Below the pieces are notes generated by a model. That model had not been told where the DNA came from. It did not search any database and saw nothing but the letters and a program-made list of their open reading frames with translations. This document shows, one piece after another, positions 1 to 46,345 of a DNA stretch of 46,345 bases (position 1 is its first letter; every line of letters begins with the position of its first letter). The position numbers and the translations under genes were made by a program. The stretch spans positions 1 through 46,345 of IMG/VR virus record IMGVR_UViG_3300043772_001923; one strand, written 5' to 3'. Origin of the DNA: a virus.

Positions 1-888
1 TCGGTACGTTTCGGTGCGCGTACTGGCGGCGAGTTCTGACAAACTTTCCACCAGTGGCGCGGGCGCGTTCGGGAAGCGCGCCCGCAGCATGTCGCACTCG
101 CGGTCGGGGGGCAAGTACTCCGTCTCGACGTAGACACATCTGTCGGCCAGTGCTGCGTCGATGCCGCCCGTCCCTACGTACTCTGCGCCGACGTTCGCGG
201 TAGCGGCGAACGTCACGCCGTCCGCCATTCGCACTGGTTCGCTGCGCTGCGGGAATTGGATTGCACGGCGCGAATCCATCAGGGGAAGTAGTGCGTTCTG
301 CGCCTCGGTTGCTGCTCGGTTCAGTTCGTCAAGCATGATGACGGCGCGCGGCGTGGCGAGCGCCGCCACCAGTTGCGAGTCCTGCCATGCGACTCGGCCG
401 CGTGAAAGTGTCGCGCTCCCGAACCACTCGGAAGCGTCCCGCACTGGTCCGCAGTCGAGGATAAACAGCGGCCGTCCCTCAGCGGCGGCGGCGTGTTGGA
501 TTGCTTCCGTCTTGCCTGTGCCGCGTGGGCCGATGAGCATGATGGGCGCGCCTGTTGCCATTGCGGCGCGGATGGTCGCGAGCATTCCATCGGGCATGGT
601 GTAGAGCGGGTCGGTCGTGATGGTTTGTGGCTTCCACTGCGCGCGGATGATCGGCGCGGGTCCATTGGCGACTGGCTCGGCGTGGTTGCCGCTCGTGCTC
701 GTGGCGTTGGCGTTCGCGATTGCTTGCGCCAGTGCGGCGCGTGTCTCTTCGTGTTCGGCGTGTGCGCTCGCGAGTTCCCGCCGTGCATCGGCTGCGGTGC
801 TCGCGAGCGCTGGCACCGTTGAAATAAGCGCAGAGAGAATCGGTGAAGACAAGAGAGAATCAAGGGCGGTTTCGGTTGTCGTTTCCAT
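1..888 (-). CDS. MoxR/CobS-type AAA+ ATPase, N-terminal part (gene crosses contig junction)
   Basis: The first 296 residues of an AAA+ ATPase start with ATG at 888 and run off the left edge; the gene continues at the right end of the window (stop at 45834), giving about 362 residues in total. A predicted coiled coil lies near residues 34-66. Walker A GPRGTGKT is at 120-127, Walker B VIMLDELN at 183-190, a sensor-1-like FAATANV near 227-233, and an arginine-finger-like ALADR ends at 250. MoxR/CobS ATPases remodel or load cofactors onto partners together with VWA-domain proteins, and such a VWA gene lies downstream at 43767-44561. An AGGA ribosome-binding site sits 10 bases before the start, in a leader shared with the gene at 43108-43656. 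The family is clear; the substrate is unknown. Confidence 0.9.
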   Translation of the reverse strand, partial: METTTETALDSLLSSPILSALISTVPALASTAADARRELASAHAEHEETRAALAQAIANANATSTSGNHAEPVANGPAPIIRAQWKPQTITTDPLYTMPDGMLATIRAAMATGAPIMLIGPRGTGKTEAIQHAAAAEGRPLFILDCGPVRDASEWFGSATLSRGRVAWQDSQLVAALATPRAVIMLDELNRAATEAQNALLPLMDSRRAIQFPQRSEPVRMADGVTFAATANVGAEYVGTGGIDAALADRCVYVETEYLPPDRECDMLRARFPNAPAPLVESLSELAASTRTETYR

Positions 889-905
889 GTTGTACGGTTC
901 CTGTC

Positions 906-922
906 TGATAGGTGCGTGATAG
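906..922 (-). repeat. TGATAGGTGC leader motif, double copy
   Basis: The plus-strand 10-mer TGATAGGTGC starts at 906 and a second TGATAG follows at 917, just upstream of the MoxR start at 888. A perfect 8-bp inverted repeat (GCGCGCAC, one base, GTGCGCGC) lies next to it at about 922-938. The same motif precedes the other small genes of this module, so it may be an operator, promoter element or RNA element. Function is inferred from recurrence only. Confidence 0.5.
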
Positions 923-939
923 CGCGCACGGTGCGCGCG

Positions 940-1329
940 TTAGTTCTTGGGGGTGGTCCTTGCCAGTGCTGCGCGGATTGCTGCGATCTCTGCGCGTAGT
1001 GCTGCGCTCGGGTGCTTCGCTTCCTGCGCTTCGAGCATCGGAAGGAACTGCGCGACCGTCTCGCGGACTACCTGCTCGGGCGTTTTCTGCACGGTTTCTC
1101 GTGCTTGGTTCTTCAGTAGGATCGCTGCGAGTTGCGCGCGATACTGCGCCAGTCGGGCGCGCACTGCATTCGTGTAGGCGCTCGGGTGTCGCTCGTTGTC
1201 GATGCACCATTCAAGGTTTCGGATTTGGTTCTTCAGCGCTTTGATTTTCCATTCTGTGGAGCGTTGAAGCGTCTCGAAGTTGATAGCGGCATCTGCGCGC
1301 GCTGCTCGTTGGATCTCTCGTGGTGTCAC
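940..1329 (-). CDS. small Ala/Arg-rich helical protein, paralogue of 1422-1643
   Basis: I place the start at a GTG at 1329, giving 129 residues; AGAGG lies just upstream. The beginning TPREIQRAARAD and the end ALRAEIAAIRAALA match the beginning TPRDIQ and the end LAAIRAEIARTRAAM of the neighbouring 73-residue protein, so the two are likely paralogues. The middle is predicted helical and charged (residues about 20-100). No known domain is recognised. It belongs to the GC-rich minus-strand operon that leads into the MoxR ATPase, 51 bases downstream. A longer reading frame extends to 1494, but that extension is Arg/Pro-rich low-complexity sequence crossing the upstream gene and the leader motif. 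Confidence 0.6.
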   Translation of the reverse strand: MTPREIQRAARADAAINFETLQRSTEWKIKALKNQIRNLEWCIDNERHPSAYTNAVRARLAQYRAQLAAILLKNQARETVQKTPEQVVRETVAQFLPMLEAQEAKHPSAALRAEIAAIRAALARTTPKN

Positions 1330-1355
1330 TGGTGGGCCTCTTGCTGTTGGGTGCG

Positions 1356-1365
1356 TGATAGGTGC
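1356..1365 (-). repeat. TGATAGGTGC leader motif
   Basis: Another copy of the 10-mer, in the gap between the 1422-1643 gene and the GTG start at 1329. On the minus strand it follows GCGCAACGT, a sequence also found before the next copy at 1656. Confidence 0.5.
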
Positions 1366-1421
1366 GCGACGTTGCGCCCCTGCGGCGGAGTGTATCCGCG
1401 TCGGTGTGTCGTGTCTAGGCG

Positions 1422-1643
1422 TCAGCTCGAGGCGAGCGCGCGCATGGCTGCGCGGGTTCTCGCGATCTCTGCGCGGATGGCTGCGAGGTCGCAAGCGGGG
1501 ATACGGTGCGCATCGGGTCCATCGGCGACTCTCTCAAGGGCGGCGAGTCGCTGCGCCAGTCGTGCGCGAGCGATGCGGCGCGCGATGTCGGTGGTATTCG
1601 TCGTGCGCTGGGTACGGGTGTTTTGGATGTCTCGGGGGGTCAT
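1422..1643 (-). CDS. small Arg-rich protein, paralogue of 940-1329
   Basis: This 73-residue protein begins MTPRDIQNTRTQ and ends with the helical stretch IRAEIARTRAAMRAL. Both ends resemble the product of 940-1329, and the two genes share a similar leader (AGGCC followed by ACACCATGAC, or its GTG version), which points to tandem duplication. It is predicted all-helical and strongly basic. It may be the first confident gene of the GC-rich operon. An upstream 30-codon frame starting with a GTG near 1734 ends in a TGA that overlaps this ATG (ATGA), which would allow translational coupling, but that tiny frame is not convincing by itself. Confidence 0.55.
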   Translation of the reverse strand: MTPRDIQNTRTQRTTNTTDIARRIARARLAQRLAALERVADGPDAHRIPACDLAAIRAEIARTRAAMRALASS

Positions 1644-1655
1644 GGTGTCGGCCTG

Positions 1656-1665
1656 TGATAGGTGC
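1656..1665 (-). repeat. TGATAGGTGC leader motif
   Basis: This copy lies 13 bases upstream of the ATG at 1643. On the minus strand it reads GCACCTATCACAGG, preceded by GCGCAACGTGCGCAC. Confidence 0.5.
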
Positions 1666-1782
1666 GGAGATGCCGTGCGCACGTTGCGCGCGGTGTGCCA
1701 TTGCATCGGCGTACCGGCGCGGTGGGCTTCACTGTTTCCCCGTGGTTTCGTTGGGTTGGTTGGGTCGGTGGGCCTCGGCCGG

Positions 1783-1800
1783 TGATAGGTGCCGTGATAG
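1783..1800 (-). repeat. TGATAGGTGC leader motif, double copy
   Basis: TGATAGGTGC at 1783 is followed by TGATAG at 1795, the same two-copy arrangement as at 906-922. On the minus strand this reads CTATCACGGCACCTATCAC. Confidence 0.5.
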
Positions 1801-2055
1801 TGCGCCTCGGGGTGGGGGTGCATCCCTCGACATGGGCGGGCCTCGCGCGTGCGGGCGCGGGGTGGGTCCGTCCCTCGGCGGGGCGCACTGGCTGCGGCTG
1901 CGCGGGTTGCGGGCGACGGCGACGGCGTGCGGCGGCGGCGGCGGGCTGCGGGTTCTCGGACGGCGGCCGAAGGCTGCGTGTTGACGGGTCGGGCGGTCGC
2001 TCGGATCTGAACCCACGCCGGGGCGTTCAACAAACCAATAATCTAACCCCCTCTC

Positions 2056-2083
2056 TCGACCTCGTTTTGACTTGTGGTAAACT
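2056..2083 (+). promoter_or_regulatory. candidate sigma-70-like promoter, possibly leaderless
   Basis: TCGACC at 2056-2061, a 16-base spacer and TAAACT at 2078-2083 resemble -35 and -10 boxes. The ATG of the first packaging gene follows only 6 bases after the -10 box and has no ribosome-binding site (CTCCTCCC precedes it), so a transcript from here would be leaderless. The -35 match is weak; this is a proposal. Confidence 0.35.
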
Positions 2084-2089
2084 CCTCCC

Positions 2090-2740
2090 ATGCGAGGTTC
2101 ACTTCAACTCAAGGGACAGATCCGGTCATGGGCAGAGTCGATTGGTCGCTGGACTGACTTTGTCAAGATCCGCGAGCGTTTGAAGGCTGACGGCATGGAT
2201 GCTGGTGAGTGTTGGTTGCGTGCTGCACAGGAGATGGACCCTGTTATGTGGGGTCAGGTGCAGTCGAGTGTGAAGCCGAAGCGTGCGGAGAAGAAAAACG
2301 ACCTGCCACGTGGCAGGTCTGTGGAGTCGGATGGTGAGTTGCGTGTGGAGTTGGATGAGTCTGTGGGTGGGAAAGTGGAAGATAAAGTTCCACTTAGTGG
2401 AAGCGAGCCTGCGGGGGATCGCGCGACGAAGGCGGTGTTTGGCGCGAAGAAGGTGTCTACGATCAAGGTGGTGGAGTGGGTGGCGAGTAACTTGCAGGTG
2501 GAGGATGTCGAGCCGAGGGATGCGCCGAGTAGTGAGGCGTGGGGGATGTTGGTGTGGGCGCGCAGGAGTCCGGTGAATGAAAGTCAGTTTTGGGGGACTA
2601 TTTACGCAAAACTGTTGCCTTCGAGGAGTGCTATTGAGGCGGAGCAGCGGTACGCTGATGACGGATCGCGCATTGAGGACACGGCATCACGGTTGCTGGC
2701 GATGCGCGACGCGACTGAGAGTCAACGGGAGGCTCTGTAA
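2090..2740 (+). CDS. putative terminase small subunit / first gene of packaging module
   Basis: A 216-residue hydrophilic protein opens the plus-strand module, five genes before TerL. The first 60 residues (KIRERLKADGMDAGECWLRAAQEM) look like a helical DNA-binding region. A low-complexity acidic/basic linker follows (about 65-125), then a more ordered C-terminal part with VVEWVASNLQVEDVEPRDAPSSEAWGM residues split around 125-150. Small terminase subunits are poorly conserved and usually sit here, so the role is inferred from position; no signature motif proves it. The gene contains a perfect 18-bp palindrome at 2301-2318. Its stop overlaps the next start (TAATG). Confidence 0.55.
   Translation: MRGSLQLKGQIRSWAESIGRWTDFVKIRERLKADGMDAGECWLRAAQEMDPVMWGQVQSSVKPKRAEKKNDLPRGRSVESDGELRVELDESVGGKVEDKVPLSGSEPAGDRATKAVFGAKKVSTIKVVEWVASNLQVEDVEPRDAPSSEAWGMLVWARRSPVNESQFWGTIYAKLLPSRSAIEAEQRYADDGSRIEDTASRLLAMRDATESQREAL
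2301..2318. repeat. 18-bp palindrome ACCTGCCACGTGGCAGGT
   Basis: A perfect inverted repeat inside the first packaging gene. The same arms, ACCTGCCA and TGGCAGGT, recur at 10265, 24372 and (with one changed base) 33762, the last three in intergenic DNA. Confidence 0.6.
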
Positions 2741-2880
2741 TGGCTGCGAAGAAAGGTCTGCTCTACAACATCAACAAGCGCAAGTCTGCTGGTACATCGC
2801 GACCGAAGTCGAAGACGACGGTAAGTGACAAGGCGTACGCGCAGATGAAGAACAACTGGGGTCGAGGTAAGAAGAAATGA
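2740..2880 (+). CDS. tiny basic conserved-type phage protein
   Basis: A 46-residue Lys/Arg-rich protein starting MAAKKGLLYNINKRKSAG and ending NNWGRGKKK. Small basic proteins beginning KGLY-N-I are common near the packaging genes of podoviruses; their function is unknown. Its ATG overlaps the upstream stop (TAATG) and its TGA overlaps the next ATG (ATGA), so it is translationally coupled on both sides, which supports its reality despite the small size. Confidence 0.65.
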   Translation: MAAKKGLLYNINKRKSAGTSRPKSKTTVSDKAYAQMKNNWGRGKKK

Positions 2881-3131
2881 ATGCTCGCGACCGCTTGAAT
2901 CCGCAGTTTGATGTCCCTGGCGACTTGGATGTGAAATGGCTTACGACGGGGCAAGTGGCGCAGTATTTGGGTTGTTCAGCGAGGATGGTGTCCAAATGGA
3001 TCGACGAAGGGAAGTTGCCGGGGATTCGCCTGCCGTATTCAAAGGATCGGCGGGTACATCCGGCGGCGTTGATGCAGTTCGCAAAGGATCACGGCTACTT
3101 CAAGGCGAGCGGTCGTGGAAGAACGAACTGA
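2877..3131 (+). CDS. MerR/excisionase-like helix-turn-helix protein
   Basis: An 84-residue protein with a typical HTH_17 arrangement: WLTTGQVAQYLGCSARMVSKW (about residues 20-40) forms the helix-turn-helix, followed by the wing and PYSKDRRVHPAALMQFAKDHGY. Such domains bind DNA in excisionases, MerR-type regulators and small terminase-like proteins. No integrase is present, so excision is unlikely; a packaging or transcription role next to TerL is more plausible. It starts in an ATGA overlap with the preceding gene. Confidence 0.75.
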   Translation: MNARDRLNPQFDVPGDLDVKWLTTGQVAQYLGCSARMVSKWIDEGKLPGIRLPYSKDRRVHPAALMQFAKDHGYFKASGRGRTN

Positions 3132-3702
3132 ATGGGGAATGTATGCCACCGCGCTCCGCCACGCGGAAGTGTGCCTGCGTCGTTTTGGAAGAAAGACCAT
3201 CAACGGGAAAGACGCGCACGACTTCGCGATTGATTCGTTGCGCACTGTGCCGTGGAAAGGGAAGCGCATTTGGTTCGACATGCTCGACGCATTCCGTGCG
3301 GAAGCAAGAAGGCAAAAGCGCTGGGGATCTCAAATCCCCTTCGAAGACGCAATGGAACGTCATGCAACTTCTGAAAAAATTCAAAAGTATTCTGACTGGT
3401 TCTCAGCGTATTGGTTCTTGACAAACAGGCAACGGGAGATTGCATTACTTCTGTCGCAAGGCTGGTCGATGGCACGGGTTGGCAAGTGGCTTGGAATATC
3501 AGCAAACGCGATGTCAACGCATCGCAAGAGAATCGCGAAAAGGATCGCCAAATATGCCGTTCAAGAGTCAAAAGCAACGGAACTGGATGTACGCCAACGA
3601 GCCGGAGATGGCCGAGCGATGGGAGAAGAAGACCCCGAAGAACCAACCTCTTCCGAAGAAGTCGGACGAGAAGAAGAAGTGGAAGCGCCAGTAATTGAAT
3701 AG
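3115..3702 (+). CDS. sigma-70 region-4 / LuxR-like HTH protein
   Basis: A 195-residue protein read from a GTG at 3115 with an AAGGCGAG ribosome-binding site; an ATG at 3139 is an alternative. Residues about 100-145 carry LTNRQREIALLLSQGWSMAR followed by GKWLGISANAMSTHRKRI, the pattern of a sigma region 4 or LuxR-type helix-turn-helix. It could be a small sigma-like factor for phage genes or a DNA-recognising packaging partner. The last 47 codons overlap the MPFKS-type gene in another frame, and the resulting acidic tail (rich in E) is probably a by-product of that overprinting. It overlaps TerL by 8 bases. Confidence 0.65.
   Translation: MEERTEWGMYATALRHAEVCLRRFGRKTINGKDAHDFAIDSLRTVPWKGKRIWFDMLDAFRAEARRQKRWGSQIPFEDAMERHATSEKIQKYSDWFSAYWFLTNRQREIALLLSQGWSMARVGKWLGISANAMSTHRKRIAKRIAKYAVQESKATELDVRQRAGDGRAMGEEDPEEPTSSEEVGREEEVEAPVIE
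3554..3694 (+). CDS. MPFKS-family small basic protein, nested out of frame
   Basis: A 46-residue protein starting MPFKSQKQRNWMYANEPEMA and continuing with ERWEKKTPKNQPLP. This matches a well-known class of tiny phage proteins (MPFKS, Q-R, MYA, P, A--WE--TPK---LP) of unknown function. It lies entirely inside the 3' end of the sigma-like gene in a different frame, and ends immediately before the TTG start of TerL. The strong family resemblance is why I accept it although a longer gene covers the same DNA. Confidence 0.7.
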   Translation: MPFKSQKQRNWMYANEPEMAERWEKKTPKNQPLPKKSDEKKKWKRQ

Positions 3703-5425
3703 CAAGTGGCTCCATCTCGTTCCGAAAGACTTGGACGCTAATTTGAAGTGGCGTCGCGATATGCTCGCCCTTGCTCGAAAAGATGTGACGCACCGTTCGT
3801 CTTTGCGCAAGATGTGTTCTGAAGATCTTCTCTTCTACATCAATGCGTTTTGCTGGACGTATGACCCACGACTTGAAAACCCGATGGTTCCGTTCCTGAC
3901 GTACGAGTTTCAGGACGAAACATTGCTGGATCTCAATGACGCGGTGGGTAAGCGCGACATTTGCATCAAAAAAAGCCGTGACATGGGGGCATCTTGGATG
4001 CTCTGCGCCTTGTTTGAGTGGCGCTGGCATTTCAAGCACGGACAGTCTTTTTTGCTTGTAAGCCGTAATGAAGACTACGTAGACAAGCCAGGCAACTCCA
4101 AGTCGCTGTTCTGGAAGATTGATTACCTGATCCGTAACCAACCAGGCTGGCTGTTGCCGCGATACACGCGCACGGCACTACGACTTACAAACGAAGAAAA
4201 TGGAAGCGCAATTGACGGCGAATCGACGACGGGCGATGTCGCACGTGGTGACCGTCGTACAGCCATCGGTATGGACGAATTTGCCGCGTTTGATGTAGAC
4301 GCAGGGTACAAGGCACTTGCATCAACAAGAGATGCAACGAAGAGCCGTATTTTCAATTCAACGCCAGACGGCGTTGGCAATGCGTTTTATGACGTGGCGC
4401 ACTCTGATGCAGTCAAACAAGTTGTTTTGCACTGGACAAAACACCCAGTCAAAGCACAGGGCTTGTACATCGGAGGAGATGGGAAACCAAAAAGCCCGTG
4501 GTACGACGCAGAATGCAAGCGTTGTATCCACCCACAAGAAATTGCACAGGAACTCGACATCGACTTCCAAGGATCGGACTTCCAGTTCTTCGATCCCAAA
4601 GAGATTGACCGTCTTGTTATGCAGTGCTGCCGACCACCCTCGTTTGTGGGCGACCTGAACTTTGATCCGGCGACTTCTCAACCTAAGTCGTTCGTGCAAC
4701 GCCCCGGAGGCCCGCTTCGCCTCTGGTGTGGTGTTGATGCATCTGGTCAGGTCGCCCACGACCGGGGTTACGTAATTGGCGCAGACATCTCTGCTGGTAC
4801 AGGCAGCAGTAACTCTGTTCTTTCTATTGCTGATCGAAACACCGGTGAAAAGATTGGAGAACTCGTAACTCCAAACTTACGACCAGATGAGTTGGCTCGC
4901 TACGCAGTTGCTTTGTGCAAGTGGTTCCACGACGCAGAAGGAAATGGCGCGTTCATCATCTGGGAAGCGCCAGGACCAGGCCGAAACTTTGGCGATGTTG
5001 TCATTGAACTCGGATACAGGCACGTCTACTGGAAGACAAAGGAAGAGTCGATTGCGCGAAACACCGTGCCTGTTCCTGGATGGTGGCCAGTCAAAGATGC
5101 AAAGCGAGCAGTGTTTGGCGATTACAGACGCGCCTTGCTAGACGGGCGGTTCATCAATCGTTCTCGCGAAGCGATGTCAGAACTGCGCGAAATTGTCTAT
5201 ACAGCGAATGGGAGTATTGAACACTCCAAAGCAACGAGGACAATTGATCCAAGCGGTGCGAGAGACAACCACGGCGATAGACCTACTGCCGATGCACTCT
5301 GTTGCTATGCTCTTGCAAGACGAGCACCTGCAATCGCACTGCGCGAAGACATCGTGCCTGAAGGAAGCATCCTAGCGCGCCGAAAGTTGGTGGAGGACAA
5401 ACGGCGCAGATTGGCTGAATGGTAA
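3695..5425 (+). CDS. terL: terminase large subunit (ATPase/nuclease)
   Basis: A 576-residue protein that packages DNA into proheads. The ATPase half shows the Walker A-like KKSRDMGASW near residues 90-99 and Walker B IGMDEFAAF near 189-197, followed by a coupling-like STRDATKSRIFNSTPDG. The nuclease half shows VIGADISAGTGSSNS (first acidic residue, about 360-375) and a late DNHGDRPTADALCCYA near 528-543. The start is a TTG at 3695 directly after the preceding stop, with GGAAG upstream; no ATG is suitably placed. The length fits the family. The 3' end overlaps the portal start. Confidence 0.95.
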   Translation: MNSKWLHLVPKDLDANLKWRRDMLALARKDVTHRSSLRKMCSEDLLFYINAFCWTYDPRLENPMVPFLTYEFQDETLLDLNDAVGKRDICIKKSRDMGASWMLCALFEWRWHFKHGQSFLLVSRNEDYVDKPGNSKSLFWKIDYLIRNQPGWLLPRYTRTALRLTNEENGSAIDGESTTGDVARGDRRTAIGMDEFAAFDVDAGYKALASTRDATKSRIFNSTPDGVGNAFYDVAHSDAVKQVVLHWTKHPVKAQGLYIGGDGKPKSPWYDAECKRCIHPQEIAQELDIDFQGSDFQFFDPKEIDRLVMQCCRPPSFVGDLNFDPATSQPKSFVQRPGGPLRLWCGVDASGQVAHDRGYVIGADISAGTGSSNSVLSIADRNTGEKIGELVTPNLRPDELARYAVALCKWFHDAEGNGAFIIWEAPGPGRNFGDVVIELGYRHVYWKTKEESIARNTVPVPGWWPVKDAKRAVFGDYRRALLDGRFINRSREAMSELREIVYTANGSIEHSKATRTIDPSGARDNHGDRPTADALCCYALARRAPAIALREDIVPEGSILARRKLVEDKRRRLAEW

Positions 5426-7173
5426 TGGAACTTGATCGCGTTAGCCGTTTAGTAACCGCATTTGACCATTCTCGTCGCAAGTTGCAGACGTTCCGAGAAC
5501 GTCGCCTGTCTATGATTCGCCAATTCGTCGGAGGCGCGTGGTCCGATGGTGGCGCACCAGACAAGGTGCCTGTCAACTTTCTTGAAATGGCGCTGGGTAT
5601 TTATCGGCGTCAAGTCGCTGCACGTGCTCCACGTGTCATGGTTCGTTCCAAGAATGGAGATAACATTCCATTCGCTGACGACCTTGAAATTGCACTCAAC
5701 ATTTCAATTGATGACATTCGATTTGACGACACCATGCGTCGTTGGGTGCTCGAAGCAATGTTTGGCATGGGAGTATTGAAGGTTGGTCTTGCTCCAAGCG
5801 ATCAAAAAGAAATCTTCGGATTTACTCACGATCCAGGCCAGCCTTTTGCCGATGTAGTTGATTTCGAAGACTTTGTCTTTGATATCACTGCAAAGCGCTG
5901 GGATCAGGTCCAGTTCTGTGGCAACCGTTACGCGCTTCCGCTTGATGCAGTGCGTGACCTCAAGATGTTCAAGGGTGCAAACCTTTCGAAATACGAACGG
6001 CGCACATCCAACGAACAAGGTGATGAGAAAGTGTCGAACCTCGTTGACGACGGCGGGTCGTACGGCGAAGAGACATACATGGACCTTGTTGAACTATGGG
6101 ACATTTGGCTCCCATATGAGAACATCGTTGCTACGTTCCAAGCGGGACCAGATGGCGGCATTGAAACGCGAAACCCAATTCGCGTTGTTGATTGGGAAGG
6201 TCCAGAAGGCGGGCCATATCACCTGCTCTCCTTTGGCGATGTGCCAGGTCAAATCATGCCGCTTCCTCCAGCAGCGCTGATGATTGACTTGCATGAACTT
6301 GGCAACCGAGTGTTTAGAAAACTCGGAAGGCAAGCAGATCGCCAAAAGACGGTTACGCTTATTGCAAGCGGAAACCAAGAAGATGGTCGCCGGTTGACCG
6401 ATGCCAACGATGGCGATGCTATTTCTGTAGATCGCCCAGAAGCAACAAAGGAAGTTCGATACGGCGGGGTCGATCAAGCCGCTCTTGCGTTCTTTCAGCA
6501 GTTGCGCCAGTTGACTTCGTACTTCGGTGGCAATCTTGAAACTCTTGGCGGACTTAACAACGCAACGAACACTGCTTCGCAAGAGCAGTTGGTGAAGAGC
6601 CAAGCGACCATGCGCATTGCAGATATGCAAGAGCGCGCAACAGATGCTGCGACGCGAGTCATCAAGGCAATCGCGTACTACATGTGGACAGATCCAGTCC
6701 GCACGTATCGCGTTCCGAAGAAGATCCCTGCATCTGACATGGTGATTATTTCGGACTTGAAGCCAGAGCGTCGCAATGGTGAGTTCCCTGATTACGCCAT
6801 TGAGATCATTCCGTTCTCAATGCAATCGCGAACGCCAACCGAGCGCATGCAGACTCTTACCCAGATCATGCAGACGTTCATTGTTCCGATGGCGCCGCTT
6901 CTTCAGCAGCGCGGTCTTGTTCCAGACATCGAAGGATTCCTCAAGATGTCTGCTGAACTCAGCGGCACTCCTGAAGTTGTCGATCTGGTTACGAAGGTCG
7001 AGCCAGAGGAATTGATGCAAGGACCGCCGTCGCCACAAGGTGCTGGTGGCGGTCGCCCAGCAAACACGACTAGGAACTATGTTCGCGCAGACCGTGGCCA
7101 AGACAGTCTTAGCCAGCAAGACCAAGCAATTGCAAGCATGATGCAGTCAGCGCAATCTCAGCAAGGAGCATAA
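5419..7173 (+). CDS. portal protein
   Basis: A 584-residue protein directly downstream of TerL, the usual position of the portal, which forms the dodecameric DNA gate of the capsid. Portal-like features are the N-terminal helical stem with NFLEMALGIYRRQVAAR (about 50-66), the central WVLEAMFGMGVLKVGL (about 108-125), and the long helical region LTSYFGGNLETLGGLNNATN with A--EQLVKSQATMRIADMQ (about 370-400). The C-terminus is Gln/Gly-rich and disordered. ATG codons at 5419 and 5425 are both possible; the second forms a TAATG overlap with the TerL stop. Confidence 0.85.
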   Translation: MVMELDRVSRLVTAFDHSRRKLQTFRERRLSMIRQFVGGAWSDGGAPDKVPVNFLEMALGIYRRQVAARAPRVMVRSKNGDNIPFADDLEIALNISIDDIRFDDTMRRWVLEAMFGMGVLKVGLAPSDQKEIFGFTHDPGQPFADVVDFEDFVFDITAKRWDQVQFCGNRYALPLDAVRDLKMFKGANLSKYERRTSNEQGDEKVSNLVDDGGSYGEETYMDLVELWDIWLPYENIVATFQAGPDGGIETRNPIRVVDWEGPEGGPYHLLSFGDVPGQIMPLPPAALMIDLHELGNRVFRKLGRQADRQKTVTLIASGNQEDGRRLTDANDGDAISVDRPEATKEVRYGGVDQAALAFFQQLRQLTSYFGGNLETLGGLNNATNTASQEQLVKSQATMRIADMQERATDAATRVIKAIAYYMWTDPVRTYRVPKKIPASDMVIISDLKPERRNGEFPDYAIEIIPFSMQSRTPTERMQTLTQIMQTFIVPMAPLLQQRGLVPDIEGFLKMSAELSGTPEVVDLVTKVEPEELMQGPPSPQGAGGGRPANTTRNYVRADRGQDSLSQQDQAIASMMQSAQSQQGA

Positions 7174-7542
7174 ATGCCGTTCTACATCTACGTAGACAAG
7201 CAGACAAACGAGCGTGTGGAACTGATGATGACCATCCAAGAAATGATGCGCAGACGGCGCGCCGATGGTTCCATCTTGCACGAAGGCCGCATCTTGCACC
7301 GCAGCATTGCAGCAGAGCACGGTGGGGTTTCTAGTAACCCTGGGAACTGGCCAATGAGGAGTGACGCGGCAGGCGTACACCCGTCGCAGACTGGCGCTGC
7401 ATACGAAGAGAGTGTCAAACTAGGGGTTCCGACCCGGTTCGATCCGCAAACCGGACAGGCCATCTTTGAATCAAGATCCCATCGTCGGGACTTTTTGAAG
7501 GCAAAAGGAATGTTTGATCGTAGCGGAGGCTATGGAGATTGA
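7174..7542 (+). CDS. FmdB-like small protein lacking zinc cysteines
   Basis: A 122-residue protein with an AAGGAG ribosome-binding site six bases before its ATG. The N-terminus MPFYIYVDKQTNERVELMMT followed by IQEMMRR resembles FmdB-type zinc-ribbon proteins (MP-Y-Y-C--C---E-----I-EM), but the cysteines are absent. Similar proteins are often found between portal and scaffold genes of podoviruses; the function is unknown. The rest is polar with no further motif. The 3' end lies next to the scaffold-like gene. Confidence 0.6.
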   Translation: MPFYIYVDKQTNERVELMMTIQEMMRRRRADGSILHEGRILHRSIAAEHGGVSSNPGNWPMRSDAAGVHPSQTGAAYEESVKLGVPTRFDPQTGQAIFESRSHRRDFLKAKGMFDRSGGYGD

Positions 7543-7547
7543 CTACA

Positions 7548-8384
7548 ATGCCTGACAACAAGCAAGAAATTCCTGACGATCCGTTTGACATTCGCGACGA
7601 AATCATGGAAATTGATGACGCTTTGAATACAGAAGATGCTCCAGCGGACGCTCTGGAAACCTCTCCTGAATCAGACGGATCAAACTGGCAAAGTGAACTC
7701 GTTCGCAAGGCTTCAGAAGCCGGCATGCCAAAAGAGATCATCGCAAAACTGCAAGGCGCAGATGCCGTAAACGACTTAGTGTCGATTATCGCAAACGCCG
7801 TTCAAAAGCAGGCGATTATCCCTGAAGAGCCTGAGAAGAAGCCGAAGAACGATTTCGAACTTGAGATTGATGAGGACACGGCGTTTGACCCAGACGCTGC
7901 ACGTGCCATCAAGAAGATGCATGCTTACTACGAGACAAAGATCCGAGAACTTGAAACCAAGTTTTCCGAGAACTCAAGCAAGCAAGTTTCTGATTCGCTC
8001 CCATCGTTTGTCAAAACGCTTGGTGACGAATGGCAACCTGTGTTTGGAACTGACGAAAAGCCCAACACATCAAATCTCAAGCGTCTTGAAGAGTCCGTGC
8101 AGACAATTCGCGCTGGCTACACGGCTCGACATCGACGCATTCCAGCAGAATCAGAACTTTTGAAAATGGCGCTGAACGCTTCGTTTGGCGACAAGCAAAA
8201 GGAAATTGCGCGATCTGAATTCGCAGGGAAAGTTGAAAAGCGATCTAACCAGATCGTTTCTCGACCTGGAACTCGCACTGCATCATCATCCAACCCGCGC
8301 ATGCGCGCGGCACAGGGAGTTGCAGACTGGTTCAAGAGTCGCGGAATTGATCCGTATTCGACCGCTCAAGAAGACTTCCAATAA
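7548..8384 (+). CDS. putative scaffolding protein
   Basis: A 278-residue acidic, helical and partly disordered protein between portal and capsid genes, exactly where scaffolding proteins lie. The first 120 residues are Asp/Glu-rich, a coiled coil is likely around IKKMHAYYETKIRELETKFS (about 125-145), and the C-terminus is basic (RSNQIVSRPGTRTASSSNPR), the typical charge layout for capsid-binding scaffolds. I prefer the ATG at 7548 because GGAG lies 10 bases upstream; a TTG at 7539 would add three residues but sits too close to the same site. Confidence 0.75.
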   Translation: MPDNKQEIPDDPFDIRDEIMEIDDALNTEDAPADALETSPESDGSNWQSELVRKASEAGMPKEIIAKLQGADAVNDLVSIIANAVQKQAIIPEEPEKKPKNDFELEIDEDTAFDPDAARAIKKMHAYYETKIRELETKFSENSSKQVSDSLPSFVKTLGDEWQPVFGTDEKPNTSNLKRLEESVQTIRAGYTARHRRIPAESELLKMALNASFGDKQKEIARSEFAGKVEKRSNQIVSRPGTRTASSSNPRMRAAQGVADWFKSRGIDPYSTAQEDFQ

Positions 8385-8402
8385 AACAAAAAGGACCAAG
8401 TC

Positions 8403-9470
8403 ATGCCAATTCTCCAGGCAGATGACATTGCAGATCTCATCACCACGACCCAGCGCAACCTGGGTGAAATGAAGTGGACCGATCTTTCGTACTCCCTCCA
8501 AGAGCACATCGCTCTTCCGCAACTCCTCAACAAGAACAAGGTGTCGTTCAATAGCGGCACTGGCATCCAGTGGAACCTCATGGTTGGCACCACTGGTGCT
8601 ACGAAGGAAACTGGCCTCTACGCCACCGACTCGGTCAACGTGTCGGACGTGATGATTACCGCCAATATCCCTTGGCGTCACATCACGACTTCGTACGCAA
8701 TTGAGCGTCGCGAAATCGCGATCAACCGTTCCCCGGCACAGATCGTCGATCTTGTGCGTATCCGCCGCCACGACGCAATGGTGGACATGGCGGGCTTCAT
8801 GGAGACACGCTTCTGGCGTCGTCCCAATGGCTCGACCGACACGTTGTCGATCTACGGCGTTCCGTACTGGATCACGTGGACGGACAACTCCTCCACGAAC
8901 GCAAACGGCGGCTTTGACGGCGGTAACCCAACCGGATTCTCGGCTGGCGCTGCAAACGTCGATTCCACCGCTTACACCCAATGGAAGAACTGGTGCGCAA
9001 AGTACACCAGCGTCACGAAGGATGACCTCATCCAGAAGTGGCGTAAGGCTTCGACCTTCACCAACTTCAAGGCTCCGGTGTCACAGCCCGACTACCAGAA
9101 CGGCAACATGTACGGCTACTACACGAATTACAACGTGATTGGCCAATTGGAGCGCGTCCTTGAAACCCAAAATGACAACCTGGGCAACGACATCGCTTCC
9201 AAGGATGGTCGCGTCACCTTCCGTCAAGTCCCAGTGACGTGGTGTCCTCACCTTGAGGGTCGTGCCGGTGATCCGATCTACGGCATCAACTGGGGCGCGT
9301 ACCGTCCAGTGTTCCTCTCGGGCGAATACATGCGCGAAGAAGGTCCAACGAAGGCGAGCAATCAGCACACCGTCTTCCAGACCTTCATTGACACCACGAT
9401 GAACCTTCAGTGCGTCAATCGTCGCGTCAATTTCGTCCTCGCAACCGCATCTCCAGACGTTTCGGCCTAA
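8403..9470 (+). CDS. major capsid protein
   Basis: A 355-residue protein following the scaffold gene, with a good AAGGA ribosome-binding site. The composition (rich in N, T, W, with few charged runs) and the N-terminus ADDIADLITTTQRNLGEMKW resemble HK97-fold capsid proteins of podoviruses that have no long delta domain. Codon usage is visibly biased to C-ending codons compared with the flanking genes, as expected for a highly expressed virion protein. No protease gene is near, so proteolytic maturation is not indicated. Confidence 0.85.
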   Translation: MPILQADDIADLITTTQRNLGEMKWTDLSYSLQEHIALPQLLNKNKVSFNSGTGIQWNLMVGTTGATKETGLYATDSVNVSDVMITANIPWRHITTSYAIERREIAINRSPAQIVDLVRIRRHDAMVDMAGFMETRFWRRPNGSTDTLSIYGVPYWITWTDNSSTNANGGFDGGNPTGFSAGAANVDSTAYTQWKNWCAKYTSVTKDDLIQKWRKASTFTNFKAPVSQPDYQNGNMYGYYTNYNVIGQLERVLETQNDNLGNDIASKDGRVTFRQVPVTWCPHLEGRAGDPIYGINWGAYRPVFLSGEYMREEGPTKASNQHTVFQTFIDTTMNLQCVNRRVNFVLATASPDVSA

Positions 9471-9494
9471 TAGGGCCAGAAAGGCAGTTCAATC

Positions 9495-10232
9495 ATGCCT
9501 CAACTTATTACCAAGTACAACTCTGGCCCTCTCGGTGTATCCGAAGCGGCTGACGCTCTTCTTGATCCCAAGAGTGCATTTCGCTACTTCCTTGATTTCA
9601 TGAATGATGTCGAGGATGGCCAATACACTTCCACTGTAGTTGCCGCTTCCAGCGGTACGGCAGCACCAGTTGCATCGGCTCATGGTGGAACGGTTTTGCT
9701 GGATACCGTTGGTACCACTGATGGGATGGGAGTTGTTATTTCATCCCCAGGCGATTTCATTGTTCTTGATGGAAGCAGGACTGTTTACGCAGAAGCCCGC
9801 CTTTCATACAGCAACATTCTGGCATCTTGGTACTTTGGCTTGACTGCCAATTCCCCAGCAGGTAGTGAATGGGGTACCTCGTCAATCACTCCAGGCTCGG
9901 CAGTGGCGCTCATTGGATTTGACGCTGGTACCGACTCGCTTACTGGTGCAACTGCTGGCAAGTCGCTTCAACTTTCGACGTACGGAAGTTCGCACGTCGA
10001 ATCGCTCGTGCCACTTGACTTCACTCTTGCAGCAGGAACCTTCTACCGCGTAGGAATTTTGGTCCAAGGCTGGACGGTTCAGGCATACGTCAACGGCAAG
10101 AAGTACGGTGCTCCGAACAGGCTCAATAGCAACACCACTACAACGATGGGAGTCCAACTCAGTGTTGTGACGCGCGGAACATCCGCCCGCACAATGACTT
10201 GCGACTACATCGACGTTGTCTGCACTCGCTGA
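9495..10232 (+). CDS. putative head decoration / jelly-roll structural protein
   Basis: A 245-residue protein beginning MPQLITKYNSGPLGVSEAAD. The body has alternating hydrophobic and Thr/Ser/Gly residues typical of beta-sandwich (concanavalin-like or jelly-roll) domains: FIVLDGSRTVYAEARLSYSN, then FYRVGILVQGWTVQAYVNGK near the end. It follows the capsid gene and ends the plus-strand module, which favours a decoration protein or head fibre. No catalytic motif is seen. A strong hairpin terminator follows. Confidence 0.6.
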   Translation: MPQLITKYNSGPLGVSEAADALLDPKSAFRYFLDFMNDVEDGQYTSTVVAASSGTAAPVASAHGGTVLLDTVGTTDGMGVVISSPGDFIVLDGSRTVYAEARLSYSNILASWYFGLTANSPAGSEWGTSSITPGSAVALIGFDAGTDSLTGATAGKSLQLSTYGSSHVESLVPLDFTLAAGTFYRVGILVQGWTVQAYVNGKKYGAPNRLNSNTTTTMGVQLSVVTRGTSARTMTCDYIDVVCTR

Positions 10233-10258
10233 TATAAGAATCCATCGGGTTCTTATGC

Positions 10259-10296
10259 AACACGACCTGCCACATGGCAGGTCGTGTTGTTTTATT
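10259..10296 (+). terminator. Rho-independent terminator of head module
   Basis: A perfect 14-bp stem (AACACGACCTGCCA with TGGCAGGTCGTGTT, 10259-10288) is followed by GTTTTATTT. Its inner 18 bp (10265-10282) is the recurring palindrome. The convergent minus-strand gene stops inside the T-rich tail at 10292, so the hairpin may end transcription from both sides. Confidence 0.85.
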
Positions 10297-10438
10297 TAGT
10301 TGCTTGTGCTGCCAGATGTATGCACTGGGACATGGCGTCGGTGATAGTTTTTGTCCCAAACTGGGCCATAAGACCCAGCAATATGTCGTAGTCAGACTCT
10401 CTGATTCTTACGCTTACGGTCGGCTCTTTCTGTTTCAT
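10292..10438 (-). CDS. 48-residue ribbon-helix-helix-like protein
   Basis: A small frame starting MKQKEPTVSVRIRESDYDIL and ending AAQATK. The N-terminal strand VSVRIRESDYD followed by two helices (LLGLMAQFG; ITDAMSQCIHLAAQA) resembles RHH/Arc-type DNA-binding proteins. Its ATG overlaps the stop of the giant gene (ATGA), supporting translational coupling. It would be the last gene of the minus-strand virion operon; a late repressor or a virion-associated DNA binder are both possible. Confidence 0.6.
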   Translation of the reverse strand: MKQKEPTVSVRIRESDYDILLGLMAQFGTKTITDAMSQCIHLAAQATK

Positions 10439-13400
10439 TCAACTTCTCCCGACTCAAAACCTTCGCGGTCAACCAAGATCTTGGCAAGACGGTCATTGAC
10501 TTGCTTCAACCGACGCTGGCGAGTGTCCAAGGTTCGGTCGTCGATCTTACGGTTTACGCGGCGCGACAAGTCGGGCTGCTTCATAATCAACTTCATGTTG
10601 GTTGGAAGCGGTGCTTCTGGGAACATTTGGTTCCAGTACGCAATTTGCTGGCGGGCTTCAACAAGTTTGCCAGATGCAATCAACGATGCGATGTCGTCAA
10701 GGATGTCATCAATCGCCTCCTTCATCGTGATGACCTTGAGGTATTCAAGGCTTTCGAGCGATTCACGGACACTTCGCAAGCCCATCACGGCGCGAATTTG
10801 CTCTGCGGTTGTACGGCGGAATTGCAGACGGCCTTGCTTGTCGTACTTATCAAACTCCTTGTTGATGAGGTCAATCCCAGTAGTGAGTTGCTGGAATGCC
10901 GGAGAAGACGAAACGATGCCTTGGACAAACTCATCAAAGTTGCTTTGATAAATAGCGTTCTTGTCGGTCATAGACGTGTACACGTCACCAACAGCAGAAA
11001 GCGTCGGTCCGGCAAGGAAGCCACCAATCATGTCATACACGGTTCGTCCGTATGGCTTGGGGAACAAGACAATCGAACCAGAGATGTCAACGCCAGCGGC
11101 GGCGGGTAGGCCGAAGACAACGACGTTGGCAGCGTTTTCGCCCAACTGCTCGCGAAGGTCTTGGTAGATATCCCATCCCGTTGCATTTTCATCATCCGAG
11201 AAGATGCGGGCAATTGCATCAAGCAGGATGAATACTGGCAACCCCTTCAAACCGCCCATGACAAGGAACGATGTAATCCAACGAACCTTTGGAGCAAGTC
11301 GAGCGGTTCGGTCAGTAAGTTCTCCTGTGCGCGGATCTCGTTCGTTGAAGATGTTGTGCGCCAAGCCGAACGAAGACACCATGAATCGCTTGTACTGCAA
11401 CAGCGTTGCACGGGTTGGCCCACGGAATGCAACTGGGTTATTTGCCTTTGAGAAGGAAAACTGGGTTTGCGCAACACGCAGCAATGCATGTTTTGCTGCC
11501 ATGTCTTCTGGCATGCCCAATTCTTCGGTGGCATACGTGTAGAAAGCAAAGAACGTGAAGTTCTGATTCCGGCTTTCCGGGCCGGAAATTGGAGACTTCT
11601 CTATGATTCGCTTGATGTTGTCGTAAGCCTTTCCGAACCAGCCGGTACCTGGTCCAAGTCTAAATTCCCGACCTTCGTACCATTCTCCGCTTGGTCGAAG
11701 ATATCCGTACTTGGCGAAAACAGCCTTTGCTTCCTTGCTGTTGTACCGAGCGATGTACTTCAAGAATCGGCGTGTACCAATAATTGGGAACACCGTCTGG
11801 AATGGCTGAAGCGAGTTGACGAACTGCTGGCGAATTGTCCAGAGTTGTCGCATCACGTTGACTGTGCGAACCATTTGAAGCAATCGGCGCGTCGGCATTG
11901 GGCCGATGTAAGTGCGCATAATTGGGATGCTGGCAAAAAGCGAGTCCATCAACTGCTCAAACTGGCTTTGCCTAAACGTAGTCATGTAGTCAAGCGTGTC
12001 CTGCAAGTGAGCAGACCAGCCGACATAGCCCTGACGCTTGAGATCTTCAATAGAAGATGTCACATCCTTGCGCAGACGGTTGAAGTAAAGCCACTTGTAG
12101 TAGCCAGATGTCTGTGCTTGCCATACGCGCATGAAGTCAATGTCAAAGCCTTCCTTGCCCTTGCGCTCAAGGATGGAAGCATAGAAACGTTTTTTGCCTT
12201 CGTTGCGCCCGATCTTTCCGCGAAGCATGGCGCTGACGACATCAGATTCGATATCTGCTGCTTCTTCAATTTGTCGCCGCAGCATGTCGTACTGTTTGCC
12301 GCTGAGTCGAACAACGTCTGGCGGGACATGCGTTTGGATCTTGATTTCCAATTGCATGATGTTGTCTTTGTTGATGCCAGGCGGTGGAGACTTCTTGAAC
12401 TGGCGCATACGACGAACCATTGCTGCCTGCGTTGATTCTGTAGCGGTTCCGCCGTCCATGCTGATGGAACGCTTGGCAATGCGCATCGCCTCTGCTTCGC
12501 TCTTTTCTTCAGCGATTGCCGCTTCGTATGCGGCCTTGTCGTACCAAACGCCTTCGTACGCTCCAAAGAATGCGTGGAAAATGTGCGAGAACTGGCGACC
12601 CCAGTCGTCTGGAACCATGACAAGAACAAGCGATTCGCGCGCTTCTTCAAGCGACATGTACTCGCCACTGTCTTCGTCAAGAATCATTTTGACTACATCG
12701 CGCTTGGCAGGTCCAAAGCGCACTTCTTCAACTTTCCAGTTTGACCCGTTCTCTTGGGCAGTCTTTGCAATACGGGCAATTGGCATGAATGACACGATCT
12801 CTCGCGCTGCGGCTCGTTTTTCCGCAATGATGCCCAACCGCTGTTGCTCGCCAATCTTTTTGAATTCGCGAAGCACATTGATTACGTCGTCAGTAAGACG
12901 TGCTCCAGATTCATCAACCCATTGTGGGTGGGCGTTGTCAAGGTTTGGATCGTAGTAGCGATCCATCAGTTTGAAGAACTCAGCGCCGTTGTTTGCACGA
13001 TACTTCTTTGGAAGTGCGGCGTACAAATCCTTGCCCTTCGCAACCATGCCTTCTGTAACACGCATTCTTTCGAGGTCTGTCGAAACAAGTGCTTCGGCAA
13101 CACGACGAACTGATGGGATTCCTGAAGACCATGCGGAATTCAGCAGTGGGATAAACCAGCGCTTGAATACGCCAATGTCCCCTTCTTTTTTGCCGCCGGT
13201 AATCTTGATGCCCTTTGGATTGCCAAACCATTCTCCAATGGTGTCAAGGATTTTTCCCTTGACTCCAGATGCTTCGGCTTCTGCTGGCAGCGGAATGTCT
13301 TGAGAATCAATGAATTCAATTTGCTGCTGGCTTTGCAAGTCTGGGTTGTACTCAACATTAGAAACACCCAACTCTTCGCCAACAGATTCAAGTGCCAAAT

Positions 13401-16400
13401 CATAAGTACCGCCATCTCCGTCGTTTGGGAATGTGCGGTCAACAGCAATGATGTGCGCTTGTTGCACATCTTCTGGAACTACTTCTTCGGCAATTCTGCG
13501 GACATCTTGGCTGGCGGGTCCGTTGGCATCGACGTAATCCGCAAGTTCTGGGTCTGTGAATCGTCCTGAGAGTCCAATTCCTTCTGCAACGACACCAGAA
13601 AGCGATCTTGCGTTGACGGTTGTGCCGCTGCGGTAATCAGTGAACGCAGCCACTCCTTGTGTGTCATTGAAAACTCCTTCTGCTCCAAAGGTGATTGACT
13701 CTACCGCGTACGGAACACCCTTCGCGATAATTCCAAGTCGGTCCAGTTCTGACAAGGTTTGGAGCAAAGCCTTGTTTCTAATTGTGATGATTGCGTCGTC
13801 AGTAGGTGATTCTTGCTCGTTGCGGTGGGCGTTGGCTCGAACTGCTGGATCTGCTTCCGCAACGTAGTGAATACGCATGCCAAACGACTGCCGAGTTTTT
13901 CCGTCTGCTCCGGTATCGGCGCGACCATCGTTTTCGATTTCGATATCCCACGTTGGGTTGGCCAACTCAATTTGAGCAGCAATTGCGGTGGCTTCTTCAA
14001 TGGTCAGATTGGATGGGAAACGAATGATGTATCCCGGACGTGCATTTGGCGAGCGAGCAGCGCCGTATGGAACAGTTTGATTTACGGTTACACGGAGCGC
14101 AGTCTTGCTTTCCGACACCATGTCAGAAATCTTGGCAGCAAATCCGTTTGAATCAAAGTTTCGGTAGCGAACGACAAGGCTGACATTGGTTGTCCGTCTG
14201 TTTGTTCGTGGGTTTGATTCGTAACGAACCGACAAAACACTCTTGTCATTGTCAGTTAGTTGCGAAATGCGCTCAATGAACTCACCAACTGGCATCACTG
14301 AGTCGGAATCAAACTCAGCGGTCAAGAGAGTCAATGGATCGCGATCAAAAGCGCGCTCAAAAGATCCAGCAGATCCTTGCGCGGTAGTCCAACCGTTCTT
14401 GCTCCATGTGTTCTTCAATGAGAACCACATCAAAGCCTGCAAGTTTTTTGCAGAGATTGGCATAATCCCGTTTGCTGTAATTTCAGCAGCAGCGCTTTCA
14501 AAAATCTGTTGCGCAAACCCGTATTCGCCAGTGATGTCATCAATGTTTCCGTCGCGAACTTTTCCGCTTACACCGACTTCGGCATAAGCAGGGATTCGTG
14601 GAAGGCCCATAGATTCTCGGACACCGCGCGCAGCCCACAGATCAATGGTCGCATTGGTACTTCGTCCCATGAGGTTGGCGAAGAATGTATGTACCTTTGG
14701 ACTTTGGACATTCTTTGCCCAGATACCGGCCATGACGCGCATAGCCGACATTGAATTAACGCCAAATTTTGGATGTACTGCAACGGTAGCGCCTTCAAGA
14801 AGATTCCCAGCATCGTCAAATGCTTGTGGATTTTCTTCAATGACGGATCTCCTGAAATCTCGAAGAGCCACGTAATACTCAGGCTCTGCCATTTGGTCTT
14901 TCTTTGGTCCGTATCGCTTGACCAAGTCATCCATGTTCCTAAATGGCTTAGCAGCAGGTGTAATCAAATTGCCAGAAGAATCCTCATATGGATCTACTGG
15001 GAAGTTTTCTCCCTGCGCGACATAAACCATTCGGCCGATTGTCTTGCCTCTGTAAACAGATCGGTCTGAGACATCAATCTTCAGAGATTTGATAAGAGGA
15101 TCTGTGTCTTCCGGGATGTTGTTGTTTTTGAGATAAGCACGTCGCGATTCAATGCGATCTTGAAGCAACGAAATTTCTTTAATGCGCTTTGAGTCGGAAA
15201 CCCAGTCGATGTATTCGCTGAGTGCGTCGTCGTAATCTCCGCGAATGAACGCTTCAATTGCATCAATTGCATACGCATAGTTCATGTCTGCTGGCGTCTG
15301 CGGAGACAGCGCGGCAAGCAGTTCAGTGAACAACATTTGCTGGTTTCCAAAAGACGTAGCAAGACGTTCAAAGATTGCGTCGTACCAAGCCTGCTCTTTG
15401 ATAATCAATTGAGCATCTTGATCCCCGTTGCTTGCGCGTGTTACGAGGTCAGAAACGTGGTCAACAAACCACTTCTTTGACTTGGCAAGAAGGGCAGCCT
15501 TGCGCCGATGCTCTTTGGCAACCGCTGCTTTCTTTTCATCGGCGCTCAATCCGGTCGTGCTGATCTTTTCGCCTTCAAGACCCCAAGATATTGTCTTTGT
15601 CTTGATGCTGATATTTCCATTACTAGAAATGCCAATGGAAACAATTGGCGGAATAGCCCAGCCGACATCGCTTCCAGCAGACTTCTTGTTGTCAACGATG
15701 TGCCGCGAAACCATTTCGCCATAGATGACGCGCAGCAAAAACTCCATCGTGTTTGCTACGTCACCAGTAGCCTTTGACTGCTTGATGAAGTCTTCAATTG
15801 CGCGCTCGCTTTCTTGTGGGAGTTTCCCCTCGTAAGAAAGCGCATCGCGAAGCGCACCACCCTTGATCTTCATTGCAGAACTTGCAACGGCAGCAAAAGC
15901 CTTTTTGCCAGAAGTGCTCATTGACTTGTATGAGGAAGATGACTGCACTTCCGTCATATCAACGGACAATGTTGCGGTCTTTTCTTCTGCATTCTTGAGC
16001 GACTTGTAGTTCTTCTCAAACCATTTCTTCTCGCTGATACGACGAGATCCGCTTGCAATTGCTTTTGCAAGTCCATCCTTGATGGTGCTCAAAGCAATGG
16101 AATATTCCTTTGCCAAGGAAACTCCGACAAGTTGCAGCGATTTGCCACCAAATTTTTTCCTTGGCAGTTGTCGAGGCTCTGCGCGATGAGTGATTTGAGT
16201 ATTGTCAAACTCGTTTGCCGAAAAATCGCTTGCATCAAATTGGAGAGGTTCATCAAATGGTCTAGTTGTCCAGAAAAGGCGTTCGCCAGATACCGTGCGA
16301 GTCAAGTGCGTAATAGCCATAGGCCGCAGTTTTTGACTGGCCTTTCGAATCAGTTCTGGCACTTGATTTAGTTTGGATGGGTCAATCTCAGCAAGACCAA

Positions 16401-19400
16401 GTCCAATTCCGGTATCCATAAAGCCAAACCACTTTGGGTTTAGCGCTTCTGCGAAAATCCGCGTAATTTCTGATACTGCGTGATAGAGGTTTTGCGCTGG
16501 GCCAATTTCTTTTGGCACATAAGAAGCAACGCTGATGTTTGAAGTGACATCTGGATAGACCAGTGCAAGAACTTCACGTACCGTTGGGTCTTTTTCAATT
16601 GCCGCATTTTTTGCTGCGGACAATGGCACGTAGTCATCAAACAGCGCGCGGATCTGGTCAAAAGAGTATTTATTGCGGTAAATGTTTCCGGTTGCTGCCA
16701 GAATTGTTCTTTGAATGTTTCTTGCAAGCATGAAAACCGTTTTGGCAAACCAACTGTAGCCAGCGCGTTTTGCTTCTGGAGTTTTTGCAACGCTTTCAAT
16801 GTCTTGCAAAATCAGTTCAAGTTCACGCGGATCGGACATGATTGCGTGAGAGATCTTTGCCGCAATGCGGACAATGATTTCCTCATTGCGGTTCCCCTTT
16901 TGATAATTAGAGAGACTTGAAGCCATTCGCTCTACGATTGCGTCATACAACTCTGGAGCAGCGTCGCGAAGTTCTTTCACAAGCGCCGCTTCTGCTTCAC
17001 GCCGACCGCTTTGACCGATTCTGTCAAACAGGATTTGATGCCACGCTTCATGCAAAATTGTGTCAATGAAGCCAATTTTTTGCTTGCCTTCACGACGACC
17101 TTTGGCGTTTTCAATATCAACAAGAATCAATGGGTACGTGACGTAAAACTCTCCTTCGCCAAGTGGTTCTGTCGCCTCTTTATCTGAAATTACAAATGAA
17201 TCACCAGAACTTTGGACGCGAAGATTTACTGTTGACCACGACGCTGATCCGTGTGTTCCCTTTTTGCCAGTTCTGGCAACAACGATTGATCCAATCCGGT
17301 TAGCAAAAGCAATTGGATTTTCTGAACTGCTAAATCCAAGCGATTTCATTGCTGGATCGTCTTTAGACAAAAAGCGAAGATTGATGCCGCTTCGGTTTGG
17401 TCTTTGACCATGCGCAGTAAATGTTCCCGAGCCTGTCCATGACATAAAGTGAGAAGGATTCTTTGCGCCAGATCCAATCTTTCCTGCAAGATATTCTTGG
17501 GCAAGATTTGCAAGTGTCCCATCGGTAATTTTGGGATTTGCTTTTGGAGAAATGGTGGTCCTGTTTGTAGTTCCTGGGTTAAGATTTGTAACAACAACTC
17601 GCGTCCTATTTTGTTTACGCGGAGAAGTGGCTTTTTCTTCGCCCAACTCTGAAATTTCTACTCCGCCGAGTTTTGGATAATTTCCTGGGAATCTTTCTGC
17701 TTGCGCATTCATGCGGATTGCAAGTTCATGGCGAGCATCAGAAATAATTGGCAGAACAGGAGTTTCTGGCTCAACCGGTTTAGTACCAATTACAAACGGT
17801 GATACGTCCGGCGGGAGTTGGTCAATCACATAGTCATATCCGCCACCAGTTGATTGGCGAATTGCTCCAAGACTTACGAGAATTCGCACCCCAACCGGGC
17901 TAACACCAATGAGATGAGGAGCAAAAACGCGGCCTTGCTCCATGCGTCGCAACTGTTCAATCTCAACATCGGTAAGTTCTGTCCTATTCTGCTCTCCAGC
18001 AATGTTGCGAAGCAGGTGAATGATGCTGATTCCAGCAGCCTTTGCTTCTCGGTGAAGATTGACGCCAGAAAACTTCTTCGCTGGTTCTTCTTCGATTCCG
18101 GGAAGACCCTCAACGCTTACATTCTTTCTACGTCGAGGCGTTGGTGCTGGCTCAGCAGTTGGTGTAGGTGCTGGTGCTGGTTCAGGTGCTGGTGCCGTAG
18201 GTGCGGGAGTTGCCTCTGGTTCAACAGCAGGAGTAGGCTCTGTTACTGGAGCAGGGGCTGGTTCAGCAGTTGGCGTAGGTGCTGGTGTCGGTTCTGGTGC
18301 TGGTGTTGGTGTTGGCTCAGGCGCTGGTGACGCAGGTGCGGGCGCTGGTGCCGCCTTGGTCTTGCTAATTGTTTCGCGAGACTTCAGTGCCTTCCACTGC
18401 TCAAGAAGTTTGACGCGAGATTCAGCAGACATTGGACGGCCGTCAGTAAGTGCCGTTTCCAATTTCCCCAATGATTCGCGTTCTCTTGTTGAAAGAGGCT
18501 TTCCGGTCGTGTCTGGAGTTACTGCCGGAAGAGGGAATTCAGGCTCGTAAGGCTTTGTTGCGCCAAGACGCTTTGTAAGTGCGTCAATTTCCTTCTGGAG
18601 TCGAGCCTTTTCTTTATCTGTCGTTCCAGGGTCAAAGAAAGCGCGCTTCTTGACTTCAAGCACGCGCTTTTCATATGGACTCAACGGCTTCAAAGCCTCT
18701 GGAGTTGGTTCCGGCTCAGGAGTTGGTTCCGGCTTTGGAGTCGGAGCGGGTTTTGCTACTCCTTCGCGGGCCTTCAACTTTGAGTATTCGTCTTCCAACT
18801 GCAAACGAGTTTCAGGCTTCATCGGCCGACCATCGGTCAGCATTTCTTCAATGCGCTTGAGTCGGACCTTCTGCTGCTCCAAAAGAGGCTTGCCAGTCGG
18901 GTCTGGAGTGACCGTTGGCAACGCAGGAGCCGTCCAAGTCTTTGCGCTCTTCTTTCTACGCTCAAGAAGATCAACTTCTTCTTGCAGGCGCTTCTTGTCT
19001 TTTTCTGTAGTACGAGGATCTACAAGAGCCTTCTTCTTGTTCTCAAGCAGCGTGGTCCGCTCGTATGGGCTAAGAGGATCAAGATCTGCGTCTTTGACAG
19101 CAACGATCTTTCGAACAACTAGATCTCGCCGCTCCCGCAAAAGATCAAGCAGTTCTTTGCCGGTTGGATTTTTAGCAATAGCAGCGTCAATCTCTGCAAG
19201 GCGTGCTTCTTCTTTGGTGTCAAGCGGCTTGATGCCCTTTGCAGACTCAATCAGGCCCGCGCTTGCTCCAACCTTGACAAGCGCTTCAGCAAAAGCATTT
19301 CGCTTTGCAGGATCGGACAAAATTCCCTGCATTTCAGCAAGGGCTTTTGGATCTGTGAAGATGCGCGAAAGGTTTTCTTGGGTAAACGAAAGCCCTGGCG

Positions 19401-21459
19401 TTGAAAGCAAGATGCGAATGGCGGCTTGGTTCTTGCCGACAAGTTTTGAAATCTCAGCCTCATCGCCCGAAGCAACCTTCTTGAAATCGACTCCTGTGTT
19501 GTCGATATCAATTGGTTTTCGAGTCTTGCGGTCAATAAGCGCTGGGCCTTTTTCAATTACAGAAATGCCAGGCTTGGTTTCTTTGACTGGTGCTGCCGCT
19601 GTTGGTTTTGCTGGTTCGGCCGGAGTTGTTACTGCATTAGCGGGAACCGGAAGGCCACGGCGCTTCAGTTCATTGATTGCATCTTGCGGGCGGACAGGAA
19701 GATTGGTTGGTCCTGCGCTTGTTTCGACAGCAGTCGTATCGCGTACATCTTCGCCACGCGCAGCACGATTGAGTTGATCTTGGGAAAGATCCGCAGGGTT
19801 GCCTGGGACAAATGAACCCTTGGAAGCAAGACCGCTTTCAAAAGCCTTCCATGCCAAGTCTCGGTCTTTTTGCTCAAGCGTGTACTTTCGAAGATCAAGT
19901 GCTTGAACAACCTTGCCGCCAATAGCGCCAGCGCCAGCGCCGCCAGCAAAGTTTGCAAGAGCCTGTGTCCATGCGTCTTGGTCTAGAGCAACAAGTTGCT
20001 TGAGAAGAAGTTCGCGCTTTTTGTAGTCGCCGCCAGCAAGATCCCATGCAAGCACTTGAGCCATATTTCCCAAGGCGTCTTCAGACAACTCTTGGAAGCC
20101 TTCTGCAAATGCGCCGCTTGCAACCTTTTTGATGACGTACGGGCTTGCGCTCAACTTCTTTGCCGAAGCGGCAACAGATGCTTTTGCCAGAGTATTTGCT
20201 ACATCAAGCGATCTGCCGCCAAGAAGCGCGTAGCCGGGAATTGCGTTTACTACAGAAGATGTTGCTCCGTAAAGTGTCGCATCGACAGCCGCGTATGCGC
20301 GAGCGCCTTCTGGGTCAACGCCCATTTGCAATGCTTCAAGGTATGCCTGGTTGTATGCAGATCCTGCGGCCTGTGCGCCAGCGCTACCAATGAACATCGG
20401 GATTGCTCCCGTTCCACCAGTAACAACAGCAAGGGCAAGAGATGCTGCGAATTGGCCTACGCCGTCGCCAATGGCATTGAGCATGATGGCTGTTTGATCT
20501 TTCGATCCAACCATTGCCTGCTTGGCGATTTCAAGAACACCGGATGCGTTGTTGAAAAATGTAGATGTTGCTTCTCCAGTAGTTCCCTGCTGGAATCCAA
20601 ATACATCTTCAGACCAGAACTCAAGACCAGTTCCAAGAAGCGACGCAAATCCGCTGATTGCTTGCAGAGAAGAAAGCGCTCCTGCGGGAACACTGTTGAG
20701 AAGCGCTCGACCAACGCCTGCGCCTCCAGTTCGTTCTGTTTCAATTGCCCGCTCTTCAAGTTTGCGGCCAATCCATGCGCCCCATTCGGAGTTCTTGAGC
20801 GCCTTTTCTTGCTCGACTCGGCGTTGAATGTTCTTGCCAAGGTCGAGCATGGCAAGATTGGCTCGTTCTTCTTGCGAATACGACTCTTCGTTTCGTACGC
20901 GCAACGGGCCTTCGGAAGAAAAATCAACTCCGCCTTCGGTTGCAGTTTGCAACCTAAACGCATCTGGCTGATTACGAATATCGCGTCGTGCCTCAAAGCG
21001 CTTTAGGAAACCAATGTCCCCTTCTTGCGGCTTCATCCCAGGCTGGAATCCAAACTGGGAATAAAACTCGTCTGGATTGGCTGCCGGATCAATTCGAGTT
21101 TCTGGGATCACATTAGACGCATTGCGAACCCAAGAATCAAAGTTGACGCTCTTGGTCGTTCCGCCAGTTTTGTATTTTTCATCTCCAGGTTCAGGACGAT
21201 AAATGCCCTGCGAGCGCTCCAACTTGCGCGTGGCTTCTTCATCACGCGCCGCCATCGCTTCGGTATTGGCTTGTTCAAATTGGCGTTGCGCTTCTTCTGG
21301 GTTGAACCCAGTTGCAGTCGGGTCAGTAGACATCTCTGCTGCCGATTGAAGGCGCTGCCCAATAGACGCGCGAGGAGCAACTTGATCCAGCATTGGCTCC
21401 GCTGGTGCGAGAAGCGGACGGCCGGTAAGCGGATCTACGTTGCTGTTGATAGTGCTCAT
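10435..21459 (-). CDS. giant 3674-residue virion-type polyvalent protein with metallopeptidase motif
   Basis: An AGGA site lies 8 bases before the ATG. Segments in order: polar N-terminus; hydrophobic/amphipathic region about 330-500 with AFAEGFQELSEDALGN; two tandem repeats of about 110 residues (about 790-905 and 920-1030); a Pro/Ala/Thr/Glu spacer about 1036-1111; a zinc-peptidase-like LHEAWHQI near 1469; a region about 2340 with NLQALMWFSLKNTW; a C-terminal hydrophobic part about 3390-3500 containing NVVVFGLPAAAGVDISGS. This resembles the large polyvalent proteins of phages, thought to be packaged and ejected into the host with several effector domains. Whether it is an internal virion protein is inferred. 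No T7/N4-type RNA polymerase motif or lysozyme motif is evident. Confidence 0.8.
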   Translation of the reverse strand: MSTINSNVDPLTGRPLLAPAEPMLDQVAPRASIGQRLQSAAEMSTDPTATGFNPEEAQRQFEQANTEAMAARDEEATRKLERSQGIYRPEPGDEKYKTGGTTKSVNFDSWVRNASNVIPETRIDPAANPDEFYSQFGFQPGMKPQEGDIGFLKRFEARRDIRNQPDAFRLQTATEGGVDFSSEGPLRVRNEESYSQEERANLAMLDLGKNIQRRVEQEKALKNSEWGAWIGRKLEERAIETERTGGAGVGRALLNSVPAGALSSLQAISGFASLLGTGLEFWSEDVFGFQQGTTGEATSTFFNNASGVLEIAKQAMVGSKDQTAIMLNAIGDGVGQFAASLALAVVTGGTGAIPMFIGSAGAQAAGSAYNQAYLEALQMGVDPEGARAYAAVDATLYGATSSVVNAIPGYALLGGRSLDVANTLAKASVAASAKKLSASPYVIKKVASGAFAEGFQELSEDALGNMAQVLAWDLAGGDYKKRELLLKQLVALDQDAWTQALANFAGGAGAGAIGGKVVQALDLRKYTLEQKDRDLAWKAFESGLASKGSFVPGNPADLSQDQLNRAARGEDVRDTTAVETSAGPTNLPVRPQDAINELKRRGLPVPANAVTTPAEPAKPTAAAPVKETKPGISVIEKGPALIDRKTRKPIDIDNTGVDFKKVASGDEAEISKLVGKNQAAIRILLSTPGLSFTQENLSRIFTDPKALAEMQGILSDPAKRNAFAEALVKVGASAGLIESAKGIKPLDTKEEARLAEIDAAIAKNPTGKELLDLLRERRDLVVRKIVAVKDADLDPLSPYERTTLLENKKKALVDPRTTEKDKKRLQEEVDLLERRKKSAKTWTAPALPTVTPDPTGKPLLEQQKVRLKRIEEMLTDGRPMKPETRLQLEDEYSKLKAREGVAKPAPTPKPEPTPEPEPTPEALKPLSPYEKRVLEVKKRAFFDPGTTDKEKARLQKEIDALTKRLGATKPYEPEFPLPAVTPDTTGKPLSTRERESLGKLETALTDGRPMSAESRVKLLEQWKALKSRETISKTKAAPAPAPASPAPEPTPTPAPEPTPAPTPTAEPAPAPVTEPTPAVEPEATPAPTAPAPEPAPAPTPTAEPAPTPRRRKNVSVEGLPGIEEEPAKKFSGVNLHREAKAAGISIIHLLRNIAGEQNRTELTDVEIEQLRRMEQGRVFAPHLIGVSPVGVRILVSLGAIRQSTGGGYDYVIDQLPPDVSPFVIGTKPVEPETPVLPIISDARHELAIRMNAQAERFPGNYPKLGGVEISELGEEKATSPRKQNRTRVVVTNLNPGTTNRTTISPKANPKITDGTLANLAQEYLAGKIGSGAKNPSHFMSWTGSGTFTAHGQRPNRSGINLRFLSKDDPAMKSLGFSSSENPIAFANRIGSIVVARTGKKGTHGSASWSTVNLRVQSSGDSFVISDKEATEPLGEGEFYVTYPLILVDIENAKGRREGKQKIGFIDTILHEAWHQILFDRIGQSGRREAEAALVKELRDAAPELYDAIVERMASSLSNYQKGNRNEEIIVRIAAKISHAIMSDPRELELILQDIESVAKTPEAKRAGYSWFAKTVFMLARNIQRTILAATGNIYRNKYSFDQIRALFDDYVPLSAAKNAAIEKDPTVREVLALVYPDVTSNISVASYVPKEIGPAQNLYHAVSEITRIFAEALNPKWFGFMDTGIGLGLAEIDPSKLNQVPELIRKASQKLRPMAITHLTRTVSGERLFWTTRPFDEPLQFDASDFSANEFDNTQITHRAEPRQLPRKKFGGKSLQLVGVSLAKEYSIALSTIKDGLAKAIASGSRRISEKKWFEKNYKSLKNAEEKTATLSVDMTEVQSSSSYKSMSTSGKKAFAAVASSAMKIKGGALRDALSYEGKLPQESERAIEDFIKQSKATGDVANTMEFLLRVIYGEMVSRHIVDNKKSAGSDVGWAIPPIVSIGISSNGNISIKTKTISWGLEGEKISTTGLSADEKKAAVAKEHRRKAALLAKSKKWFVDHVSDLVTRASNGDQDAQLIIKEQAWYDAIFERLATSFGNQQMLFTELLAALSPQTPADMNYAYAIDAIEAFIRGDYDDALSEYIDWVSDSKRIKEISLLQDRIESRRAYLKNNNIPEDTDPLIKSLKIDVSDRSVYRGKTIGRMVYVAQGENFPVDPYEDSSGNLITPAAKPFRNMDDLVKRYGPKKDQMAEPEYYVALRDFRRSVIEENPQAFDDAGNLLEGATVAVHPKFGVNSMSAMRVMAGIWAKNVQSPKVHTFFANLMGRSTNATIDLWAARGVRESMGLPRIPAYAEVGVSGKVRDGNIDDITGEYGFAQQIFESAAAEITANGIMPISAKNLQALMWFSLKNTWSKNGWTTAQGSAGSFERAFDRDPLTLLTAEFDSDSVMPVGEFIERISQLTDNDKSVLSVRYESNPRTNRRTTNVSLVVRYRNFDSNGFAAKISDMVSESKTALRVTVNQTVPYGAARSPNARPGYIIRFPSNLTIEEATAIAAQIELANPTWDIEIENDGRADTGADGKTRQSFGMRIHYVAEADPAVRANAHRNEQESPTDDAIITIRNKALLQTLSELDRLGIIAKGVPYAVESITFGAEGVFNDTQGVAAFTDYRSGTTVNARSLSGVVAEGIGLSGRFTDPELADYVDANGPASQDVRRIAEEVVPEDVQQAHIIAVDRTFPNDGDGGTYDLALESVGEELGVSNVEYNPDLQSQQQIEFIDSQDIPLPAEAEASGVKGKILDTIGEWFGNPKGIKITGGKKEGDIGVFKRWFIPLLNSAWSSGIPSVRRVAEALVSTDLERMRVTEGMVAKGKDLYAALPKKYRANNGAEFFKLMDRYYDPNLDNAHPQWVDESGARLTDDVINVLREFKKIGEQQRLGIIAEKRAAAREIVSFMPIARIAKTAQENGSNWKVEEVRFGPAKRDVVKMILDEDSGEYMSLEEARESLVLVMVPDDWGRQFSHIFHAFFGAYEGVWYDKAAYEAAIAEEKSEAEAMRIAKRSISMDGGTATESTQAAMVRRMRQFKKSPPPGINKDNIMQLEIKIQTHVPPDVVRLSGKQYDMLRRQIEEAADIESDVVSAMLRGKIGRNEGKKRFYASILERKGKEGFDIDFMRVWQAQTSGYYKWLYFNRLRKDVTSSIEDLKRQGYVGWSAHLQDTLDYMTTFRQSQFEQLMDSLFASIPIMRTYIGPMPTRRLLQMVRTVNVMRQLWTIRQQFVNSLQPFQTVFPIIGTRRFLKYIARYNSKEAKAVFAKYGYLRPSGEWYEGREFRLGPGTGWFGKAYDNIKRIIEKSPISGPESRNQNFTFFAFYTYATEELGMPEDMAAKHALLRVAQTQFSFSKANNPVAFRGPTRATLLQYKRFMVSSFGLAHNIFNERDPRTGELTDRTARLAPKVRWITSFLVMGGLKGLPVFILLDAIARIFSDDENATGWDIYQDLREQLGENAANVVVFGLPAAAGVDISGSIVLFPKPYGRTVYDMIGGFLAGPTLSAVGDVYTSMTDKNAIYQSNFDEFVQGIVSSSPAFQQLTTGIDLINKEFDKYDKQGRLQFRRTTAEQIRAVMGLRSVRESLESLEYLKVITMKEAIDDILDDIASLIASGKLVEARQQIAYWNQMFPEAPLPTNMKLIMKQPDLSRRVNRKIDDRTLDTRQRRLKQVNDRLAKILVDREGFESGEVE
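18125..18350 (-). repeat. Pro/Ala/Thr/Glu-rich spacer-encoding DNA
   Basis: A short-period imperfect repeat inside the giant gene encodes units such as PAPEPTPAPTPTAEPAP over about 75 residues. It probably forms an extended linker between the tandem repeats and the metallopeptidase part. Repeats of this kind can vary in length between strains. Confidence 0.8.
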
Positions 21460-21510
21460 GTGCTAATCCTACTAGGCTTTCCGTGCTTCTTTAGAGATGG
21501 AATTACAAGA

Positions 21511-24357
21511 TCAGCGGCTGTTTGGTTTTTTACGAAGTTCGTACTTCTTACGTACTTCTTCGCGGCGAGCGGCTTCTCGCGCCTTTTCGTTTTCTCGTTC
21601 GGAACGCTCAATGATGCGCAGATTTTCGTCGCGTTCAAATCGAGCCTTTTGGGAGTTTTGTGCGGCTCCTGCGCGCCGATCTGCAATTGCTTTTTGGCGA
21701 TTCACTTCCGCAATTTCTTGCGTTCGCTTGTCTGAGACTGGAAGGTTTTGTCGCTGCCATTCCCGAAGTTCTTCGGCTTGCTTTGCCTTGAACTCTTCCT
21801 GCTTCTTGGCTTGTTGCGCTTGTTGAGCGGACGTTTGCGCGCCGCGCGCTTCTGCTCGTCGGCGTTCATCAGCAGCCATTTGTGGAGAAACCCTAGCAAT
21901 CTCTTCTTGGCGCTTTGAAGAAATAGGAAGGTTCTGACGTTCCCATTCGCGGAGTTCTTCTGCCTGCTTGGCTTTGAAGTCCGCTTGCTTCTTTGCTTCT
22001 TCATCACGAACTTGATTACGCGCGTTTCGGTTTTTGACTTCCGAAATGGCGAGTTCGCGCTGAATGTCGTAGTCATCAGCATTTGCAATGCGAATGCCCT
22101 TGCGGCGCGAAGCAGCAGTGGAGGCTTTTTCTTGGTCGCTCATTGCTGCCTGATTTGCAACAGGAGCGGGCTGTGACTTTGTTGGCTGCGCTGCTTGCGG
22201 CGCTGGTTGCGCGGCTTTGGTTGGCTTTGTTTTTGTGCGCCAGTCTTTTGTTTCGCCAACATAAGCGTAGAGATCATCAATGATCTTGCTGCCTTCTTGT
22301 GCTGACACGCTTGGGTTGGTCGTGATTTCCTTAGCCAACTGGTCGATTTCTTCGAGCAGCAACCGTTTCCTGGCGACGGTGTCGCTGACAGGGCTTTTGC
22401 CTTGCTCAATGAACATGGAATCGACGTTTTGGCTAATAGCCTTGCCGATGTTTTGGATGTTTTGCTCGTAGGCTTTATTAGAGCCATCTCCAAACAAAGA
22501 CCTACCAAACGAAGGTTCGTTTGCCGCAGCAGTTGCCGCTTTGAGTGCCGCTGGAATCATTTGGTTCCGAATGGTGCTGCGGCTTGAATCCCTGTATTGG
22601 GTTTGTTGCTGCTCTGTTGTCATAGCAGGCTGCGCTTGTTGTGCCTGCTGCGACTGTGGGATCTTCTTGTTGACCCATCCAGTGCTTGTGAAATCGCGAT
22701 CTTCAGACACTTCGTGTCCAAGTGAGTGGGCGATGTACATAGTCATCGCGGCACGTCCCTTTGGAGAAAGTTCGCGGTAGAAGTTGTTGACCAGCGACTG
22801 AAGTTGTTCTTGTGCTGGAGACAGGCTGTCTGGATTCCAAACTTCATTGGTTACAGAGAACTTCCGAAGTTCGTCTTCAAACCGATTCCATTCTTCCATT
22901 CCGCGCGCCTTGATCCCGCCTGATTCGCTTGCAAGGATTGCGCGCTGTTCATCATCAAGAGCGAAGTTTTCAAGGTTGACAGTCTTGGCGCTAAACGGAA
23001 GAACTCGGACTTGCTTACCGCCTTCGGTTGGGCGGATGTTTACGAACTCGCTGTCTACATCAAGATCTGCAAGTTCTCGAACAGCATTTGGTGCTGGTCG
23101 GTATTCGCCGTCTTCTCCACGAACTGCCGGGATTGAGAATTGGCGGTTTCCACGGCGACGAATTCGTGTAGTTCCTTGGTTTCCCGTTTCAACAAGGTAG
23201 CGGTCTGGGTTTACAACAGGCGCCTTTTCTGCTTCCGGCAATTGCATGCCAAGCGCCTGGGCAACCTTGTTGACTCGACCCTTTCGACCCTTTTCTTCGC
23301 GAGCAAACGCAGAAATACGTGCGGATTCCAGTTCCTCGCCAATGTTCATGTTGGGAGCAAACTGAGACAGCAGTTCAATTGCCGATTCAGGGTTTGCCTC
23401 AATCTGCGCCATGATTTGCTGTTCTTGGTCATCAGGGAGCGACGAGATGATTTTCTGAACTACCGCGCGTTCTTCTGCGGTGCTCATTGGATCTTGCTTT
23501 GAGTTCCACTTCTCAAATGCCGCTGCGGCGTCATCTGGAGTCATGTCCAGTTCTTGAACGGCGCGAGATGCCGTTGATGCCGACGATCCACCTCCGCTGC
23601 GCGACTTGGATTTTGCGCCTCCGACGACTTCTACATCTCCAGTTTCAGGATTGACGTACTTCGATCCTTCGGGGAGCGAATCAATTTCTGGCTGCGTTTG
23701 AGGCGCAGGGATGATTTCTCCAGTAGGAGACTTGATTGACGGCATGATGTCGCCGGTGGCCGGATTGCGAATTTGTCCGCCGCCAACCGTTTCAAGACCG
23801 CCTTGCATAATGCCGAATTCTTCGGCTGGAGGCATGTCATATCCGATTGGAGATTGCATCATCTCCTGGCCAGCCAGGTATCCTTGGTCGAGTTCGTCTG
23901 CTCTGGCGGCAATTCGCTCAAACGCCTGCTGGCGTTGCTCTGGAGAGAAGCGCGGATCTACGGCTACGGCTTGACGAGATTTCTCCAACTGCTCGTAAGC
24001 GCGGATGTAATCATCTTGCGGCCCAGGCTTTTTTACTTGTCCAGGAAGCGGCGGAGCGTTTTGGTACGCCTCATTGAGTGATTGCCTTTGCTCGCTTAAA
24101 GACGGCATCCCCATAGGCGGAGCGCCCATTGGTTGCTGCTGCATGCCACGCGGGGCTTGTGGCTGCTGCGGCGCAAACTGCTGCTCCGCGCCCAGGGACG
24201 GCATTCCGGTAGGCGCCTGTTCTGGTGCTGCCTGCTGACCAGGAAATTGATATGGGGTAGAAGACCTGCGGACAGGCTTGATGGGCGCTCCACGCATTGG
24301 ACCGTATGTTGGGCGATCTAAGCCCGGTTGAAATGCGGGTTGGTCAAACATGTCCAT
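21511..24357 (-). CDS. 948-residue Gln/Ala-rich protein with coiled-coil repeat tail
   Basis: An AAGGAG site precedes ATG at 24357. The first 170 residues are Pro/Gln/Gly-rich and disordered. A globular middle follows (about 280-560: DRYLVETGNQGTTRIRRRGN and a beta-rich region). The last 170 residues are strongly charged helices containing a duplicated unit FKAKQAEELREW, RQNLP, S-KR, EIA-V at about 790-825 and 852-885. Position directly before the giant protein in the same operon suggests a virion or ejection partner. No enzymatic motif is recognised. Confidence 0.65.
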   Translation of the reverse strand: MDMFDQPAFQPGLDRPTYGPMRGAPIKPVRRSSTPYQFPGQQAAPEQAPTGMPSLGAEQQFAPQQPQAPRGMQQQPMGAPPMGMPSLSEQRQSLNEAYQNAPPLPGQVKKPGPQDDYIRAYEQLEKSRQAVAVDPRFSPEQRQQAFERIAARADELDQGYLAGQEMMQSPIGYDMPPAEEFGIMQGGLETVGGGQIRNPATGDIMPSIKSPTGEIIPAPQTQPEIDSLPEGSKYVNPETGDVEVVGGAKSKSRSGGGSSASTASRAVQELDMTPDDAAAAFEKWNSKQDPMSTAEERAVVQKIISSLPDDQEQQIMAQIEANPESAIELLSQFAPNMNIGEELESARISAFAREEKGRKGRVNKVAQALGMQLPEAEKAPVVNPDRYLVETGNQGTTRIRRRGNRQFSIPAVRGEDGEYRPAPNAVRELADLDVDSEFVNIRPTEGGKQVRVLPFSAKTVNLENFALDDEQRAILASESGGIKARGMEEWNRFEDELRKFSVTNEVWNPDSLSPAQEQLQSLVNNFYRELSPKGRAAMTMYIAHSLGHEVSEDRDFTSTGWVNKKIPQSQQAQQAQPAMTTEQQQTQYRDSSRSTIRNQMIPAALKAATAAANEPSFGRSLFGDGSNKAYEQNIQNIGKAISQNVDSMFIEQGKSPVSDTVARKRLLLEEIDQLAKEITTNPSVSAQEGSKIIDDLYAYVGETKDWRTKTKPTKAAQPAPQAAQPTKSQPAPVANQAAMSDQEKASTAASRRKGIRIANADDYDIQRELAISEVKNRNARNQVRDEEAKKQADFKAKQAEELREWERQNLPISSKRQEEIARVSPQMAADERRRAEARGAQTSAQQAQQAKKQEEFKAKQAEELREWQRQNLPVSDKRTQEIAEVNRQKAIADRRAGAAQNSQKARFERDENLRIIERSERENEKAREAARREEVRKKYELRKKPNSR

Positions 24358-24371
24358 GTCGCTTCTCCTTG

Positions 24372-24389
24372 ACCTGCCATGTGGCAGGT
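24372..24389. repeat. 18-bp palindrome ACCTGCCATGTGGCAGGT
   Basis: A perfect palindrome in the 73-base gap between the 129-residue Cys protein and the 948-residue gene, 15 bases before the latter's start. It may attenuate or insulate transcription (no T-run follows) or be a protein-binding site. Confidence 0.6.
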
Positions 24390-24430
24390 GTCAACTATTG
24401 CTTGCATGTTATCTAATAAAGCAGTCAGCG

Positions 24431-24820
24431 CTAGCCCCATTTTTTGAGAGGGCATGTCGCCGCTGGCATTTTGGCTTTGGTTTTGAGTTCTGCCCTGCTG
24501 TTTTGCCCACAACCGCACCCCTTGCACCATCCCAACTCATCTTCTTTGGTCGATTTGACTAGCAAAGGGCATTTCGAGCATTCGTCGAGTCGTGCTTGGT
24601 ATTGCTCTTCAGTGATGCTGCTCACAACGGCCGAAACCTCAGCCTTGAAGTAAGAGAGAGCCTTGCCAAGAATTGTGGGCTGTTGCGGTATTTGCTGGTT
24701 TTGCTTGTCACTTGCAAGGCACCGTTTGCATGTGCCGAGAGATGGTGTACCGCCATAAAAGCCGAGATCGCAGCAACCTCCATGCGGGATATTGCACTCT
24801 CTCCAGTGTTGGCAATTCAT
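24431..24820 (-). CDS. Cys-rich putative zinc-binding phage protein
   Basis: A 129-residue protein whose ATG overlaps the upstream stop (ATGA). About a dozen cysteines form two clusters: an N-terminal one with CNIPHGGCCDLGFYGGTPSL followed by GTCKRC, and a C-terminal one with ECSKCP, WCKGCGCG and CPLKKW. The layout C--C, C-GCGC, CP--KW is seen in small phage proteins of unknown function and suggests two zinc knuckles. It follows the 687-residue Cys-rich protein, so the two may act together. Confidence 0.7.
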   Translation of the reverse strand: MNCQHWRECNIPHGGCCDLGFYGGTPSLGTCKRCLASDKQNQQIPQQPTILGKALSYFKAEVSAVVSSITEEQYQARLDECSKCPLLVKSTKEDELGWCKGCGCGQNSRAELKTKAKMPAATCPLKKWG

Positions 24821-26880
24821 CCGACTTCCGCGTATCCGATCTGGATAAAGTTTTTGGTTTCGCAACTTGTTCCAGAAGTTGCACCATAGAGATCGTGTTG
24901 TCCGATAGGCGTGCAATACTCGGTTGTGTCCCAGTCGATAATCAACAATTCGTATTGGCCAGGCGTGGCTTGGGTGAGGCAGCAGTCGCACACGTCATAA
25001 AGAACCGTTCCGCAAGACTGGAAAATCATTTGCCCGCACTCAAACCATGAAGACGTACAGTTATGGCAGGTACTTGGAACAAGTGCCGCTGAATACCCAA
25101 TTCTGCCAGAATAATACTGCACTGCGCGGCACTCAAAAAATTCGCCAGTGTTTGGGATTGTGTTGTCACTACATCCAGGTTCAATACCTGGGCATGGTTG
25201 ATGAGTTGCCGCCCACGCTGGATCAATAAGGTTCCCGCAACCAATCTCCATGTGCGTCCAGTTTTGTCCGCCAACGCCAACCGGCGCTGGGCAACATGCA
25301 CCTATTAGACCAATATCTATTGTGTTTATACAATAGTAATGGTCGTATTTGTTTCGATATCGAACCCATCCAGCGTGTGCGCGCTCAACAGGATGGCTAC
25401 CAACAAAATCAATAAAAATACCCGGGACGTTCGGTGGGTAATAAGGACCGCAAGGCGCTGCCGAAAAGTTCCCTGGAGTGGAAACTGGGTACTGCATGCA
25501 ACTTGGAGTTGCTTGTGCTCCGCAAACTGCGGTAAATGCGCCGTTTGGAATTCTGTATTCGCCAAGACCGAGGGAATACGACGCATCAAGAACAGTCTGG
25601 CTGCACCCAGTGATGTCAGACGTGTATAGATTTACGTTGATCGTTGATGGCGCGTTTTCGCAGAAGGAATGCACACAACCGCAGCGAGGATTTTGTCGGC
25701 ACCAATTTACTGGCTTGAAATCCAGTTCTACTTTGATTGTGTATGACTTGCCGGCAGAAGCCTCTCCGACGACATGGGACTCGACAATTGAAACATCGTC
25801 AGTAAATCTCCATACATCATCCGGAGACAAGCGGTCTTCCATGCCATACAAAATGCGAAAACGACCATGCGATGTGTGGGCAACCCACATGTCTTTGACA
25901 TCGCCAATTGCTTTGTCAACAGGAAAACCGATTGCAACAAGCGTTGCAATCAAATCATCCTCCTTGATATCTATTGCCCACGCCGCTTCTTGGGCGCCGT
26001 TGTTTGGCTGGCTGTCGGTACAAGCGGCAGGAACACCGCCTTCGCCAAGGTGGCATGGGTGCGTTCCGTCACCGCATACTCCAAAATCACCAACAGATGT
26101 CGTTGTGTGTCCAGGGACAATTGTGATTGGTGCGTCAATGCAAAGATTTGCAGATTCGGTAGCAGTGGTTCCGCAACGAAGAACGGATGTGGAACTGTTG
26201 CAACTAGCCGTCTGCGTGTAATCAGTAGATGGAACTGCTGATTTGATAACGCTGTTTGTTCCGGCAAAGCGCGGCACTACACGGCGATTTTCTGCTGGCC
26301 ACCAGATGACGTTGTTTGCAGTAACAGGAACGGCGGCATTTGGTGTAAGCCCCGTTCTGTTGCAATCAGTCAAAACATATGGATATGGACCCTTGGGAAC
26401 CCCAGGGTGGTAGATGTCATTTGCAACGTCGTGGAATGCGCATGGGTTTTGATCTTTGCTTCCTCCAATAAACGAAAGGCGTCCATCAAAGGTCCACTGA
26501 AACGTATCTACATATTCAGTGATTTGACACCCGGTTACAGCGGGGATTGCGCTGTCAGTGCAAGTGATATCAACTTTTGGTGTTGGCGCTACCGCGCAAG
26601 AACCGCCGCAAGAATCTATGACAACCGTTCTTTTAGTGATAGTAATTGCGATTGTTGTTTCAATAAATGTGTTTCGTCTCGAAACAACAGAGTTGTGCCA
26701 CGCGACCCAGAATGGTCCGTCGTAAAGCGTTGGTCCAAGCGGATACCCAATGGATACGTATCCCGGAATGACTTTTACACTTGGGTCGCAATCATCCGGT
26801 ATTTCTGTACAGATTGGCCAAGCATCGCACAGTGCTGGCGAGTCATCACAGCAGCAAGAACCACCATAAATGCCTTGCAT
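24817..26880 (-). CDS. 687-residue cysteine-rich putative tail/surface protein
   Basis: I start at the ATG at 26880, which overlaps the preceding stop (TAATG). By my count there are about 42 cysteines, near 6% of residues, in motifs such as GGSCCCDD, CRQNPRCGCVHSFC, STCHNC and VCDCC. The protein is rich in Gly, Thr, Pro and aromatic residues and poor in Lys, like an extracellular beta-rich structure, with no membrane segment. Its place among small structural genes suggests a tail or receptor-binding component; cysteines could bind metal or form disulfides after release. No domain is recognised. Confidence 0.7.
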   Translation of the reverse strand: MQGIYGGSCCCDDSPALCDAWPICTEIPDDCDPSVKVIPGYVSIGYPLGPTLYDGPFWVAWHNSVVSRRNTFIETTIAITITKRTVVIDSCGGSCAVAPTPKVDITCTDSAIPAVTGCQITEYVDTFQWTFDGRLSFIGGSKDQNPCAFHDVANDIYHPGVPKGPYPYVLTDCNRTGLTPNAAVPVTANNVIWWPAENRRVVPRFAGTNSVIKSAVPSTDYTQTASCNSSTSVLRCGTTATESANLCIDAPITIVPGHTTTSVGDFGVCGDGTHPCHLGEGGVPAACTDSQPNNGAQEAAWAIDIKEDDLIATLVAIGFPVDKAIGDVKDMWVAHTSHGRFRILYGMEDRLSPDDVWRFTDDVSIVESHVVGEASAGKSYTIKVELDFKPVNWCRQNPRCGCVHSFCENAPSTINVNLYTSDITGCSQTVLDASYSLGLGEYRIPNGAFTAVCGAQATPSCMQYPVSTPGNFSAAPCGPYYPPNVPGIFIDFVGSHPVERAHAGWVRYRNKYDHYYCINTIDIGLIGACCPAPVGVGGQNWTHMEIGCGNLIDPAWAATHQPCPGIEPGCSDNTIPNTGEFFECRAVQYYSGRIGYSAALVPSTCHNCTSSWFECGQMIFQSCGTVLYDVCDCCLTQATPGQYELLIIDWDTTEYCTPIGQHDLYGATSGTSCETKNFIQIGYAEVG

Positions 26881-27362
26881 TACGTACAGATCTCCACGGG
26901 GTTGACTTCGTTGAACCAAGGACGGCCAGCAGGGTCGATGTGCATAGTTACGACTCTGCCAACAGCAATAGAAAGACGAACAGGAGTTGATGTAATGGTG
27001 TTGCCGCCGTCGTCGTCTACAGAGAGTTCGTAGAAATTCCACGCAACTCCATATCCCGAGTTTGTACGCCCAGGAGAAACGTCAGACCAAGTGCCTCCAG
27101 TTGCGTCACGCTCTACTTCTTTCCACTGGTATGTCCACCAGTGTCTTGAAGCAGACAGCGGAGTTTGGGCTGTTGCTGATGTGATTTCGGCCGAAAAAAC
27201 CTGCGGAACCAGACGATCCATAGATCGGTCTGTTTCAGTGGAAGTTCTTGCAACATTGGCTCGCGTACGCGCAATGGCGCGATTGACCTCTTCATTGAGA
27301 GGCCCAATCATTCCAGATCGCTTTTGACCTGGAGGTAAGAACTGGAGCAGTTCTTGGTCCAT
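26880..27362 (-). CDS. structural protein of unknown function, 160 aa
   Basis: It starts at 27362 in a TAATG overlap and ends in another with the Cys-rich gene. The N-terminus (MDQELLQFLPPGQKRSGMIG) is followed by a helical NEEVNRAIARTRANVARTSTE and then a beta-rich half with HWWTYQWKEVERDATGGTWS. No motif is recognised. Tight coupling with the flanking genes suggests a joint role in the tail or virion. Confidence 0.6.
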   Translation of the reverse strand: MDQELLQFLPPGQKRSGMIGPLNEEVNRAIARTRANVARTSTETDRSMDRLVPQVFSAEITSATAQTPLSASRHWWTYQWKEVERDATGGTWSDVSPGRTNSGYGVAWNFYELSVDDDGGNTITSTPVRLSIAVGRVVTMHIDPAGRPWFNEVNPVEICT

Positions 27363-28147
27363 TAGAACGTTGTTTCTTCAGCGGCGAGGTAGGTTGAAAT
27401 CGTTTTCCATTTACCGTTGCCAGAATCAAGCGTTGAGTCCCAAACTGCTTGCTGCCGGTAATGCCCAGCAGGGTCATAGGTAAGAATCAACGAAGTAAAC
27501 CACGGATATGTGCCAATGTCGCTTTTCCCAGATTCAAACCCTTCGTATCGCAGCGTCCTCACAGCAAAGACGCCACCAATCTCTGGTATCGGGAAAACAT
27601 TCGAATTGATTTTTCCATTCTTACTCAATTCGGCATCGTTGATGGTTAGAAACGGAGTTGTGTACTCCAACTGAATCGTCATCATTGGACGCTGAACTTT
27701 GTATGGACGTGGAGCAAGTTCCGGAGTTTGCTTGTTCCCGGGGCGAAGTTGCAAAGAAAACCAATGCCCGGTATCCGGGTTGCTGTTGTCCCTGTACCCG
27801 TTGGTGTATGAGCCACCGTTGAGCAGGTATGCATCAACGTACTCAAGAGAACTCTTGATACGTATGCGCCGTTCAGTCTGGTTTCTGCGTCGGCTTCTAC
27901 CGCCGCGACCATAGTTCAGACTGACAATCCACTTTGCATTTCCAAACGGAGAGGCATCGGCAGATACCAACGGCACGTTGTATGTGCCTGGGTATAGGGT
28001 TTCTCCTACAGAAGTCTTTGCTTCTTCAATGGCTTCCGTGTGGGTGTTCTTGCCAGTTACAAGGCATCGAATTGTTGCCCTGTCTGCTGTTTCAGACTCG
28101 TAACCAACAGAGACCGTTGTGCCGGGTATGTAGGATTTGACAGCCAT
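27362..28147 (-). CDS. structural protein of unknown function, 261 aa
   Basis: A beta-rich protein beginning MAVKSYIPGTTVSVGYESET with a strongly basic patch GGRSRRRNQTERRIRIKS near residues 80-98. Many aromatic and Gly/Asn residues suggest a compact virion protein. It overlaps the next gene by TAATG and lies in the run of small structural genes. No known family is recognised. Confidence 0.6.
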   Translation of the reverse strand: MAVKSYIPGTTVSVGYESETADRATIRCLVTGKNTHTEAIEEAKTSVGETLYPGTYNVPLVSADASPFGNAKWIVSLNYGRGGRSRRRNQTERRIRIKSSLEYVDAYLLNGGSYTNGYRDNSNPDTGHWFSLQLRPGNKQTPELAPRPYKVQRPMMTIQLEYTTPFLTINDAELSKNGKINSNVFPIPEIGGVFAVRTLRYEGFESGKSDIGTYPWFTSLILTYDPAGHYRQQAVWDSTLDSGNGKWKTISTYLAAEETTF

Positions 28148-28150
28148 TGG

Positions 28151-28429
28151 TCACAGCGCATTCCTGAGATTTTGATTCAAGGATCGCAGTTCTTGAAGGA
28201 TCGCTTCAAGCAACTGGGTGCTTGTATCTGAAATTGGATCTGGGAACTCTCCCGCACCAGCGGGACCAGCCAGAGGCAAGAACTGGCCCGCCGGTGCGGT
28301 TGGAGGAGGTGTTGCTGGTGGCTGTATTTGAAGAACCGGATCTGACTGTTGTGGCGGTTGAAATGCGTTTGGCAGCAATCCGCCAAACGCTTCGTATGCC
28401 TTCATGTCAGCATCTTCTTGGTTCATCAT
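28151..28429 (-). CDS. small Pro-rich protein, 92 aa
   Basis: It starts in an ATGA overlap with the gene upstream. The middle is Pro/Ala/Gln-rich (FQPPQQSDPVLQIQPPATPP), and the C-terminus LLEAILQELRSLNQNLRNAL is a clear amphipathic helix or short coiled coil. This layout fits an adaptor or oligomerisation peptide of the virion; the function is unknown. Confidence 0.55.
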   Translation of the reverse strand: MMNQEDADMKAYEAFGGLLPNAFQPPQQSDPVLQIQPPATPPPTAPAGQFLPLAGPAGAGEFPDPISDTSTQLLEAILQELRSLNQNLRNAL

Positions 28430-28935
28430 GGTGCTACGTACACGTGTGCGGTTGCTTCAGTGGTAGACGAATCCGTGTCAGTGAGGACGCCGACAATGGT
28501 CAGTTGCACGGTTGCGGCCGTACGAACCCAGCGTACACGGCACTGCTTGACAATCATGTTCCCACGCAGGTAGATGCCGTTTGCTAGAGCGACTGACCAG
28601 CGCATTCTCGAATAATTATCTGTAGTCGAGAACATGTTTTGGATGCCGATCCACTGCTCAGAAGCACCTGCGTTTCCATTGGTGTCAACTGACTTTGTGG
28701 ACATCAAAAGACCTTGCAGGGCAATTTGACCTCCAAGAAGACCGCTGCCTTCGTGTGTGTGGTATGCGTCAGTTTGCGAAGGTCCACTACCTGTAGTGTC
28801 TTCGGTGATCTGATCGTACGAAATATCGCAAGCCTGTAACTTCAAGGCCATCTTTGCAATAGCCGCGTCGGCTTGCAAAATTTGCAGCACAGCCGTGCCG
28901 TGCGTTCCCGGTTTAGCAAGTGCTACAGTTGCCAT
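28426..28935 (-). CDS. structural protein of unknown function, 169 aa
   Basis: GAGG precedes the ATG at 28935. The protein starts MATVALAKPGTHGTAVLQIL and is Thr/Ala/Gln-rich with beta character in the second half (GIYLRGNMIVKQCRVRWVRT). It lies between a short beta-rich protein and the Pro-rich protein. It could be a minor tail or head-completion protein; no motif settles it. Confidence 0.6.
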   Translation of the reverse strand: MATVALAKPGTHGTAVLQILQADAAIAKMALKLQACDISYDQITEDTTGSGPSQTDAYHTHEGSGLLGGQIALQGLLMSTKSVDTNGNAGASEQWIGIQNMFSTTDNYSRMRWSVALANGIYLRGNMIVKQCRVRWVRTAATVQLTIVGVLTDTDSSTTEATAHVYVAP

Positions 28936-28947
28936 TGATTAGACCTC

Positions 28948-29157
28948 TTAGGCGGTTTGGGTGCCAACAACAGTCCAAGTTGCACTAGTTGCTGAGCCAG
29001 TATTGATGTACAACTTTCCGTTCGTTGTATCAATGGCAAGTGCGCCCTTGGAAAAACCAGCGACGCTTCCGGTTGGAACTCCAGCGGTCAACTGAAAGAT
29101 CTTGCCTTGGCTGTTCTGTGCTTCACTGAGTTCCTGAATTTGGTTGTGTGCCGACAT
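28948..29157 (-). CDS. small beta-rich phage protein, 69 aa
   Basis: An AGGAG site precedes the ATG at 29157. The C-terminal half GSVAGFSKGALAIDTTNGKL, YINTGSATSATW resembles the short KG-L--DTTNGKLY-N-G motif often present in tail fibre or appendage proteins of phages. It is probably a small virion component. The gene is short but has a good ribosome-binding site and no overlap conflict. Confidence 0.65.
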   Translation of the reverse strand: MSAHNQIQELSEAQNSQGKIFQLTAGVPTGSVAGFSKGALAIDTTNGKLYINTGSATSATWTVVGTQTA

Positions 29158-29165
29158 GATGGCTC

Positions 29166-30266
29166 CTAGTAGAGAGTGTTGTTGTACGTGACCTGCGTCC
29201 GAATTGGCGCTCGACCTTGTGAGTGAAGCGTATCGCTTCTGTCGATGTTTTCTCCAAAATACGAAGATCCAGCAACTCGTCGATCAAGAGCGACGCTGGC
29301 TGCAATTCGATTTCGGAAATACTCTTTGTACTTTCCGTTTGGGCTGTCAGCGTATTCTTCCGCGACAGCAAGGCAAGAGGCAAGAATTGTTTCGTGGTGA
29401 TATGCCATCCCGGGTGGGTGCAAATCTGTAGTTGCCTCTCCTACAGCAGCCAAATCTGCTACGCCTGGGAAGACGTACAAATACTTGAATGACATCCGAT
29501 ACAAGTTGTCTGGCCTTGGGTAAAAGACCATCTCGTATCTGGTGTACATGCCAATTTTTGCGCGATTCCCAATCCGGTCAACGCTTGGGAACCGGTACGG
29601 CCTCACACAAAAGTATGCTGGAACACCAGATTGAATTGCCCCGTTGAGGAACATTTCTCGAATCTGGTCTTCGCTTACTTGCTTGACTGGCATGTATCCG
29701 CTTCCAGACTCAAGCGTTACGTTGCCTTCAATTCCACCGAACGATGTTGGAAGACCGTAGATTCCGTCAGTGATGACGTAATCAATTCCGGCTCCGGAAT
29801 AAGCGTCCTCTTCAACGGCGTCGTCAAGATCGAGAGTGTCTGAGTCTTGCCGAGCAAAGATGTGGATTATTCGTTCGGCGTCGTCGTACTTTGTGGCAAG
29901 CGGATGCTGATAAATCAACACGCCGTTTTTGACCCACAAAGGCAGTGCCGATGCCCCAAGAGATCCAATGTCCGCTTCACCCTTTGGGGTGTAAGTTACA
30001 GATGTAAGTTTCCCGGTTGTAAACGGAGCGTGGACAGAGATGTTCATGGTTGGCCGCATAAACGACCACACATGCGCTGTTCCATCTTGCAAAATTGGCG
30101 GAGCGTAAAACTGGCGAAGACCACGGTCAATTACTGCATCAACATCGGCTTGCTGCGTTCCAGTCATGGACGAATAAGTACGTCCAAAACCAAAGTAGCG
30201 CCCGATTTCTCCGCGCCATTGGTCTAGGTTGATTGCAAGTGATGTGTGCGTTGTTGCCGGAGGCAT
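29166..30266 (-). CDS. putative head-tail connector / tail protein, 366 aa
   Basis: The N-terminus has a pattern typical of conserved phage connector-type proteins: INLDQWRGEIGRYFGFGRTY followed by DAVIDRGLRQFYAPP and HVWSFMRP (about 10-75). The middle carries IDYVITDGIYGLPTSFGGIE and a large beta-rich segment; the C-terminus ends with RAPIRTQVTYNNTLY. The late position in the structural operon and absence of catalytic residues favour a head-tail adaptor or tail tubular protein. The assignment is by resemblance only. Confidence 0.55.
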   Translation of the reverse strand: MPPATTHTSLAINLDQWRGEIGRYFGFGRTYSSMTGTQQADVDAVIDRGLRQFYAPPILQDGTAHVWSFMRPTMNISVHAPFTTGKLTSVTYTPKGEADIGSLGASALPLWVKNGVLIYQHPLATKYDDAERIIHIFARQDSDTLDLDDAVEEDAYSGAGIDYVITDGIYGLPTSFGGIEGNVTLESGSGYMPVKQVSEDQIREMFLNGAIQSGVPAYFCVRPYRFPSVDRIGNRAKIGMYTRYEMVFYPRPDNLYRMSFKYLYVFPGVADLAAVGEATTDLHPPGMAYHHETILASCLAVAEEYADSPNGKYKEYFRNRIAASVALDRRVAGSSYFGENIDRSDTLHSQGRAPIRTQVTYNNTLY

Positions 30267-30269
30267 GTG

Positions 30270-30926
30270 TTACTCCGAAAGAGTTACTATGAATCCAATG
30301 CGAGCGCCGGAAACCGCGTTTGCTTGCGTGAAGGTAATGGCCAAATGCGACGCTCCTCCAAGGAACGAAACGTTTGACTGGTGCGGAATCGACGTAGACC
30401 CAATCAAGGAACTTGCCGTTCCAAAAATGTTGTCGTACATCGTAATAGACGCGATTGCTCCAGGAGAACTTGTGTTTGATCCTGCTTTTGTTGAGTGATA
30501 CAAACCACTTGTAACGACAGCATTGTTCAGTTCATCTGGAATGTTTCCAGTTGCAAGAGTTGTTGGGAATGGCGTACTTGTCAATGAAACCACTTGCAAA
30601 AGTGTTGCGTGCCACATTGTTGGCGTGCCGCCATCTTGATTATTTGAATGAATCAAGTATGCGGCGTATGACATGTTTCCGCCACCGTTTGTTGCGAACG
30701 GGGTGATGACTGCTGAATTGAATCCAGTGCATTCAATTGGCGCAAATTTGTAAGCAGTAGATGCAGCATCGCCTTGCCCTGAACCAACAGACATGTATGG
30801 GAATGACGTGTACATCCTGCTTGCGTCGTTGTAAGCAGCAGCCTCATTGAGTTTCATGCTCAATGTTCCGGTTGACGATGTGCGCGCTGCAAACGGTGGG
30901 ACGATAATTTTGCTACCGACATGCAT
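30270..30926 (-). CDS. structural protein of unknown function, 218 aa
   Basis: GAGG lies about 9 bases before ATG at 30926. The protein is rich in Ser, Thr, Ala, Gly and Asn with few charges, beginning MHVGSKIIVPPFAARTSSTG, and appears entirely beta. This composition is common in phage head or tail decoration proteins. It shares general character with the product of 30938-31768 and may be part of the same structure. Confidence 0.6.
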   Translation of the reverse strand: MHVGSKIIVPPFAARTSSTGTLSMKLNEAAAYNDASRMYTSFPYMSVGSGQGDAASTAYKFAPIECTGFNSAVITPFATNGGGNMSYAAYLIHSNNQDGGTPTMWHATLLQVVSLTSTPFPTTLATGNIPDELNNAVVTSGLYHSTKAGSNTSSPGAIASITMYDNIFGTASSLIGSTSIPHQSNVSFLGGASHLAITFTQANAVSGARIGFIVTLSE

Positions 30927-30937
30927 GGTTGTTTACC

Positions 30938-31768
30938 TCAAGTCGTTGAAAGTCCAAGGCAGATTGCACCCATGCGAGGGAATGGGCCTGTTTGTGTCCC
31001 TGTTGGTCCAAATTGTGTAGCCAACATGAAATGAGAATATCGGTGAATACCGACAATTGAGTGGTATCCAATGGTTTCAGAGGTGTCGGTTGCAACAACC
31101 GTGCTTATGAAATTTGCAAGAGTCGATGATGAGGTCGCAAGTCCAGCAGATTTAGCAAGCATCAGCGCGTTGATATCAATTGAGTTTGTTGTCGCTGTGC
31201 CTGTAGACGACGTTGCAAGACTGAGATACACGCCTGTTATGGCGGACGCTGGCTCTCCCGGTAAAATGTTTGTTCCATCAAGCAGCGGGAAATAACCATC
31301 TTCTTTGCTGAAAAAGTTTCCTGCTACAAATCCACCGGTCGAAGTTGCAGTCAACCGCCATGTCACTATTGGTTCAACAATGTATGGCCCATCGTCAATT
31401 CCGTTTCCATATTGCGGCCTAATTCCCCACACAGTGAAACGCTGAACTAATGTGTCAGCAGTCAAGCCATCTCCAAAATAATTTTCTGAAGCGGCATTTG
31501 TTGTTGACAAAAACGTTAAAAACTGAAACACAAGCGTGTCGGCACTACCGCATGGAATGATTGGACATCCGCTGTGCGCAGTACCTGTTGCCGTGTCAGC
31601 AGCAATTTCTTGAAGCGTTGCGTACGTCTTCCTGGTCCCCAAAGTCGTGCTAATCGTTCCAGATCCGGCATTGCAAATTTGGCCCTTGTTTGTAGTAACA
31701 AAGCCACCAGTCGCTGACGCGATGGATGCGTACGGGTTGAACCAAGGCATTACGACCGAAATGGCCAT
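30938..31768 (-). CDS. structural protein of unknown function, 276 aa
   Basis: AGGAA precedes the ATG at 31768. A Thr/Ser/Gly-rich beta protein starting MAISVVMPWFNPYASIASAT with cysteines at GQICNAG and SGCPIIPCGS. Low charge and a high share of small residues fit a virion surface protein. No motif points to an enzyme. Confidence 0.6.
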   Translation of the reverse strand: MAISVVMPWFNPYASIASATGGFVTTNKGQICNAGSGTISTTLGTRKTYATLQEIAADTATGTAHSGCPIIPCGSADTLVFQFLTFLSTTNAASENYFGDGLTADTLVQRFTVWGIRPQYGNGIDDGPYIVEPIVTWRLTATSTGGFVAGNFFSKEDGYFPLLDGTNILPGEPASAITGVYLSLATSSTGTATTNSIDINALMLAKSAGLATSSSTLANFISTVVATDTSETIGYHSIVGIHRYSHFMLATQFGPTGTQTGPFPRMGAICLGLSTT

Positions 31769-31770
31769 TG

Positions 31771-32001
31771 TTATTTCCTGTTCCTGGATCGGTTGGCTGA
31801 CTTTGGTTGGACTCGAAGATTTGATTTCCTGTTGTCCATAGGGTTCATGTTCTTGTGGTCAACGTCTTTGCCGTCGCCCCTGCGAACACGACCATCGCGC
31901 TCAAGCGCCGCGCGAGCCTTATTGCGACTCGCGCGGCGCTCAATCTGCTCAGGCTTACCGTGGAAATCACGGTATTCCTTTGCGTAATTTCGCTTGGGCA
32001 T
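31771..32001 (-). CDS. HNH-like small phage protein
   Basis: A 76-residue, strongly basic protein: KRNYAKEYRDFHGKPEQIER, then RASRNKARAAL, RRGDGKDVDHKNMNPMDNRK, SNLRVQPKSANRS. The DVDHKN, N--N-R pattern corresponds to the core of HNH nuclease-type proteins that are common in tailed phages. Some HNH proteins assist terminase. Whether this short version is an active nuclease is uncertain because the second metal-binding His is not obvious. The start overlaps the stop of the preceding 27-residue frame. Confidence 0.65.
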   Translation of the reverse strand: MPKRNYAKEYRDFHGKPEQIERRASRNKARAALERDGRVRRGDGKDVDHKNMNPMDNRKSNLRVQPKSANRSRNRK

Positions 32002-32084
32002 TAGCCCTTGCCTCCACCGCCTGCTGTAAGGCCGGTCTTTGAACCACCACCACCACGCTTGGGACCACGCTTTGGCTTTGCCAT
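32001..32084 (-). CDS. 27-residue Lys/Gly-rich peptide
   Basis: A tiny frame MAKPKRGPKRGGGGSKTGLT, ending AGGGGKG, with an AAGGA site before the ATG and a TAATG overlap with the HNH-like gene. The RBS and the coupling argue for translation; the function is unknown. It could also be a leader for the downstream gene. Confidence 0.45.
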   Translation of the reverse strand: MAKPKRGPKRGGGGSKTGLTAGGGGKG

Positions 32085-32095
32085 CTGTTTTCCTT

Positions 32096-32227
32096 TCACT
32101 TGGACTTCTTCGATGCCTTCATCGGCATCTTCTTCATGCCAGCAGAACGACTGCCAGCCATCGACTTGACCATCTTGTTGTAACCCTTCTTCATGTGACC
32201 ATCCTTGTGATTACAAGAACACTTCAT
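32096..32227 (-). CDS. 43-residue basic peptide
   Basis: The frame starts at ATG 32227, two bases after the upstream stop, and encodes MKCSCNHKDGHMKKGYNKMV, then KSMAGSRSAGMKKMPMKASK. It is Lys/Met-rich with a C-C-H cluster at its start. Peptides of this kind are common between phage structural genes and may bind nucleic acid. Evidence is mainly its position in the coupled run. Confidence 0.5.
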   Translation of the reverse strand: MKCSCNHKDGHMKKGYNKMVKSMAGSRSAGMKKMPMKASKKSK

Positions 32228-32228
32228 G

Positions 32229-32630
32229 TCAGTCCTCGGCAATCCAGTATTGCAGAACAGGACTAGATGCTGTAGCCGCTGCCGCTTTGACGTATGGAGT
32301 TTGAGCGGTAGCAACGTCCGTATTCAATCGGAACAGAGCAACCTCTCCAGGTTTCAATCCAACGAGCGGGTAGAACGTGCTCGAAACCTGAACTCCAATC
32401 GCGATGTCCTCACCGGTTGTAGTAGACGTATTTCGGAAATACGCCCATCCAACTGTTGAAGAAGAAAGAGACCCAACGTTGAGCGCTACATGGGAGGTGG
32501 TTACTGTTTGAGCACCACCGTCGCATTTAGTTCCAGTCATGGTGTACAACTGGGTACCAGGCACTTGTGAGTGTTGTAAGTAACCCTTGTTGACCTGCAT
32601 TGCGACTGTTACTTGAATTTCATTGGCCAT
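32229..32630 (-). CDS. small structural protein, 133 aa
   Basis: GGAAG precedes the ATG, which directly abuts the stop of the upstream gene. The protein MANEIQVTVAMQVNKGYLQH is beta-rich with GWAYFRNTSTTTGEDIAIGV and LKPGEVALFRLNTD. Short beta-sandwich proteins of this type are common in phage virions (tail or head completion). No exact family is recognised. Confidence 0.6.
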   Translation of the reverse strand: MANEIQVTVAMQVNKGYLQHSQVPGTQLYTMTGTKCDGGAQTVTTSHVALNVGSLSSSTVGWAYFRNTSTTTGEDIAIGVQVSSTFYPLVGLKPGEVALFRLNTDVATAQTPYVKAAAATASSPVLQYWIAED

Positions 32631-32885
32631 TCAGCACTTCCACGCTCGTAGGCTTTTGTTGATGCGGCTGTTTGGGTCGCGAGCGGTTTTCTCACTCGTC
32701 AACTTGTTTTTCATTCCCTGCATACGCGCACAAAAAGACTTTCTGCGTGCGGCGTCCTTTTTCGTCTTTGGATTGGGCGCGGGCGGCTTGATATCACGCC
32801 CTTCCGCCCTAAGCGATGCGCGTCCCTTCGCATTCAGACCGCCTTTTGGGTTTTGACCCTCTTTGCGTTGCCAAGCAGCACTCAT
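32631..32885 (-). CDS. DUF6321-like small basic protein
   Basis: I start at ATG 32885 (MSAAWQRKEGQNPKGGLNAK) with AGGA upstream. The order W-RKEGQNPKGGLN-KGR, KPPAPNPKTKKDAARRKSFC, ARMQGMK, DPNSRINKSLRAWKC matches a small conserved phage family of unknown function. It is 84 residues and highly basic. It follows the lysis-like cassette. Confidence 0.75.
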   Translation of the reverse strand: MSAAWQRKEGQNPKGGLNAKGRASLRAEGRDIKPPAPNPKTKKDAARRKSFCARMQGMKNKLTSEKTARDPNSRINKSLRAWKC

Positions 32886-32889
32886 CGGA

Positions 32890-33102
32890 TTATTCCTCTT
32901 CAACATAAGAGGGTGGCACTATGTACCACCCTTCAGGGATTTGGATCTTGTTGTCCGACAGAATCCATTTCCCGTCCACCATCGTGTAAATCTGGCCCTG
33001 CATTGCTGGCCCCACTCGCGTTGGGCTTGACTCTGGAATCAGCACGGCTCTGTTGCATCCAGTCGCGAATCCTAGAGCCAGCACGACGTAGGCGATTGTC
33101 AT
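32890..33102 (-). CDS. small outer-membrane-type lipoprotein, overlapping frame (Rz1-like arrangement)
   Basis: A 70-residue protein from ATG 33102: MTIAYVVLALGFATGC is a lipoprotein signal with lipobox (A-T-G-C); the mature part carries LIPESSPTRVGPAMQGQIYT and WILSDNKIQIPEGWYIVPP. Similar phage lipoproteins are conserved. It lies mostly inside the reading frame of 32933-33196, the nested layout typical of Rz/Rz1 spanins. The frame is open up to an ATG at 33192 (100 residues), which also has a well-spaced GGAG, but the signal-peptide logic favours 33102. Confidence 0.65.
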   Translation of the reverse strand: MTIAYVVLALGFATGCNRAVLIPESSPTRVGPAMQGQIYTMVDGKWILSDNKIQIPEGWYIVPPSYVEEE

Positions 33103-33196
33103 CGCGGTCACCGTCAACTCCAGTGCGCGACCACACGTGCATTCTTTCCAGCAGCGCAACAAGGAAAGAGCCAATGACTTGGAGAAGCGCATTCAC
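32933..33196 (-). CDS. small protein with hydrophobic N-terminus in lysis-like cassette
   Basis: An 87-residue frame from a GTG at 33196 that overlaps the holin-like stop (GTGA), with GGAG four bases upstream. The N-terminus NALLQVIGSFLVALLERM is a hydrophobic/amphipathic anchor, followed by GVDGDRDDNRLRRAGSRIRD and WM, a pattern I associate with small phage proteins adjacent to holins. The second half overlaps the lipoprotein and looks random. It may be an inner-membrane partner of the lipoprotein. Confidence 0.55.
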   Translation of the reverse strand: MNALLQVIGSFLVALLERMHVWSRTGVDGDRDDNRLRRAGSRIRDWMQQSRADSRVKPNASGASNAGPDLHDGGREMDSVGQQDPNP

Positions 33197-33390
33197 TTCG
33201 CTCCAGCCTGTTCAGAACTCACTGCATTATCCCGTGCAGTAATCAAGCCAATGCCAGCAATTGTTGCCGCAATGACTGCACCCCAATCTGCAACGGTCGT
33301 TGGATCGTTGTCAAACATCGCAGTGAGAGCGCTTCCAAGAGCAACAAGAATTGCTCCAATGCCAGCAGTAGTTGTGCGCCAAGACTTCAT
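33193..33390 (-). CDS. putative holin (two membrane helices)
   Basis: A 65-residue protein from ATG 33390 with GGAG upstream. Two hydrophobic segments, TTAGIGAILVALGSALTAMF (about 7-26) and WGAVIAATIAGIGLITA (about 36-52), flank an acidic loop DNDPTTVAD, and the tail ARDNAVSSEQAGAK is polar. Size and topology fit small holins, which permeabilise the inner membrane at lysis. The neighbours support a lysis role, but a non-holin membrane peptide is also possible. Confidence 0.6.
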   Translation of the reverse strand: MKSWRTTTAGIGAILVALGSALTAMFDNDPTTVADWGAVIAATIAGIGLITARDNAVSSEQAGAK

Positions 33391-33403
33391 GCGGATCTCC
33401 GTG

Positions 33404-33676
33404 TTAGGGCTTGAAACGTCGTTCGACTTCGTTCAACCGACGCTGAATGTCTGACAACTCGCGTCCATGCATTGCATCGTTTACAGCAGCACTCGCTTGC
33501 GCCTTTGCTAAATCGTTGACTGCGGAAGCAAGTTTGTCAAGATCTGTAGTCACTTCTGTAAGTTGCTGGTCCCGTTTACCAATGAACGTAAACATGCCAG
33601 CAACCCCAATGATGAGTGCAATCAACTGGAGAACGCCAACCACTTGTGCAAGTGTGTTCTTGCTCTGTTCGGACAT
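33404..33676 (-). CDS. membrane-anchored coiled-coil protein (i-spanin-like)
   Basis: A 90-residue protein from ATG 33676. Residues about 10-33 (AQVVGVLQLIALIIGVAGMF) form one membrane helix; the rest (DQQLTEVTTDLDKLASAVND and later LSDIQRRLNEVERR) is a periplasmic-type coiled coil. This fits inner-membrane spanins or hemolysin XhlA-like proteins. The start lies 9 bases after a -10-like TATACT and lacks a ribosome-binding site. It heads the virion operon, upstream of the holin-like gene. Confidence 0.6.
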   Translation of the reverse strand: MSEQSKNTLAQVVGVLQLIALIIGVAGMFTFIGKRDQQLTEVTTDLDKLASAVNDLAKAQASAAVNDAMHGRELSDIQRRLNEVERRFKP

Positions 33677-33685
33677 AGCGCGCGA

Positions 33686-33712
33686 AGTATACGCCACACT
33701 ACAGAAACGCAA
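33686..33712 (-). promoter_or_regulatory. candidate promoter of lysis/virion operon, possibly leaderless
   Basis: On the minus strand TTGCGT (33712-33707), 15 bases, and TATACT (33691-33686) resemble -35 and -10 boxes. The ATG at 33676 follows 9 bases later, too close for a normal ribosome-binding site, so transcripts may be leaderless. The same layout is seen before the 2090 gene. Confidence 0.4.
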
Positions 33713-33761
33713 CCCCTGATCCGAACCCATTCGCAAAAGACGCACCGACCCCTTGCGGTCG

Positions 33762-33779
33762 GCCTGCCACATGGCAGGT
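33762..33779. repeat. 18-bp palindrome, GCCTGCCACATGGCAGGT
   Basis: The fourth clear member of the recurring palindrome; the first base differs from the others. It lies about 50 bases upstream of the candidate late promoter and next to a second hairpin. Confidence 0.55.
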
Positions 33780-33808
33780 CTGGTGTTTTGTTCGGGCATC
33801 CAGAGTTT

Positions 33809-33898
33809 CACCCTGCCCGCCAGCCTTATGGTCTAACGGCTTCAGCAGGGTGTCGGACGCACACTGAAGCAAGGCTGGAACGATGAAGTCACATCGTT
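33809..33898. other. possible structured RNA with alternative stems
   Basis: CCAGCCTT (33820-33827) pairs with AAGGCTGG (33871-33878), enclosing GCTTCAG (33839-33845) with CTGAAGC (33864-33870). A competing stem CACCCTGC (33809-33816) with GCAGGGTG (33845-33852) would exclude it. AACGATG/CATCGTT forms another stem at 33879-33898. Mutually exclusive stems suggest regulation, but the strand and transcript are unknown. It is not a tRNA: the outer stem encloses too few bases and no anticodon arm fits. Confidence 0.35.
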
Positions 33899-33979
33899 GC
33901 TGCTAAAGCAAGCCAGAAGCAGCGACTGGCGCGCACATGGCCTGAGCCTGTGTCGGATGCGCACGACTATTTGGTTGTG

Positions 33980-34016
33980 AAAAACGCCCACCACCTACCG
34001 TACAAGGTGATGGGCG
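33980..34016 (-). terminator. Rho-independent terminator of early operon
   Basis: On the minus strand GCGCCCATCACCT, an 8-base loop, then AGGTGGTGGGCG and TTTTT. The stem is 11-12 bp with one mismatch. It lies about 110 bases after the stop of the last early gene (34126). Confidence 0.75.
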
Positions 34017-34125
34017 CTGGGGGAAAAGATACGGGTGAGATTTCTCTCGAATCCCACAGCCGCCGGGTGCGACGGCCGTGGGTGGCATGGGTAAGGAGAC
34101 CCGCAATCAGAATAGCAACGGGTAA

Positions 34126-34494
34126 CTACTTTGCAACTACTCTGATTACAATTCTCGTGTTTTTGTCCAACGATTTTTCTTGGCTGACCAGAAGCGAGCA
34201 ATACATGGGGTTGTCTTCGAGGATGACGCCAAGCCCATACCTCGATCTCCCTCTTGGCTCTTTGAGTACGTCAAGTATCGGCTTTACTGCGGCGTACAGA
34301 TTGTCTGTGTCGTACGCGCGCTTTCGATACCCATACTGACGAACAATCGTCACGTTGACTGGTTTTTGAAACTTTGCCAGAGGACTGCCAAGAGCATAGA
34401 TGTATTGCTCTAACTGCTCTCGCCACTTCTTTTGCTTTCGGAAATGCCAGCGCATGTACGCATTCAGCGAGGGCATGTCGATTGGCAGAACCAC
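34126..34494 (-). CDS. RusA-like Holliday junction resolvase
   Basis: The RusA pattern is visible: LPIDMPSLNAYMRWHFRKQK at the start, then YDTDNLYAAVKPILDVLK (acidic residues that bind metal) and LGVILEDNP. These enzymes resolve branched DNA before packaging. I use a GTG at 34494 (122 residues), which begins just before the conserved LPIDMPSLN and overlaps the Toprim gene by 31 bases; an ATG at 34476 would cut into the domain, and the longer frame to 34614 would overlap the Toprim gene by 151 bases. Confidence 0.75.
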   Translation of the reverse strand: MVLPIDMPSLNAYMRWHFRKQKKWREQLEQYIYALGSPLAKFQKPVNVTIVRQYGYRKRAYDTDNLYAAVKPILDVLKEPRGRSRYGLGVILEDNPMYCSLLVSQEKSLDKNTRIVIRVVAK

Positions 34495-35318
34495 GGACCA
34501 CTGCTCACCATCGCCAGCCCGATGGCGTTTGATACCTGTTGCTTCGTCGCTCCACTCTTGACCCACTCCCTCGCGTCCTTGGTCGGAGGGACGATTATTC
34601 CTACCTTCTTGCATGCTCCGCTCCTTATCAAGTGGTCTGCGAGTTTTTGCGCACTGCTCAAACCCACCTCGTCAGAATCGCTAATCACGCAAACAGAGTT
34701 ACCAGCAACAGCCTCTTCAACCAAAGCATGATTCCCCATCGCGCTTGGGCGTCCAATAGCATTGAACCCAAGAGTAAGCATCGCCGCCGTATCGGTCGGC
34801 CCTTCACAAATCAAAATGCCCTTTTTTGGTGCTGGCCAACTGATCGGCATGAACAAGCCTTGCTTGCTTCCTTTGATCGCCCACTTCTTGCCGGTCACAG
34901 AGCGCAGCCTTATTCCAATGACTCGTTGACCGGCGCGGTACATAGGAAATGAGAATGCATCGGAGTTTGCGGACCAACCAACCCGCAACATTCTCAACGC
35001 CGCACGGCTTACCCCAAGGTTTTGGCTGAACCCAAGAGCACGGTCATCATCGCAAGCAGCCATCATCTTGCTCGCCAGCGAAGACAAAACAAGGCTGTGC
35101 TCTGGTAGTTCCGCTCCCTGCTCATCTCGCTTGTCAGGAATTGGAATTGATGGATCGACAACGTGCAGATATCCACTGCCGTCCAAATACTTCTTTGATC
35201 CTATTTCAGTGCGCGGACAAATAGCAACGGAGCCATTTGTCGCAATCATGCACCAGTCGCTTTTTCCACACACCGGACACGGGCATTCACGTGTTGCCCT
35301 CTTCCACATCTGAATCAT
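34464..35318 (-). CDS. Toprim-domain primase with N-terminal zinc finger
   Basis: A 284-residue protein. The N-terminus ECPCPVCGKSDWCMIATNGS followed by CPR forms a zinc finger of the primase type. The Toprim core is GILICEGPTDTAAMLTLGFN (about 168-187) and VCVISDSDEVG (about 210-220), with the expected Glu and Asp-x-Asp residues. It probably makes primers for phage replication together with host or unknown polymerase; no phage polymerase is seen. ATG codons at 35318 and 35309 are both possible starts. Confidence 0.8.
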   Translation of the reverse strand: MIQMWKRATRECPCPVCGKSDWCMIATNGSVAICPRTEIGSKKYLDGSGYLHVVDPSIPIPDKRDEQGAELPEHSLVLSSLASKMMAACDDDRALGFSQNLGVSRAALRMLRVGWSANSDAFSFPMYRAGQRVIGIRLRSVTGKKWAIKGSKQGLFMPISWPAPKKGILICEGPTDTAAMLTLGFNAIGRPSAMGNHALVEEAVAGNSVCVISDSDEVGLSSAQKLADHLIRSGACKKVGIIVPPTKDAREWVKSGATKQQVSNAIGLAMVSSGPWFCQSTCPR

Positions 35319-35598
35319 TTGACACCCCCAGTGTCTCCAGCCTAATCAGCATCATTGGCGTGTTTGCTCCCATGTACGCGCACGCAATGTTGTATTCAAA
35401 GAATTCAACAGCCTCGTCATGCGACATACCTTCGAGAACAAGATTGTCTATGACCTTTACTGGGTCGTATAGAACTAACGGTGGCCTTCCATATTGGCTT
35501 GCAAGACCAATAATGGCGTTCGTATGACCGCTCAACACCAGAGCATTAGAGTTGTGCTCCAATATCTCTTCGTGCATGTCTTCGGGTAAGTCTTTCAT
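35287..35598 (-). CDS. conserved-type phage protein, 103 aa
   Basis: I choose ATG 35598, which overlaps the helicase stop (ATGA) and has a CAGGAC site; an ATG at 35613 has no site. The sequence HNSNALVLSGHTNAIIGLAS, GRPPLVLYDPVKVI, GMSHDEAVEFFEYNIACAYM, GANTP corresponds to a frequent phage protein of unknown function. It sits between helicase and primase genes, suggesting a role in replication or regulation. Confidence 0.7.
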   Translation of the reverse strand: MKDLPEDMHEEILEHNSNALVLSGHTNAIIGLASQYGRPPLVLYDPVKVIDNLVLEGMSHDEAVEFFEYNIACAYMGANTPMMLIRLETLGVSNDSDVEEGNT

Positions 35599-37241
35599 AA
35601 GTCCTGCTTCCATTTGTTTGCGGCTAAGCGATCAATAATTGCTCGGGCCTCGTCGAAACTACAGTCGGCAGAATACCCATAGCGCTGCAACAGTTTTGCC
35701 TGTCGATACGAGCACTTGTTTTGCTTGAATCGCTTGACTGTTTCACGGAACAACTCGCGCTGTTGCCATGAGTCAAGCCGCTCAAACGGAACACCCTGCT
35801 TGCGAAGCACATCCTTTTGTCCATCGGTCAGTGGCAAAGCCCTAAACGATGGCTCGCTTCGTCGTGGCATTTCATAAACGTCGAACGGGCTGATCTCTTT
35901 GACATCGACAATGCCACGGACCTTGATGAGTTTGCGCCGTTCGCGTTCTTTCTTCTTCTGCTCTTCTTCTTCAGCCTCGCGCTCCGCTTGCTCAAGAAGT
36001 TCAATGACATCGACGCATGCCTTGCCATCTTCCTCGGCAAGTTTCTCGTGCATCTCGTGTAGGTCGTTCAACAGCGGCGCTGCCAACTTGCCACCAAGAA
36101 CGTCAACGACGCTTGCAAGTCGATGTCGCCCTGCATTGCCGCAGAAGTCGAGGATGATGCAGTCTTTCTTTTTCGACGCCGCAATCGCAGCCTTGCGCTC
36201 ATCTGGCGTGTCCGGTCCGTCAACAACTCCTGGAAGTGGTCGCGTCCCACGGCCAACCATTTGCGCATAGAGCGCCCTAGATTTAGTCGGCCTTGCAATG
36301 ACCACCATGCCGATAGATGGGCAGTCAAACCCTTCCGTAGCGACCATGCAGTTGACAAGGATTTTGAATTTGCCAGAGTCGTAATCGCGCAACAACTGTC
36401 GGCGCTCTTCTGGCGGTGTTTCGCCAGAAATGAAACGTGCGCTTCCTGCAATGTGCCGATCAAAGATTTCGGCAAGTCTCTCGGACTGGGCGACACTGAC
36501 GCAGAAAATCAGAACCTTGCGATCACCCATGCGCGCAATCGTTTCTGATGCGACGGCATGAAGGTTTTTCTCTTCCTCCATGATTTTGCTGAGTTCTCCT
36601 TGATGCAAATCGCCAGCAACGTCACGAAGGCCACTCAAGTCCAAGCCAATAATCTTGGCTGGCATAGAACGAATCGGAACAAGCCAGCCATCTCTAATCG
36701 CGTCGAGCAAACTGTATTCAAAAGCAACGCTTTCAAACACGTTTTTCATTCCGACTTCGTCAGCGCGATCTGGCGTGGCGGTTACGCCAATAACCTTGAG
36801 CGCAGGATTCTTTTGGAAGTGCTCTATGACCTTGCGATATGAGGTAGCAACCGCATGGTGCGCCTCGTCAATGATGAGCAATGAAAACTCATCTGGGTCA
36901 AATCGCGCAACACGGCGATCTTTCCCCATTTTTGCGCCAAGAGTTTGAACGCTGGCAACAACGACCTTCGACGGGAACATCGACTTCTCGTTGCTGTACA
37001 TCTCTGCCTTTTCAATGTCTGGTCGGTCTCCAGTCACCGCGTGTACTTTCTCTGCACCTTGATGAATCAACTCATCACGGTGGGCAATGACCATGACACG
37101 CTTCTTGGCCATCTTTGCAGCAGCCGCAAACACAACCGTCTTGCCGCAACCAGTCGGCAAAGACAGAAGCGTTGAGTCGCACTCACGCAGCGCAGAACAG
37201 ATTCCGTTCAGTGCTTCACGCTGATACGGTCGTAGGTTCAT
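35595..37241 (-). CDS. superfamily 2 DEAD/DEAH-type helicase
   Basis: A 548-residue helicase beginning MNLRPYQREAL (Q-motif region). Motif I is SLPTGCGKT (about 27-35), motif II IIDEAHH (about 123-129), motif III GVTATP (about 153-158), and motif VI QMVGRGTRP (about 336-344). A charged helical C-terminal third carries EREAEEEEQKKKERERRK and ends with SYRQAKLLQRYGYSADCSFD. It unwinds or anneals DNA during replication or recombination. The start overlaps the previous stop (ATGA) with AAGGAG upstream. Confidence 0.9.
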   Translation of the reverse strand: MNLRPYQREALNGICSALRECDSTLLSLPTGCGKTVVFAAAAKMAKKRVMVIAHRDELIHQGAEKVHAVTGDRPDIEKAEMYSNEKSMFPSKVVVASVQTLGAKMGKDRRVARFDPDEFSLLIIDEAHHAVATSYRKVIEHFQKNPALKVIGVTATPDRADEVGMKNVFESVAFEYSLLDAIRDGWLVPIRSMPAKIIGLDLSGLRDVAGDLHQGELSKIMEEEKNLHAVASETIARMGDRKVLIFCVSVAQSERLAEIFDRHIAGSARFISGETPPEERRQLLRDYDSGKFKILVNCMVATEGFDCPSIGMVVIARPTKSRALYAQMVGRGTRPLPGVVDGPDTPDERKAAIAASKKKDCIILDFCGNAGRHRLASVVDVLGGKLAAPLLNDLHEMHEKLAEEDGKACVDVIELLEQAEREAEEEEQKKKERERRKLIKVRGIVDVKEISPFDVYEMPRRSEPSFRALPLTDGQKDVLRKQGVPFERLDSWQQRELFRETVKRFKQNKCSYRQAKLLQRYGYSADCSFDEARAIIDRLAANKWKQDL

Positions 37242-37495
37242 TCAACATCTCCTTCCATGTCGTAATCGTCATCTGGGTAAAGATCTGTCCAGCCGCGCGC
37301 TTTTGCAATATCGCGCTTGCGGGCAGTGCCTTTGTAAATGAACTCAACAACGAGTTTCCTTGCCTCGTCGCGCTCGGCGCGAAGCCGTTCGATCTCGTCG
37401 GCGGCTTCATTTCGCTCGGCGTTCTGAGTGTCGGTAAGCGATGTCCAGTTGATACGAAGTCGATCAACAATGTCGATGTCAATTGTCTGCTTCAT
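37238..37495 (-). CDS. small coiled-coil protein, 85 aa
   Basis: ATG at 37495 with GGGAG eight bases upstream; it overlaps the zinc-ribbon gene. The sequence DIVDRLRINWTSLTDTQNAE followed by RNEAADEIERLRAERDEARK is the D-VDRLR ... EI--LR-E-D pattern common in small phage proteins of unknown function. The C-terminus is acidic (DLYPDDDYDMEGDVE). Confidence 0.7.
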   Translation of the reverse strand: MKQTIDIDIVDRLRINWTSLTDTQNAERNEAADEIERLRAERDEARKLVVEFIYKGTARKRDIAKARGWTDLYPDDDYDMEGDVE

Positions 37496-37586
37496 CAAAT
37501 TGCTCCCTCTTGCAAATCATGCACATGCCACGGTCGTCCAACACCTCGAAACGTGCGTGGCAAAACTTGCACTTCTCGTTTTCCAT
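37479..37586 (-). CDS. 35-residue zinc-ribbon peptide
   Basis: The frame encodes MENEKCKFCHARFEVLDDRG, then MCMICKREQFDEADN. Two C-x-x-C pairs (KCKFC, MCMIC) form a compact zinc ribbon. AGGA lies seven bases before the ATG at 37586, directly after the HTH gene. Overlaps the next gene by 17 bases. It is probably a small DNA- or protein-binding factor; phages commonly carry such peptides. Confidence 0.65.
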   Translation of the reverse strand: MENEKCKFCHARFEVLDDRGMCMICKREQFDEADN

Positions 37587-37588
37587 GC

Positions 37589-37894
37589 TTATTCCTCGCA
37601 TTCGTTTGCAATTGCGATCTTCAGCAGGGCAAAGTAAACATCAATTGAGATGCTTACCTGGCCAGAGCGAACCAACGACAAATACGCAGACGAAACCTTT
37701 GACCTTTCGGAAAGGTCGCGCAGACTCCCATCGCCTTGGGCAAGATCTACCAACATTGGTCCGCTTTCAGAGCGAGCCATGTTGTTGTATTCCGTGTTTG
37801 AGATCATTCGCTGCAATCGGTTGCTCAACACTTTGATTGTTTTTGATGATCCGTGTGGAACCGTAATTGACTTTTGCTTCTTGAAACTTCTCAT
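37589..37894 (-). CDS. Cro/XRE-like helix-turn-helix protein
   Basis: A 101-residue protein starting in an ATGA overlap. The C-terminal half LVDLAQGDGSLRDLSERSKV followed by SSAYLSLVRSGQVSISIDVY has the layout of a Cro-type helix-turn-helix. The N-terminal 45 residues are basic and of unknown structure. It is a candidate regulator of the operon, possibly of the palindromic operator at 42569-42588. Confidence 0.65.
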   Translation of the reverse strand: MRSFKKQKSITVPHGSSKTIKVLSNRLQRMISNTEYNNMARSESGPMLVDLAQGDGSLRDLSERSKVSSAYLSLVRSGQVSISIDVYFALLKIAIANECEE

Positions 37895-38055
37895 GGTCGA
37901 TCCTTACTTCGCGCCTTCAGTGCTGCAATTTCTGACTCTTTGGTTTTGATGAGTGCGCGCAATTCAGCAATTTCCTTGCGCAGATTTGCGATGCGCACCA
38001 TGCTGTTGATTGCGTTGTTCCACGGGTGGTTTGGCTTTGGCTTTACGTATGTCAA
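37891..38055 (-). CDS. small coiled-coil protein with TTG start, 54 aa
   Basis: A GGGAGG site lies five bases before a TTG at 38055 that overlaps the TGA of the preceding gene (TTGA). The product begins TYVKPKPNHPWNNAINSMVR and ends in a coiled coil NLRKEIAELRALIKTKESEI. An upstream GTG at 38112 would extend it but has no good site. Function unknown. Confidence 0.55.
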   Translation of the reverse strand: MTYVKPKPNHPWNNAINSMVRIANLRKEIAELRALIKTKESEIAALKARSKDRP

Positions 38056-38180
38056 CCAAGCCTCCCAACCACGTAGCCAAACGTGAAAAAAAACAGACCC
38101 CATCCGACACACGTCACTGTGAACAGCAATGTCATGTAGCGAGACAACGATTTGTCTTGAACATCAGTTGTTGGAAGCAT
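38052..38180 (-). CDS. 42-residue single-helix membrane peptide
   Basis: From ATG 38180 the frame encodes MLPTTDVQDKSLSRYMTLLF, then TVTCVGWGLFFFTFGYVVGR. Residues about 16-39 form one membrane helix. It overlaps the upstream gene by 17 bases and the next by TTGA. It could be an early membrane modulator such as a superinfection-exclusion peptide, but this is speculation. Confidence 0.5.
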   Translation of the reverse strand: MLPTTDVQDKSLSRYMTLLFTVTCVGWGLFFFTFGYVVGRLG

Positions 38181-38400
38181 CTGGTTCCTCTTCGACAGAA
38201 ACGATTTGGCAGAATTGGTAAAGCGCATCAATCGCTGGAACAATCAGGTCAGAAGCAATCTGGTGTGAAAGCGGATGGTCTGGCGCAAGCGATTTTGTCG
38301 TCATGCCCAAAAACTTGATCCGAGTACTAACGTCTTCAGACATCCTCTCCCAGTTGATGTTTTGGAGCATTTGGAGACTGATGTTTTCATTACTTCCCAT
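38164..38400 (-). CDS. early protein of unknown function, 78 aa
   Basis: GGAGG lies six bases before the ATG at 38400. The sequence MGSNENISLQMLQNINWERM, SEDVSTRIKFLG, then DHPLSHQIASDLIVPAIDAL is a compact helical protein without known motif. It overlaps the end of the preceding 233-residue gene by 11 bases. Confidence 0.65.
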   Translation of the reverse strand: MGSNENISLQMLQNINWERMSEDVSTRIKFLGMTTKSLAPDHPLSHQIASDLIVPAIDALYQFCQIVSVEEEPDASNN

Positions 38401-39091
38401 TGTTTGCCTCCTTTGGGCGTTCGAGTACGTGCTTCGGAAGCCAACCAGTTCCTCCGCACAAACAGTTTTCATCGTGCTTTCCCCACTCATCACACTCGCC
38501 ATGTGGGCGACCGTGCTTCAGGGCGTTTGCGGCATTCTTCAGATCAGCAACCAAGTGAGGCATGTTGATCCATCGACCAGAGCCGTTCTTGGGCAGGTCT
38601 TTGATTTTGCGCAACACATCGCGCATCGCAGCAATGACGGCGTCGATTTCCTTTTGGTCGGTCAACATGCGCGAGTTATGCGGAGCATCTTCTTCGTCAG
38701 ATTCCGCAATGACCGACGCAATGACTGATGCCGATGGTTCGGAACCAGCAGTTTTCTCGCGAGCCTTTTCAAGAATCTCCTCGCGCTTATCTGGGTCGAT
38801 CTTGGAAAGAACACGCGCTTGCGCTTCGGTGGTGATAGTTGAACCAGCCAAAACCATCGACGCGGCCTTCTTCATACGGCTTGCGTACGAATCGTCCCAC
38901 CCGAACTCTGCACGACAGAATGAAGTCCAGTTGCCATGCGTCTGGACGTACTCCTCATCCGCGATCAAAACAGAGATTGCGCGTACTTGAAGACTTTCGG
39001 TCTTGCGAACGATTTCGCAAAGAACAGGAAGTCGTTCTTTCGGCGTGAGATCTCCGCCAACAATTTCTTCTGCGATGGTCATGTGGTTCAA
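38390..39091 (-). CDS. putative DNA-binding early protein with zinc-like C-terminus, 233 aa
   Basis: A TTG at 39091 overlaps the Bet stop (TTGA) and has GGAGG seven bases upstream; an ATG at 39082 is too far from it. Residues about 30-85 (ESLQVRAISVLIADEEYVQT, WTSFCRAEFGWDDSYASRMK) resemble phage proteins with a helix-turn-helix for plasmid or phage regulation. The C-terminus GECDEWGKHDENCLCGGTGW, L may bind zinc. Likely a regulator or replication accessory protein. Confidence 0.6.
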   Translation of the reverse strand: MNHMTIAEEIVGGDLTPKERLPVLCEIVRKTESLQVRAISVLIADEEYVQTHGNWTSFCRAEFGWDDSYASRMKKAASMVLAGSTITTEAQARVLSKIDPDKREEILEKAREKTAGSEPSASVIASVIAESDEEDAPHNSRMLTDQKEIDAVIAAMRDVLRKIKDLPKNGSGRWINMPHLVADLKNAANALKHGRPHGECDEWGKHDENCLCGGTGWLPKHVLERPKEANNGK

Positions 39092-39972
39092 AACTCATCC
39101 TCCTGCGTCATTTCTTTTTGATCGGACTTGGATTGGGAAAGCATGTCAATGGCATCGGCAATCGACATCTCTCCGCTCCACTTGTTGCAGAACTGAATGC
39201 AGCACAAGAAATCTTCCTGCGCTGCGGTTCCATCGGTTTTCACTTCGAGGTGGGCCATAATCGACTTGCACCGCTCCATGATTTCCTTTTTATCCGTGCT
39301 CTGCATCCATTCGCCAACCATGCGGACGAACGCTTCCTTCGGCTTTTCCTTATCGGGTGCAAAGTCCTTGCTCTTCTTCTTGTCCTTCGGAACCTCGCGC
39401 TGCGGCGGCGGCTTGACCTGACTTGTGGCAGGTTGTTGCTGCGCTTCCGCTTCTGTGTTGATGGTTGGTCCCGCTTGCTCCATTTCAGTGTCCGTGTAGA
39501 TGCCACTGATTGCTGCTGGGAATGCCTTGCGGAGCGCGAGCGCTTCAGCAACTTTGCCAAGCATCAGGTGCGGCATGCGTCGCCACATGAAGGCAAGATT
39601 TTCGGCTGGAACATATTGCTCCCAACGTGCGGTTGCACTGAACGCGCATCGAACGCCGCCGACAACTTTGTACACCGTAACGGTCGCCTTCTTTGGCGCG
39701 TTATCAGGGTCATCAAACACTGGATCGTCATTTCCTGCGTAGCAACCAGTTCGGTCTGCAAGGGTGCGGTATCCGTCAATGCCAGTAGCAATGACCATCG
39801 AACGATCTCCCGTCTTTCGGTCGTTGCGGACCTGCGGGTAGATCTGATTTGCAAGTGGATTGAGTCCGTAGCGATGCGCTGCGGACATAAAGACATCCAT
39901 TTCGATGTCGGTCAATCGGTACTTGTTCTGAATGAACTGGAGTTCTGATTCGCTGTAGGTGTACATGGTCAT
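39088..39972 (-). CDS. bet: Bet/RecT-family single-strand annealing protein
   Basis: The first 150 residues follow the Red-beta pattern: LTDIEMDVFMSAAHRYGLNP, LANQIYPQVRND, ATGIDGYRTLADRTGCYAGN and MLGKVAEALALRKAFP. These proteins anneal single strands during recombination-dependent replication. The C-terminal half is a Gln/Lys/Pro-rich linker and a small helical end. An exonuclease gene lies directly upstream. I use ATG 39972; a TTG at 39984 overlapping the upstream stop is an alternative. An imperfect copy of the recurring palindrome lies at 39416-39433. Confidence 0.85.
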   Translation of the reverse strand: MTMYTYSESELQFIQNKYRLTDIEMDVFMSAAHRYGLNPLANQIYPQVRNDRKTGDRSMVIATGIDGYRTLADRTGCYAGNDDPVFDDPDNAPKKATVTVYKVVGGVRCAFSATARWEQYVPAENLAFMWRRMPHLMLGKVAEALALRKAFPAAISGIYTDTEMEQAGPTINTEAEAQQQPATSQVKPPPQREVPKDKKKSKDFAPDKEKPKEAFVRMVGEWMQSTDKKEIMERCKSIMAHLEVKTDGTAAQEDFLCCIQFCNKWSGEMSIADAIDMLSQSKSDQKEMTQEDEF

Positions 39973-39980
39973 GTCTTTCT

Positions 39981-40883
39981 TCAAAGCACGGTGTCAAAGC
40001 GAGTGCAGAACGATTCTGCCTCACACAAACTGCAACCAATAGGATCGGGGTTCTTCGGGAAAACGTCGCGCTGGATCATTCGCGCCCTCATCATCAACTC
40101 GGCGCGGATGTCTTCGACCGCAGTGTGGCGAGAGTATTCAATCTCGCGCCACGTCATACGGATCGGTCGTTCATCTCCCTTCTTGTATTGCGTTTCCATT
40201 CCACGGTCGTTCTCGCAAACCGTTGCTCGGCCAAATGGGAACAGATTCGGCAAATGCACCCACACGCAACGAGATTCTTCGCCAATGTGCGTCCACTCTG
40301 TGGTCAACCCGTCGTTCAACAAGAATCGACCTTCTAGGCATGAGGCGTAATAGCAAGCGAATTGCATGTTACGAGAAAGGTAGTGGTACGTAGGCGACTG
40401 GTCGCGGTACTTCCAGTCTAGTACCACAAGTTGCCCGTGTTCGTCGCGAAGTAAACAATCAATATGCGAAGCAAACTCTGGCATGCGCGGGGCAAACTTC
40501 CAACGGACAGGTACTTCACAACCCAGCAATGTCCATCGCTCAAACTTTGCAGCGAATCGCTTTCGGTAATTCTCGGCCACCTCGCCAATGTCGGACAAAA
40601 TCTCCGACATGTTCTTTTCGACCGCTTCTGTAATGGCGCGGCCCTCACTGGCAAGGGTTTTGCGAACCAGATCGCATGACTCTTGAACAAGCGCGCTGTA
40701 GAGATCAGGCTCTGGCTTCCCGTGTAAATGCCGTTCATGCAACAGGCGCATTGCCTCGCCTGATACAAGTCCGCGAAACAATGCAGTCGTTGCGGCTGGT
40801 CTGGTTTTGCCTGCGAACCGAAGTTGCACGTATTTCATGCACGACGCAGTCAGGTCGCTACTGTGGATCTCTTTGAGTTTCAA
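39981..40883 (-). CDS. PD-(D/E)XK exonuclease (Cas4/RecB-like)
   Basis: A 300-residue protein. The nuclease core is visible as FASHIDCLLRDEHGQLVVLD followed by WKYR (D, D-x-K motif, about 135-160), and a Cys cluster near the end (PDPIGCSLCEAESFCTRFD) suggests an iron-sulphur or zinc site as in Cas4/AddB proteins. It would produce the single strands used by the adjacent Bet protein. The start is a TTG at 40883 overlapping the preceding stop (TTGA), with GAGGG upstream. Confidence 0.8.
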   Translation of the reverse strand: MKLKEIHSSDLTASCMKYVQLRFAGKTRPAATTALFRGLVSGEAMRLLHERHLHGKPEPDLYSALVQESCDLVRKTLASEGRAITEAVEKNMSEILSDIGEVAENYRKRFAAKFERWTLLGCEVPVRWKFAPRMPEFASHIDCLLRDEHGQLVVLDWKYRDQSPTYHYLSRNMQFACYYASCLEGRFLLNDGLTTEWTHIGEESRCVWVHLPNLFPFGRATVCENDRGMETQYKKGDERPIRMTWREIEYSRHTAVEDIRAELMMRARMIQRDVFPKNPDPIGCSLCEAESFCTRFDTVL

Positions 40884-41125
40884 TTCCCACCCTCTTCCGA
40901 AGAGTAAAGCATTTGGATGTCTTTGCGGTCAATCTTGACTGCTTTGCTTGTAACGCGCGGCTCACTGCCAAGAAGAACGGTGACGTGTGTTTCATCAGCA
41001 GATTCAACCCAGCAGGGCATATAAAGAGTCTTGCATGTGTTGTCGATGCCCATTGACTTTGCCAACTCGTCTTTCGTTTTCCCGCTTATGCCAATCATGT
41101 GGAACTTTGGTTGCTGCGGTGTCAT
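40880..41125 (-). CDS. early protein of unknown function, 81 aa
   Basis: The ATG at 41125 overlaps the stop of the HTH gene (ATGA). The product MTPQQPKFHMIGISGKTKDE followed by VESADETHVTVLLGSEPRVT looks like a small beta-rich domain. No family is recognised. Coupling to the exonuclease gene is through a TTGA overlap. Confidence 0.6.
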   Translation of the reverse strand: MTPQQPKFHMIGISGKTKDELAKSMGIDNTCKTLYMPCWVESADETHVTVLLGSEPRVTSKAVKIDRKDIQMLYSSEEGGN

Positions 41126-41376
41126 TGTCCAGACTCCTCTAGTTCTCGGATGACGCTTCGAGCAATTGCTTTGCGTCGCTCAACAGCCTCGTCAACTGCC
41201 TTGTCAATTCGCTCTGCGACAAGAACAGACGGAACGGAATTGCCCGCCATGATGCTCACGACGTGCTGCCGTGTCACCTTCGCCTCTCGGGCAACCTCTG
41301 ACACGTTCAAGCGGAATGTTGCAATTGCTGTCTTCCACTTGTTGTGCGTTGCCGTCCAGTTGATTTCAACCTTCAT
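41122..41376 (-). CDS. Cro/C1-type helix-turn-helix protein
   Basis: An 84-residue protein in an ATGA overlap. Residues about 18-60 (TAIATFRLNVSEVAREAKVT, RQHVVSIMAGNSVPSVLVAE) form a typical lambda-repressor-like helix-turn-helix; the C-terminal helix ERRKAIARSVIRELEE is charged. It is a plausible repressor of the early promoter three genes upstream. Confidence 0.7.
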   Translation of the reverse strand: MKVEINWTATHNKWKTAIATFRLNVSEVAREAKVTRQHVVSIMAGNSVPSVLVAERIDKAVDEAVERRKAIARSVIRELEESGQ

Positions 41377-41762
41377 TGCTTCTCCTTTGTTGTCTGTGAT
41401 TCAACAACAGAACCTTGCTGGAATACCCAGTCAAGAGTCCATTGCGGGAAACTAATCGTGTTTCCAACTCCGTCGTGACCGACAACAACAACGTCGCCGT
41501 AAATCACGTACGCCTCTCCGCGCGATTCGATACACAGCGCGCTTGCAAGCATGTTGATTGACGACCCATTGAGTCGTCCAAGATCGTCAACCAACAAGTC
41601 TGCGTCTTCATCCTTGAGATTGTCAGGACCGCCATACAGGCGGACAACGTCGAAGTACTCCCACCCAGTCATGGCGGTCAGTTCTTGAATGCTGTTTACT
41701 TCGACAATGTGTGGCTTGATGTCGGGGTTTGCGCTGATGTAAATGCACTTGCAATTCTTCAT
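41373..41762 (-). CDS. DUF3846-like phage protein
   Basis: A 129-residue protein beginning MKNCKCIYISANPDIKPHIV. The stretch LLVDDLGRLNGSSINMLASA followed by YGDVVVVGHDG (about 55-95) matches the DUF3846 layout (D--G---GLP-N--A, -GD-VV-G), a family common in phage early regions with unknown function. Starts and stops in ATGA overlaps. Confidence 0.65.
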   Translation of the reverse strand: MKNCKCIYISANPDIKPHIVEVNSIQELTAMTGWEYFDVVRLYGGPDNLKDEDADLLVDDLGRLNGSSINMLASALCIESRGEAYVIYGDVVVVGHDGVGNTISFPQWTLDWVFQQGSVVESQTTKEKQ

Positions 41763-42241
41763 TCTTCACCTCCAGTGTTCTCTGCGTTGAAATGATCTTT
41801 GGATCGCTTGAGTGAAACGTCGAAGTCGATACGTTCGATGCTTGACCAGTGGCGGATATCGGTGAGCAGGTCGGTCAACACGTCTTGCATGTCGAGCAAA
41901 TCCAAATCCTGCCCAGCGGAAAACTCTGCAACGAGCGGACTGATCCGCGCATGTGCAGACTCTGAAAGAGAGTTTTCAGTTGTGTTGCGAGCGTTGCGCA
42001 GCGCCGCTGCGGTGTGCTCAAGCAGGACCAAAAGTTGCTCGCGCTGGCGGTTGCTCAACAGCCGAGGATTGACATTGACTGCGTCAACAGAGATCGGCGC
42101 GAAGTCGCGGGCGTCACCGCCCTGACTCGTCACCTCTTCGTATTGCGCGGCAGGGATGACCTGAACAGTGCAACCGTCGATGTCCGTAAAAGTCTCGCCG
42201 TCGTTCAATACCACAACCGTCACAGTTTCTTCTGTACTCAA
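41759..42241 (-). CDS. early protein of unknown function, 160 aa
   Basis: I place the start at a TTG at 42241, which overlaps the upstream TGA (TTGA) and has GGAGGT five bases before it. The longer frame to 42298 would run into the upstream gene. The product begins STEETVTVVVLNDGETFTDI (beta) and then becomes helical (LLSNRQREQLLVLLEHTAAA). No motif is recognised. Confidence 0.6.
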   Translation of the reverse strand: MSTEETVTVVVLNDGETFTDIDGCTVQVIPAAQYEEVTSQGGDARDFAPISVDAVNVNPRLLSNRQREQLLVLLEHTAAALRNARNTTENSLSESAHARISPLVAEFSAGQDLDLLDMQDVLTDLLTDIRHWSSIERIDFDVSLKRSKDHFNAENTGGEE

Positions 42242-42507
42242 TTTCCACCTCCGAGGTACGTTTTCAGTGCTTTGATGGTCTTGAACCGCTCTCCCCAATC
42301 CGATTCTTCCCAGTTCTTGGGTGTGACCAGCGCAAATGCGTCGCAGTGGTCAAGCGATGATGTTGCTTGAACCAAAACCACGGCCCTGTTCTTGCACCTA
42401 ATCACGAACTCGTTACGCGGGTTGGTTCTCTCGAAGTTGATGGACGCAACCAGAGTTGCGCCGTCAATCTTTCTGATCGCATTCAATACACGGTCTATGT
42501 CTAACAT
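42238..42507 (-). CDS. first gene of early operon, 89 aa, unknown function
   Basis: GGAGGA lies just before the ATG at 42507. The product MLDIDRVLNAIRKIDGATLV, FVIRCKNRAVVLVQATSS and SDWGERFKTIKALKTYLGGG is a small alpha/beta protein without recognised family. As the first gene after the strong promoter it is probably expressed immediately after infection, a common place for host-takeover proteins. The 5' leader can fold into a TGTCTGG/CCAGACA hairpin. Confidence 0.65.
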   Translation of the reverse strand: MLDIDRVLNAIRKIDGATLVASINFERTNPRNEFVIRCKNRAVVLVQATSSLDHCDAFALVTPKNWEESDWGERFKTIKALKTYLGGGN

Positions 42508-42563
42508 GGGTTCCTCCAATGCCTTTGTCTGGTCGATCAACACGATGCGAACCAGACAGCGGG

Positions 42564-42591
42564 AGTATACGAACCGATTACGGTTCGTCAA
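42564..42591 (-). promoter_or_regulatory. early sigma-70 promoter
   Basis: On the minus strand TTGACG (42591-42586), a 16-base spacer, and TATACT (42569-42564) form a near-consensus promoter. The first early ATG lies about 57 bases downstream with a good ribosome-binding site and a leader hairpin. Confidence 0.8.
42569..42588. promoter_or_regulatory. operator-like 20-bp palindrome
   Basis: ACGAACCGATTACGGTTCGT is a perfect inverted repeat (8 bp arms, 4-base centre) that fills the space between the -35 and -10 boxes, the ideal place for a repressor. A related half site (GTAATCGGTT) occurs nearby at about 42608-42617. The HTH proteins at 41122 or 37589 are candidate ligands. Confidence 0.7.
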
Positions 42592-42737
42592 CACGAGTTG
42601 CCAGAAAGTAATCGGTTTTTTACCTGCCACGAGTCAGGCGTACTATCATCATCGTCGGTCAACATCCCAGACTTTCGAGGGTGGGGGCGGCTGGCGCGCG
42701 CCCGACCACCCGCGCCCGCCCGCCCGCCAGCATGCAA

Positions 42738-42920
42738 GGTCCGATATCCGCTCGGCCGTGTCTGGTCCGATATCCGCTCGGCCGTGTCTGGTCCGATATC
42801 CGCTCGGCCGTGTCTGGTCCGATATCCGCTCGGCCGTGTCTGGTCCGATATCCGCTCGGCCGTGTCTGGTCCGATATCCGCTCGGCCGCGTCTGGTCCGA
42901 TATCTAGCGGTTTGGTGTCT
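42738..42920. repeat. tandem 26-bp repeat array (iteron-like)
   Basis: Six full copies start at 42738, 42764, 42790, 42816, 42842 and 42868, and a degenerate seventh at 42894; a partial eighth follows at 42921. Each unit begins GGTCCGATATCCGC and continues TCGGCCGTGTCT, so contains GATATC and CGGCCG. Copies 1-5 are identical and copy 6 has a single T-to-C change. There are no unique spacers. Repeated binding sites of this type mark replication origins (iterons), partition sites or decoys. Confidence 0.9.
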
Positions 42921-42938
42921 GGTCCGCTTCGCCAACGA

Positions 42939-42967
42939 GAAACGCCCGCGACGGGCGCGGGCGTTTC
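42939..42967 (-). terminator. terminator-like hairpin of GC-rich module
   Basis: A perfect 12-bp stem (GAAACGCCCGCG with CGCGGGCGTTTC) with a 5-base loop. It lies about 30 bases beyond the stop of the last GC-rich gene. The T-tract is short (GTTTCTC), so termination may be partial or the hairpin may protect RNA ends. Confidence 0.65.
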
Positions 42968-42994
42968 GTTCGGGGTTCGTGGCTGGGCGGGGGG

Positions 42995-43111
42995 TCAGTC
43001 GGGCGGGCGGCGGCGGCGGTCGCGTGTCACGTATGCGACCAGTTCCGACGCAATCAGCGCGAACAATGCAACGCCAACCGCGACGGCTGCGGCATCGGCG
43101 GCGGTGCTCAT
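42995..43111 (-). CDS. 38-residue single-helix membrane peptide
   Basis: A tiny frame, MSTAADAAAVAVGVALFALI, then ASELVAYVTRDRRRRPPD, in an ATGA overlap with the gene upstream. Residues about 8-28 form one membrane helix followed by a strongly basic tail, which predicts a cytoplasmic C-terminus. As the last gene of the MoxR-VWA module it may anchor or link the system to the membrane; this is inference from position. Confidence 0.6.
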   Translation of the reverse strand: MSTAADAAAVAVGVALFALIASELVAYVTRDRRRRPPD

Positions 43112-43656
43112 TTCATCATTTCCCGCGCGTAGACGGCGAACGAAACGCGCGCGAGCGCGTGCGCGAGTGTTTCGGTTTCGTCGTCGGACATTGCGTCAAT
43201 GAGGAGAGAACACCCTGCCACCAGTGCGGCGCGCTCGGCGCTTGCGAGGGCTAAATCTGCGGCCGTCCGCATGCTCGCGGCGAGGGTTTCGGCGCGCTCG
43301 TCGTTCGCGCTCGCGACGTTGTCGAATGTCCTCGCGAATTCCGCAGGGAGGGCGCGGTGGTTGCGGTTCGCGACCATTGAAGCCGCCGCGCTTGTGAGCA
43401 CGTAGGCGAAGCGGGCGAGGACCACGCCCGCCACGGTGGTGGCGGTGTCGATGTCGACGGCGGCGGCGCGCGTCCCGTCTTGCTCTAGGATCTTCGCCAC
43501 CTCTGCGCGTTCGATCAGTGCGCCAAACTCGACGGCGCGCGCGCGCTCGTCGGCCGTGGCGACGGTTGCCCATGCGTGACCTGTCAAACGGTCGATGCCG
43601 TGCGCTCTCAAGTAGGGCGCGACTCCGTGCGGGGTTGGTTGGTTGTCGGTTTCCAT
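43108..43656 (-). CDS. helical Ala-rich protein of the MoxR-VWA module, 182 aa
   Basis: From ATG 43656 the protein starts METDNQPTPHGVAPYLRAHG and continues with long Ala-rich helices (VVLARFAYVLTSAAASMVAN; MRTAADLALASAERAALVAG). The leader AGGAAC, CGTACAACATGGAAAC is nearly the same as that of the MoxR gene, which indicates shared origin or regulation. No known domain is recognised. It follows the VWA gene by 110 bases and overlaps the membrane peptide gene. Confidence 0.65.
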   Translation of the reverse strand: METDNQPTPHGVAPYLRAHGIDRLTGHAWATVATADERARAVEFGALIERAEVAKILEQDGTRAAAVDIDTATTVAGVVLARFAYVLTSAAASMVANRNHRALPAEFARTFDNVASANDERAETLAASMRTAADLALASAERAALVAGCSLLIDAMSDDETETLAHALARVSFAVYAREMMK

Positions 43657-43766
43657 GTTGTACGGTGTTCCTTTGCTGCGGTCTCTTCCTGCGTTCGTTG
43701 CAACGTGCAACGGGCGCGGCGGGCGCGGCGTGGTGGCATTCCACGCCGCGCGGCGCTGTGCTCGTC

Positions 43767-44561
43767 TTACTGGCGCGCGTTTGCGATTGCGCGGACTAGT
43801 GCGCGCGTGATTGCTGCGGGCTGAATTGCTTCATGTACTCTCTGCGCGCCCCACTCTTCACGGGCGCGGTCGATGTCTTCGCATCGGTTGCCAAGGTACA
43901 GATAGACGAACTCCGCGCCTACTCTGCGGCACGTGGCGAGGGCTGCACCTGCTGCGCGCGCGTGGTCTGCGGGCGCGTCGTTTGGGAGTCCGTCCGCGAT
44001 CAGTGCGAATATGGTGCGCTCTGCGGGCATCCTCGCGACTGATAGTAGGCCCGCGACGGCGTACGCGTCACGGTTGCCGCCTCCCAGTTCTCCCGCGTTC
44101 GCGATTACGTCGCGCGTATTCTCGTACGTGTTTAGTCGCACGGTTGGCCCTGTCGCGTCGTGGTGCGCAATGCCCACGGGTACGCTGCATTGCGCGCATC
44201 CGCGCGCCAGTCCTGCGGCGACTGCTGCGGCGATTTGATGCCGTGGGCGGCGGAGGATTTGCCCGCTGTCCATGCTCCCGCTGTCGTCGATCAGTAGCAC
44301 GAGGCCCACGGGCGGACGCGCGCCCGCCTTCGCATGCTCCCGCCTTCCGAATACTCGCGCCGATGGCAACTCGACGCGCGCCGCCAGTGTGCGCGTGTCG
44401 ATTCGTGTACCTCGTTCGCGGTTCCATTCGTGCGCGATTCCGCCGACGCGGCGAAGGGCGGCGAGGGTGGCCGTGTAAGTCTGTTCCTCTACTTTGCGCG
44501 CTTCCTGTGTGAGAATTTCGCGCGGTGTGTGATCGGGGATGGTGTGAATAGTGCGCTTCAC
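43767..44561 (-). CDS. CobT-like von Willebrand factor A (VWA) domain protein
   Basis: A 264-residue protein from a GTG at 44561 overlapping the upstream stop (GTGA), with GAGG before it. After a helical N-terminus, the VWA fold begins at PVGLVLLIDDSGSMDSGQI; DDSGSM at 92-97 supplies the D-x-S-x-S MIDAS. Later come GGGNRDAYAVAGLLSVAR (second metal-site region) and TIFALIADGLPNDAPADHA (third Asp), as in CobT-type VWA proteins. Such proteins partner with MoxR/CobS ATPases, and that gene is two genes upstream. No cobaltochelatase CobN is present, so cobalamin synthesis is unlikely. Confidence 0.85.
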   Translation of the reverse strand: MKRTIHTIPDHTPREILTQEARKVEEQTYTATLAALRRVGGIAHEWNRERGTRIDTRTLAARVELPSARVFGRREHAKAGARPPVGLVLLIDDSGSMDSGQILRRPRHQIAAAVAAGLARGCAQCSVPVGIAHHDATGPTVRLNTYENTRDVIANAGELGGGNRDAYAVAGLLSVARMPAERTIFALIADGLPNDAPADHARAAGAALATCRRVGAEFVYLYLGNRCEDIDRAREEWGAQRVHEAIQPAAITRALVRAIANARQ

Positions 44562-45814
44562 TTGTTGCCCTCGTGCTTTCGTCGGAACGGAGTGACCACT
44601 ACAGACGCTTCCCCTTTGCCGTCTCGCATTATCGCGTACGTCTGCACTGCTCCGTTTTTGGTTTTGTGTTCCTGCATCTCGCACTGCATCGGCGGGCGGT
44701 TCTGTGGCACAATCTGCCGCCGTCCGCGCTCGTCGACTGGGGCCGACGATGTAGGCGCGTGAATTGCCTCGGCTGCTGCGTCGATTGCGTCGGCCGCGTG
44801 ATCCTCGTTTCGTCCTGCCTTGTTTGCGCGCGCGTCCTTGTGGGTGGGGGCGTCCTGCTCCACTTCCTCGAATTGCTCGCGCTCGTGCTCGGGCGTTCGC
44901 TCCTCTTCGTCGATCTCTCGGCTACGTTGTTCGCGGTACGCCGCCTCCAGTGCTTCGCGCGCGCGGGTTTGTTTGTTGGTGTCGGCGGATAGGTTGCCGT
45001 ATTCCTGCTCATCGTGCGCAGTATTCCGCGCGTCTTCGTCCTCTTCGTTTCGGTCGTTCGTCGTTGCGAATTCCGCGAACGCGCGCGCGCCGTCTGCATC
45101 GTCTCCGTTGTCAACGCATGCGAGCGCGTACGCTGCGAGCGCCGCGCCTAGTGCATCGGTTCCGATGGTTGCGCCGTCTTTGCTGCACTGGTCGCGCACC
45201 GTCTGCGGCGAGCGAAGCGCCGCGATACGCGCGCGCCGTGCTCGCTCCAACGGTGCGAGGGTTGAATCCTCGGCCTCTGCGAGCCACTGTGACGCGAGGA
45301 AGTCAAGCGCCTTTTTTGATAGTGCGACCTGCCACGGGCGAAGGTCCGCGCGTTCGGTGGTCGCTCGCGCGTCCATGCGGTAACTTTTCGCAAGTGTTGC
45401 CGCGTTTGTCGCTTGTGGTAGCGGGTTCCACGTTCGGCCGTAGCCGTGCTCACTGGGTACGCCGTGAATGAATCCGCTACCTACGTCCCCGCTCTTCACT
45501 GCTCCTGCGAGCATTCCGAACGCGGCGACTAGGTCGGACGCGCGGTCAAGTTCCGCCGTATCCATCGCTGCCGCCTGTACTGGTCCCGTTGGGAGGTATA
45601 GCGTCGGGGTTTTGCTCCCGCCGATTCCGCCTCGGTCGTTCGTGGCTGCTGTATAGGTCGCATTCGAGCATAGGCGAAGGGCCACGGTTAGCGCGAAGCG
45701 CGCGCGCGCGCCTTCGTCGCGAGGCCACGCGCGCGCCCCGTACCATCCTCCGCCCAGTGCGCGCGCTTTGCCCGTGTAGGTGTTTCGTGTTGTGTCGTTC
45801 GTCTTGTATCTCAT
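44558..45814 (-). CDS. MoxR-VWA module middle protein with acidic coiled region, 418 aa
   Basis: From ATG 45814 the N-terminal 200 residues (MRYKTNDTTRNTYTGKARAL, LGGGWYGARAWPRDEGARAR) look globular. The third quarter is very acidic and helical (NDRNEEDEDARNTAHDEQEY; REIDEEERTPEHEREQFEEV), similar in style to the acidic insert between the N-terminal and VWA parts of CobT. The C-terminus is short and basic. It lies between the ATPase and VWA genes and overlaps the latter (GTGA), so it may be the split N-terminal half of a CobT-like subunit. AAAGGAG lies 11 bases before the start. Confidence 0.65.
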   Translation of the reverse strand: MRYKTNDTTRNTYTGKARALGGGWYGARAWPRDEGARARFALTVALRLCSNATYTAATNDRGGIGGSKTPTLYLPTGPVQAAAMDTAELDRASDLVAAFGMLAGAVKSGDVGSGFIHGVPSEHGYGRTWNPLPQATNAATLAKSYRMDARATTERADLRPWQVALSKKALDFLASQWLAEAEDSTLAPLERARRARIAALRSPQTVRDQCSKDGATIGTDALGAALAAYALACVDNGDDADGARAFAEFATTNDRNEEDEDARNTAHDEQEYGNLSADTNKQTRAREALEAAYREQRSREIDEEERTPEHEREQFEEVEQDAPTHKDARANKAGRNEDHAADAIDAAAEAIHAPTSSAPVDERGRRQIVPQNRPPMQCEMQEHKTKNGAVQTYAIMRDGKGEASVVVTPFRRKHEGNK

Positions 45815-45833
45815 GGCTGGGTACGCTCCTTTT

Positions 45834-46345
45834 TCAGACAAGGCGAAGTTTCGCGGCGGTTGCGGCGCACGTTGCGCGCGGTGATGATGCGCCGATGTTC
45901 TCCATCGGTGCGAGAAGGGCGCGCACTGTGAGCGCGCGCGCATCGTCGGCGCTCGTGATAGGTGCAAGCGCCTGATACATTCGGAGGGCCTGAATCAGTG
46001 CGCGGGTGCTGATTGCTGCGCCGCCTGTCGCGTCTCGGTACGTTTCGGTGCGCGTACTGGCGGCGAGTTCTGACAAACTTTCCACCAGTGGCGCGGGCGC
46101 GTTCGGGAAGCGCGCCCGCAGCATGTCGCACTCCCGATCGGGTGGGAGGTATTCAGTCTCGACGTAAACGCATCGGTCTGCGAGGGCGGCATCGATTCCG
46201 CCCGTCCCGACGTATTCCGCGCCGACGTTCGCGGTAGCGGCGAACGTCACGCCGTCCGCCATTCGCACTGGTTCGCTGCGCTGCGGGAATTGGATTGCAC
46301 GGCGCGAATCCATCAGGGGAAGTAGTGCGTTCTGCGCCTCGGTTG
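45834..46345 (-). CDS. MoxR/CobS-type AAA+ ATPase, C-terminal part (gene crosses contig junction)
   Basis: This frame enters from the right edge and ends at 45834; it repeats the MDSRRAIQFPQRSEPVRMAD to TETYR part found at 1-311 and adds the C-terminal lid DATGGAAISTRALIQALRMY, QALAPITSADDARALTVRAL. Across the 311 shared bases the protein is identical, although 19 bases differ. Joining both ends gives one protein of about 362 residues. The TGATAGGTGC motif also occurs here at 45956, inside the coding sequence. Confidence 0.9.
   Translation of the reverse strand, partial: TEAQNALLPLMDSRRAIQFPQRSEPVRMADGVTFAATANVGAEYVGTGGIDAALADRCVYVETEYLPPDRECDMLRARFPNAPAPLVESLSELAASTRTETYRDATGGAAISTRALIQALRMYQALAPITSADDARALTVRALLAPMENIGASSPRATCAATAAKLRLV

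Follow-up and report, generated by a model that had tools for sequence, protein, structure and literature searches.

Known MoxR-VWA pairs

Among machines that pair a MoxR ATPase with a VWA protein, the best studied is NorQ-NorD, which inserts iron into nitric oxide reductase. NorD, the VWA partner, has a finger in the AAA+ pore and its MIDAS directed at the target, and owes specificity and leverage to its N-terminal domain and linker; the complex is proposed to work by twisting the linker between the target-binding part and the VWA domain (PMC9976466; PMC13036017). Viral cobST pairs have been described in cyanophages, Gordonia phage Woes, Microcystis phage Mae-Yong1326-1 and haloarchaeal viruses, with one split cobT reported, that of HHTV-2 (PMC8651126). 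Pairs of the CobST or MoxR-VWA kind are widespread in phages, and B12 supply and virion assembly have been proposed as their roles (PMC8651126; PMC7824862; PMC7911831). Here we analyzed the 46,345-base virus record IMGVR_UViG_3300043772_001923, referred to in its entirety as the window. Its genes for an ATPase, a middle protein (MID), a VWA protein and a helical protein (HEL) probably encode an AAA+ motor of the MoxR class and a VWA adaptor made in two pieces.

An ATPase gene across the record ends

The two ends of the record overlap by 311 bp at 94% identity (19 mismatches), and the genome is thus circular or circularly permuted, with a length of about 46,034 bp. The ATPase gene (362 aa) spans this join, running from 888 to 1 and then from 46034 to 45834 (Table 1). 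The initial annotation had placed an ATPase within 42995-46345. Walker A and Walker B are indeed present, along with an AAA_5 match, but the first 296 codons and both Walker motifs lie at 888 to 1. The overlap copies differ in 18 codons of the ATPase frame (19 differences), and all 18 are synonymous, a direct sign that selection maintains this frame. An 85-base patch (100-184 versus 46134-46218) holds all 19 differences, and the remainder of the two copies is identical. The patch points to a local exchange of sequence with a divergent relative, perhaps through the phage-encoded Bet-type annealing protein.

Table 1. Features of the ATPase-MID-VWA-HEL locus and its surroundings (window coordinates).
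Feature	Coordinates	Strand	Description	Basis or remark
ATPase, N-terminal part	1..888	-	N-terminal 296 codons, ATG at 888; Walker A GPRGTGKT, Walker B VIMLDEL	relatives, 44-47% identity
S1	940..1374	-	small helical protein preceding the ATPase; doubtful member	absent from relatives
S2	1422..1643	-	small protein, possible partial S1 paralogue; doubtful member	comparison with S1
Conserved element	2007..2125	.	where the module and terminase operons diverge	about 80% identity in many relatives
TM peptide	42995..43111	-	38 aa, one predicted hydrophobic helix, ATGA overlap with HEL stop; doubtful member	no counterpart detected in L029
HEL	43108..43656	-	182 aa, Ala-rich, helical; ATG after AAAGGAACACC	counterpart in L029
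VWA adaptor	43767..44561	-	264 aa; MIDAS IDDSGSM, GGN-DA, DG-PN; CobT/NorD-like segment before the domain	profile, alignment
MID	44558..45814	-	418 aa; N-terminal part helical, another part acidic and linker-like	no family match, HExxH lacking
ATPase, C-terminal end	45834..46034	-	base 46034 joins base 1	terminal overlap
Terminal overlap	46035..46345	.	second version of bases 1-311	mismatches confined to 100-184, all synonymous

The ATPase exceeds the Pfam AAA_5 cut-off (64.6 bits versus 22), and the Walker A pattern G-x-x-G-T-G-K-T and the DE of Walker B are invariant across four genomes. Together with the MIDAS protein encoded in the same operon, the AAA_5 score bears out the earlier family call of a MoxR/CobS-type ATPase with a VWA partner. 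The protein matches PHROG 249 (E 7e-31), which is labelled porphyrin biosynthesis. With a profile built from four ATPase sequences, the nearest solved sequences were, in order, midasin, NorQ (81 bits), CbbQ (75 and 66) and CobS (53). Against the CobS equivalog model TIGR01650 the ATPase scores far below the cut-off (11.9 bits versus 558.55), and it is also far under the cut-off for GvpN and under that for bpMoxR of the MoxR-vWA-beta-propeller ternary systems (21.9 bits versus 27).

MID and VWA, a probable two-gene adaptor

The VWA protein carries the D-x-S-x-S MIDAS that the initial annotation had noted, and residues D92, S94, S96 and D190 are invariant in three genomes. The middle Thr of the MIDAS is replaced by Asn (GGN-D), likewise in the Woes and BS162P1 proteins. 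VWA falls under every Pfam cut-off (VWA_CoxE, 23.0 versus 26.4; CobT_C, PF11775, 16 versus 21 bits), whereas the phage CobT proteins of Woes and BS162P1 pass that of CobT_C. The VWA profile nevertheless matches the phage CobT VWA (probability 98, E 8e-14) over 202 columns that include the conserved segment before the domain. The structural model is weak (pLDDT 51), with Rea1-MIDAS (Z 10.9), NorD VWA (Z 10.8) and MDN1-MIDAS (Z 10.2) as its top folds and other VWA domains tying within 1 Z; plain Foldseek returned nothing at E ≤0.001, the best match being MDN1-MIDAS at 1.2e-3. The profile match and the low-confidence model together establish the predicted VWA domain. A search with the VWA protein across phages, viral contigs and 84,980 prokaryote genomes gave matches only in L023 and L029.

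MID, the acidic middle protein of this minus-strand operon already recognized in the first reading, has no match in Pfam, PHROGs, NCBIfam, PADLOC or PDB. No relation to the phage CobT N-terminus was detectable, and HExxH is absent; the phage CobT/metallopeptidase-VWA trait, an HExxH-containing N-terminal region fused to a VWA domain, is not found in MID or VWA. The MID model is of low confidence (pLDDT 45) and too poor for structure search. The MID and VWA families each consist of three full sequences.

MID and VWA are separate genes in three genomes (the window, L023 and L029). In the window the GTG start of VWA overlaps the MID stop (GTGA). In both relatives the VWA start is an ATG, preceded by about 32-35 bases of spacer that include AAGGA. 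The window and L023 have a VWA frame that reaches into MID, and in L029 a stop shortly upstream closes it. The closed frame in L029 and the ribosome site ahead of the VWA ATG in both relatives argue against a sequencing error as the origin of the split and make a frameshift fusion unlikely; a programmed MID-VWA frameshift was rejected on these grounds. The helical part, the acidic part, the conserved segment and the VWA domain form the CobT/NorD architecture divided in two.

Extent of the module and neighboring elements

HEL recurs once, at the same place in L029 (score 100 versus a shuffled mean of 35.5, sd 6.3; 0/500 shuffles). The single-helix peptide that was listed beside it is present too, but has no detectable counterpart in the relatives. 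The two genes at 940-1643, described initially as small paralogues, are minus-strand genes as stated, but their kinship is weak (3/500 shuffles reach the S1-S2 score; in addition there is a 39-nt repeat of 82% identity), and neither has a detectable counterpart in the relatives. In place of a five- or seven-gene module, the comparison supports ATPase-MID-VWA-HEL. A 183-aa protein with a helix-turn-helix-like end follows the HEL counterpart in L029 (4265-4816) and was not found in the window.

Copies of GCACCTATCA precede the starts of S2, S1 and the ATPase (906-915, 1356-1365, 1656-1665 and 1783-1792, minus strand), and the whole window has seven matches at no more than one mismatch against 1.9 expected. 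In L029 one CACCTATCA copy (5566) is found near where the HEL counterpart starts. At the end of the island, 42738-42904 contains six near-perfect copies of the 26-bp unit GGTCCGATATCCGCTCGGCCGTGTCT, none of which was found in L029. The conserved element at 2007-2125 overlaps the first bases of the plus-strand gene at 2090 and had no Rfam match; it is a candidate packaging site or two-way promoter.

Distribution among related phages

A terminase search recovered 39 related viral loci. We defined an inner clade by terminase identity of at least 77% (six records, including the window) and took records at 56-62% as outgroups (G008, G010, G012 and G017). The ATPase, of the PHROG 249 family, was found in all six inner-clade records that reach the locus and in none of the four outgroup records. 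The gene order ATPase-MID-VWA-HEL recurs in L029 and ATPase-MID-VWA in L023; in L025 and G007 ATPase-MID runs to where the contig ends, and the ATPase is present in L027. Identity to the relatives is 44-47% for the ATPase, 40-42% for VWA and 30-31% for MID. The MID fragment of G007 draws its support from L029 (score 64, 0/500 shuffles), direct comparison with the window giving none (32/500). Relatives that keep the ATPase with unrelated genes in place of MID and VWA, which the initial annotation had held against a single system, were not encountered, as MID and VWA stay wherever the contig reaches.

Both ATPase and VWA are absent from the four outgroup records, whose contigs are incomplete, so that the absence is less firm for G008 and G012. 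In G010 and G017 the whole stretch from the exonuclease to the terminase operon is present, with other genes inside. The outgroups keep terminase and portal, the MCP is present in G008, G017 and G012, and long ORFs occur at the giant-protein position (2672 aa in G008, 3675 aa in G012 and at least 2173 aa), those of G008 and G012 having 25-33% identity. Given presence in six of six inner-clade and zero of four outgroup records, and the retention by the outgroups of terminase, portal and, where reached, capsid and giant protein, we conclude that the module is a clade-level accessory device and not core virion machinery.

Several further observations concern this region and its relatives. Two outgroup loci have related genes (FGKGxPGSxGLSFA...CSKRCPHYG) in the module's place (L038:6118-6891 and L052:6695-7462). 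The giant protein of the window is encoded by a single 3674-aa frame (10435-21459, minus strand), with library matches only for its C-terminal part and a DUF7178-like stretch, and its counterparts in relatives range from 2672 to at least 4028 aa. The interval that separates the recombination genes from the terminase operon (42900-46345 and 1-2000) is GC-rich (64-67% versus 51%), as are L029 at 4000-9600 (65-72% versus 54%) and, at the same place, about 26-30 kb of G010. Recent foreign acquisition was rejected as the full cause of the high GC, since L029 has the same contrast at 45% protein identity and G010 is GC-rich with different genes. A host search with the terminase against prokaryote genomes gave no match.

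Proposed mechanism and alternative roles

By analogy, the module most likely works like NorQ-NorD, with a VWA finger in the pore and the MIDAS and MID gripping the target. The ATPase would form a hexamer, as deduced from NorQ-NorD and CbbQ-CbbO, and its pore would receive, as the finger, roughly residues 40-83 of the VWA protein, a segment that precedes the domain and aligns with the conserved phage CobT segment. The MIDAS metal would bind an acidic residue on the target, MID would stand in for the N-terminal domain plus linker of NorD/CobT and give a target-specific grip, and ATP hydrolysis would then twist or pull the target. One point against a NorQ-like model is that the NorQ contact motif GRxLL/IxxxxT of the helix-2 insert (PMC13036017) is not kept in the ATPase, where by eye the G and one L align.

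The distribution suggests that the target would be non-essential to the virion and useful in the hosts of one clade. Because presence of the module varies between clades and terminase and portal (like capsid and giant protein on contigs that extend to them) are constant, a host target is favored over a virion target; a complex of host proteins that is remodelled in the course of infection is the most likely candidate. A further point against a NorD-like scheme is that an adaptor made as two proteins has no covalent linker to stretch, the action proposed for NorD. More tentatively, MID may be a new, separate recognition subunit with HEL as a fourth part, force being applied between two polypeptides instead of through a covalent linker, and a host complex being dismantled or switched when phages of this clade infect.

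A role in defence or counter-defence had also been suggested in the initial annotation; such a device could act in superinfection exclusion or in removal of a host defence complex. The locus is a variable, GC-rich accessory region with other genes in outgroups, and MoxR-VWA ternary systems have been described among conflict systems (PMC7159879). However, nothing in the searches points there: PADLOC gave generic P-loop matches only, none of them meaningful, no effector or toxin domain was found, and the bpMoxR score is under its cut-off. We consider such a role doubtful.

The virion-protein target named at the outset fares somewhat worse. A chaperone for assembly or maturation of a structural protein, for example the giant protein, would resemble ATV p618 (MoxR) and p892 (VWA), which act in tail development (PMC4124505), and the same role has been proposed for jumbo-phage pairs (PMC7824862). 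The outgroups count against this role, since they have terminase, portal, capsid and giant protein but no module; the module moreover lies outside the structural operon, and we regard the role as improbable.

Equally improbable is a cobalamin helper, in which the CobS/CobT-like pair and a host CobN would insert cobalt and raise the B12 supply of the infected cell: the PHROG 249 label, the match of VWA to phage CobT VWA and the role proposed for viral cobST (PMC8651126) favor it, but the ATPase and VWA miss the CobS and CobT_C cut-offs, the ATPase is nearer to NorQ and CbbQ than to CobS, MID is unrelated to the phage CobT N-terminus, and neither CobN (though a host CobN is possible) nor the large ribonucleotide reductase subunit was found in the phage or two relatives, in agreement with the cobaltochelatase absence reported earlier. 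The automatic "porphyrin/cobalamin biosynthesis" label is thus without support in what we read as a clade-level accessory phage chaperone, probably acting on a host complex.

Comparison with known systems

The rubisco activase CbbQ-CbbO is likewise a MoxR/VWA pair, with CbbQ among the nearest solved sequences, but no rubisco gene was noticed among the genes scanned. The N-terminal part of the CbbQ-CbbO system probably differs from that of the phage module. ATV p618/p892 also pairs a viral MoxR ATPase and a VWA protein, whose interaction has been shown; unlike the phage proteins, these are large proteins of an archaeal virus that function in tail development, p618 being a virion component (PMC4124505).

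In viral cobST, as here, a CobS-like ATPase adjoins a CobT-like VWA protein, and the cobT of HHTV-2 is also split. However, the aligned examples have a single CobT of about 560-650 aa, several with an N-terminal HExxH, whereas MID has neither HExxH nor similarity to the CobT N-terminus.

In NorQ-NorD, as in the phage module, a MoxR ATPase has a VWA partner with MIDAS, and an N-terminal domain without homologues leads through a linker to the VWA domain. The solved sequences nearest to the phage ATPase include NorQ, and the top folds for the VWA model include the VWA domain of NorD. NorQ-NorD differs in that GRxLL is not kept in the phage, no nitric oxide reductase was noticed among the genes scanned, and the VWA domain and putative N-terminal part are two proteins in the phage. 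Judged from sequence comparison, what appears new here is a MID unrelated to the phage CobT N-terminus, a consistent two-polypeptide adaptor and its restriction to one clade. With the chain divided between two genes, the linker-twist model of NorQD, the best-studied MoxR/VWA machine, becomes testable in this phage.
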